43,131 bases of DNA from a virus. The notes beneath the pieces were generated by a model. The model did not search any database. It saw only the letters and a list, made by a program, of their open reading frames with translations, and had not been told where the DNA came from. Made by a program: the position numbers and the translations under genes. This document shows positions 1 through 43,131 of the stretch, piece by piece (position 1 is the stretch's first letter; the number at the start of each line of letters is the position of its first letter). Location: IMG/VR virus record IMGVR_UViG_3300031565_008220, positions 1-43,131 of that record, one strand, 5' to 3'.

Positions 1-757
1 CATACCATACGCTAAATTTACTAAACTGAGCACCTACAGCACCCTGGATTGCGGATAATGCTAGTAGTGTTTTCTCTTCTGTAGTTTTACCATATTTATC
101 ATATGCATCTCTATTGGTAATCTTCAAAGCATCAATGGTGTCTTCTTTGCTAGCGGCTCTTGCTTCTCGTGCTTTAGTTGCCGCTTGAGATGGTGTCAAC
201 ATTTCTTGAGGGCCATCATCACCACCAAAATCATCAGGCATTGATCCACCTTTCGATTTTCTTTTAAACATATTAGAAATGCTATCTTTCATCTTATCAG
301 TAGTTTGCTTAAATATACCAGTCGACATAAATTTAGAGGCAAAATAACCAAATATTGGTGTTGCTGATGCCAATGATGAGGCGACCATATTTTGACGATT
401 AACTTTAAAATCTTCTGATATCGCATCGCCGTATTGTTTGATGGCATCTCGAGCTGCTTTAGCCGTTCCGAATGTCGCGGCGCTAACACCCTTTTCCAGA
501 GAATCTATGGTTTTTTTGAGACTTCCCAAAACTGAATTCATAGAACTGGAAACAGCTTCGACATCACCACCAGCAGCTATACGTCTCTCAGTTTCTTTCA
601 TTTGCTGACTAGTCTTTTTTCCCATTGCTGTAACGGCTTTACTTACGTTACTAACTTGGGATATTCGGACTTGTTGACTATCAGCTTTCTGTGTGAGACT
701 CCCTTTATCCTTTCCTGAATTTTTACGCTTAAGTGGTGGTGTTATCATATTTGGCAT
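1..757 (-). CDS. Probable phage structural protein (5' part; runs off the window)
   Basis: An open frame starts with ATG at 757 and continues without a stop to the window edge, giving at least 252 residues of an N-terminal part. A ribosome-binding site (AGAGGAA) lies about 6 bases upstream of the ATG; a second in-frame ATG lies three codons in. The protein begins MPNMITPPLKRKN and is rich in Ala, Ser, Lys and Thr. It has helical heptad-like stretches around residues 45-100, a small hydrophobic patch near residues 135-155 (PIFGYFASKF), and a low-complexity linker with GGSMPDDFGGDDG. This composition fits a tail tape-measure or another elongated virion protein. The position beside the terminase and a baseplate hub-like gene supports a structural role. 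I do not recognise a specific family, and the C-terminal part is missing. Confidence 0.6.
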   Translation of the reverse strand, partial: MPNMITPPLKRKNSGKDKGSLTQKADSQQVRISQVSNVSKAVTAMGKKTSQQMKETERRIAAGGDVEAVSSSMNSVLGSLKKTIDSLEKGVSAATFGTAKAARDAIKQYGDAISEDFKVNRQNMVASSLASATPIFGYFASKFMSTGIFKQTTDKMKDSISNMFKRKSKGGSMPDDFGGDDGPQEMLTPSQAATKAREARAASKEDTIDALKITNRDAYDKYGKTTEEKTLLALSAIQGAVGAQFSKFSVWY

Positions 758-768
758 TTTTTATTCCT

Positions 769-1650
769 CTATTTTATATTTGATAAAACCTTACTTACTC
801 TTTGATCGACTGGTGATAACTCAACCATAACAGAAGCAACTTCTGATAATGCCCAGATTTCTTGTGAGGGGGAAGTGTAACTATTTCTTTCCCCAAATGT
901 TTTCATATAAGCAGTATTTAATGGACCGAATATATGATAGAATCTAGAATAATATCTCATTAAAAGATTCGGATTTGTTGGAAACGCTTTTGAAATCATA
1001 AATACATCTGAAAAAATATTGTTATATTCATCTTCATCTAAATTTGATTTTGATCGGGTTGCATCCTGTAAATTTTTCATATAAGCATTATGAAGACTCT
1101 GAGAGTACTTACCTTCCATATCATATAAAGCTTTCAGAATTTTATTCACTTTAATATTTTGACATTCAAATATATCTGAAAAATATCCACCATAATATTT
1201 CTTAAATGTTAGTTCCATAATCTTAAAGAAACCCTTCATATTATCCGAAGCTGATAAATGCATACATTCATGTAATGTGGTTTTAACCAATTCTTTGTTT
1301 GACGAAAGTCCAAGCCATGATGAGTTATTATCAATAAAAACAATCACTTTGTTTAAAGTAGGATTGAATAATCCTTGTACGTTCTTGGTCCAGTCTTTGG
1401 TTAGAAATTTCTTTATGAGAAAACCACCGATATTTTTGTTCATTATGACAGGCACAATCTTATTTTGTTTGACCAATCGTTGTATATTTTTTGCGTGGTA
1501 TTTACCCCATGGTGTGGTTAGAACCGCTTCGAAAAACTTTAACTTTAATTTATCTGATGAATATAATTTATATCCAAAAAAATCATAATCAAGCGGCTCC
1601 ATATTAATGGGTAACGCCCACAATTCTTGTAAAGTTATATTTTCTTCCAT
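769..1650 (-). CDS. Zincin-like protein with HExxH motif
   Basis: This 293-residue protein carries HECMH at residues 127-131, in the helix context TTLHECMHLSASD, which matches the HExxH zinc site of metallopeptidases. The third zinc ligand is not obvious; Glu residues in the C-terminal SPSQEIWALSE segment are candidates. The frame is open further upstream to a TTG at 1713, but ATG at 1650 is the better start because GAGGATAAA precedes it closely and it sits directly after the terminase stop at 1652. There is no signal peptide. Location between the terminase gene and a structural gene suggests a virion-associated or maturation role, but this is inference. It could also be a catalytically inactive fold relative. 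Confidence 0.55.
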   Translation of the reverse strand: MEENITLQELWALPINMEPLDYDFFGYKLYSSDKLKLKFFEAVLTTPWGKYHAKNIQRLVKQNKIVPVIMNKNIGGFLIKKFLTKDWTKNVQGLFNPTLNKVIVFIDNNSSWLGLSSNKELVKTTLHECMHLSASDNMKGFFKIMELTFKKYYGGYFSDIFECQNIKVNKILKALYDMEGKYSQSLHNAYMKNLQDATRSKSNLDEDEYNNIFSDVFMISKAFPTNPNLLMRYYSRFYHIFGPLNTAYMKTFGERNSYTSPSQEIWALSEVASVMVELSPVDQRVSKVLSNIK

Positions 1651-1651
1651 T

Positions 1652-3409
1652 TTATCCTCGATCCAATATATCAAGTAAATTATAATATACTTCTGAATTT
1701 TCACCCGATCCAATCTGTCCTTTTAATTGCTTTAAAATAATTGCATTGTAATCCTGTAGATTTGCTCCAGTCTGCCTATTAGATGACATTGAACTTCCAC
1801 CCGTATTCATATCCAACACATCCAATAGATCTTGCATCATTTCCGTAGAACCAGTTCCAATTAATAGTGGTGGATCATATTTTCTAACGTAGTAGCAGAG
1901 AGCAGCTGAGAATGCAAGATCGTCATGACAACCGCTATCAGCTTCTATCCTTCCATTTGTTTTGCTAACCAGTGATGTCAACTCCAATGCAAGCCTTTCT
2001 GATTTAACTGTTTCTGGAAATTGTGTCACATATGAATATAGAGCATCTATCATAAGTGGTCTCGATTTCGCTGTGGTTGATAAACCTGGAACCTGTGTGT
2101 CCACACCCCTTTTTTCCTTATACATCCTTGTTGAATAGTTGCTATTGTTAACGTGCTCGATTACTTGGTTTCCGTAAGAGTTGGATTCTATAACAATGGT
2201 TCCATCATATAGTGAAGCCGCAGCTTTCACAACTTCGATGAATTCCATTACTTTGAGTTTTCCTCTATACTCCCAAACCTGATCCATGGTTTCATATTCC
2301 CATATGGTTATTGCCGATTTATCCTCACCATGTTCTGGTGCTGTATCTACTCCCATTATATAATGAACACCTGGAAGTGGTTTTTGGAAACACCAAGCTT
2401 CCCCATTAAATAGTTTCAGTTTCTCAAGTGGTTTCTGAACGCTCTCTTGAACTGCTTCGAGAGTTTCAGATTCAAAGAATGCACCCTCAGCTGGCAAGAA
2501 TTTTAATTCAAGTTCCTGTGCTATCTTTTTCTTATCATTATCGAAAAACTCACATTGTGTTTTATACCAATCTGGATCATTGGCCAGTTCATCAATCATT
2601 TTCCAGTGGACAACAAATGGTATGAACATACCCTCACCAGAAATTGATCTCATATATCTCTTGAAGAACCATTGTCCTGGACCCACTGTTTTATTAGGAG
2701 TTGAGACTATAACGGTTCCATAAGGAACGCCATTTTTCTTTGCCAACATTTGGTTCGTTGAAAGAGCGGGAACGATACTAGTCCAAGCGTCATCCAGATG
2801 ATTGATAAAAGCGGCCTCATCAACAATCAGAAATGTAATGGCCTTACCACGAAGAGTTTTATTTGGTGCATTTGGATTTACGGTTGCTACATATACTTTG
2901 CTTCCATTCGTCAAAATAAATGAACGCTCAGTCTTTTTTGAAAAGCCTCTGCCTAACGCTCCTTTCGGTGGCTTTAAAAAGTTAGGCAATTTTTCAACCA
3001 TTCCTCTGATAAATCTTGCAAAGTCTGTTGCTTCTGCTCCATCTTTTGAAATGATACCGACGACAACATTATCATGGAAATTAACTAACCATGCTGTGTA
3101 AGCCTGAACTATTGTTGAAAAGCCTGTCTGCCGACTCTTCAAAATCAAAGCATGTCTTTTTCGTTCGATGAGATCAATTAATTCAAGCTGTTTATTATAC
3201 GGTGTCATTAGACGGTCTTCACCAGGAAGCTCAAGAAGAATATAACGTTGAACAAAATATTCAAAACTTTTTTTACATTTTAAATATTCCATTACATGTT
3301 TTTTCGCAGAATACTTGAGATGGTTTGGTCGTTCATCCTCTATTTTCTTATTGATCAACGTATCACGTTTCTTAATGTCAAATGTTTTTTTATCTACAAG
3401 CATATCCAT
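1652..3409 (-). CDS. terL: Terminase large subunit (T4 gp17-like ATPase/nuclease)
   Basis: This is the packaging motor that cuts concatemeric DNA and pumps it into the prohead. The 585-residue length is close to T4 gp17 (610). The N-terminal ATPase has a Walker A-type loop KSRQTGFST at about residues 91-99 and a Walker B FLIVDEAAF around residue 195. The C-terminal RNase H-like nuclease shows its acidic residues in MGVDTAPEHG, IVIESNSYG and CHDDLAFSAA. The Walker loop has Phe where T4 has Lys (RQTGFST against RQLGKTT); an ARQxGFST-type loop is known in other terminases, so this need not mean loss of function. An AGGAGA site stands upstream of the ATG. No small terminase subunit is recognisable nearby. 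Confidence 0.93.
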   Translation of the reverse strand: MDMLVDKKTFDIKKRDTLINKKIEDERPNHLKYSAKKHVMEYLKCKKSFEYFVQRYILLELPGEDRLMTPYNKQLELIDLIERKRHALILKSRQTGFSTIVQAYTAWLVNFHDNVVVGIISKDGAEATDFARFIRGMVEKLPNFLKPPKGALGRGFSKKTERSFILTNGSKVYVATVNPNAPNKTLRGKAITFLIVDEAAFINHLDDAWTSIVPALSTNQMLAKKNGVPYGTVIVSTPNKTVGPGQWFFKRYMRSISGEGMFIPFVVHWKMIDELANDPDWYKTQCEFFDNDKKKIAQELELKFLPAEGAFFESETLEAVQESVQKPLEKLKLFNGEAWCFQKPLPGVHYIMGVDTAPEHGEDKSAITIWEYETMDQVWEYRGKLKVMEFIEVVKAAASLYDGTIVIESNSYGNQVIEHVNNSNYSTRMYKEKRGVDTQVPGLSTTAKSRPLMIDALYSYVTQFPETVKSERLALELTSLVSKTNGRIEADSGCHDDLAFSAALCYYVRKYDPPLLIGTGSTEMMQDLLDVLDMNTGGSSMSSNRQTGANLQDYNAIILKQLKGQIGSGENSEVYYNLLDILDRG

Positions 3410-3446
3410 ATATATATATATCTCCTGAACTTTATATAAATTTGTT

Positions 3447-4739
3447 CTACTTAATTCTATTTGTCCTTATAAGATGAAGTGAGACTCCACACTCCCAATC
3501 CCTTGATGCTCGAATAAAATGAACCAGAGAATATTTCATAACATAGTTTCCAGTTAAATCTCTGATATCAATTATATTTGATCTAAAGATAACTCCATTT
3601 CCTACATCAATTAGATTCTTTAATAGTAGCCATTTCTCAAGTTCGATTTTGAGAATGGACATGTGTGCAAAATGTTTTGTATGATTAGCGCGAATAAAAG
3701 TTTCTGAGTCATCATAACCAGTATGATCTTTGAAAAATGATATTCTTTTTTCCTGACTATTTTTACTGAAAAACATTTCATTTTTTCTTTTTATTTCACC
3801 GGTTGTTATTCCATATCTCTCTGCAAATGTCGCTGTGTCGATAGATATTGTTTTAAAAAGTCGGTCTCTGGGTTTAACAACATGTTTCATAGTTGTACCG
3901 TATTGAGAAAATGCCGTATTCCCAGTATATTCCGTTGCAATTGGATTATATGTGTAGTAGTTTTTTCCATCAAATTTATATAATAAATCTTCTTGTTTAG
4001 CATTTGTGGATAATTGTGTTATAATTGTGTTAGCAAATCTATGACTTGTCGATAGATTTTTTATATAAACATTTGTTGGAATCTCGGATAATATAGCACT
4101 ATTCGATCTTCTATGAATTTTAATTGACGATGATGTTATTGATGCTAATCCATTAAAAAAACCAAAGGTTCTATTTAAATATTTTAAAGCTTTAAAGAGT
4201 GGTGATGGTGGAACAATAATTTGATCGATTTTTTCAGTATTTTCATTTATACCATCCATCAAAAGTTGAGCACCAGTTTGTGAAACCAAATCTGTAACGA
4301 TTTCTCTGAGGGTGGAGTTAAGATAAACACCATTCACAAAAGCTGTCATGGTCTTATAGGCTTCGAGTGGAACACACCTAATACGAATTGATGATCTGAT
4401 TTTATCTGGAAGTTGTGGGTTGGTGTCTTTCATCAATAAATCATATTTAGACCCAAGTGCCATTAGATTCGCTTCAATTAATTCATGTGGTATATTTTCA
4501 GATGTACCATATACTTTTATCTTTAATTGAATTGGTTCCTGTCCGTAAATTCTTTCTAAGATCATATCATCTGGATCAAGAAAGAAATCCAAAACATATG
4601 TTCTATATGGTAATTCAACTGAGGATAACATGTTCATCTGTATAAGATCATTGGTTAAATCGAATTTTCCAACCTTACAGGATAGCTCATAATTCCTAGA
4701 TGGACTCCAATAGGTTGATTTGTTTTCTGTTCCAGCCAT
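3447..4739 (-). CDS. Baseplate hub-like protein (gp27/gpD-type)
   Basis: The 430-residue protein resembles the hub proteins that carry the central spike in contractile tails (T4 gp27 is 391 residues). Supporting features are the N-terminal strand-rich segment (VGKFDLTNDLIQMNM), the helix STLREIVTDLVSQTGAQL near residue 140, the segment PPSPLFKALKYLNRTFGFF, and the C-terminal beta-rich part ending VSLHLIRTNRIK. The segment with STLREIVTDL followed by a later 'fold-loop' region is typical of late control gene D/gp27 relatives, but no catalytic motif exists to confirm it. It lies between a DUF932-like gene and the terminase, and is preceded by a T4-late-type TATAAATA box and followed by the terminase gene 37 bases on. 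Assignment rests on overall pattern, so it is moderate. Confidence 0.45.
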   Translation of the reverse strand: MAGTENKSTYWSPSRNYELSCKVGKFDLTNDLIQMNMLSSVELPYRTYVLDFFLDPDDMILERIYGQEPIQLKIKVYGTSENIPHELIEANLMALGSKYDLLMKDTNPQLPDKIRSSIRIRCVPLEAYKTMTAFVNGVYLNSTLREIVTDLVSQTGAQLLMDGINENTEKIDQIIVPPSPLFKALKYLNRTFGFFNGLASITSSSIKIHRRSNSAILSEIPTNVYIKNLSTSHRFANTIITQLSTNAKQEDLLYKFDGKNYYTYNPIATEYTGNTAFSQYGTTMKHVVKPRDRLFKTISIDTATFAERYGITTGEIKRKNEMFFSKNSQEKRISFFKDHTGYDDSETFIRANHTKHFAHMSILKIELEKWLLLKNLIDVGNGVIFRSNIIDIRDLTGNYVMKYSLVHFIRASRDWECGVSLHLIRTNRIK

Positions 4740-4761
4740 ATTATTATCGCACTCCTCATAT

Positions 4762-4769
4762 TATTTATA
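4762..4769 (-). promoter_or_regulatory. Possible T4-type late promoter box (TATAAATA)
   Basis: Read on the minus strand, the gap before the baseplate hub-like gene contains TATAAATA, an exact match to the T4 late promoter core. It lies about 22 bases upstream of the ATG and just before GAGGAG, the likely ribosome-binding site. It follows immediately after the terminator at 4780-4825, which is the expected place for a new transcription start. Only one such intergenic site was found, and the genome is AT-rich, so chance is possible. Confidence 0.35.
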
Positions 4770-4779
4770 TTTTGTTCCC

Positions 4780-4825
4780 AAAAAAAAGAAGATTGAGGGT
4801 GGGCTACCACCCCCCATCTATCTTC
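4780..4825 (-). terminator. Intrinsic terminator after the DUF932-like gene
   Basis: On the minus strand the RNA forms an outer stem GAAGAT/ATCTTC and an inner stem GGGTGG/CCACCC with a four-base loop, followed directly by eight T residues (4787-4780). It begins three bases after the stop codon of the gene at 4829-5812. This is the clearest rho-independent terminator in the window and separates that operon from the baseplate hub-like and terminase genes. Confidence 0.85.
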
Positions 4826-4828
4826 ATC

Positions 4829-5812
4829 CTACTGAGTTGGTTCGCGTTGTTGAGTTTCTAACATATCACTCATCTGTTGTGGAAGTATGATTACACTCTC
4901 AGCAATATTCTCAAGTAACTTCTTAAGGTTAAGATTCGATTGCAAGCAGGAATATCTAGCTATGGCTAAAAAGAATTGCCAATTTGTTAAAGTTCCATTA
5001 TTTCTAACCTCATCAAGAAATTCTTGTAGTGCATTTCTTTTCTTTTCTGTGAGCTTATCTATACCTTCCAACACTGCATAGATATTATCTTCATTGAGTT
5101 CGATGGCCATATTGATGTCAATTAATTCAACAATATTATTTTCGAATGCCTGGATATAATTTCCAATCCCATATCTTAGTGTGGTTGATGAATACTGTGA
5201 ATGAACCATTCTCATTGTACCCAAGTTGAATCCCACCATTCTTCGGAGGCCTTCCCCCCGAATGCTTAAACCAAATGAAACTGTTGCAGCTCTAGAGCCA
5301 TCGTAGCTATTCCCAACTACTAAAGTTGGGTGCACGTTTCCAGATTCATGGGGATGTGATCTGTTCATAATTGTTATATAATTTCTTAATATACACATAT
5401 CTGATGATAGGTGCATTGTTTCCTCATATAATATATCACCCTCAACATTTTCTGATAAACTCATTAAACTTTCTTTTACTTTTTCAGTTACAACATCATG
5501 ACCCTGAAATCTATATACATGACTTATACATCGACAGTATCTGAAATGATGTTGATCTGGTAGCTTTGTAAATATGGCGATGTGTGGGGCTGTGAATTCA
5601 TCCGTTTCATGTTGAAAGATATCATCTACCTCGTCCAATTCAGCTAAGTTTTCTAAACTACAGCTAAGATCGTGTGTAGGAGCGGATTGCGTAACCAACG
5701 TTCTATAAACAACCTGACCAAAACGATCAGTATAAGAATAGAGCCCGTGATTAGCATGGGTGCAATCGAGCCCCATTTCCGCTGCTTTCTCCTCAAATTG
5801 TGATTGCAACAT
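4829..5812 (-). CDS. DUF932-like phage protein
   Basis: The 327-residue protein contains TLVVGNSYDGSRAATVSFGL around residues 164-183, which resembles the NSHDGS core of the DUF932 (phage/plasmid-like TIGR03299) family, although the usual 'CsNG' follow-up is replaced by RGEGLRRMVGFNLG. DUF932 proteins are common in phages and plasmids and have no settled biochemical role. The N-terminus has several Cys and His residues (DCTHANHG, YCRCISHVYR) that could bind metal but form no recognised motif. The C-terminal 100 residues are predicted mostly helical and the tail is Gln/Glu-rich (QQMSDMLETQQREPTQ). The gene is last in its transcript: a strong terminator follows the stop codon. Confidence in the coding call is high and in the family moderate. 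Confidence 0.5.
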   Translation of the reverse strand: MLQSQFEEKAAEMGLDCTHANHGLYSYTDRFGQVVYRTLVTQSAPTHDLSCSLENLAELDEVDDIFQHETDEFTAPHIAIFTKLPDQHHFRYCRCISHVYRFQGHDVVTEKVKESLMSLSENVEGDILYEETMHLSSDMCILRNYITIMNRSHPHESGNVHPTLVVGNSYDGSRAATVSFGLSIRGEGLRRMVGFNLGTMRMVHSQYSSTTLRYGIGNYIQAFENNIVELIDINMAIELNEDNIYAVLEGIDKLTEKKRNALQEFLDEVRNNGTLTNWQFFLAIARYSCLQSNLNLKKLLENIAESVIILPQQMSDMLETQQREPTQ

Positions 5813-5820
5813 ATTTCCTC

Positions 5821-6558
5821 CTACGAAAGAGTTTCCAATACAATTGATTGAATAAATGAATGTAGATAAAAATCGTAATAGAAATTCTTATCAATTTCAT
5901 CATCAATCATATAATATAGAGTGTTTCTTTTTATTTTAATTTGTCCGAACGATTTAAAAATTATTTCAACTTCTTCTTCATTATCAGTTGGGATTGCAAA
6001 TATATTTATATCCTTTTCATTTGAAAAATCCGATTTTAATTTCTGGAGATTGTCTAAGACCCTGGTTTTATTTTCTATATCTACAATTCTAATCAATCTT
6101 TTATAATACGTTTCAATTCCTTTGTAGAGGTTTGGAACTCCTTTGATCTTTACTTTCTTTTTAAGATTGTCAAATGCTATATATTTATTCCTATCTATTG
6201 AAATTAAAACAATATCGTAACGATTTTGCATGGCAATTGGTAGAATACTTTTATTAGTCTCCAATAATCGTTTTTTGGTTATTAAACCATCGTACTGTCT
6301 GATTATAATATCTTCTTCCAGCAATTCATTAAATTCAATATAATCATCGATGATTTGTTTAGTGGTTTCCCTTAATCTAGATTTGGTTGTTTCATCATCT
6401 CTCATTATTTTGCCTATTTGAATATTTCTTTTCAATTTATTGTGTCGATCTATATTCGACATATTATATCCAAATTTAGACAATAGATTATAATGACAGG
6501 CTTCTATATCATAAGAAAACACATCTCGAATAATCAATCGATCAGTATTAAGTTTCAT
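5821..6558 (-). CDS. Unknown protein with polymerase-palm-like motifs
   Basis: The 245-residue protein is not assigned. Its N-terminal 100 residues hold a motif string, FSYDIEACHYNLLSKFG (about residues 14-30), then NKLKRNIQIGKIM, then IIIRQYDGLITKK (about 85-97). The order resembles acidic motif A, a basic helix and motif C of family A-type polymerase palms, but the whole palm would be unusually small, so this is only a hint. The C-terminal half is Lys/Ile/Asp-rich and strand-heavy, with no motif I know. The start overlaps the stop of the upstream gene by 11 bases, indicating translational coupling. A real gene by length and packing; function unknown. Confidence 0.5.
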   Translation of the reverse strand: MKLNTDRLIIRDVFSYDIEACHYNLLSKFGYNMSNIDRHNKLKRNIQIGKIMRDDETTKSRLRETTKQIIDDYIEFNELLEEDIIIRQYDGLITKKRLLETNKSILPIAMQNRYDIVLISIDRNKYIAFDNLKKKVKIKGVPNLYKGIETYYKRLIRIVDIENKTRVLDNLQKLKSDFSNEKDINIFAIPTDNEEEVEIIFKSFGQIKIKRNTLYYMIDDEIDKNFYYDFYLHSFIQSIVLETLS

Positions 6559-7348
6559 ATTCTACCCCATCCAAACATAATTTTTGAATAGCGTAATCGA
6601 TCTCCAACTGATGTTGAACATCTTTAATTCCACCCTGTCTTGTTGTTAAACATTTGAGAAGTTCATGAAAATTTGAAAATTCGAATTTTTTGCTTTGGTG
6701 ATATAGTATATGTAGTTTTTCCCTATCAAGCATATCATCCAAAATTCTTCTCTCAATAATATCGTGCAAATCATAACTTTTAAATCGGCATGTTACTCTC
6801 CCCCTCTTTATAATAAACTGACCTATAGGTATCATAAAATCTAATACATCTTTACAAATATTTACGATAAATGATTTCCTGATACGATAACCCTTCAAAT
6901 ATGTATTATCCCCGATGGAATACAAGATTTGATAACCATTGTTGTAGAGAAACATGTCAATGGGTTCAGCATCAATAACTGGAATTATATTAGCATTCTC
7001 TATTATTTGGAGGTGCCTTTTATCATAATCTTTATAACGTTTTCCAGAGTCATTTGGGACAGTAACGACGATAGATTCATTTGGGTCTACTCCGTTTATC
7101 ATTATCTGAACCGGTCTGACGGAACTCACCCTATCAGAATATTTGGAAAACCAGCTTGCAAAAGTTATTATATTAAAACTGTGGTCTGTTTTTTCTAATA
7201 TTAACTTCTCTTCTAAATCATCTGATACACATTCAGCCGCTTCTGGTATTTGTTGTTGTTTATTAATTAAATCTAGTTTACTTATATCATCAGCTCCTTC
7301 GGGGATAAACCTATCATAAATACGACGAAAATCATCTGGTTTTTCCAT
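6548..7348 (-). CDS. Hypothetical protein
   Basis: A 266-residue protein of unknown function. It starts at an ATG with GGAGGAAC just upstream and ends inside the next gene, overlapping it by 11 bases. The first 60 residues are acidic (DDISKLDLINKQQQIPEAAE), and the rest is mixed with repeated Ile/Tyr/Asp/Lys segments and a C-terminal helical part (DIIERRILDDMLDREKLH). No signal peptide, membrane segment, Cys cluster or catalytic motif is visible. It sits between FolE2 and the 245-residue unknown protein, probably in the same transcript as the first RNA polymerase pair. Confidence 0.5.
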   Translation of the reverse strand: MEKPDDFRRIYDRFIPEGADDISKLDLINKQQQIPEAAECVSDDLEEKLILEKTDHSFNIITFASWFSKYSDRVSSVRPVQIMINGVDPNESIVVTVPNDSGKRYKDYDKRHLQIIENANIIPVIDAEPIDMFLYNNGYQILYSIGDNTYLKGYRIRKSFIVNICKDVLDFMIPIGQFIIKRGRVTCRFKSYDLHDIIERRILDDMLDREKLHILYHQSKKFEFSNFHELLKCLTTRQGGIKDVQHQLEIDYAIQKLCLDGVEYET

Positions 7349-7362
7349 ATGTAATGTTCCTC

Positions 7363-8193
7363 CTAAATATATGTAATTTCACTGAATCCACCTGGAACGC
7401 CTTTCCAATTGATAGCAATGGCATCTGACGTATGTATGGATTCTTCGTGTGTGCATTTCACGTACCAATCAACAACTCCTCTAAGTCTATCCAACTTGAT
7501 TGATATACTTCTTATAGAGTCCTCAACAAATTGTGGGTGCTTCTCTGCTTCTATAGCAATCCACGCTTCATCGGGCCTTTGAATTATTGGATATGGTTTC
7601 GTTACAACCGCTTCATCCACTAAATCTATAAGATCTTCTAACCATATAAATCGTTTTCGATTTGTTTGCACTAGAACATCTGCAAACGCTCTCTGGTTAT
7701 GTGGGTATCCTATACTTTGAGACGCACAGAGTTCAGCCGAACAAGGGCAGTATGCAGAATATTGAACTCTAACGTTTTCATAAAATTGAAAATATCCGTG
7801 AGAATAATCACTTCTAAAACTACACTTATAATACTGTGGGAATTCATTGTTTGTTATTGGAGATTTAACAACAACAGGAATTTTAAATTCGAATTTTATA
7901 GATACTTTTTGTGATTCGAGTTGTGTGCTAAGGTCTTTTAATATTTCTTCTATTGATATTCGTCTTAAAGCATAATTTAAATGTGGTCTCAATGTCCTAA
8001 TAAATCTGGACATTGAGATTCCCCTTTCGTTTTCGTCCAATTCACAAATCATGGTTGTCATTGCAAGAACGGATACAACACCCCCATTCCTTAAATTTAA
8101 CAGGAATGGGAGCTCCACATTTTGAACTCCCACTCTTGAAATTAAGATCGGAATTTCTGGTTTTGTTTTTTGAACGTCTGGTAATATATCCAT
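7363..8193 (-). CDS. folE2: GTP cyclohydrolase IB (FolE2)
   Basis: FolE2 opens the GTP ring to give 7,8-dihydroneopterin triphosphate, the entry to folate and 7-deazaguanine synthesis. The 276-residue length suits the family. Diagnostic features are the N-terminal IPILISRVGVQNVELPF, the GISMSRF segment (family: HMSRF), the metal-site CPCSAELCA around residue 150, and GYPHNQRAFADV just after it (family: AHNQRS). The start codon overlaps the stop of the beta subunit gene (TAATG), with GGGGGAAC upstream, so it is translated in the polymerase operon. QueD lies 20 kb away at 28170-28658, so a 7-deazaguanine role is more likely than folate synthesis. It has diverged in the HMSRF motif (GISMSRF), but the catalytic Cys motif is kept. 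Confidence 0.85.
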   Translation of the reverse strand: MDILPDVQKTKPEIPILISRVGVQNVELPFLLNLRNGGVVSVLAMTTMICELDENERGISMSRFIRTLRPHLNYALRRISIEEILKDLSTQLESQKVSIKFEFKIPVVVKSPITNNEFPQYYKCSFRSDYSHGYFQFYENVRVQYSAYCPCSAELCASQSIGYPHNQRAFADVLVQTNRKRFIWLEDLIDLVDEAVVTKPYPIIQRPDEAWIAIEAEKHPQFVEDSIRSISIKLDRLRGVVDWYVKCTHEESIHTSDAIAINWKGVPGGFSEITYI

Positions 8194-11100
8194 TAGTTCC
8201 CCCGATGATCCACACCCAAGACTGTCAAATACGAATTCAATAAACGAACTGATTCAGGTATTGGATCGACTATTTCAGTTTGAATTATATTCTTTGGATC
8301 GATCAGACCTTTTATATAATTATTTTTGGTTTCAAAACAGTCTGATTTTAATGTCAGCATTTCGTGTAGATTTTTCATTGCATCGTGACCGATGAAACAT
8401 GCCGTTTCCATTTCCCCACATCTCTGTCCACCTTTATTCCTTCTTCCACCAAGAGGCTGCATGGTTCGTTTTGCGTATGAGCCAATACCTCTAGCTGCCA
8501 TCTTATCATCAGCTATATGTGTCATTCTGAAAAAGTACATAAACCCAACAGCAATCTCTCCCGATACAACTTGTCCTGAAGGTGGGTCAAAGACTCTATA
8601 TTTAAATTGTGTCTCTGTATATTTTAGAGCTGATTTTAAATCCTCAACTTTAACGCTTTCAAACGGTGGTTGAATAACAGAAAATCCTTCGATGAAATCT
8701 TTATCTATCGTTTCTGGAAGCTGTTCTATAAATTGTTCAAGATACCATCCAGCTTCTGTTTTATCGATAATACGGATAAAATTGATAAAGTAGTTTCGAA
8801 TATCGTTCATTGGAACTTCTTCTTCCAACATCTTCAAAGCGTTATTTTTTAGATTATTGACAGCCATCCCCAAATGCAATTCAAATAACTGGCCTATATT
8901 CATTCTAGATATAATACCTAAAGGATTCAGGCAAATATCTATATGTCGACCATCATCCAATTGGGGCATTTTATTTTCTGGCATAATGGTTGATACAACA
9001 CCTTTATTACCATGACGGTTTCCAATTTTATCCCCAACTCTTATGGGTTTCATTTGGAGGCCGTGTAACTCTATTCGAATTCCATCAATCTTTTCTTTCT
9101 TAATTTTATATTTACCGATATCGTCAAACTGTAGATAATCCTTTACAAATTCACTGGAAACTTCCGGTGGTAATCTGTCCTCTACAATCTTTTTAAGCTT
9201 GTCCTGCTCAATTTTCTGTTTATCTAGAAACGATTCAAGCCACTCTCTAAATATTGGCATTTCCTCATTCCATTCATTTGCATATATATTTACATCAGTG
9301 ATTAGAACCCTGTTTGGAGTTTCCAAAATCGTTGGCTCATAAAAACCAGCAAACGGATCTTCAATTGTTAGTTTCTGCATTTTTGCATATATATCTCCAG
9401 GTTCTAACATTGTATTTGGAGTAGGTAATGGTTCGTATGCATTATGACGACCAAGGCGATCCATAAGAACTCGATCAGGTTTCAATGTGAAAGATAGATC
9501 AATAGAATGAACTGATGTTAATGAACCATCATTGAATAGCTTATCTGAAATAACAATCCCATCCTCATAATTATATCCGTAGTGAATCATGATTCCAGTT
9601 AGAAGATTTTTACCAAAAACGATATCCCCATCCTGGCAATAATTGCTTTCCGCTAGAATATCTCCAGCTTTAAACTTTTCACCCACTTTGAAATATACAG
9701 ACATTATATCGACGTTCTGAACATATATTCTTCTGTTGGAGATATCGAATATGTCTCCGCTCTCATCATCATATAATACAACCATATGTTTATCGTTGGC
9801 GTATAATACCTCACCGTTCTTTGGAGCTATCTTAATGAAATCTGAATATTTAGTATAAAGATGTTCGGAGCCAGATTGGATTAATGGCTTATCAAATTTC
9901 TTGAGCAAAATGGCCTGACGCATTTGAGCCGAAGCCATCTGTAATCTAGTTTGGTCGTCGTGTTCACAGAATGGGGTGAAAGCAACAGGTATAGAAATAG
10001 GCTGTTTTTCGCACACATCGTCCGTAAATCGCATGTTAGCATCCAATGGGACGTTAGGTATCAGATTTTGTAGAACACCGCAATTTTCCCTATCTGGCGT
10101 ATCAACAGGACACATCCTACCGAACATTGATGGATAGATATCTCGTAAGTGGCGAGGTATGTTTTCTCTTTTAAAACCACCTGGACCAAGCAAGCTTATT
10201 CTACTCAATTTTGTCAATTTATCAATTGGATTTATACTGAAGTCAAATTGTACAATGTCTGAAACATTGCTTGCTGTGATTAACTGCTTGGTGTTTGTAT
10301 TGAACTTTGGTTTTTTCGTTTCTCGATTACTCAAGCACATATCAAAAATTATTTTACACACATTGCTATAGATCACATATTCAAAACATCGAATCCTTTT
10401 ATTTTGCAATCGTGTGTCATCCACTTCACCCCTCTTTAAAGCCACCATAATATCTTCTAATACAGATCCTGTTTCTAAGAATTCTCTTGTAAAGATATCG
10501 ATTTTTGGGATAAGATCGAGAGAATAAATAATATCGTTTCCTTTTGGAATTGTATTATATTTCGTGTAACATCGTCCTAATTCTTGGATGAAATCGTCTT
10601 GTGTAAAACCAACTGATCCTTCAATATATGTTTTAAGATCAAATAATAATTTATCGTATACATTATCCCCTGGAACATTTTGTGTATTAATGGTTTCTAA
10701 ATCAGTTTTTATCATTTCAGGAAGATCTTCAATACTATAGAAGGCCAATATAATTAAAGCCAGTGAAACCTTCTTTCCCAAATAACCACAAATGACATGT
10801 GGACAGTCCTTGGTTGGATATACCAATATCGTCCCAACATTGGTTCGCATTTTTAACGTTTCCCCCCGCATTACGATGGGAACGTCGAATAGTTGGAATA
10901 GTGGAACTTTCTTTCTTCCATTAATATACAGGTAGTTATTATCTATAAGTTTTGGCACATAAAGTTTTAGTTCGATTACAGATGAGCCCTTCGAAAACTT
11001 CATTTGAAGAATGGAGTATAAAGTCTTCGAGAGCTCTCCTTTTATATTTCTAGAGCCTTTGATTTCAACTTTATCAATCGAAAACCCTATTTCTCTGACA

Positions 11101-11213
11101 GGCTGGACTATTTCCTGTATTACAGGTAACATTCTTCCATGATCTTTTTTTCTCAACGTAAAGATGTTGTTGTCTTCATCCTTAATCTTATAAGCTGGGT
11201 TTACTATTTTCAA
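8193..11213 (-). CDS. RNA polymerase beta subunit-like, set 1
   Basis: A 1006-residue homologue of bacterial RpoB (about 1340 residues), shortened mainly in the N-terminal lobe. Conserved blocks appear in order: YGYNYEDGIVIS (about 545), the active-site Lys region GDKIGNRHGNKGVVS (about 725), NPLGIISRMNIGQ (about 765), and the C-terminal clamp-binding segment GRRNKGGQRCGEME near residue 935. Initiation is at TTG (11213) with a strong GAGGAGG eight bases upstream; the next in-frame Met is 27 codons on, so TTG is preferred. It follows the set 1 beta-prime gene after 21 bases and precedes folE2, which overlaps its stop. The order beta-prime then beta is reversed from bacteria. Host-independent transcription of phage genes is the likely role. 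Confidence 0.92.
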   Translation of the reverse strand: MKIVNPAYKIKDEDNNIFTLRKKDHGRMLPVIQEIVQPVREIGFSIDKVEIKGSRNIKGELSKTLYSILQMKFSKGSSVIELKLYVPKLIDNNYLYINGRKKVPLFQLFDVPIVMRGETLKMRTNVGTILVYPTKDCPHVICGYLGKKVSLALIILAFYSIEDLPEMIKTDLETINTQNVPGDNVYDKLLFDLKTYIEGSVGFTQDDFIQELGRCYTKYNTIPKGNDIIYSLDLIPKIDIFTREFLETGSVLEDIMVALKRGEVDDTRLQNKRIRCFEYVIYSNVCKIIFDMCLSNRETKKPKFNTNTKQLITASNVSDIVQFDFSINPIDKLTKLSRISLLGPGGFKRENIPRHLRDIYPSMFGRMCPVDTPDRENCGVLQNLIPNVPLDANMRFTDDVCEKQPISIPVAFTPFCEHDDQTRLQMASAQMRQAILLKKFDKPLIQSGSEHLYTKYSDFIKIAPKNGEVLYANDKHMVVLYDDESGDIFDISNRRIYVQNVDIMSVYFKVGEKFKAGDILAESNYCQDGDIVFGKNLLTGIMIHYGYNYEDGIVISDKLFNDGSLTSVHSIDLSFTLKPDRVLMDRLGRHNAYEPLPTPNTMLEPGDIYAKMQKLTIEDPFAGFYEPTILETPNRVLITDVNIYANEWNEEMPIFREWLESFLDKQKIEQDKLKKIVEDRLPPEVSSEFVKDYLQFDDIGKYKIKKEKIDGIRIELHGLQMKPIRVGDKIGNRHGNKGVVSTIMPENKMPQLDDGRHIDICLNPLGIISRMNIGQLFELHLGMAVNNLKNNALKMLEEEVPMNDIRNYFINFIRIIDKTEAGWYLEQFIEQLPETIDKDFIEGFSVIQPPFESVKVEDLKSALKYTETQFKYRVFDPPSGQVVSGEIAVGFMYFFRMTHIADDKMAARGIGSYAKRTMQPLGGRRNKGGQRCGEMETACFIGHDAMKNLHEMLTLKSDCFETKNNYIKGLIDPKNIIQTEIVDPIPESVRLLNSYLTVLGVDHRGN

Positions 11214-11234
11214 ATTATTTCCTCCTCGATAAAA

Positions 11235-13898
11235 TTAAACTTTGACTCCTCTTAATATTTTATCCATAACTCCAGAATAATTTCCAGAATTAATAATTCC
11301 ATTCAATATACTCTTTCTAGGATTGGAGAAAGACATTGCCAACATCCAACTTTCTTGATCTGGAACAGATTGGATACTGTGGAATTTTGGTTGGTATTTA
11401 TTTCTTTCTGAGTGCAATCTCCACTTTTGCATTCCAACCCACATCAATTGAGCTACAACACATTCATAATGAACATGATAAACATTTCTATCATAGACTT
11501 CAAATAAATCATGCACCAAATCCGTGCATTCTCTATCTTTAAATTTATGTAACATTGCCGATACCGTTGCCAAATCACCAATAATATCTTCTTGTTTCAT
11601 ATCTTTCTTATCTGCACCGTCTTTAATTATAGCTGCGCCAGACGTATGAAATGTTCGTAAAACAAGCTGTGTTGATTTTTCACCAAGTGTTTGTGCTGCA
11701 ATGATACCAATATATGTGCTGTTCAGGGTTTTGTGGGAATCCCCATAACAGGTTTTACATACCCGTGGGTTACTGCAATATATTGGACTTCTTACTTTTA
11801 CAGTTTTACCTACAATTTCATTATAATTATCTCTTGTGATGACATGTAATCCATCATCATGTTTCATATAACGATTTACAAGACATGATGCTTTTTTAGC
11901 ACTTGTCACCTCAATTTCGAGTAAATCATTAGTTCCACAATCATCAATATCGTTTGAGAGTTGTAGGTTAGCACATGTAAATATTAATTTTCTTGATAAA
12001 TATCCAGAGGTTCCGGTGTTCAAGGCTGTATCTAACAATCCCTTACGACATCCATATGTGGAGTCGAAGAATTCCTCTTCTGTCAACCCATCAGTCAAAT
12101 TATTAACAATCGGTCTCTTATGAATCTCACCTTTAAAGTTTGATATATATCCACGAGACAAACATAACTGTCGTGCTTGATCCCAGGTACCACGAGCACC
12201 AGATTCGATTAGATATGCATAATTAAAATTATCTCTTAGAAATTGTATAACGTCTTCTGAACTAGATCTTCTCAGTGATTCATATATATCATCTGTCTCA
12301 TAAATATGACGTTTAACTTCATCGGCTTCTGGTATTAAAAAGTCGTCCAACGACAACGTACAACCGGAAAGTGTGGAATAATAAAATCCCATTTTCTTAA
12401 TATTATCAAGCAGTTCTACTAATTTGTCTGGATGTTTTTCTCGTACTATATCTAAGATATGTAGAAGTCTTTTTGAATTTATAGTACCTTTCACTTCTTC
12501 AAAGCCATCTGGTAAGATATCATTAAATGCTTTTACCCCATTGAATGTATCGGTATCGAATCTTCCAGCTGTCAGAAAATATACTCCAAGCACAATATCC
12601 TGGCTTGGTAGTGTTGTTAATTCCTCATTGGCAGGACTAATCAAATTTTTGGTTACGAACATTTTATCTTTAACTTCTTGTATGGCTTCTTCTGATAGTG
12701 GAATATACATAGCCATCTGATCACCATCAAAGTCTGCGTTAAACGGATGACAAATCAATGGGTGGATCTTTATAACTGAATCTTTAGAAACCTTTATGTT
12801 AAAACCTAACATACCCAAACGATGAAGTGAGGGTTGTCGGTTGAGTATACAAACTTTATCTTTTATGATTTCCTCACATACAGTCAATAAGCTTAAATGA
12901 TTATACTTAATACACTTATTGATGTAATTCAATGCAGTTGGGAGTTTCTTAAATCTACCTAATCCTATTATTCTCTTTGCTATCTGCAACTTGTAAATTT
13001 CCAATATCATTTTATATGGAAGAACACATTCATCTAAAGATAAGGATGGTTCAGGTACGATAACTGCTCGACCAGAGAAATCAATTCTTTTCCCAAGAAT
13101 ATTCCCTCTTATTAATCCTTCTTTTTTAGCAAGTTTTTCTAATATCTTTTCGTGTAATTCTTTTACGTCTTTTTGTAAGTTTCGGAAAAAGGTGTAGTAG
13201 ATGCTCTTATCCCGCATAACATCTAAATGTGCAGCTTGCATCACTTCCTTTTTTGTAAGAATTTGTATGTAATATCGATTGATTTTATCCATCAATTGTT
13301 TTGATCCACTTTGAGTTGATGGTCGTAAATCTGGTGGGAGAACAATGATTTCACGAATTAGAAAATTATCTATATTTTCAACTATCTTCCTCCAATTATC
13401 ATCTTGCAAATCTTCGTACATCATTTCACTGAAGTTTTTCACAAGAATGTAAATCGCTTCTGCCCTCTCATACTTCGTTGCTGTTCTGGGAATTTTTTCA
13501 TCATCATGAACAACAAACGTTTCATCACCTATTACATATAGGATACTCTTCTCATTTTTCATCAAATCGTCCAGAGGAGCTTTAATCTTCTTTCCTCCTA
13601 AAGATGCGATTAGATCATACATTAGTGGGTTAACTACTGGAATTGGCAGGACAATTTTTGCAAATCGTTTTCTCCGTTCATTACTGTTAACAATATCAAC
13701 TCCACAGGCTTCGCACTCACCACCAGATTTGGATATTCCATAATACGTTCCGCATTGACACGTATAGTTTTTAAGTGGCCCAAAAATCTGTTCTGAGAAG
13801 AGACCTTTAGCATGGAAAAATCTCTTTTTAAATACTTTAACTGAACTAATTGGTGCAAGTTCTTCACAAAATTTATTATAATTTAAAATGTTTGGCAT
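11235..13898 (-). CDS. RNA polymerase beta-prime subunit-like, set 1 (unsplit)
   Basis: An 887-residue, apparently complete compact RpoC homologue (E. coli 1407). The catalytic loop NADFDGDQMAM lies near residues 386-396. The N-terminal zinc ribbon has Cys47, Cys49, Cys62 and Cys65, the same C-x-C-x12-C-x2-C spacing as E. coli. The second zinc site is also present: DDCGTND and CSNPRVCKTCYGD. The bridge-helix region (SGARGTWDQARQL) and trigger-loop region (AAQTLGEKSTQ, then RTFHTSGAA) follow. The C-terminal end matches RpoC: VHYECVVAQLMWV and MAMSFSNPRKSILN then KILRGVKV. GGAGGT precedes the ATG. The gene is not split, unlike those of phiKZ/AR9-like phages. It directly follows the ubiquitin-like cassette. 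Confidence 0.95.
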   Translation of the reverse strand: MPNILNYNKFCEELAPISSVKVFKKRFFHAKGLFSEQIFGPLKNYTCQCGTYYGISKSGGECEACGVDIVNSNERRKRFAKIVLPIPVVNPLMYDLIASLGGKKIKAPLDDLMKNEKSILYVIGDETFVVHDDEKIPRTATKYERAEAIYILVKNFSEMMYEDLQDDNWRKIVENIDNFLIREIIVLPPDLRPSTQSGSKQLMDKINRYYIQILTKKEVMQAAHLDVMRDKSIYYTFFRNLQKDVKELHEKILEKLAKKEGLIRGNILGKRIDFSGRAVIVPEPSLSLDECVLPYKMILEIYKLQIAKRIIGLGRFKKLPTALNYINKCIKYNHLSLLTVCEEIIKDKVCILNRQPSLHRLGMLGFNIKVSKDSVIKIHPLICHPFNADFDGDQMAMYIPLSEEAIQEVKDKMFVTKNLISPANEELTTLPSQDIVLGVYFLTAGRFDTDTFNGVKAFNDILPDGFEEVKGTINSKRLLHILDIVREKHPDKLVELLDNIKKMGFYYSTLSGCTLSLDDFLIPEADEVKRHIYETDDIYESLRRSSSEDVIQFLRDNFNYAYLIESGARGTWDQARQLCLSRGYISNFKGEIHKRPIVNNLTDGLTEEEFFDSTYGCRKGLLDTALNTGTSGYLSRKLIFTCANLQLSNDIDDCGTNDLLEIEVTSAKKASCLVNRYMKHDDGLHVITRDNYNEIVGKTVKVRSPIYCSNPRVCKTCYGDSHKTLNSTYIGIIAAQTLGEKSTQLVLRTFHTSGAAIIKDGADKKDMKQEDIIGDLATVSAMLHKFKDRECTDLVHDLFEVYDRNVYHVHYECVVAQLMWVGMQKWRLHSERNKYQPKFHSIQSVPDQESWMLAMSFSNPRKSILNGIINSGNYSGVMDKILRGVKV

Positions 13899-13911
13899 TA
13901 ATTGACCTCCA

Positions 13912-14325
13912 TTATTTTTCTAATACACAACAAGAATCTGGAACGCTGAAACAATCATCCTGATTATACCTCAAAATACAACATATCAGTAGTGCTATAA
14001 GTCCTTTACTTATTGGCTTCCCCTCAAATTTTCCTAAACATAGACAGCTATTTCTAGGATCTTTATGTGGATGCCGTTGGTCATTTCCAAGATATAACAT
14101 TTCAAGAGTACCTTCAATGCTAGAAATTATTTGGAAATTAGTTATCAAATATTCATCATTCAATTTAACAGGATATAAATTTCCTTTTGAAAGTAAGAAT
14201 ATTGGTTTAAGCGAACATTTGAATTTATATTTTATTTTACGGGTAGATCTAACTACCCAAGATCGATCAAACTTTACCCACCCTTCTTCGGATATTATAT
14301 CAATGCCATCTAATTTATTTGGCAT
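13912..14325 (-). CDS. E2-like conjugating-enzyme candidate (137 aa)
   Basis: A small protein with the signature of an E2 core: a beta-meander (KIKYKFKCSL, PIFLLSKGNLYPV, DEYLITNFQI) followed by RHPHKDPRNSCLCLGKFEGK at residues 84-103 and a helix (GLIALLICCILRYNQ). Eukaryotic and bacterial E2 folds have HPN/HPH, a short gap, then the catalytic Cys in a CL(G) context; Cys94 or Cys96 would be the catalytic residue. The C-terminal tail is Cys-rich (DDCFSVPDSCCV). The start codon overlaps the stop of the second E1-like gene (TAATG), and the RNA polymerase beta-prime gene starts 13 bases after its stop. The assignment rests on the motif and on context; a structural model would settle it. Confidence 0.6.
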   Translation of the reverse strand: MPNKLDGIDIISEEGWVKFDRSWVVRSTRKIKYKFKCSLKPIFLLSKGNLYPVKLNDEYLITNFQIISSIEGTLEMLYLGNDQRHPHKDPRNSCLCLGKFEGKPISKGLIALLICCILRYNQDDCFSVPDSCCVLEK

Positions 14326-15137
14326 TACGCCCCACCATCCAAGGTTGGGTAACAGATTTCAATGAATCTATTTTTCTTATCGATAAAATATGTTCCATTA
14401 TCTCTTAAAACAACATCATTTAAAGCTGTTATAACTGCTGGGTATTGCATTAATGATGGTTCAAAAGTTAATATTCCCTTTTGATCATCCAGTTTACATA
14501 ATCTTGTTCGAACGAATCCTCTTGGGTCGCTTATATCTTTGATTTCATTGAAAATATGACTACTGATATCTCTTTGTAATAATGGTTTGGTTTTCTGTTT
14601 GATATGGAATTTCATTTCACTGTCAACAGATTTTGTAGATATGGGAAGATTGATTGATGATTTATCATCCTGTAATTCTTTTATTCTTTCTGATAACAAA
14701 ACTTTTGAAGCCAGATGTGCCGCTTTGGACACTTCTTGTTTACTTAATTCAATGAGGTAATTTCCAGGTTCATCAGTTGTCATAGATGGTTCTTCACAGT
14801 CCACTCTCAAATTTCTACCTACAATTAAAAATTTCACATCCGTTCTTATATTTCTATTAACAATATCTCTACAATCTATGAAATTGTTAACAGAGGGGAG
14901 GTCAATGTCTTCGAATCTCGCTTTTACTGGAACGAGATCGCATTTTGTAATTTTACTTTTCAGTGCATAAACTTTTGGTTTATTTATATCTAATTTATGG
15001 TAGATTGAGTTTCTTAAATTTTTCTCTTCTACACTATCTGGGTCTATCACGTACATGGTATCAACGTGGCTTTGAATTTGATTTGCAAGAAAGCCACCAA
15101 GAGAACCAACCCCAACAAGACCAATTGTGTTTCTCAT
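14325..15137 (-). CDS. E1-like ThiF-family protein, second copy
   Basis: A 270-residue adenylating-enzyme fold protein. The Rossmann nucleotide loop is GLVGVGSLGG at residues 6-15, followed by the strand-end acid YVIDPDSVEEKNLRNS (residues 29-44, with the ENxxR-like Asn/Arg pair) and NKPKVYALKSKI. FIDCRDIVNRNIR near 86-98 occupies the place of the catalytic Asp/Arg segment. The catalytic Cys is not obvious. It differs much from the other E1-like protein at 15862-16623. It ends PTLDGGA, a Gly-Gly pair one residue from the C-terminus, which may be chance. AAAGGAGAA precedes the ATG. It may act on the ubiquitin-like protein encoded just upstream, as a second activating enzyme or as a non-catalytic partner. 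Confidence 0.75.
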   Translation of the reverse strand: MRNTIGLVGVGSLGGFLANQIQSHVDTMYVIDPDSVEEKNLRNSIYHKLDINKPKVYALKSKITKCDLVPVKARFEDIDLPSVNNFIDCRDIVNRNIRTDVKFLIVGRNLRVDCEEPSMTTDEPGNYLIELSKQEVSKAAHLASKVLLSERIKELQDDKSSINLPISTKSVDSEMKFHIKQKTKPLLQRDISSHIFNEIKDISDPRGFVRTRLCKLDDQKGILTFEPSLMQYPAVITALNDVVLRDNGTYFIDKKNRFIEICYPTLDGGA

Positions 15138-15173
15138 TTACATGAATTCTCCTTTCTTTAGAGGTGAGTTGAT

Positions 15174-15195
15174 GTGGGGGACGTGAATCCCCCAC
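15174..15195 (-). other. Intergenic hairpin (GTGGGGG stem)
   Basis: A perfect 7-bp stem, GTGGGGG/CCCCCAC, with an eight-base loop stands in the 83-bp gap between the ubiquitin-like gene and the second E1-like gene. No U-run follows on the minus strand, so it is not a standard intrinsic terminator. It may stabilise the abundant upstream mRNA or attenuate downstream expression. It shares its stem with hairpins at 4788-4825, 17957-17977 and 31235-31277. Confidence 0.7.
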
Positions 15196-15220
15196 GGTAA
15201 TTGACAACACTCGCTAATCT

Positions 15221-15856
15221 TTAGCCTTTATCATAAGCCTCGTTAACGAATTCGATTACATCATTTTCCTTGATGATATAATCATTGGTAACCTCATCAC
15301 CATTGACAAGAACGATACGAGCGTAAGGATTAACGTTGAGAACCTGCCCCAACATTTTTTCCACTTCGTAAATGCTCTTACCAACAACAGGATAGTTATT
15401 GGTCATGCTACCGGCAGAGACGGTAACGGTGACGTTCGAAACGTTGGGACCGTTCGATATAATACCACTAAACAGCATATGAGTGATCTCTGTGTCAATC
15501 AACTTGCTTTTGGTACCAGTTGGATTTCCCATACCATCAGCCATTCCATTTGCATCAGGCTCAGGAGTAACTTCGGTCCAGTCATCATCGGCAGTCTCAG
15601 TCTCGATGAAATCATCGGGATCCAGATCATTGAAATCACTGAAATCACTGAAATCATCAACAGAATCAGAGGCATCTTCGAAAGAAGCCTGTCCGGTTGA
15701 CATGAAATAATTCCACAGAGCCTGAATCAGAAAAGGCTTTTGTTTTTTACTCATACCGATAAATTCGGGATTTTCTCTTCCCAGTTCGACAACCATACGA
15801 CGAAGATTATCCACGCTTGTTTCATTAATTTGGGTCCAGGTGTATTTTGTTTCCAT
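15221..15856 (-). CDS. Ubiquitin-like (ThiS/MoaD beta-grasp) protein with N-terminal extension
   Basis: A 211-residue protein in three parts. Residues 10-52 form a helix-loop-helix segment (NLRRMVVELGREN, KKQKPFLIQALWNYF) reminiscent of SAP/HeH-type modules. Residues 58-100 are a highly acidic linker with DDFSDFSDFNDLDPDDF. Residues 140-211 form a beta-grasp domain: VTVTVSAGS, the helix SIYEVEKMLGQVL, then ARIVLVNGDEV and KENDVIEFVNEAYDKG, matching the ThiS/MoaD order. The C-terminus is an exposed Gly after Lys (DKG), so no proteolytic maturation is needed. Codon choice differs from neighbours (more ATC, CGT, AAC, GAG), as expected of a strongly expressed gene. GAAGGAGAA precedes the ATG. It lies between two E1-like genes. 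Confidence 0.8.
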   Translation of the reverse strand: METKYTWTQINETSVDNLRRMVVELGRENPEFIGMSKKQKPFLIQALWNYFMSTGQASFEDASDSVDDFSDFSDFNDLDPDDFIETETADDDWTEVTPEPDANGMADGMGNPTGTKSKLIDTEITHMLFSGIISNGPNVSNVTVTVSAGSMTNNYPVVGKSIYEVEKMLGQVLNVNPYARIVLVNGDEVTNDYIIKENDVIEFVNEAYDKG

Positions 15857-15861
15857 AGTAA

Positions 15862-16623
15862 TTATTCTCCTTCAGTTTTGTTTTTTGGTTTTCTTAGGTA
15901 CGACTCACACTTAAGTGTTTCGATATTGAAATAGGCTTCGCCTACCGGATTATTATAATCGATTTTTCCTACCAACAAATTGTAGTACGCACATCCCATT
16001 AATACCGCTACCATAGCGTTGGTGAACAACAGCTGTGGCAATGACTCCTGCAACTCCTCACATGACTTCTCATACGGAGCTTTATCTTGGGGATCTCCAA
16101 TCTCGGGGTGATAACGACACAGATCAGCAGTTACTGATACACCTCCCTTTTGCTGAAATATTTGCACGTTTCCAACCGTGATATCATTCCCTCCTGAAAT
16201 CAATATAATATTATCTAATGTTTCGCAATGTTTTGATACTATAGATCTTGACTTATGATTATCCACACATAGAAATATCGTGTCCTCATCCAAGATCAAA
16301 TCTTTGATATTGTCTTCTGTTACATATTCATCTATATAATTCAAAACAAATTTGTCCAATACATATCCAGATGGAACGTATCTATTATATTCATCTTGAA
16401 GTTCCAGGGATTTAATTCTAGCCTTATTTCCAAGATTCTGAAAATTTTGTCTTGGACGATTTAAAGAATCGTATGAATCACCATCAATACAGGTTATGGT
16501 AATTTTTTTATTTTGGAGCATTGTGAATCTAGCATATTTAGCGATGATAGGCAATAGCCAAGATCCGATTCCTCCAAGCCCAATAATTTTAATGTTTATT
16601 TCATTCGTTTCAATTTTTATCAT
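15862..16623 (-). CDS. E1-like ThiF-family activating enzyme
   Basis: A 253-residue protein that should adenylate the C-terminal Gly of the ubiquitin-like protein encoded five bases downstream. It has the nucleotide loop IIGLGGIGSW (residues 13-22), the acid IDGDSYD with the NRPRQNF arginine segment (residues 46-61), and LCVDNHKSR at 118-126, the conserved Asp/Arg region of E1-like enzymes. EKSCEELQESLPQLLFTNAM follows, with Cys188 as the probable thioester or persulfide Cys. The SC...LPQ..F.N pattern recalls the ThiF protein of the PRTRC gene set as I remember it. The gene starts a few bases after the JAB stop and has only a weak ribosome-binding site, so coupling to the upstream gene is likely. 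Confidence 0.87.
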   Translation of the reverse strand: MIKIETNEINIKIIGLGGIGSWLLPIIAKYARFTMLQNKKITITCIDGDSYDSLNRPRQNFQNLGNKARIKSLELQDEYNRYVPSGYVLDKFVLNYIDEYVTEDNIKDLILDEDTIFLCVDNHKSRSIVSKHCETLDNIILISGGNDITVGNVQIFQQKGGVSVTADLCRYHPEIGDPQDKAPYEKSCEELQESLPQLLFTNAMVAVLMGCAYYNLLVGKIDYNNPVGEAYFNIETLKCESYLRKPKNKTEGE

Positions 16624-16627
16624 ATGA

Positions 16628-17938
16628 TTACCAAGTATAACGCGATTTCTTGTGAGATTTTAGAACACCCTCACGGGTTAATGATGGTTGAAGACCTTCG
16701 TTCCATTTCTCACATGATGGACATAGAGTCTTTACTGTGGAATCTGGAACAAAGTATGTGGATTCACACTTCTGACATTTTATATATTTCTTTATTAGTT
16801 TATCTTTATATGTTGCAAATAATTTAGGTGTGATTTTATTATTTGTTCTTTTTACACCATCTTCATCTACCTCTCCTTCTTTAAATAATGTCGTTTTAGG
16901 CAACTCATCTCCAACAGGATCATCCTGACGAAAACCTTCAAATAGAGATCGATCATTTTCATCAAAAATATCAGTGATCCCATCATCGGTGGTTAACGGA
17001 TAAGAATCATCAACTTCATCTTCAAACATTGTAGTCATTTCATCGAACAGTGATTCCACTCGATCCTCTTTAAATATGCATTCGGCACATGGAGGTTTTT
17101 CATCCACAGGATCTTCACTCCAATCCCATAGATAACCTTTATTAGGCCCATCCGAATCCCATAGATAACCTTTATTAGCTCCACCCATATCCCAAAATGC
17201 CCGTTGGACTTCTGATGGTGTTTTTCGAGTGTACGTTGCTTCGATGAATTTCAAATTATCTCGATTTTCAACAATTAAATCTTTATGTACAAAGTTATAG
17301 CGTTTTGTTTGTTCTAATAATCGAAGTGGAGATGGTGATTGAGGTGGTTCTTCATATTTGATTCCCTCTATGTAATGTAGTGGGTCTACGGAAATTCTCT
17401 TTCCGTTAACGACAATACATACTGAAATAGAAGGTCTATCCGTATCAACATGACCGATAGTAATATGAAGACCATCGAAAAATCTTTCATCGTTTTCGTC
17501 AGTACCTGAATGAAAAGCTCCAAAATCACAATGACTATGAATCGTTCCACAATTTATATAATTTGGATTAATGACGATTTCATATTTACAACGACTGCCG
17601 CTAACACGCTGATGAGGAAGTGTGTAGTCAATCTTTTTTAAAGTGGGTTTTTCTGGATGTGACTTCAAATTCATAATAACACCACACTCACTTCTGTGTT
17701 CAGCATACACCATTTTGAAAAGTCCCAGGACTTTACCAATTATATTTGGTTTAATCTTCGGGAGATTCATCGTAGCATATTCACCGATTTCCTCACCCAT
17801 ACCGATATGATCAACTTTAACAAGAGAATCAACTAAACCCGTTCTCTTTTTTAAATATATATACTTCGAGATAATATAACACACATCATCATCTGGAAGA
17901 ACTTCTGGCATTTTTTCAAAGTAATAAACTGGAAACAT
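16628..17938 (-). CDS. JAMM/JAB isopeptidase with C-terminal zinc ribbon
   Basis: A 436-residue protein. The JAB domain (about residues 60-195) has Glu84 in SECGVIMN and an exact JAMM motif, H134-S-H136, seven residues, S144, two residues, D147 (HSHCDFGAFHSGTD), so it should be an active zinc isopeptidase removing or processing the ubiquitin-like protein. Residues 250-272 carry a tandem repeat of NKGYLWD, then an acidic linker (300-360), and a zinc ribbon with Cys388, Cys391, Cys406 and Cys409 near the C-terminus. Order and content resemble PRTRC protein A followed by ThiF. AAGGGAGT precedes the ATG. Since the partner already ends in Gly, deconjugation is a likelier job than maturation. Confidence 0.9.
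   Translation of the reverse strand: MFPVYYFEKMPEVLPDDDVCYIISKYIYLKKRTGLVDSLVKVDHIGMGEEIGEYATMNLPKIKPNIIGKVLGLFKMVYAEHRSECGVIMNLKSHPEKPTLKKIDYTLPHQRVSGSRCKYEIVINPNYINCGTIHSHCDFGAFHSGTDENDERFFDGLHITIGHVDTDRPSISVCIVVNGKRISVDPLHYIEGIKYEEPPQSPSPLRLLEQTKRYNFVHKDLIVENRDNLKFIEATYTRKTPSEVQRAFWDMGGANKGYLWDSDGPNKGYLWDWSEDPVDEKPPCAECIFKEDRVESLFDEMTTMFEDEVDDSYPLTTDDGITDIFDENDRSLFEGFRQDDPVGDELPKTTLFKEGEVDEDGVKRTNNKITPKLFATYKDKLIKKYIKCQKCESTYFVPDSTVKTLCPSCEKWNEGLQPSLTREGVLKSHKKSRYTW
17122..17178 (-). repeat. In-frame 33-bp tandem repeat in the JAB gene
   Basis: A perfect 24-bp direct repeat occurs at 17122-17145 and 17155-17178, a 33-bp period, so it encodes two 11-residue units starting NKGYLWD. A preceding FWDMGGA may be a decayed third unit. 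Aromatic-acidic short repeats of this kind often act as binding peptides. The exact DNA match points to a recent duplication. Confidence 0.85.
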
Positions 17939-17956
17939 AATTACTCCCTTGGTTGT

Positions 17957-17977
17957 GGTGGGAGATATTCTCCCACC
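17957..17977 (-). other. Intergenic hairpin (perfect 9-bp GGTGGGAGA stem)
   Basis: A perfect inverted repeat, GGTGGGAGA/TCTCCCACC with a three-base loop, lies in the 80-bp gap between the 1220-residue protein and the JAB gene, 18 bases before the JAB start. No U-run follows on the minus strand. It could mark an RNA-processing or attenuation point at the head of the JAB-E1-UBL genes. Confidence 0.75.
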
Positions 17978-18018
17978 TGATTTTTGGTTATTCTTCTCCT
18001 ATTGAGCTGGAGGAGCTG

Positions 18019-21000
18019 TCAGAAGAGGATACTTAAATCACGAAACAATTCTACAGGTTCGGTTTCTATTTTAGGAAAAATATCATCACTAACAATACAA
18101 TGACATACCTCATTATTATATTTTCCTTTTCGTAACTTATCTGAAGATAAGCTATTATAAAATATGTTCTGAGGTCCAATAAACTCAAAGCACTTAAATG
18201 ATTTTGATTTATTGGTGTCTTTTTTCAATACTCTTGGTGTTGGAAATGATAATAATGATGCTGTTATATTTTCTCTTTTATATGCCTTATCAGAACTTAT
18301 AGCTCTGAATGGTGAACTCCAATATGAATATCCTGTCAATGGACCACTTAAGCATTTATCCAAAGTCATGTACGCAGAACCATTAGTTAGAGATCGATTA
18401 GTCTGTGCATAACATACATCATACATTTTAAAACCACAAACTACGCTAGCTGGTTGTTGTATGGATGTGAAATCACCACCTATCACTCTATTATCATCAT
18501 ATTGCATTTTGAATGATCTTGATTCTGCTATCGGTTTTATCATTGCTGTACTATTTATAATCTTTCCGAAGTATGTTTCAAAACAGTGATCTCCATTTTC
18601 AACCTTTAATGCATTGAAGGCCTCTAGTGTAATATGATCTAGTGTTTGCGTGGACGAATATATTTCAAATAAATTATGTCTATAATATTCCGAATCTTCC
18701 CATGCGACCGTAAGTTGTGGTGTATTCTTGGTGAATATTGGAACGTTTACTTGATATTGAATTCGATCACCGTAGAGTACCATAAAATCACACATAAATT
18801 CTTCCCTAGTTTTTCCATCATAGTATTCTATTTTGGTAGCAGATAGTTTATCCTTTTTAAATATTTTGAAATCGGATTCTATTATATCGCTCCACATTGT
18901 CATTCCGTTTTTAAGGATTGTGAGATTTCTATTATTTACTTCAACGGTTCCAACAATCTGATCAACAGTACTCTTTGTGAAATATGGAATTTTACCAACG
19001 TTGGCTTTTATATAATCACCAACTTTTAGATTTCCAACTTCTTCTTTTGCATGTGCTATCCCATTTATAAAATGAACTCCTGTACTAGATATCATTGGCT
19101 GGAAAATTAAGTTGTCACATTTTGGATCATGAACTACAGCAAACAATACTGCTCGTTTAAACGTCGGCCCGTAATCATTTGGTCTCTCTCGCTGTGCAGC
19201 TGAAAATTCTGTATGAGCATTCATATACATTTTATATTGTTCAGTAGAATTTGATCTATCTATACCCCCCAAAATATCCGAACCAACTTGTGACGGTATT
19301 TGAATCGATCCAGCCCTGTCCGTGAGAATGATAAAATCGTGTATCGTTTTAATTGATGGAGCTTCTTTTGATTGAGGGTTCCAATCGGAAGTCAACATAA
19401 CTTTATCACCAACCTTAAATGTTATATATTCTTTTTCAGAATTACATTCGAATAAATCTCTTATTTTAAACGTTTTAACACCATCCACATCTACCAGACA
19501 AGTTTTTATATGTTCGTCTGTTGGGAGAAGAAGACAACCCTTAAGTGTGTTAGGATTCTGATCAGTAAAAGCTGCTATTGTGACTTTTCCATTCTCATCT
19601 TTGATGATTTTAAATGGTGCTACCAGTTTATTATCTCTTCCATATGGTAGTGGACATCCAGTATAAACATGCTCTCCCATAGTAACAACTTCACCTGGAT
19701 TGAGCTCTGGAATAATTTCTGTAAAACCATCACAAGAACGATCAATATATTCTGGAAGGCTGACAAGTACTTTACAATCATTCTTATTAACCTTGATCAC
19801 ACATGCGGTTAAATCATTTGAAGAATAAGAGTCTGCTGAGTTATAACCCTCTTTTCTAATCTGAAAATTTAACATTATAAAATGTTGCGGTTTAGATTTA
19901 TATCCCCCCCCATAGCGTGGCGTAGGGTTTTCTTTATAGGCTATATCCACAACACGAATTGTTGCATCAATCTTTTCACCTAGATATGTTTTTATAGTGA
20001 ATGGCCACGGACCTGAATTATTGTTAAGACGTCTGTTCGTTCTGTAGGTAAATGCTTCTCCATCCTTTAACATACTTGTTGAAGAACTCGAGCTGGAACT
20101 TGCTGGTTCAATTTCTCCAGATGTAAACAAAATTTCCACTTTAGACATACTAAGTGGAGTAATATCCTTTTTGAAGTTTATATTATTATCACGCTTACAG
20201 AATTCAATTAAATAACTATCCCCATTGTTTCTGATACTTTGGATTATATCAAGATCTGGTTTGGCTTCTCGATTAGAATCCAAAAAGATCGCAATCAACT
20301 CTCCAGATTTGAAAGTCACACCTGGAAATATAGCTTCCTTTTCATAATTTTTGGCTTTTCTAAAAGCGTCTAATATAAATTGTGTTGTCTTTTCTGTCAA
20401 TGGAAATCGAAATCGTCTTTTCTTTTCATCAATAATTTTCACATGGGTAACCATAATATCATCTTCAATCAAAGTATTTCCATCGATCCTAAAGCTTTTA
20501 TATCCATCAAATGATAGAAGTTTAAACCTTTTCTTGTTGTGTTTTAAAATCGACCCAACCCCTACTTCAATTCCATCACTTATTACTATACTATCGCAAA
20601 TTTCTGTAATATTCTTTTTTGCAGTACCGTTTTCAAGCTCTACCTGTGCAGAACCACTAAAATGTGTTTCGGTTTCGAAACCCTTTAATACATTGTTTTG
20701 ATTAACTAAATATATAGATTCTATAAACATTTTTTTTCCTTTACTAGTACTAGGTCTATATGAATCATCATAAATATATTGAGCAACACTCAGTTTTTTC
20801 TCAGTTATGTTACTATTAAATTTTAAATCCAATATAGCTGCTGGATTAACATATGAAATATATTCCCATTCAAACCAATTTCCAAGGAAGTTTTGATCAC
20901 CATACATTTCTGGTCCAGTCGTTATATCAGCATTAAATCTATTGTTCCAGAAATAACCAGTCATTTTTTCAATATATGATTTAAGATCAATAATTCCATA

Positions 21001-21681
21001 TTCCCCGAGATGCAGATTTCCCGTGCACACAACCCCATTACCGCCAACATTTGATAATGGAAATTGATATACATAATCATTTAAAGATTGAATTGGGTTG
21101 AGTGTTACAGCTGATGACATACTGTGAAATTTAAGACCGCTATCATTTCTCTTTATAACTATTAGAATATAGGTATATGGAAAATATACCCTAAAGAACA
21201 ATTTATACATATATTGGCCAAAGCTCTTTAATTTTTGCTGTTCAATATATTTATTTCTCATAGCAATCTGTTTCTGAATTTTTTCTTGCTCTTCAGCTTC
21301 AACTGAATTCAATTCTAAAACTCTTGTTTGAGCGTTAAACTTAGATTGCATTTTACCAACTAGCTTGTAAACAGCCTCTGTTGAAGATAAACGAAATGCT
21401 CTGACGCCAGGATGTACCTGAATTAAATATGCTTCTTCTCCATTGGTTCGCACTCCACGATATATACATCCATTTGGTAAGATCATATCACTATAACTAT
21501 TCAAAACATTTGTATTGAGTTGATTGAATAGACTATTAAATGATCGTTTACGAACCTGTTTTGCGCCATCATCATCATCATATACAAGTGTGGCAATTTC
21601 ATCAGAATATTTCAAGATAACAACCTTTGGCTCAATTAAACATGAGTCGAAATTGTAATGACCACTAATTTCTGAATTCAT
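18019..21681 (-). CDS. Large protein with N-terminal E2-like (Prok-E2_D/PRTRC-B-like) segment
   Basis: A 1220-residue protein. Residues about 20-280 match the pattern I recall for PRTRC protein B / Prok-E2_D: a strand-rich start, RVYFPYTYILIVI (164-176), then NGVVCTGNLHLG with Cys219 as the likely catalytic Cys, then IEKMTGYFWNNRFNADI (237-253) and NFLGNWFEWE. Residues 128-150 form a charged helix (EEQEKIQKQIAMRNKYIEQ). The remaining 900 residues are beta-rich with several VGDxIxx/VGSILKH-type small-barrel segments and a serine run (SSSSSSSTS, near residue 535); I do not recognise them. AAGGAAAA precedes the ATG. It heads the cassette E2-JAB-E1-UBL. It could also be a structural protein; the E2 relation is by motif only. 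Confidence 0.55.
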   Translation of the reverse strand: MNSEISGHYNFDSCLIEPKVVILKYSDEIATLVYDDDDGAKQVRKRSFNSLFNQLNTNVLNSYSDMILPNGCIYRGVRTNGEEAYLIQVHPGVRAFRLSSTEAVYKLVGKMQSKFNAQTRVLELNSVEAEEQEKIQKQIAMRNKYIEQQKLKSFGQYMYKLFFRVYFPYTYILIVIKRNDSGLKFHSMSSAVTLNPIQSLNDYVYQFPLSNVGGNGVVCTGNLHLGEYGIIDLKSYIEKMTGYFWNNRFNADITTGPEMYGDQNFLGNWFEWEYISYVNPAAILDLKFNSNITEKKLSVAQYIYDDSYRPSTSKGKKMFIESIYLVNQNNVLKGFETETHFSGSAQVELENGTAKKNITEICDSIVISDGIEVGVGSILKHNKKRFKLLSFDGYKSFRIDGNTLIEDDIMVTHVKIIDEKKRRFRFPLTEKTTQFILDAFRKAKNYEKEAIFPGVTFKSGELIAIFLDSNREAKPDLDIIQSIRNNGDSYLIEFCKRDNNINFKKDITPLSMSKVEILFTSGEIEPASSSSSSSTSMLKDGEAFTYRTNRRLNNNSGPWPFTIKTYLGEKIDATIRVVDIAYKENPTPRYGGGYKSKPQHFIMLNFQIRKEGYNSADSYSSNDLTACVIKVNKNDCKVLVSLPEYIDRSCDGFTEIIPELNPGEVVTMGEHVYTGCPLPYGRDNKLVAPFKIIKDENGKVTIAAFTDQNPNTLKGCLLLPTDEHIKTCLVDVDGVKTFKIRDLFECNSEKEYITFKVGDKVMLTSDWNPQSKEAPSIKTIHDFIILTDRAGSIQIPSQVGSDILGGIDRSNSTEQYKMYMNAHTEFSAAQRERPNDYGPTFKRAVLFAVVHDPKCDNLIFQPMISSTGVHFINGIAHAKEEVGNLKVGDYIKANVGKIPYFTKSTVDQIVGTVEVNNRNLTILKNGMTMWSDIIESDFKIFKKDKLSATKIEYYDGKTREEFMCDFMVLYGDRIQYQVNVPIFTKNTPQLTVAWEDSEYYRHNLFEIYSSTQTLDHITLEAFNALKVENGDHCFETYFGKIINSTAMIKPIAESRSFKMQYDDNRVIGGDFTSIQQPASVVCGFKMYDVCYAQTNRSLTNGSAYMTLDKCLSGPLTGYSYWSSPFRAISSDKAYKRENITASLLSFPTPRVLKKDTNKSKSFKCFEFIGPQNIFYNSLSSDKLRKGKYNNEVCHCIVSDDIFPKIETEPVELFRDLSILF

Positions 21682-21693
21682 GATTTTTCCTTT

Positions 21694-22125
21694 TTATGTT
21701 AAAGGTTTGATAGCCCGTTTACCAAGATAATGTTTGTATATCTTGGCGAACGATGTCACGATATGGTTTGGTTTTGTTGCCTCTATGTCATGACGCTTCT
21801 TTAATTTATTTTGGCCCACTCCACCAAAATCAACATAATACGCAACCGACCATCCGGTTAGTGGGTCATTCTCTAATGTTAAATATGAAACTTCTTTGGG
21901 GTGTTTTATATGAGGAATTGACAGAGTTAAGTATACCACAGCTCCTTTAGGTCCATTAAGACGCATCTTTTGCAATTCGATATCAGAGTATTTATCATCT
22001 TCTTCTTTCTGTATTTTCATACACAACTCATTTATAATAATTGCATCATCGTCCCGCTGTCTAATTCCTGGATCACCCTTAATTTCTTCTATGACTTTCT
22101 GTAGGATTGTTGATGATATGATCAT
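21694..22125 (-). CDS. Hypothetical protein
   Basis: A 143-residue protein of unknown function. The N-terminal half is helical and charged (VIEEIKGDPGIRQRDDDA, KIQKEEDDKYSDIELQKMR); the middle is strand-rich (GAVVYLTLSIPHIKH, DPLTGWSVAYYVDFGG) and the tail is basic. It begins inside the last codons of the preceding gene (4-base overlap), with AAAGGAAAA upstream, so the two are co-translated. It directly precedes the 1220-residue protein, 12 bases on, and may belong to the ubiquitin-like cassette, but nothing in the sequence shows this. Confidence 0.5.
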   Translation of the reverse strand: MIISSTILQKVIEEIKGDPGIRQRDDDAIIINELCMKIQKEEDDKYSDIELQKMRLNGPKGAVVYLTLSIPHIKHPKEVSYLTLENDPLTGWSVAYYVDFGGVGQNKLKKRHDIEATKPNHIVTSFAKIYKHYLGKRAIKPLT

Positions 22126-22466
22126 TTCTTTTTCCTTTTCGTTACTGGAATATTAATCTTCATTCTTTCGGGTACTTTTCTATTCTCGGAAAATTCAACC
22201 CAATCAGCAGTTTCGAAAGGAACTGAACGCCAACCCATCTTATCCAGGTCATACACATGAATGATTCCTTGTTCGTTCATTCGTTTCATTATCTGTACAA
22301 GATCTACTTTTTTCGGATGATCTTTCTTTGGTATCTTGGAGAAGTCCAAAGTAAATCTCATTATTCTAATTGTTCCATCTTTTTTGACAAACTTTACAGT
22401 AGCTTCCCGTTCGTCATAAATTTTCTGCCAAAATTCTAATGCAGTTGTTATAGTGTCTTTTGCCAT
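22122..22466 (-). CDS. DUF2693-like small SH3-type protein
   Basis: A 114-residue protein. VKFVKKDGTIRIMRFTLDFSKIP followed later by IIHVYDLDKMGWRSVPFETADW matches the layout of small phage proteins (DUF2693) that read 'TKxDGTxRxMxCTLxxxxIP ... xVWDxExxxWRSFxxDxV'. These proteins are common in T4-like and other phages and are thought to have an SH3-like barrel; their role is not known. The C-terminus is strongly basic (VTKRKKK). A strong AGGAGG lies a few bases before the ATG. Its stop overlaps the start of the next gene by four bases. Confidence 0.5.
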   Translation of the reverse strand: MAKDTITTALEFWQKIYDEREATVKFVKKDGTIRIMRFTLDFSKIPKKDHPKKVDLVQIMKRMNEQGIIHVYDLDKMGWRSVPFETADWVEFSENRKVPERMKINIPVTKRKKK

Positions 22467-22477
22467 GCATAGCCTCC

Positions 22478-23491
22478 TTAGTGATCTAAAATTTTATTTG
22501 AACTTCCTTCGCGGTATTCGATATAATTACTCATCATAACACAAGTATGATTACACCCTTGACACCAATAATATCTATCATATTCCATACAATGAAATAT
22601 AAAAGGATTCAAATAATATTCAGAATTAACATTTATTAAGAATAAATTTTTATCATTTATATGATTCGGCATCATGTTGCCTCTAATTCTGAGACATGTT
22701 CGAACCTTACCGTCTGAATCTATTGTCAGGTTGTGTATTGTTTTCTCATTCTCACAATTATAATCGGATGATATATATCGAAAAAGCATTGGTAATACTT
22801 CATCTTTCATATGAATCAAAAGCGTTTCATCAGCCATAATATTCCAATATAACTCTTTCGATTTTCTAGACTCTTTTATCAAACGACATGTTGCTGAGTA
22901 AGCTGAAAAATCATATAGATAATTTTTATTTATATCAAGTGCTGTCAAGCTCGTGTAAATTCCACCACTGGATAACATTTTAATAAGATCATATGTCTTA
23001 TCGAGAGTATCCTTGGTCATGGTAACTTCTGCGACAACATCATCCACATAATTTTTCATTTGCATAAGAAATCCAAATGCAGCAGAACTTTTCAATTGAG
23101 TATGACTATCAGTTGGTTCTTGTAACATTACTGGATCAACAGAGCCAGTAAATCCCCTAAAACCCCCGACCTCATCCATAACCCTAAGAATTTTAGGTTG
23201 AATGTCGGGGGTGCAATTAGAGATTATTGTGTAATATATATCATTCTCATTACAGAATTTAAGTATATCACTGAGGTCCCCCCTCAGAAATGGTTCACCC
23301 CCATAAAATATGTGAAATATATCGGGGTTGTATGTTTTAAATTTATTTAATAATGTTATAACTCTTTCTGCTGGAATTTCATTCTTTTTATAATGGGATA
23401 TGCGCTCTTCACCCCGTACTTTAACAATTCCGCAATAGTCGCACCTTAAATTACATCTACGAGTTAATATCCAATTTACGATTCTAACCAT
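22478..23491 (-). CDS. Radical SAM enzyme with SPASM/twitch-like C-terminus
   Basis: A 337-residue radical S-adenosylmethionine enzyme. CNLRCDYC at residues 13-20 is the CxxxCxxC site for the 4Fe-4S cluster, and FYGGEP near 62-67 is the SAM-contact motif. The C-terminal third has further Cys residues: CENE, VRTCLRIRG, FHCMEYDRYYWCQGCNHTC, which look like an auxiliary cluster region (SPASM/twitch). That tail and the length argue against QueE, which is about 220 residues and lacks extra clusters. Such enzymes often modify peptides or proteins, but the substrate cannot be read from the sequence. It lies between the Rad50-like gene and the small DUF2693-like gene. Confidence 0.8.
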   Translation of the reverse strand: MVRIVNWILTRRCNLRCDYCGIVKVRGEERISHYKKNEIPAERVITLLNKFKTYNPDIFHIFYGGEPFLRGDLSDILKFCNENDIYYTIISNCTPDIQPKILRVMDEVGGFRGFTGSVDPVMLQEPTDSHTQLKSSAAFGFLMQMKNYVDDVVAEVTMTKDTLDKTYDLIKMLSSGGIYTSLTALDINKNYLYDFSAYSATCRLIKESRKSKELYWNIMADETLLIHMKDEVLPMLFRYISSDYNCENEKTIHNLTIDSDGKVRTCLRIRGNMMPNHINDKNLFLINVNSEYYLNPFIFHCMEYDRYYWCQGCNHTCVMMSNYIEYREGSSNKILDH

Positions 23492-23503
23492 GAGTTTTCC
23501 TCG

Positions 23504-25696
23504 TTAGTTCAGCTGAATGTGATTATCAGCTTCCAGTTCATCTTGATGTCTGTGAGCGACAACAAATAGTGACCGGTCTTGTTTGAGGGAATTCAAAATA
23601 TTACAGACATACCCAATATTTTCATCATCAAGTGCATCAAATATTTCATCAAAGATAAACAAATTGAAATCGATTTCACCGAGATCCCTTTTCAAATCTC
23701 TTAGTGTTAGAATGGTTGCAATGTCGATGAGTCTCGTCTGACCACCAGATAATTGTTTCCTATCACGTACCTGTGTTTTTGTGTCCAGAACATTTACGGA
23801 AAACTTATCCCGATATTCACCACCTTTAGTTTGTGATATTGTGTCAAACGTGACTATGTATCTTCCATTAGATAATAAGTCTAAATATTTTTTCATTGAT
23901 GTGTTCATCAATGGTGTCGCTTGATCGATCAACATCGATGGAATACCCTTCGGAGAATATGCCTCTATCCAGAACTCCAATCTTTTTATTTCTTCAACTG
24001 TTTCTTTTGTTTTCTCTTTGTTTCTCTGAATTATCTCAAGTTGTTTGTGTTTGTTGATTTTCAATGATTTTAGTGTTGATTCATCAAAAGGTGTTTCCTT
24101 CAATATTTTCAACTGTTTATTTTGATTATCAATTTGAGTTTTAAGATTATCAATTAGTGTTTTTAGAATATTACGATTTTGTATTTTCTGTTCTTTTTCG
24201 GTATATTCTATTTCTGCTTTTCCTAATTCGTTTGACATCTTTATAGATGACTTTTCCAAATCGGCAATCTGCTCTTTCAAAGAAGCGTTAGCCATATCTG
24301 CAACTTGTTGTTTTAATTCTTTTAATCTATTATCAACTTCTTGCAGTTCTTTATTCTCAGATGATGTAATATAACTTTTCTCTTTGTCTACTGATTGTAT
24401 GTTAGTTGTATGTTTGATGGCCAACTCAGCTTTTCGAGAATCTATCTGATCCATGACGGTATTTATATTACCCACATCTACAAATAAGACTTTAATCTTA
24501 TCTATAAGATCGATTATTATAGTTTCTATATGATTGATTGATTTATCTGTTATTGGTTCCAGACATGTCGGGCATACACAACCAACCTCAATATCGGTAG
24601 ATTCAAGCTCCTGTTTCCTAGCATTGTTTGATTGTATGTAGGCTTTCTTCTCAGATGCCTGTGCATTGAGTGTGGCTCTTTTAGCAGCTAAGGCTGCTGC
24701 ATCTATATTATATTTGGCTACTAATTCTGTTTGTTTGATGTTGATTACTTGAGCTTTCATCAAATGAGCTTGTGTAATCTCCCGCTTCTTTTCAGCACAG
24801 GAAGCAGTCAATTCATTTGCTTTAGCATACGCTTCATCTTCAACACTCTTTTTGATTGCAGCTGCGTCATTGCCTATGTTACTTATTTTGGCTTTGAGGG
24901 AAAAGATTTTTTCCTGAATTTCTTTAGAATCTTCCTCTTTCATATTAGCCAATAATTTATTATTGACCATTAGTTCTTTTTCTGATGTAGCTATTTCTTC
25001 TGCTTTAGATTTAACAGATGCAGCTTGTTCCATTTCGTAAGTTTTTGATTTCTCAACTTCGGTTTTTATCTGCTCTTCTGCATTTTCTATAATACCCAGT
25101 GCTATTCCAGTAGCTTTTTCTGCTGTATCAATTTTAGCTTTTTCTGTATCTAACAGACCTTTTCCAGACTTCTGGTAATATCCATATTTCATAAGATCAA
25201 GGATTTTCCAAAAGATTGCTTTCTGATCTCCATCAGGTAAATCAGTGAAAAAGTCTTTAACCTTTTGACCAAACATTAATGTGTTATTAAATGTTTTTCT
25301 GTCACATATTAATTTGTCAATTTCCGAAGTCACTTCTCGATGCCCAACCTTATATGGCTTGTCGTCATCGTTTCTCGTGATGTGAACTGTGTTTCTATAC
25401 TTGGTGTGTTGGTGGTAACGATCTACAACATACGAATCACCACTTTCCTCATCTTCAAATTTGACCCATGTGTGACAATTTTTTCCAGATGTATTGTTGA
25501 CAACCTCATCACCTCTTTCGCCCTTTCCAGTAAGTCCATAAAACGTAAAAGCTAATGAGTCGAGTGCTATAGTCTTACCAATACCATTTGGTCCTGTTAT
25601 TAAAGTCAAAGAATTACTTTCGCATTCTAATACGAATGGCTCTTGGTAAGGTCCATAGTTTTCCATTCCTATTTCTTTAAATGTTATTTTTCTCAT
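23504..25696 (-). CDS. Rad50/SbcC-like recombination ATPase (T4 gp46-type)
   Basis: A 730-residue SMC-family ATPase that works with the nuclease encoded nine bases upstream to process DNA ends for recombination-dependent replication. It has the Walker A TGPNGIGKT (about 34-42), two long coiled-coil arms, a zinc hook CPTC near residue 373, the ABC signature LSGGQTRLID near 646 and Walker B LFIFDEIFDALDD near 680. It is longer than T4 gp46 (560), mostly in the coiled coils. The start has GTAGGAG just upstream. The gene pair order (nuclease then ATPase) and tight spacing match the T4 47/46 arrangement. Confidence 0.93.
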   Translation of the reverse strand: MRKITFKEIGMENYGPYQEPFVLECESNSLTLITGPNGIGKTIALDSLAFTFYGLTGKGERGDEVVNNTSGKNCHTWVKFEDEESGDSYVVDRYHQHTKYRNTVHITRNDDDKPYKVGHREVTSEIDKLICDRKTFNNTLMFGQKVKDFFTDLPDGDQKAIFWKILDLMKYGYYQKSGKGLLDTEKAKIDTAEKATGIALGIIENAEEQIKTEVEKSKTYEMEQAASVKSKAEEIATSEKELMVNNKLLANMKEEDSKEIQEKIFSLKAKISNIGNDAAAIKKSVEDEAYAKANELTASCAEKKREITQAHLMKAQVINIKQTELVAKYNIDAAALAAKRATLNAQASEKKAYIQSNNARKQELESTDIEVGCVCPTCLEPITDKSINHIETIIIDLIDKIKVLFVDVGNINTVMDQIDSRKAELAIKHTTNIQSVDKEKSYITSSENKELQEVDNRLKELKQQVADMANASLKEQIADLEKSSIKMSNELGKAEIEYTEKEQKIQNRNILKTLIDNLKTQIDNQNKQLKILKETPFDESTLKSLKINKHKQLEIIQRNKEKTKETVEEIKRLEFWIEAYSPKGIPSMLIDQATPLMNTSMKKYLDLLSNGRYIVTFDTISQTKGGEYRDKFSVNVLDTKTQVRDRKQLSGGQTRLIDIATILTLRDLKRDLGEIDFNLFIFDEIFDALDDENIGYVCNILNSLKQDRSLFVVAHRHQDELEADNHIQLN

Positions 25697-25704
25697 ATGA
25701 TCTC

Positions 25705-26745
25705 CTACTCCGGTAATACAGCGTTATCAACAATTCTCTTAGCCGTGGCCATATAACTTCCACGATCTTCTACTGGAATTTTTTTGATATCCATATACTT
25801 TTCAAATTTTTGTGTTTCATCCATTCCAGTTGTGATACCTCTATTCGTAATATCTTCTTCTGCATTGGATACGATATTTATATTTTTCATATCTTCACCA
25901 AGTTCTAATTTTTCTGATGTAACTAACTTGACATGGTGACCAGCATCTCTTAGAAGTTTTGCTTCCTGTACTTTTGCATCTTTATTGTCAGAGTCGATAT
26001 TCAACTCTAAATATTTTTTATAACCCTCTGATGGAATTGAATCCATGTCGTGAGTTTCGGTGTCTAATATTAAAAATCGTTTCTCTTGATTCTTATCATC
26101 CCAGTCCAATGAGATCAAACTTCCAGCGTAATAGATATGTGTTTTTCCATACAACATAGCTTGGGGAAGATGATAGTGTCCAAGTATAACTGTTTTATAA
26201 TTTTTTAAGTGTTTTGCTGATATCGAAGATTGTATTGATATACCAGAGCTCAACATTCCTTCATTTAAACCGAAATGTGAAATCAGGGTTTCAGCCTTTG
26301 TTTTTTTGACATATTCATCCATTCCAGGAAAAAATGGAATAAATGCAACCCTACCATCATCTATATGATGAACTGCTTCACCTTTCGATTGATATGAAAT
26401 CCACCGAACATTTGAAATGGTCTCCATTGATTTGAGTGCTGAAACTGAATCTTTTCCTTTTCCAGATAGATCGTGATTCCCATCAATGATATAAAATCGT
26501 AATTCTTGATATTCAAGACTTTGAAATATATCCAACATTACGTTCTGAGCTGTTGTGTGGATGATACTTTTATTATGACATAGATCTCCAGCAAAAGCGA
26601 TATCATACACACTTCTAGCCCTACATTCAGCAATCATAGATGTTATAGCGGACTCAAGACTGTAAAGTCTTTCTGGAACATTTTCAATTAAGGGATCTTG
26701 TGAGTAAGCTGAGAAATGAAGATCAGCTGTTACAGCTAGTTTCAT
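25705..26745 (-). CDS. Mre11/SbcD-like nuclease (T4 gp47-type)
   Basis: A 346-residue calcineurin-like metallophosphoesterase. All motifs for the two-metal site are visible in order: TADLHFSA (Asp8, His10), FAGDLCHN, IDGNHDLSGKG, SHFG and ILGHYHLPQ. The length is close to T4 gp47 (339). The C-terminal third would be the capping and Rad50-binding part. It is followed after nine bases by its Rad50-like partner. Expected role: exonuclease/endonuclease in double-strand break repair and recombination-dependent replication. Confidence 0.93.
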   Translation of the reverse strand: MKLAVTADLHFSAYSQDPLIENVPERLYSLESAITSMIAECRARSVYDIAFAGDLCHNKSIIHTTAQNVMLDIFQSLEYQELRFYIIDGNHDLSGKGKDSVSALKSMETISNVRWISYQSKGEAVHHIDDGRVAFIPFFPGMDEYVKKTKAETLISHFGLNEGMLSSGISIQSSISAKHLKNYKTVILGHYHLPQAMLYGKTHIYYAGSLISLDWDDKNQEKRFLILDTETHDMDSIPSEGYKKYLELNIDSDNKDAKVQEAKLLRDAGHHVKLVTSEKLELGEDMKNINIVSNAEEDITNRGITTGMDETQKFEKYMDIKKIPVEDRGSYMATAKRIVDNAVLPE

Positions 26746-26754
26746 ATTTAACTC

Positions 26755-28170
26755 CTATTTGTTTCCTGATATTATTTTTAATGCCAATTCTTCATTGATC
26801 TGCATGAGAATTCCATGATTACATGCAATATATTGGATTGGCCAAGCCTTTTTATCATAGTATTTCTTTCTCGTATGGAATGTTGCTCTAATCCTTTTAC
26901 AACCGGCGTCTACCATATCAATGATAACGGGAGTAAACTTATTAGGATGTGTCCTAACAACTCGACCAGACATCTGTTCTATATTTGATATTGGGGATGT
27001 CATGATTAGACAATCCTTAAATGGTGCATCAATACCATCTCGTACTTTTCCTGGTGTTGCAAATGTTGTTTTATAATGCAACTTCTCCAATGGTTCGGAT
27101 TTATAGAATTTTGATTTATCATCACCCCGCAATTCTTTATGGAGTTGGTCAATCAAAGCTATTCTTTCAGCAACACATATTGTATGTCTGTCTTCGGTAA
27201 CAACCTTATTCAGCAATAGTTTTATACATGTTTGAAATTCATTAGATTTTTTAATAAGATTAAGGTATCGAGCTCTCTGAAAATTTCCACCCCAATATAG
27301 GTATCGATATCTTTTTGGTGTGTCAATCTCATAATCCACAACAACAACTGTCACTCTGGCATCCATAACTCCTTCTGAATCCTCGGATGCAACTATCTTT
27401 CCAAGATGATATTCAATGATGTCTAGATTTCCATCTGATCGCTTTGGCGTTGCACTCAATCCATAAGTATGAACAGCCGGTATAAATATTGAACACTCGG
27501 AAAATCTTGGTGCTCCAGATGTTGTATGACATTCGTCCGATACAAATATGCCAATTTTCGCATCATTCAAAGCTTCTAAAAAATTATCTTTTTGTCTTTT
27601 CAATAGGGATACGAATGTTTGTGCAGTGGATATTATGATTGGTTTTTTGAGGTCTTCCACAAAAGTTTTTGAACCTAGTCTCGCAATATCATCTTCACTT
27701 AAATCCGTAAATTGTAGTAACCTTTCTTTCCATTGATGCACCAATGAGTCTAGATGAACTAAAATTAAACTCTTGAGCTTCTTCTCAGCGATGTCGTAAA
27801 TCATAATAACTGTTTTACCAGTTCCAGGTGGAAGCTGTAATACACAAGCCGGTGAATTTTTCAACACACTTGTTGCATATTTCTGCAAATCGTTTCTTAA
27901 AATTATATTATGATTTATATTAATTTGTTCTGGGTTTAGCAAGAACTGTTCCCTATTTATTTGAACTTCTCCTAGCCCAACCTTACGAAGTGGATAGTAT
28001 CTTGGAATCAAAAGATAGTTTTCGGTCTCCTGATAAAACTTATAAACCTTCATATCTTGATTATATCCTACGATTACTCGTGTGAGGTCGCTGATAATAT
28101 CTTTGTAGAACTGTTCGTGTGAGTGAATCTTTGATATATAAATACCAGACTTATATTTTATATCATACAT
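26755..28170 (-). CDS. SF2 DNA helicase (UvsW-like)
   Basis: A 471-residue superfamily 2 helicase. Motif I is LPPGTGKTVIM near residue 115, motif II is DECHTT near 212, motif III GLSATPKRSDG near 240, and motif VI QMSGRVVRTHP near 397-407. An N-terminal region of about 90 residues precedes the motor. The length and the DExH motor fit T4 UvsW (503), which unwinds R-loops and branched DNA and controls the switch to recombination-dependent replication. Its position just upstream of the gp47/gp46 pair fits a recombination operon. Its start codon overlaps the stop of queD by one base. It could equally be another phage RadB/ERCC3-type helicase. Confidence 0.85.
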   Translation of the reverse strand: MYDIKYKSGIYISKIHSHEQFYKDIISDLTRVIVGYNQDMKVYKFYQETENYLLIPRYYPLRKVGLGEVQINREQFLLNPEQININHNIILRNDLQKYATSVLKNSPACVLQLPPGTGKTVIMIYDIAEKKLKSLILVHLDSLVHQWKERLLQFTDLSEDDIARLGSKTFVEDLKKPIIISTAQTFVSLLKRQKDNFLEALNDAKIGIFVSDECHTTSGAPRFSECSIFIPAVHTYGLSATPKRSDGNLDIIEYHLGKIVASEDSEGVMDARVTVVVVDYEIDTPKRYRYLYWGGNFQRARYLNLIKKSNEFQTCIKLLLNKVVTEDRHTICVAERIALIDQLHKELRGDDKSKFYKSEPLEKLHYKTTFATPGKVRDGIDAPFKDCLIMTSPISNIEQMSGRVVRTHPNKFTPVIIDMVDAGCKRIRATFHTRKKYYDKKAWPIQYIACNHGILMQINEELALKIISGNK

Positions 28171-28658
28171 CAGAAATCACCACTATCATCATCTATTCCT
28201 CGATATTCAACATAGTTATTTTTAGTTTCGTGAACGCGAACCAGAGTTACATCTATGTTTCTCGATAACAATTTTTTGTAGATGTAGACAGATAGAATTT
28301 CTGCTGTGGGTACTGGAAAAGTATCATTCAAAAAGGAATGATCAAATCTATCAATAACTTCTTTTTGAATTATTTTCTTTAAATATTTAAAATCCATTAC
28401 CATTCCAGTCTTTAAGCTAATACGGCCACGAACACCAACAACAATATCAACAGAGTGTCCATGCACGTTACCACAGGTTGGGTGTCCTGGTAACATGTGT
28501 GCAATCTCTATTGTACATTTCTTGTATATAGTCACTGCGTTATCCCTTGCAAGTTCTTCCTCGCATGGACAACATATATTCGTCTCTACGTCTTGATATG
28601 GAAATACAGTACGATATTGAACAGATCCACACATAAAACATTCATCTTCATTTATCAT
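28170..28658 (-). CDS. queD: QueD-like 6-carboxy-tetrahydropterin synthase with N-terminal Cys cluster
   Basis: QueD converts dihydroneopterin triphosphate, the FolE2 product, to 6-carboxy-tetrahydropterin. In 162 residues it shows HMLPGHPTCGNVHGHS (zinc-binding His and catalytic Cys), MVMDFKYLKKII, DHSFLND, PTAEILSVYIYKKL and VRVHETKNN, all in family order. An extra N-terminal segment of about 35 residues holds CFMCGS and CCPCEE, likely a small zinc knuckle not usual in QueD. FolE2 is encoded at 7363-8193; no QueE or QueC is identified in the window. Its product could feed 7-deazaguanine modification of the phage DNA. ATG at 28658 closely follows the topoisomerase stop at 28667. Confidence 0.88.
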   Translation of the reverse strand: MINEDECFMCGSVQYRTVFPYQDVETNICCPCEEELARDNAVTIYKKCTIEIAHMLPGHPTCGNVHGHSVDIVVGVRGRISLKTGMVMDFKYLKKIIQKEVIDRFDHSFLNDTFPVPTAEILSVYIYKKLLSRNIDVTLVRVHETKNNYVEYRGIDDDSGDF

Positions 28659-28666
28659 ATTGCCCC

Positions 28667-29965
28667 CTAAATTTCTTGATATTGTTCTAAAACATATTTA
28701 TCTAAATTCGTCAAATTTGACGACATAGTATTTAGCTTTTCCTGTAATTTTCCAAGATCAAGTTCAGTTGTTAAAAGTTTTTTAATATTTAATTGAAGGA
28801 GTCTTTCAACATCTTCTACACCAATATTGGATTCTTTTGATATGAATAACACCTTTTCATCTAAACTTATTTTTCCAGCTCCCATACATTTTTTCAGTGC
28901 TGGTCTAATCCATAGCAACAGTTGGTAATCCTTCATTGTTTTCTTTGTATTTTGTATCTCTGTTACCAACATGTTCTTTACTGCATCTTTATATAAAGTG
29001 TGTGTATTCTTTAAAAGAAAGTCTACTGATATTCTCTTAACCTCATGACTTGTGTTGACCATAATCATATCAAAAGATAATAATCCAACTAGAATTTCCT
29101 TAAGCTTTTTAACAAAATCTTGGTAAATATTATCTCGACTTCTTTGACGAATTACATCAAAAACAATTTCTGTAGTTTCAACAGACGAATCCTTATAACC
29201 AATCATATTGGAATCTAACTCATCTGATAATTTTTTAAGAATTGTTTCAAATCTTTTTCCTGGTGGCCAAGATTTTAATATTACTCTATTTTGATGTGGA
29301 ATTTCTTGAATGATACCTTCTACATCTATCTTAGCTATACCAGTTGTTAATAATTCTTTTATAACTTTATTATCAGCTGTGATCTTACAATCTGTTTTGG
29401 GTTTGATTATTGGTTCTGTTTTTCTAATCCCTAAAAGCCACATGAGTCGTTTTTTAAGATCCTTCTTATGATAGCATGGAATAACAGTTTTATAACCAAA
29501 TCCAATTCCTTGAGTATAATCATTTCCCAACAAACAGAATGGAAACATTGTTGGTAGGTATGTTGGTTCTCTAGCCCCGAGTTCCGTATCAACCCATTCA
29601 ACATATTTTACATATTTAAATGCCATGTCTAAAACTTTGGTTGATGATTTACATTCCGTATATCGAGGAGCTGCTGCTGGCTCCGCTTCAACACCAACAT
29701 TAGAACCGAAATTACCTTGGCCAATTAACATATCTTGTCTAACCAGAGTTACAATTGTTCCATATGTTTCTCCATGGGGATGATAATGACCAATAGTATA
29801 TGCATCAACCTGTCGAGATTTAACAAATTTATCTCTTGCAATTTTATATGCAGATAATAAAACTCGTCTTTCAACAGGTTTCAATCCATCTGTTATCATT
29901 GGAAAATTTCGATAATTTGAGTATTGACCATATTGTTTATAATAAGCTGGTACGAAATTTTTCAT
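28667..29965 (-). CDS. DNA topoisomerase II breakage-reunion subunit (T4 gp52-like)
   Basis: A 432-residue GyrA/ParC-type subunit, like T4 gp52 (442). It has NYRNFPMITDGLKPVERRVL, the helix-turn-helix region with GHYHPHGETYGT, the QGNFGSN segment, and the catalytic Tyr102 in AAPRYTECK. The tower and coiled-coil parts follow, and the long C-terminal DNA-wrapping domain of gyrase is missing, so it should relax or decatenate without gyrase-type supercoiling. The ATPase subunit is encoded at 31279-33069, three small genes upstream. Role in phage replication initiation and chromosome untangling. Confidence 0.92.
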   Translation of the reverse strand: MKNFVPAYYKQYGQYSNYRNFPMITDGLKPVERRVLLSAYKIARDKFVKSRQVDAYTIGHYHPHGETYGTIVTLVRQDMLIGQGNFGSNVGVEAEPAAAPRYTECKSSTKVLDMAFKYVKYVEWVDTELGAREPTYLPTMFPFCLLGNDYTQGIGFGYKTVIPCYHKKDLKKRLMWLLGIRKTEPIIKPKTDCKITADNKVIKELLTTGIAKIDVEGIIQEIPHQNRVILKSWPPGKRFETILKKLSDELDSNMIGYKDSSVETTEIVFDVIRQRSRDNIYQDFVKKLKEILVGLLSFDMIMVNTSHEVKRISVDFLLKNTHTLYKDAVKNMLVTEIQNTKKTMKDYQLLLWIRPALKKCMGAGKISLDEKVLFISKESNIGVEDVERLLQLNIKKLLTTELDLGKLQEKLNTMSSNLTNLDKYVLEQYQEI

Positions 29966-29975
29966 TCAATTCTCC

Positions 29976-30005
29976 TTATTCATAATGTATTTATTCATAA
30001 TGTAT
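29976..30005 (-). repeat. 15-bp tandem duplication across a stop codon
   Basis: Two exact 15-bp copies at 29976-29990 and 29991-30005 lie at the end of the 141-residue protein gene. The first copy met by translation encodes the C-terminal IHYE end and the stop; the second copy forms the spacer before the ribosome-binding site of the topoisomerase gene. It looks like a recent replication slip. Confidence 0.8.
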
Positions 30006-30416
30006 GGTCATTGATCTGGAACTCTGACCTTTTCCCTGCATTGCTGTTATCACTGGGGGGATATTATACATGAGTGGAAATTTAAATGTGCAATCAAATA
30101 TCTCACACCCCTGCAAGTTTTGCTCCTGTCTAATAAGTTTTGCATCAAAGAATTCTTTTATATTGCTATCGTAATATAGAAATCTTCCAGTATTCATTTC
30201 GTAAATATATACTTCATCTGTCATATCACTTGATCGCCACATCCATGGCCATAAGTGAGGTGTGACATTAAAGCTTTTTATAAATATTTTTACGGACCTT
30301 TCATAGTCGAAGACATCAACTGAATCGAAAATATTTTCCGGTAAATCAAATATATTTTCAGTTGATCTCAATCCACATAAAAAGTGTGTGTCAATATAAA
30401 AGTCCTTAGAAATCAC
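29991..30416 (-). CDS. Hypothetical protein
   Basis: A 141-residue protein of unknown function. It is aromatic-rich (HLWPWMWRSSD, GRFLYYDSN) and has a Gln/Gly/Ser tail (MQGKGQSSRSMTIHYE). Only a few Cys residues occur and no metal site is apparent. It sits between two topoisomerase genes in a block of three small genes, one base after the 121-residue gene, and so shares their transcript. Its stop codon lies in a 15-bp tandem duplication. Confidence 0.5.
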   Translation of the reverse strand: MISKDFYIDTHFLCGLRSTENIFDLPENIFDSVDVFDYERSVKIFIKSFNVTPHLWPWMWRSSDMTDEVYIYEMNTGRFLYYDSNIKEFFDAKLIRQEQNLQGCEIFDCTFKFPLMYNIPPVITAMQGKGQSSRSMTIHYE

Positions 30417-30417
30417 G

Positions 30418-30783
30418 TCAGTCCCACCATCCTTGAATTTTATCTCTCATTTGATTAAATGTAAGTTCGAGGTCATATTTCCTAAAAGCTTCTTCATGAT
30501 AATTATCTTCAATCAGATTATTAAGTGCATTGACACAAACCATAATTTCATCTGCATCTTTTACATTGTTAACATGAATACCATTGTGTCTGATAAACTG
30601 TTCAGTTAGATGAAGTTTATGTTTGAAAATTTCATATATGTACGTGTGATCCCACTGTCTGTCTCTCCATATAACAGGAACCCATACAAGGAGATTCTGT
30701 ATCCCTCTTTTAAAGTTGTGCCATTTATCAAACACTAATTTATATATCCATTTTTTAATCCAGTCATTTAATTTCTCCAACAT
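30418..30783 (-). CDS. Hypothetical phage protein (conserved WxxxYIYEI-type)
   Basis: A 121-residue helical protein of unknown function. LVWVPVIWRDRQWDHTYIYEIFKHKL resembles a motif I have seen in small phage hypothetical proteins, with the 'W..D..YIYEIL..KL' pattern, but I cannot name a family. Trp is frequent (nine residues), and the C-terminal part is amphipathic helix (EEAFRKYDLELTFNQMRD). It has no membrane segment. The gene lies ten bases after the deoxyribosyltransferase-like gene and one base before the next small gene. Confidence 0.5.
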   Translation of the reverse strand: MLEKLNDWIKKWIYKLVFDKWHNFKRGIQNLLVWVPVIWRDRQWDHTYIYEIFKHKLHLTEQFIRHNGIHVNNVKDADEIMVCVNALNNLIEDNYHEEAFRKYDLELTFNQMRDKIQGWWD

Positions 30784-30793
30784 TACATCTCCC

Positions 30794-31210
30794 CTACATG
30801 TATTCTGTTAAGCCCACATTAGATAATTTTTCCACAGTTTCCGCAAACGTAAATGATTCAACTTTCTCGTGAATTTCTTCCACACTATTAGCTAGATTAT
30901 CAATCACAAAAACTCGTTTTCCACAATTCAACATATAATTGGCTTCAGCGGCTGAACCAGCAGACCATAGAGGTTTATAGTATGAAAAGAAGCATCCTAT
31001 ATCCGTATCATCTGTCAATTTAAGAAAGTATCCAATTTCTTTTCCTGGTGTTGGATCTCCACCGATGGACTCTCTACATCTGTCTTGATGTTCGGGGATG
31101 TTCGGGTTTACTATTTCATAGTCTGGAAAATGATTTTTAATTATTTCAATTAATTTTTTCTCCATCTCTGTTCCATAAGTCATCCTCGAATGTCCAAAAT
31201 ATACTTTCAT
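30794..31210 (-). CDS. Nucleoside 2-deoxyribosyltransferase-like protein
   Basis: A 138-residue protein. The N-terminal strand KVYFGHSRMTYGTEME, the downstream YEIVNP strand and the segment WSAGSAAEANYMLNCGKRVFVIDN near residues 82-105 follow the layout of the nucleoside 2-deoxyribosyltransferase/DUF4406 fold, where a Glu in a 'sGTAxE' helix is the catalytic nucleophile (here Glu89). These enzymes salvage or hydrolyse nucleosides or nucleotides. The same fold is used for defence-related TIR/NADase-type proteins, so a signalling role is conceivable. GGAGGAT precedes the ATG. The family call is moderate. Confidence 0.5.
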   Translation of the reverse strand: MKVYFGHSRMTYGTEMEKKLIEIIKNHFPDYEIVNPNIPEHQDRCRESIGGDPTPGKEIGYFLKLTDDTDIGCFFSYYKPLWSAGSAAEANYMLNCGKRVFVIDNLANSVEEIHEKVESFTFAETVEKLSNVGLTEYM

Positions 31211-31234
31211 AAGTTACAATCCTCCAGTTATTAA

Positions 31235-31277
31235 TGGTGGGAGCCAAGCTAGCGCGTTACCGAACAAGGCCCCACCA
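31235..31277 (-). other. Intergenic hairpin (TGGTGGG stem)
   Basis: The gap after the topoisomerase ATPase gene holds a 7-bp stem TGGTGGG/CCCACCA, extended by GCC/GGC, with a loop of about 22 bases. It begins one base after the stop codon. No U-run follows on the minus strand. The ends look tRNA-like (CTCCCACCA) but 43 bases is too short for a tRNA. Its stem is shared with other gap hairpins. Confidence 0.6.
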
Positions 31278-31278
31278 A

Positions 31279-33069
31279 TTATTTTTCTGAAACCAATTTT
31301 CTCTTAGCATCTACATTGGAGAATAATTTCAGTAATTCATCTATATTATCCGTATACTTTACTTTCGTTAAATGTCTTGTGCTTTCTTGAAGAAGACATA
31401 CTTTGATTTGACTCGGATTTAATTCACCCAACCCTTTGAATCTCGATATTGTTCTATTGTCTTCCCTGGCTTTGAGTAACTGATTATCTGTCCATAGTGG
31501 TTTAAATGTTTTCTTTTCATTTATTGCAAATAAAGGTGTTTGTGCAATATAGTACCTTCCCTTTCTGATAACATCGGGTGTTAATATTGCAATTACCATA
31601 GTTAGTAAACAAGCGATATGGGAACCATCTGGATCAGCATCCGTGGCACATATAATTTTATCATACCTAAGATTGTCGATATCAAAGTGAGGTCCCACTC
31701 CTGCACCCATAGCCATTATCAATTCCCCAACTTCTTTATTTTTGAGAATATCTTTAGCTGATGTAATATTAGGTATTGACTTACCTCTAAGAGGAAGTAT
31801 GGCATGTTTATCTGGATCTCTAGAGTGGATTATCGATCCACTAGCGCTAGTACCTTCAACAATATAAAGCTCACCATTTGGATTTGCACAATCTCGTAAC
31901 TTGGTGAATTTTGTTGAAGCTCTGCGTCCTCCAGTATCTTGCTTTTTGAGACTTTTAGAATCCATCTTTTTTCTATAAGAATCAAATGTTTCTAAATGAC
32001 CTAATACATCTTCTGGACTTTCCACTGCCCATTTCTCCAGTAATGACTGAAAGACTTTAATATATTTAACAAAGTCACTTTTTCTATTTGTTAATCTTTC
32101 CTTAGTTTGGCCAGAAAATTTTGGCTCGATTAGATGAAGAATTAAATAAGCTCGAAGTTTAATCAACACATCATTACCCTGAAATTTATATCCGTGTTTC
32201 TTAGCTTTATCTAAGAAAAAATCTTTCAAGAGCTCTTCGAATACATTATAATGTGTACCCAATCTCTCTACTGGTAATAGATTTACAGATGAGATTATTT
32301 TCTTTGACATATGACCATCCGCATCATATCCAAATAGAACTTCAAATTTCTCTTCTTTATTGTTAGCTATTAAAACAGTTGTTTTAAAATTTTCTTTTTT
32401 GATACCACATTCTGCTTTAAAGTGATCTAATCTTGATCGATTAAAAACCTCTTTGGTGTCCCCGACTTTCATGACAAATCTCATATCACTATTCAACTCA
32501 GCCGAAGCTGTTGTCAAGCGTTTTCGAATTCTATCTAGATTCGGCATTATATCTTCAAAATATTTTTTTGAGGCTACGAATTCTATCTTTGTTGAATATG
32601 GTATTTTACCGGTGTATTTTTGAATTTTACTTTTTTTGAGCTTTCCCTTTTCAAAATAGAAGAATCCATGTTTTTCATCTCTATAGCTGTCAATCATATA
32701 TTTATCTGATAAAGCATTTACTGCAACCAGTCCAACTCCGTGAAGACCAGAGCTAATTTTATATGCAGTTTTTTTATCCTGAAACTTTGCTCCAGAAAAT
32801 AGTTTTGATGAAATGATAACGGGAATATTTTTTTCTAAGGGTATTCCTCTTCCATTATCACTTATAGAACAAACTCCACTCTCTGGATTTATATCAACAG
32901 CTATTATTGTTGCGTATCCAGCTAAGGCTTCATCGAGGGCATTATCTAAAACCTCTTCGACGAGATGCGCTGGATCACATGTATCTCCTATATACATTCC
33001 AGGTGTCAGTTGTATATGTTCAATTTCTTTTAATACTCTAATATCTTTAGCGTCATATTTCTTTGTCAT
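31279..33069 (-). CDS. DNA topoisomerase II ATPase subunit (T4 gp39/60-like, GyrB type)
   Basis: A 596-residue GyrB/ParE-type subunit. The GHKL ATPase motifs are VEEVLDNALDEAL (Asn43), DNGRGIPLEKN and GLHGVGLVAVNALS. The TOPRIM domain has LYIVEGTSASGS and DADPDGSHIACL. It is one unbroken gene, whereas in T4 this subunit is divided between genes 39 and 60. ATG at 33069 is preferred: GGGAGGAC stands five bases upstream and MTKKYDAKDIRVL fits the start of the family. The frame continues to a GTG at 33132 that overlaps the upstream gene. It works with the breakage-reunion subunit at 28667-29965. Confidence 0.93.
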   Translation of the reverse strand: MTKKYDAKDIRVLKEIEHIQLTPGMYIGDTCDPAHLVEEVLDNALDEALAGYATIIAVDINPESGVCSISDNGRGIPLEKNIPVIISSKLFSGAKFQDKKTAYKISSGLHGVGLVAVNALSDKYMIDSYRDEKHGFFYFEKGKLKKSKIQKYTGKIPYSTKIEFVASKKYFEDIMPNLDRIRKRLTTASAELNSDMRFVMKVGDTKEVFNRSRLDHFKAECGIKKENFKTTVLIANNKEEKFEVLFGYDADGHMSKKIISSVNLLPVERLGTHYNVFEELLKDFFLDKAKKHGYKFQGNDVLIKLRAYLILHLIEPKFSGQTKERLTNRKSDFVKYIKVFQSLLEKWAVESPEDVLGHLETFDSYRKKMDSKSLKKQDTGGRRASTKFTKLRDCANPNGELYIVEGTSASGSIIHSRDPDKHAILPLRGKSIPNITSAKDILKNKEVGELIMAMGAGVGPHFDIDNLRYDKIICATDADPDGSHIACLLTMVIAILTPDVIRKGRYYIAQTPLFAINEKKTFKPLWTDNQLLKAREDNRTISRFKGLGELNPSQIKVCLLQESTRHLTKVKYTDNIDELLKLFSNVDAKRKLVSEK

Positions 33070-33124
33070 AAAGTCCTCCCTTGGCCAAATTTTTGACCGA
33101 GTGGAACCGCTTTTTTTCTTGACA

Positions 33125-34528
33125 TTATTCACTTTTCCTTTCAGGTAAATGTACTACAAACCCAGTTTTGTTGAGTTTTTCATCTGATCCGTTTGGTGTT
33201 ATTACCCAAAGCATTCTTTTTGGGAATAGTCTTCGATCTATCTCATTAAAAACTTCTGTATGACCATCAGTGAAACACACACAAACATCACACCTCAACT
33301 CTCTGGCTCTTTCTACTCCAGCCATCAACTTTGTTCCACCGCGACCCTCAACTTTAAAATCTATATCAGAAACTTTTTTAATAATATATTCTTTGTGAAT
33401 TATTGTATCTACTTCTAAAACTGTGACCTCACAATTTCGATCCTTTTCAATAAGATTCTTACATCCAGAAAGTGCGTCTAACACATCATCTGGAGTTTGG
33501 CTTCCAGAGGTATCAATAAGAACAACAATCTTAAATGACATATCTCTTTTCCTTCCAGGAAATGGAGATATCATAGGAATGTTTTTTCCAGCAATTTGAA
33601 ATACATATGTTCGTTTTCGATTGATGTGTGTTGAAGATCTTTTATATTTGCCGAGTCTTGATCCTCTAACCCATTGTCTTATGATTTCGTAATAAGGTAT
33701 AGGAACTGGCTTCAATGCCTTTTCTATAAGATCTTGTAAGTATCCAGGCATCTTCCCTCTTGTTTTGGATCTTTGATAATTCTTAGCTGATTCCCTTATT
33801 ATCCGTTGTATGTATGTGTCTATTTGACGTGAATTTGAATGTGGATCTGTTGTCTCGCTGTTTAACCATTGATTATGATTATGCAAATCGGAGTTGTCAT
33901 CTAATGGATTATCACCGCCACCACTGTTGCCTTCCCGTGGTACAGCATTTTGATTTTCTCCATCTCCATTGTTGGCTTTATCATCTGAATTACTCGGCTG
34001 ATTAGATTTATCACCCTGTCTCATTCTATCTAGGAGTATGTAATAATACTCCTCCATAGGAAGTTTATCTTTCAATCCGTGATCTTTAGGAAAACTTAAA
34101 TTAAATGGAGCTCCAGCTATCATCAGAGGACTTTTAATATCTCCCTGTGAATTAACACAACAATCACATGCTATATTGATTAAATCCATATGTTGCTTTC
34201 TTAATTCTTTTGGTAGATCAGCTACTAATCTTATCATTCGAGATATATGTTTATTTAATATATGTAAACCTTCATGATGCAATATCTCATGTAAATCCCC
34301 ATCTGGTGTAGCGGCAAGTAAAATAGGATTAAACAGCAACTCCAACTTCCCTTGGGGAGTTGAAGTTACAGCTGCTGGATTGGGATATGTGACATCAGCT
34401 CTTCTTCGAATGAGAGAGAACAGAAAGCCAAAATAGTCATAACGAAGAACCCATTGAGCGATAAGACCCTTCATTTTTTTATCCATTTCGTCTATTAGTT
34501 TTTTGTATTTAATATGATTCTCATCCAT
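33125..34528 (-). CDS. VWA domain protein with N-terminal zincin domain (DUF2201/COG3864-like)
   Basis: A 467-residue protein. The N-terminal half has HHEGLHILNKH (His85, Glu86, His89), an HExxH zinc site, followed by CDCC and NSQGDI. The middle (about 170-230) is a low-complexity Asn/Asp/Gly/Ser linker (NSGGGDNPLDDNSDLHNHN). The C-terminal half is a von Willebrand A domain with the MIDAS motif LIDTSGSQT and RGGTKLMAG and CFTDGH. This layout is typical of the VWA partner of MoxR ATPases. The MoxR gene lies ten bases upstream. Such pairs remodel or activate metal-dependent protein complexes; the phage target is unknown. Confidence 0.82.
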   Translation of the reverse strand: MDENHIKYKKLIDEMDKKMKGLIAQWVLRYDYFGFLFSLIRRRADVTYPNPAAVTSTPQGKLELLFNPILLAATPDGDLHEILHHEGLHILNKHISRMIRLVADLPKELRKQHMDLINIACDCCVNSQGDIKSPLMIAGAPFNLSFPKDHGLKDKLPMEEYYYILLDRMRQGDKSNQPSNSDDKANNGDGENQNAVPREGNSGGGDNPLDDNSDLHNHNQWLNSETTDPHSNSRQIDTYIQRIIRESAKNYQRSKTRGKMPGYLQDLIEKALKPVPIPYYEIIRQWVRGSRLGKYKRSSTHINRKRTYVFQIAGKNIPMISPFPGRKRDMSFKIVVLIDTSGSQTPDDVLDALSGCKNLIEKDRNCEVTVLEVDTIIHKEYIIKKVSDIDFKVEGRGGTKLMAGVERARELRCDVCVCFTDGHTEVFNEIDRRLFPKRMLWVITPNGSDEKLNKTGFVVHLPERKSE

Positions 34529-34537
34529 GATATCCTC

Positions 34538-35749
34538 TTATTTTCCATTTGGATTTCTTAATTTTTCAAAGAATCTTGATTGAAAGATTGGTGACTTATA
34601 GAGTTCTTTCATTAACTTGGTAATATATCGAAACTCTACCGATTGCCTATCAATATCTGATTGTACGATGAGAAGTGATGCTGTGTCTACAGGCATTGTT
34701 ATCAGAAAGTCGTGAATATTTTTTATCTCATTTGCTTTTAAATCTGGCATGGTTGTCTGTAGATATGTAGAAAATGATTGCATTAATTCACCAAGCCTAG
34801 AATTATCATTCGCATTTATCATTTGTCTTACAATGGGTTCTGCTTTTTCTTTATAATGATTAATAATATCTGATGGTTTAACGATATTTGTATTATCCGT
34901 GCAGAATCCGATAAATAACATTGTAGCGGAAGAATTGAGCAACCCCGAGATTCTTGTTTCAAGATTATATATATTATACACACCCTCTGTTGCTATCTCA
35001 GCTTTCCATAATATATCAGAAACTTTTTCCCAACTGGCTGGATTAGCATATACAGATCCAACTTTTTGTGCATCAAAATCATACAACCGCTCATGATATG
35101 TATTTATATAATCAAGTACAAGTGGATGAAAATCCATCTTTGTTGCATATTTTAAAAATGCTGCGGCTGAAACTTCAACATATATATGCGACTGTCGACG
35201 TAATCCAGCTGCATCTTCCAATGTGTTCATGCTATATTCTTTGTCATCTGGATTATCCACAGATATGACAAACCAACCTTTTGGAAACTCGTAACGATGC
35301 ACAGCATATTCATTTTGAACTTGCCATAGTAATTGCTGTAAAGGATGATCACCCCGAGCGAATTCATCTATTACATATATTCCGTAATAATTTCCTTGCT
35401 TGGGTATAAAATCTGAATAAAGCATCTTAAAAGATTCTACTTTAGTGTCACCTTCAATGACAGGAAAAGGAATAAGAAAGTCATCTCTCGTTAGAACGGG
35501 ACTTGTGATTCGTATTAAATCAAATTCTTCTCCCGTAAGTTCTGACAGTTCCTGTTGAATCTGATAACAGATTTGAGTTTTACCAACACCAGCTGGGCCA
35601 ATTATATGATAGCATTGTTTCTGCACATCACGACCATATTTCCAGGTCTTGAGTGTAGAAACAATGTCATCCTGTATATCTAATTTTAATTGATCTATAG
35701 TAGTTACCGAAATGTTTAACTTTTCAAAATATTTAACTTCATTAGGCAT
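34538..35749 (-). CDS. MoxR-type AAA+ ATPase
   Basis: A 403-residue AAA+ ATPase. Walker A is IIGPAGVGKTQI (residues 49-60), Walker B is GIYVIDEFARGD (123-134), and sensor 1 lies in FVISVDNPDD. The alpha-helical lid and C-terminal helices follow. MoxR ATPases act with VWA-domain partners as chaperone-like machines; the VWA/zincin gene follows after nine bases, so both are co-expressed. It does not look like the clamp loader (gp44) or a helicase loader, which lack this context. Confidence 0.82.
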   Translation of the reverse strand: MPNEVKYFEKLNISVTTIDQLKLDIQDDIVSTLKTWKYGRDVQKQCYHIIGPAGVGKTQICYQIQQELSELTGEEFDLIRITSPVLTRDDFLIPFPVIEGDTKVESFKMLYSDFIPKQGNYYGIYVIDEFARGDHPLQQLLWQVQNEYAVHRYEFPKGWFVISVDNPDDKEYSMNTLEDAAGLRRQSHIYVEVSAAAFLKYATKMDFHPLVLDYINTYHERLYDFDAQKVGSVYANPASWEKVSDILWKAEIATEGVYNIYNLETRISGLLNSSATMLFIGFCTDNTNIVKPSDIINHYKEKAEPIVRQMINANDNSRLGELMQSFSTYLQTTMPDLKANEIKNIHDFLITMPVDTASLLIVQSDIDRQSVEFRYITKLMKELYKSPIFQSRFFEKLRNPNGK

Positions 35750-35760
35750 TGTTCAAATCC

Positions 35761-36723
35761 TTAGAATTTGATGTCCTTAAAATTGAATGTCTTATCACCT
35801 CCAGCTGATCCTGGTGCCTCGGGGGTCTTCTCCTCTGTCTTTTGTGAAGTGTCAATTGATGGAGTCTGAGCATTTCCACCAACCATAGAAACCACACCAG
35901 CTTCTTTTGCTTGAGAAGCTGCATTACCTTTTTTCTTTTTAGACCAATCGAATTTCTCACGGAATCTATCCATAGTTTTCTTGGACACGTCAAGAAGCTC
36001 TCGTGCAAAATCTTTATTGATCTCACTCATTCTTGTAAATGCGAAAACTTGCTTATCTCCGAAATTAGATTGGGCTATTGTTTTGGTGATTTTTGTGACG
36101 AAACGTTTGTGGTTCACAACGCGTTTCTCAAATTCACGAACTGCATCACCCTTTTCATCAAACATTGGATCGAGGTCTAATTGATATAGTTCGGATAGAT
36201 ATTCTGAAACGTTTCCATATTTTATACCCTTACCACGGACAAACACGAAGATAGGTTTCTTTTCCTCATCGACGATTGGAGTTCCTGTGGCTTGACATAA
36301 AATACCCACAACAATGATCTGAGCTTTACAGCCATTGCAGAATTCTACACCATTTCTATCCTTGGATGTAGTTGGACATATTCGTGGTGTACCATCTGGC
36401 ATACCCTGAGAACCATACCACGGTGCAGCTGAAGTTTCTTTAAATGAGAAACATTTTGTGCTTGTACGACCATTTTGTTTCTGCTCGTTATTTAAAATGT
36501 CTTTAACGTGCGTAATGATCATAAAAACTTCATCGTGATTAAAGGAATGACCACGAATCTGGAGTTTTTCGATCTGTTCCATAACACCATTTTCATGCTG
36601 GCGATTCTGACCACTGATATAAATGCTTTTGAAGAATTCTTCCTCTGGTGGTTTTTGTTCTCCACCACCACCACCAGATACACCTGTACTATTTAACTCT
36701 TGATAATCATCTAAAATTGTCAT
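35761..36723 (-). CDS. Probable ssDNA-binding protein (gp32-like)
   Basis: A 320-residue protein with a Gly-rich N-terminal linker (SGGGGGEQKPPEEE), a central domain with a possible zinc site (KCFSFKE, ICPTTSKD, EFCNGCKA), and a C-terminal Lys/Ser/Gly/Pro/Glu-rich tail ending KTFNFKDIKF. The size, the zinc-coordinating Cys in the core and the conserved hydrophobic tip fit T4 gp32 (301 residues), which coats ssDNA and recruits partners via its tail. The tail is less acidic than in gp32. ATG at 36723 has AGGAGGAAAA nearby; the longer GTG start at 36762 overlaps the upstream gene. The codon use is richer in GC than neighbours, consistent with strong expression. Its exact family is not certain. 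Confidence 0.5.
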   Translation of the reverse strand: MTILDDYQELNSTGVSGGGGGEQKPPEEEFFKSIYISGQNRQHENGVMEQIEKLQIRGHSFNHDEVFMIITHVKDILNNEQKQNGRTSTKCFSFKETSAAPWYGSQGMPDGTPRICPTTSKDRNGVEFCNGCKAQIIVVGILCQATGTPIVDEEKKPIFVFVRGKGIKYGNVSEYLSELYQLDLDPMFDEKGDAVREFEKRVVNHKRFVTKITKTIAQSNFGDKQVFAFTRMSEINKDFARELLDVSKKTMDRFREKFDWSKKKKGNAASQAKEAGVVSMVGGNAQTPSIDTSQKTEEKTPEAPGSAGGDKTFNFKDIKF

Positions 36724-36740
36724 ACGTTTTTCCTCCTGTT

Positions 36741-37379
36741 TTAATAATTGGCGTTCAGACACCAGTCTTGATTTTTGTGGGCTTGTGAGCCATCGACATC
36801 ATCTGGTTGGATGATAATTGTGAATTCATCATTGAACCAGCATCCTAATTTAGTTTCCATAAGAGCATCACTGGAAATACAATTTTGTCGGAATCCATCC
36901 GTTGGAGTTTGTTCATCTAAATTGTTCATAATAGAAACGAATTCACGATCCATTTTTATAGTTATAGGTGTTAACTTTCTAACTTTTTTATCTGTTATTT
37001 TTCCTGATATTAATTTTGTATGTGGACAATATACGATAACTAATAGGTCCTCACCTTTACTATTTTTAACATGTTTGAAAACTTCGTTTCTATATATAAA
37101 GGTTTGAGCATCTACATCATATAACCACCCATCGGACATTTCACGCAATCTTTCTATTGTTGTATGTGGTCGGCATTTTACACCTTCTTCTACACGTTTA
37201 AATTCACACACCTTACAATTAGAAGAATCGATGTTAAACAATCTGTTGAACGATGGGCTTTTGGCTTTTTTGAAATATCGTAATATCTGTCCTCGATTAA
37301 GTATATACTTTAGAAGTGTAATTGGGTAAACTGTTGTATTGTAACGTTCTAGTATCTTTTCTGCGGATGTAAATTTCAT
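36741..37379 (-). CDS. Hypothetical protein with Cys/His cluster
   Basis: A 212-residue protein of unknown function. NCKVCEFKR plus VKCRPH near residues 54-72 (Cys, Cys, Cys, His) may bind zinc. It is preceded by a strongly basic helical region (LKYILNRGQILRYFKKAKS) and followed by strand-rich parts (VIVYCPHTKLISGKI, FTIIIQPDDV). Basic plus zinc features would suit nucleic-acid binding. AGGAGGGACACA precedes the ATG, a strong ribosome-binding site. It follows the 142-bp gap with the palindrome and heads the ssDNA-binding protein/MoxR/VWA/topoisomerase transcript. Confidence 0.5.
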   Translation of the reverse strand: MKFTSAEKILERYNTTVYPITLLKYILNRGQILRYFKKAKSPSFNRLFNIDSSNCKVCEFKRVEEGVKCRPHTTIERLREMSDGWLYDVDAQTFIYRNEVFKHVKNSKGEDLLVIVYCPHTKLISGKITDKKVRKLTPITIKMDREFVSIMNNLDEQTPTDGFRQNCISSDALMETKLGCWFNDEFTIIIQPDDVDGSQAHKNQDWCLNANY

Positions 37380-37454
37380 TACATTGTGTCCCTCCTAAAA
37401 AAATTACTTTCTGTTAATTTCTCCTTTCTTAAAAATAAAAAATTATATGGTTAC

Positions 37455-37481
37455 GCAAACAATTCATATAGAATTGTTTGC
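37455..37481. repeat. Perfect 11-bp inverted repeat in the longest gap
   Basis: GCAAACAATTC and GAATTGTTTGC are separated by five bases within 37380-37521, the largest intergenic gap in the window. On the minus strand a T-rich stretch (ATTTTTTATTTTT) follows about ten bases after the stem, so it may be a loose terminator for the 97-residue gene. A TATAAT hexamer also lies in this gap before the next gene, so an operator at a promoter is an alternative. Apart from this and a ribosome-binding site, I see nothing else in the gap. Confidence 0.7.
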
Positions 37482-37521
37482 ATGTAATGCTTTCATTTAT
37501 TAATATATATAGATGTGATTT

Positions 37522-37815
37522 TTACTTACCTTCTTTCGCGGGATGGGATGGGGGTGCCACAAAGTTTGCCATGATACTGGCTGGTGTGGAATGATTGGAT
37601 AAATCAATCGTAATGGTTGCCTCTTCACTTTGGCATTGATCGATTGTTCCTTTGATCAGTTGTTTTGCTTGTGATGGCATGAAATTATCATAAAAAAGCA
37701 GCGACAATCCATTTTTCATATTAAAGCCAACGCCGTCAGCAGTTTCTAGGACTTCGATAATTTGTTCTTTTTCCAACTCGATTCTTGTTTCTTGATTTTT
37801 AATAATAATTTTCAT
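37522..37815 (-). CDS. Hypothetical small protein
   Basis: A 97-residue protein of unknown function. The first 40 residues are strand-forming (MKIIIKNQETRIELEKEQII, GVGFNMKNGLSLLFYDN), followed by a helix (PSQAKQLIKGTIDQ), a strand (ATITIDLS) and a flexible tail (PPSHPAKEGK). An AAGGAGAACAC site precedes the ATG. It is the last gene before the large palindrome gap and follows the second beta subunit and the 195-residue protein, so it is probably part of the same transcript. Confidence 0.5.
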   Translation of the reverse strand: MKIIIKNQETRIELEKEQIIEVLETADGVGFNMKNGLSLLFYDNFMPSQAKQLIKGTIDQCQSEEATITIDLSNHSTPASIMANFVAPPSHPAKEGK

Positions 37816-37834
37816 TGTGTTCTCCTTTTAATAT

Positions 37835-38422
37835 TCAGATATTATTAGCATAAATGTCGTATTCACTTCTTTCAGAACGGTCTATAAACCAGTTCATTAA
37901 TCCTTCTTTGTCGTATGTTCTCAGAAATTCAGAAATGTTCTCGTTTACTGTTACCATTAAATTTACTTGATTTGTTATTTCATCGATCACTATCTTAGAA
38001 TTCTCTCTGACGTATTTATTGATATCAACAGTGATGATACCATCGAGATAGCTCCAAACATATGATAAGAATTTAACATTATCATATTCAACAAATTCTA
38101 TAAATTTAAACATTTCTTCTATTTCTCTTTTAGTATCATATATTGGAGTGGTCCCGAATGCAAATTCGTATACCTCTTCCATTCGATCTAAATATTTACC
38201 GATAAATATACGTTTTAGGTCAATAGATCTATCCAATATATCATTTTTTAATACACCGTATACATAAAAGAAATCTCTGGTGTTCATTGATTCTTCTATT
38301 AATGCATATGATGTAGATTCATATATGGCTCTCAGTTGTCTACGATCTTCATCTATCTGATCGTTATCCATTTCTGGTGGTGTTATTAAATTACCAATTA
38401 AAATTTCGGTTGATTTATCCAT
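37835..38422 (-). CDS. Hypothetical helical protein beside the beta subunit gene
   Basis: A 195-residue, largely helical and acidic protein of unknown function, with repeated Asp/Glu/Ile/Tyr segments (EDRRQLRAIYESTSYALIEE, VNENISEFLRTYDKEG). No metal site, DNA-binding motif or membrane segment is apparent. It starts one base after the stop of the 1355-residue beta subunit gene, the tightest possible coupling, which would suit an accessory subunit of that RNA polymerase, but this is inference from position only. Confidence 0.5.
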   Translation of the reverse strand: MDKSTEILIGNLITPPEMDNDQIDEDRRQLRAIYESTSYALIEESMNTRDFFYVYGVLKNDILDRSIDLKRIFIGKYLDRMEEVYEFAFGTTPIYDTKREIEEMFKFIEFVEYDNVKFLSYVWSYLDGIITVDINKYVRENSKIVIDEITNQVNLMVTVNENISEFLRTYDKEGLMNWFIDRSERSEYDIYANNI

Positions 38423-38423
38423 A

Positions 38424-41400
38424 TTATTTTTCCTCCACCATCAAAGCCCTGAAATATGCATTTAACAATTCTCTTGTTGGTGAAATTTGAGTTTTTTTGT
38501 AGTCAGCTTTACCACCTTCAACGATTTCATTTATCATTTCATTTTTACTCTTTCCATCATCAGACATTGGCCCGAACATTTCTTTTAATAGTATTTTGGC
38601 ATCATAAGAAGCTAAAGCCCATGTATCACCCTCACCAACCTTCTGTCCACCGCTTTTTCGTTTTCCAGCTGTAGGTTGATGTGTTTTGGATGATAGAGGA
38701 CCGGTTGATCTTCCATGTATTTTTTCAGCGGCCATATGCTCAAGTTTGCCAACATAAGTATATCCAAAGGGAACTGGTTCTGTTGTTTTTGTGTTATATT
38801 CTGGCAGTGTTAAATGATATCCACTTTTTAAATTTAAAAGTTTAAGAACTTTATCAATGTTATCTCTTTTTGGAGCTTGGAATGGTGGGACGATAATAGG
38901 CATAAATCCAGTACTTCTAATTTCGTCTGCCATACTTTTAAATTTAGAATCGCTCATGGCTTTTAAAGAGTTGATTAATCTGGAGCTCATCTTAAAATTC
39001 TTGGACCCATCTAAGTTAGAGTATACGCTTGATATTAAAGAAAATATCTCTTTTCTATTATTTGATTTTACGATTCTCTTTCCAACTTCTTTAGAAATCA
39101 AACCACAATACATTTCATACATTTGACCAATATTCATTCGAGCTATAACCCCAAGAGGATTCATTATAATATCAACCGTTTCACCCCAAGGTGTTCGTGG
39201 CATAAGTCGATCCTCTTCAATTAGTGAGATGATACCTTTATTACCATATCTATTACAGAGTTTATCACCCACACCAATTGGCAATGCCTGTTCAATCTTA
39301 AATGAAATTTTTGCACCTTTTATAACAATATTTTTTTCATACCATTTTTCCTTTGGGTTTTTATGTCTCTTTCTAGTCTTGTCGGCTATCTCTTGAGCTG
39401 CACCCTTTAACTCAATATTAGAGAAAATTTCTATATCAACAATTTTTCCACCAGGACTTTCAGCAACAATAGCACCCTCATAGACTTCGAGAAAATCCTC
39501 ATCAGTATCTTCAAGGTTTAGAAGTTCTGTAATCTCCCCAGGAGTCTTCTTAAATATTGGTTGACCCCTTTTGGTTTCTTCACCAATATTTGCTATATAG
39601 AGAATATCATCTTTTGGATCTAATTTAACTTCTAATGTTTCTCCATGAAGTGAAGTTAGAGATTCTGTTTCGATCAATCTTTGGTTTATGACAAGACCAT
39701 CCTCAAAATTATATCCTTTGTATGGCATGTAAGCTACTGATAGATTTCGTCCTAATGCAATAGTTCCACCAGATATACAACTCCCCTCTGCAATTACCTG
39801 TCCTTTCTTAACCTTCTGATTCTTTTTAACAATTGGATTAAATATACTTAATGTATTTTTTCCAGAACCAGACGACAGTTCCTTTGGTGTTATATCGACT
39901 TTATTAGATTTTCCAGAGCACGATACATCGATGATGTCACTTGTTATATTTTTTATAATTCCGGTGCATGGAGCCTTTTTGATAAAACTATCTGATAGTA
40001 CATTGGTTAAAATTGATTCGTATCCTGTTTGAATCATTGGTGGTGTTGGGTTTTTCAGAGGTAGCATCTGTCGTACTTGATTGGCAGACATGATCATACG
40101 AGCACCCTCATTATTTTCTATAAATGGGACTATTGATAAATTCGTTGATAAAATTCCAGACTTCTCATCATCGTTCATCTCTTTAGTACCAAATAAACCT
40201 CTTGCACTTGTGATAAGAGCATTTACAGTCAGCTGTTGTGTGATACCAATATTACTACCTTCAGCTGTATCAAGTGGATCAATATTTCCAAAATATGAAG
40301 GATGAACATTTCTAGCTTCTAACTGAACAGCTCTTTTAGAAAGAATACCACCAACCGTTTTTCCAGCTGGTGAAATTCTGGTGATTGTTGACATCTCCTC
40401 CATTGGGTTTGCAAATTCCATGTCTTGTGATATTTCTATATTATCGAACTGGCTAATGATTTTTGCTTCTGGAAAGTTTAATTTGGCATTTGGATTTCCA
40501 GATAAATACTGTTGTTGATATGCCGTGTAAGCTTTCAATAACATATTTTGAGCAAGGTTTACAATAATCTCTGAATTTCTAATTCTTTGATTACCAATAT
40601 CATTAGGATCATCCTTAATACCTTTAACTGCCATCTCTGCCATGTAGTGCATTATATCCATTAACTTAGATGGTAATTGCTGATTTATCAAAACCTGTTT
40701 AACAACTGGGTCAACAATATTCATAGATGTTTTTGTTATAATATCAGCCGATTCTTCTCTTCCGGTTATTTGAATTAATAGTTCATAGAAATAATCTTTG
40801 GTTAAAAATTCATTTGGAATGTTATATTTATCAATCTTAGCAACGGAAAGGGACTCTACTATTTCTTTTTGAAGTTCTGTTTCTACATTTGAAAATATCA
40901 TATATGAACTTGGGACTTTGATAAATAAACCAGTTTTGGGTTTGTCTTGAACGATCTGATATTTAATATTATAATCTTTCATCACAGTATCAAAACCATA
41001 AAGATATGATAAAACCACTGCAAGAGGAATTTTATACGAGCCAATAAAAATTTGTAGGTAGGGAATCTTTCTAGATCGAAGACTTTTGATTCTAAATATT
41101 GAATAATCACTGGCAAATTTTGCAACGAACTCTTCTGGAAATGATATTGGATTTACAATTATTTGGTTGATCAAACATTTTTTTCTACCACTAACTGTAA
41201 AGGTTCCAGATGCAGAGTCAATTTTTGGTATGGTAAATAATATTTCCTGATCTTCCCCGTTGGCTTTTTCGACAATGATTTTAACGGTGGCTTCATCGGT
41301 TTTCTTTATTTCTCCAGGTCGTTGTTTCCTTTCTGTTATTGAAAGAGATTTGAATTTGATTGGAACGTCCCTATCTTCCAGTACTCTAAAAGCATTACTC

Positions 41401-42491
41401 AAATCCTTCTTCAAATTAGTTTCGAAATCTATCTTTCGTTTTTCGAATATATGAGATGGATTTTTGTTTTCAATAATTTCATTGATATCTGTCAATTCAA
41501 CAATATCTGATGTTGATGTTGTTTTATGTTTATCTTGAATTAATATTTGATCTGCATATGCTTTATTAACAGCTTTTAAAACTCGACTCAAATCATTTTT
41601 TGGGATGCTGGATGAGATATCATTTGCTTTAGTCATATCTCCAGTTATTTTGAAAAGTATTGATTTAATTGTAATTCTATCAATTTCGGAATCGGAAACA
41701 TCATTGGCATTTACCATATCTCTGGTATTTTCATCTTTCTTCATAAGATCAGATACAGCACTGGAAACTTTCTTTCCACCATCTTCGGGCTCGATATTTT
41801 TCATTACTGATTTTTCAGCCTTAGATGCTTCTTGATCTCTTTCTTCGTCGGTGTTTATTGTTTTTATATGTCGGATATATTGAAGAACTCTTGTGAAAGC
41901 GTATTCCTTATTTCGAATCAAGACTCTACTTTTCGTTTCTCCATCAGAAACATAACCCAACAATAAATGATCATAGCTAAATTCATTTCCTTTTAAATCT
42001 CTCAAGAGAGGAAATATTTTTCTATCTGGAAATTTTTTCAGAGGGTTCTCAAGTGCAACTGTGTAATAGAGTATTGTCTCATAGTTATTCAGGAATGATA
42101 AAATATTAGATAGCATGTTCTGGATTAATATTCCACCCCTACTACGATAATTGGTGATATTCAAAACGCTCTGCAATGAATTTGAAAATACCGAAAAATC
42201 TATTAATAAGTTTTGTTTTTTTGGATAGTTCATATTTGACTGAAACGGTCTCAACCCAATCGATGAATATATTTCTTTTGCATCTGATGTTAGTCGAATA
42301 AGAGGTCTTCTGGAAATTGGTAATACAACAATTCTTGCATCACGGCGTAAGATTCCCAACTTATTGTAGTCCAAAGCCAGCGAAGAATTCTCTGGAAAAT
42401 AAATGATTGCATATGGTTTGTCTGGCTTCTGGTCAAACCTAATGCCACTAACAAGTCTTGTGTATTGAGGAATATTTTCAAATTTTATCAT
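38424..42491 (-). CDS. RNA polymerase beta subunit-like, set 2
   Basis: A 1355-residue RpoB homologue of about bacterial size and very different from set 1. Conserved blocks are KGYNFEDGLVINQR (about 926), GDKLCNRYGNKGIIS (about 1076), MNPLGVIARMNIGQMYE (about 1112) and the clamp-contact HGRSTGPLSSKTHQPT with SGGQKVGEGD (about 1258-1288). The N-terminal third has a charged, low-complexity insertion near residues 200-270 (DEERDQEASKAEKS). It overlaps the stop of the upstream beta-prime gene by four bases (ATGA), so the two are translationally coupled. It should form a second phage polymerase, early or virion-packaged in phages with two enzymes. Confidence 0.93.
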   Translation of the reverse strand: MIKFENIPQYTRLVSGIRFDQKPDKPYAIIYFPENSSLALDYNKLGILRRDARIVVLPISRRPLIRLTSDAKEIYSSIGLRPFQSNMNYPKKQNLLIDFSVFSNSLQSVLNITNYRSRGGILIQNMLSNILSFLNNYETILYYTVALENPLKKFPDRKIFPLLRDLKGNEFSYDHLLLGYVSDGETKSRVLIRNKEYAFTRVLQYIRHIKTINTDEERDQEASKAEKSVMKNIEPEDGGKKVSSAVSDLMKKDENTRDMVNANDVSDSEIDRITIKSILFKITGDMTKANDISSSIPKNDLSRVLKAVNKAYADQILIQDKHKTTSTSDIVELTDINEIIENKNPSHIFEKRKIDFETNLKKDLSNAFRVLEDRDVPIKFKSLSITERKQRPGEIKKTDEATVKIIVEKANGEDQEILFTIPKIDSASGTFTVSGRKKCLINQIIVNPISFPEEFVAKFASDYSIFRIKSLRSRKIPYLQIFIGSYKIPLAVVLSYLYGFDTVMKDYNIKYQIVQDKPKTGLFIKVPSSYMIFSNVETELQKEIVESLSVAKIDKYNIPNEFLTKDYFYELLIQITGREESADIITKTSMNIVDPVVKQVLINQQLPSKLMDIMHYMAEMAVKGIKDDPNDIGNQRIRNSEIIVNLAQNMLLKAYTAYQQQYLSGNPNAKLNFPEAKIISQFDNIEISQDMEFANPMEEMSTITRISPAGKTVGGILSKRAVQLEARNVHPSYFGNIDPLDTAEGSNIGITQQLTVNALITSARGLFGTKEMNDDEKSGILSTNLSIVPFIENNEGARMIMSANQVRQMLPLKNPTPPMIQTGYESILTNVLSDSFIKKAPCTGIIKNITSDIIDVSCSGKSNKVDITPKELSSGSGKNTLSIFNPIVKKNQKVKKGQVIAEGSCISGGTIALGRNLSVAYMPYKGYNFEDGLVINQRLIETESLTSLHGETLEVKLDPKDDILYIANIGEETKRGQPIFKKTPGEITELLNLEDTDEDFLEVYEGAIVAESPGGKIVDIEIFSNIELKGAAQEIADKTRKRHKNPKEKWYEKNIVIKGAKISFKIEQALPIGVGDKLCNRYGNKGIISLIEEDRLMPRTPWGETVDIIMNPLGVIARMNIGQMYEMYCGLISKEVGKRIVKSNNRKEIFSLISSVYSNLDGSKNFKMSSRLINSLKAMSDSKFKSMADEIRSTGFMPIIVPPFQAPKRDNIDKVLKLLNLKSGYHLTLPEYNTKTTEPVPFGYTYVGKLEHMAAEKIHGRSTGPLSSKTHQPTAGKRKSGGQKVGEGDTWALASYDAKILLKEMFGPMSDDGKSKNEMINEIVEGGKADYKKTQISPTRELLNAYFRALMVEEK

Positions 42492-43131
42492 TCGAAGTCT
42501 TCTCCAGTGATTATATTTTCAAAAATTGTTGGTTGATCAAATTCAGGCTGCTCAATTAGTCCAATCTGAATTGCCTTCGATATATTCTCAAAAGCAGCAC
42601 CCTGTATAAAACTTGTACTAAAAACGTTTTCTTTAATATTGGCCATTTTGGGGTCCCATGTTTTTCCTAATCTAGCTGGTATTGATGAATTTTTCTTATC
42701 CCTTAAAACCTGTGAACACATAACTTCCATGTGAACCAGATCCAAATCTGAGATATCTGAACCATATACTTTTAGAATTTTGGTTAATAGATGGGATGGA
42801 TTGCTATATACCATCTTTCCACCCAACAATCTTTTAATATAATTAATCTGTTCTTTAATTTCAACGGCAGTTGTTGGAACGTCAAGAATTGGGGCACCGG
42901 CTTTATAAGAAAACTCTAAACTGTTACCGATCTTTTGGTAATCACCTTTCATAACAACAGCGTAATCCAATGACATCACAAACATTAAATCTTCAAACGA
43001 TACCTGTGCTACAATATGATTCAGCCAAACGCCATCAAACTTGCTATTGCTGGTATTTGGGTACTGAATATTATCATTTGTTCTGTAGTCTCTCAAATCT
43101 ATTTTGATATTTACTGGTTTTTTGGAATATA
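42488..43131 (-). CDS. RNA polymerase beta-prime C-terminal part, set 2 (5' partial)
   Basis: The frame is open from the window edge to the stop at 42488, at least 214 residues; a TTG at 43096 is not a credible start because coding continues upstream (KKPVNIKIDLRDYRTND). Near its C-terminus SDLDLVHMEVMCSQVLRD corresponds to the RpoC 'INDKHIEVIVRQML' segment, and FSTSFIQGAAFENISKAIQI to the RpoC 'FISAASFQETTRVLTEAA' segment. Whether this is the end of a complete beta-prime or a separate C-terminal half gene, as in phiKZ/AR9-type phages, cannot be seen. It overlaps the set 2 beta gene by four bases. Confidence 0.82.
   Translation of the reverse strand, partial: YSKKPVNIKIDLRDYRTNDNIQYPNTSNSKFDGVWLNHIVAQVSFEDLMFVMSLDYAVVMKGDYQKIGNSLEFSYKAGAPILDVPTTAVEIKEQINYIKRLLGGKMVYSNPSHLLTKILKVYGSDISDLDLVHMEVMCSQVLRDKKNSSIPARLGKTWDPKMANIKENVFSTSFIQGAAFENISKAIQIGLIEQPEFDQPTIFENIITGEDFE

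Follow-up and report, generated by a model that had tools for sequence, protein, structure and literature searches.

Ubiquitin-like gene sets in bacteria and phages

Most of what is known of ubiquitin-like conjugation in prokaryotes comes from bacterial defence and from operons on plasmids. The genes of PRTRC operons follow the order B-A-ThiF-C. Gene sets of the type 6d operons are predicted to act as ubiquitin-transfer systems in bacteria (Iyer et al., 2006; PMC1779556). Bacteria also attach ubiquitin-like proteins (Ubls) or CD-NTases in anti-phage defence (PMC10097602; Hor et al., 2024, as cited in PMC12660748). ThiF and JAB are not named in a survey of 224 jumbo-phage genomes (PMC7824862). 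No description of a phage Ubl cassette was found in the open-licence literature; prior description elsewhere is not excluded.

The window, the 43,131-base virus fragment analysed here, carries a cassette richer than any bacterial set found described. In transcription order on the minus strand, positions 13,912-22,125 encode f9, E2D, JAMM, E1a, Ubl, E1b and E2b, followed by RNA polymerase beta' and then beta. The cassette probably encodes a reversible ubiquitin-like conjugation system, one that belongs to the core of a large tailed phage lineage and is passed on vertically within it; its enzymatic steps are inferred, without biochemistry. Ubiquitin-like conjugation, which the original prediction had read from the sequence of the locus alone, remains the best reading and is supported by the invariant Ubl tail and the gene order described below. 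In this phage lineage such conjugation would belong stably to the core, and it would involve a candidate split E1 together with two E2s, as is otherwise usual in eukaryotes.

The closest likeness is to PRTRC and type 6d operons, which likewise hold a C-terminal-Gly Ubl, a JAB protein, an E1 (ThiF) and an E2-like protein within a single operon (PMC1779556). The type 6d criterion of a small beta-grasp protein with a C-terminal Gly beside JAB and E1 genes is fulfilled, with an N-terminal Rho_N/SAP-like region in addition. The phage order E2D-JAMM-E1a-Ubl corresponds to B-A-ThiF-C, but the phage cassette adds E1b, E2b and f9, forms a core phage locus, and has an E2D that is three to four times longer and lacks the downstream His. 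Proteins of phage relatives are matched by the PRTRC A, B, C and ThiF families, and PRTRC_C exceeds its cut-off in Bacillus phage KLEB27-3 (61 versus 45.95 bits). The window does not reach the curated NCBIfam PRTRC cut-offs for ThiF (30.9 versus 144.75 bits) or A (20.1 versus 101.8 bits) and has no match to B or C. In 19 records neither PRTRC ParB nor PRTRC E reaches its cut-off, and the window and its 80-kb twin lack even a weaker match. The PRTRC-like order suggested earlier therefore holds for the first four genes, but with scores below the cut-offs and ParB and E absent, the cassette is not PRTRC proper.

Other comparisons are more distant. Short cassettes in KLEB27-3, Salmonella phage Arash and Vibrio phage D69 have homologous E2D, JAMM and E1 genes, but lack E1b and E2b, have a short E2D, and do not lie beside RNA polymerase genes. 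KLEB27-3 has a Ubl too, but the gene lies upstream and encodes a tandem poly-Ubl. Type II CBASS (Cap2/Cap3), Bil and Bub systems share E1, E2 and JAB-type parts, and the E1b profile matches Cap2 and BubCD, yet the phage parts are separate, phage-borne genes of other families without a CD-NTase. The split eukaryotic E1s SAE1/UBA2 and NAE1/UBA3 also pair a complete adenylation domain with a degenerate ThiF-fold partner in separate proteins. This is a functional analogy only: E1a lacks a separate catalytic-Cys or ubiquitin-fold domain, and a phage dimer has not been shown. No description of the additions E1b, E2b, f9 and long E2D was found in the open-licence literature.

Conservation and inheritance of the cassette

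The six adjacent, co-directional open reading frames first predicted are all present, with hardly any gaps between them, and their order and strand are repeated across a phage family. A search profile built from an alignment of JAMM proteins (window plus phage relatives) matched at least 114 viral sites, whereas a scan of IMG/VR with the window E1a as a single protein found no relative. Profiles of the six proteins, run on 94 loci to score gene order, place E2D-JAMM-E1a-Ubl-E1b-E2b in one direction in 42 non-redundant viral loci (39 complete, three cut at contig ends). A further 28 loci carry simpler versions, some of them with a second E2D gene; most are arranged as Ubl-E2D-JAMM-E1 or E2D-JAMM-E1. 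Cultured phages have only the short form, and the E1 matched just six of 50,697 records. The cassette is far beyond chance, because order and strand recur in 42 loci and conservation falls on the motif residues.

The extended set sits in a fixed block of SbcD, SbcC, radical SAM, WYL_2, f9, the cassette, and RNA polymerase beta' and beta. The two polymerase genes always adjoin it, and the genes from SbcD to f9 usually precede it. Beta' (11,235-13,898, minus strand; tblastn to phage RNA polymerase beta') lies directly downstream in 42/42 loci, and beta (8,193-11,213, minus strand; Pfam RNA_pol_Rpb2_6, 7.5e-53) is kept in all 42 by synteny.

An 80-kb contig represents the same virus as the window (100% beta' identity), and two more close relatives were found via beta' (84%) and via the Ubl (67%). 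In the two nearest relatives TerL is about 79% identical to the window terminase. Of 15 contigs tested from the wider lineage, 13 have a match at 53-65% identity, and on this basis the cassette carriers form one lineage of large tailed phages. The term jumbo phage, applied to the locus at first, rests on these relatives, whose contigs reach 312 kb; the window itself is only a 43-kb fragment. Pairwise distances of every cassette protein track those of RNA polymerase beta' (Mantel r 0.55-0.84, p 0.001), which means that cassette and core are inherited together. A scan of 84,980 species genomes with E1b matched a single contig, which has the whole phage block and is assigned to a Thermoplasmatales metagenome bin; it is probably mis-binned, and an archaeal host is not ruled out. 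In another phage group (L055, L066, L069 and L051, one contig being 527 kb), two tandem E2D genes precede JAMM-E1-Ubl.

With RNA polymerase distances removed, co-evolution is strongest between E1b and E2b (0.66), E2D and JAMM (0.62), E2D and Ubl (0.60), and E1b and f9 (0.56). This pattern, with which the E1 tree agrees, suggests that E1b, E2b and f9 may be a unit added onto a PRTRC-like core. In most of 37 loci the f9 gene (21,694-22,125, minus strand; 143 aa, unknown fold) directly precedes E2D, and f9 also co-varies with E2b (partial r 0.45). Synteny and co-evolution make f9 the likely seventh gene of the cassette.

The ubiquitin-like protein and its isopeptidase

The Ubl (15,221-15,856, minus strand; 211 aa) comprises an N-terminal Rho_N/SAP-like region (~15,701-15,844), an acidic linker and a C-terminal beta-grasp domain (~15,224-15,475). 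As first noted, it ends in Gly (...YDKG). The terminal Lys-Gly is invariant across 52/52 aligned Ubls, and the loss of the C-terminal Gly in homologues that would have refuted the prediction was not seen. Family matches among the 52 are to TGS (26), ThiS (18) and Rho_N (32). The window Ubl by itself has no family match at the same threshold, and searched alone against ThiS it reaches only E=0.08. One to five residues follow the Lys-Gly in 16 of the 42 extended-locus Ubls. Twelve of the 42 end Lys-Gly-Cys, a recurring lone Cys (e.g. L007, L018, L020, L025). In KLEB27-3 (L003:718-1425), the poly-Ubl is a chain of four PRTRC_C domains in tandem, every one of which ends near VKAGVKG. A practical warning follows from the tail: trypsin digestion of a Lys-Gly Ubl leaves a single Gly (57 Da) behind, and the tag would go unseen in standard diGly proteomics.

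The JAMM isopeptidase (16,628-17,938, minus strand; 436 aa) carries H134-S-H136-x7-S144-x2-D147, bearing out the claim that all metal ligands are present, and the HxH-x7-S-x2-D site is kept in 42/42 loci. The protein matches PRTRC_A with E 3.8e-4. A C-terminal CxxC...CxxC zinc-ribbon-like end is found in the window and several relatives.

A complete and a degenerate E1-like protein

Both proposed E1-like proteins exceed the Pfam ThiF cut-off of 28.1 bits (E1a 48.2, E1b 32.7), but the second is degenerate. E1a (15,862-16,623, minus strand; 253 aa) also matches PRTRC_ThiF (E 1.7e-7). Its GxGGxG and adenylation-Arg motif NxxRQ are present in 42/42 loci, GNK and VDN are conserved, and the crossover Cys motif is found in 40/42. 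The adenylation residues of MoeB are Gly41, Arg73, Lys86 and Asp130 (PMC12355090). E1a has equivalents of the Gly41 loop and of the other three (R58, K67 and D121), together with crossover Cys188. By these motif residues E1a is predicted to be a catalytically complete E1-like enzyme; its activity is inferred.

E1b (14,325-15,137, minus strand; 270 aa) has NxxRQ in 0/42 loci. Asn43 stands at the position of MoeB Arg73, which has no counterpart in the E1b profile alignment, and the crossover Cys is missing; the Gly loop, Lys55 and DCRD are retained. MoeB is the best solved relative of the E1b profile (2.3e-14), and ThiF, Cap2, UBA3, UBA1 and BubCD are also matched. PADLOC gives E1b just a weak match, to the ThiF portion of E1-E2 defence proteins. 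With the adenylation Arg lost in all 42 loci and no crossover Cys, E1b, a ThiF-fold protein by homology, is probably a non-active E1-like partner (pseudo-E1). In the E1 tree E1b forms a separate monophyletic clade (support 100/100), which rules out a recent copy of E1a; E1a nests among the E1s of short phage cassettes, beside those with two E2Ds.

The E1b protein ends in GAA or GGA in 38/42 loci (window 14,325-14,336). A Shine-Dalgarno by-product of the overlapping E2b start does not readily explain this ending, which is also kept in loci that give E2b a separate Shine-Dalgarno.

Two E2-like candidates

The small protein E2b (13,912-14,325, minus strand; 137 aa) is a candidate E2 of HPN/HPH type. 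Its HPH...CLCLG motif is present as described at the outset, with HPH at ~14,065-14,073. By alignment the second Cys, Cys96 (~14,038-14,040), is the conserved one and the catalytic candidate. His85 and Cys96 are invariant in 41/41 homologues, in a family whose mean identity is 17% and whose only other invariant is P41; I52, P86 and N87 are nearly so. Four of these six conserved residues are the E2 active-site H, P, N and C, in the correct order. The loop reads HPN in 37 of the 41, HPH in the window and L007, and HVN and HCN in one each. The nearest relative, L090, has HPN, and human UBE2W has HPH like the window. The HPN usually stands eight residues before the Cys, a spacing shared by PEX4 and UBE2U. 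Five loci (L022, L023, L030, L050, L061) have an insertion between HPN and Cys.

Structural support is weaker. The AlphaFold model of E2b (pLDDT 93) has a beta meander, the HPH loop, the Cys and one helix; Foldseek of this model against PDB and BFVD gave no significant match, solved E2s included. A profile search of 177,635 PDB sequences placed two E2 enzymes at the top, aligned at HPN...C, with E-values of 0.18 and 0.97. An hhalign comparison with three human E2s gave P 0.0014 over 43 columns at a probability of only 17%, and PF00179 was not detected over 40 phage records. E2b is probably a minimal E2, judged from its sequence motifs, with the UBC fold unproven; the motif of the proposed second E2 is conserved, but a significant match to a solved E2 is lacking.

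E2D (18,019-21,681, minus strand; 1220 aa) has an E2-like domain (residues ~12-332; ~20,686-21,648) followed by a long beta-rich extension. The window E2D alone matches Prok-E2_D weakly (E=0.023), the family profile gives E=7.6e-52, and 31/39 homologues match Prok-E2_D (best 1.2e-6). Asn211 and Cys219 are present in 39/39, eight residues apart, which is the Asn-to-Cys spacing of the E2 HPN motif. No conserved His lies near Cys219 among the 39 homologues, including the downstream His said to mark type 6d E2s. The AlphaFold model of the E2D homologue in L044 (pLDDT 84) shows an alpha+beta N-terminal domain, then the beta-rich extension. Its top Foldseek matches are chains of RNA polymerase II complexes, which we take to be Spt5, with the SETDB1 Tudor domain lower and low TM-scores throughout. 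From this model, an SH3/KOW/Tudor-like type for the extension is plausible, not established. No E2 appears among the matches listed for the model, a search dominated by the extension and beta-rich repeat proteins. The E2-like segment first proposed in the large protein is thus supported by the family profile and the conserved Asn and Cys, but not by a structural match. The fold comparison meant to confirm both candidates did not do so, and because it gave no significant E2 match the E2 folds of E2b and E2D are not structurally proven.

Proposed pathway and alternatives

The Ubl would be made ending in Lys-Gly, the JAMM protease trimming any extra residues. E1a would adenylate the Ubl Gly and then bind the Ubl to its own Cys by a thioester bond; E1b would be the inactive E1-like partner, an arrangement known from split eukaryotic E1s. 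From E1a the thioester would pass to the Cys of E2b (HPN...C), docked through E1b, and/or to that of E2D, whose tandem SH3/KOW/Tudor-like extension may hold the target. The Ubl would be joined to a target amine, and JAMM would take it off. Each of these steps is inferred only, as are the target and its binding by the E2D extension. With low confidence, RNA polymerase adjacency, the Rho_N/SAP-like Ubl region and the KOW/Tudor-like E2D extension point to the transcription machinery as the target. The fuller proposal, in which a heterodimeric E1 (E1a plus pseudo-E1 E1b) and two E2s tag phage or host RNA polymerase by way of the Rho_N/SAP Ubl and an Spt5-like KOW/Tudor E2, is speculative and rather unlikely as it stands. 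Three questions become testable: do phages tag proteins in the course of infection, did split E1s also originate in viruses of prokaryotes, and what does such a tag do next to an RNA polymerase?

Other functions have to be weighed against the same evidence. The Ubl might be attached to a structural protein or processed onto one, making the cassette a virion assembly factor and an elaborated form of the lambda TAPI/TAPK-like arrangement. Lambdoid tail assembly does include JAB and Ubl (PMC1779556), and the E1 and E2D of Arash are annotated 'structural protein' on an unknown basis; in the extended lineage, however, the neighbours of the cassette are genes for transcription and DNA functions rather than for tails, and virion assembly is an unlikely role. 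Counter-defence, in which the phage JAMM, Ubl and E1 set undoes or blocks host Ubl-based immunity (CBASS Cap2/Cap3, Bil), can draw on the attachment of Ubls or CD-NTases by bacteria against phages (PMC10097602; Hor et al., 2024, as cited in PMC12660748) and on the match of the E1b profile to Cap2. Such genes are usually patchy, whereas the cassette is a core, vertically inherited block, its JAMM never occurs in the loci without its own E1, and there is no E1-E2 fusion or CD-NTase, all of which leaves counter-defence quite improbable.

A sulfur-carrier or small-molecule pathway, with a ThiS/MoaD-like Ubl activated by the E1s for thio-modification or cofactor synthesis, seems the hardest to sustain. 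The Ubl and E1 families do fall within the ThiS/ThiF/MoeB superfamilies, and radical SAM and FolE2 genes share the block, but no rhodanese or cysteine desulfurase was found among the neighbours searched. A JAMM and a pair of E2-like proteins with a conserved Cys are never missing, and the Ubl has a single Gly after Lys rather than GG, with many tails needing proteolysis. Reversible conjugation remains the preferred reading.

Conserved neighbours

A WYL_2 (Sm-like SH3 barrel) protein is encoded at 22,122-22,466 (minus strand; Pfam PF10902, 1.8e-8). It occurs in 37 loci, with almost no co-evolution with cassette genes and none with the E2 and Ubl genes; its membership of the cassette is not shown. 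The block also includes a FolE2 GTP cyclohydrolase (window 7,363-8,193; 7.5e-62), perhaps for 7-deazaguanine modification of DNA or tRNA. At 38,424-42,491 the window encodes a second RNA polymerase-like protein (1355 aa; matches to PHROG RNA polymerase beta subunit), separate from the beta and beta' that adjoin the cassette. The radical SAM protein (22,478-23,491, minus strand; Pfam Radical_SAM 8.9e-11, weak SPASM) is a syntenic neighbour in 39 loci. Small proteins often encoded upstream of its gene start M-K-x-K-x-D-F-[VI]-[TA]-N-S-S-S (L014:1633-2886, L018:4636-5016, L020:272-613) and are possibly its substrates.
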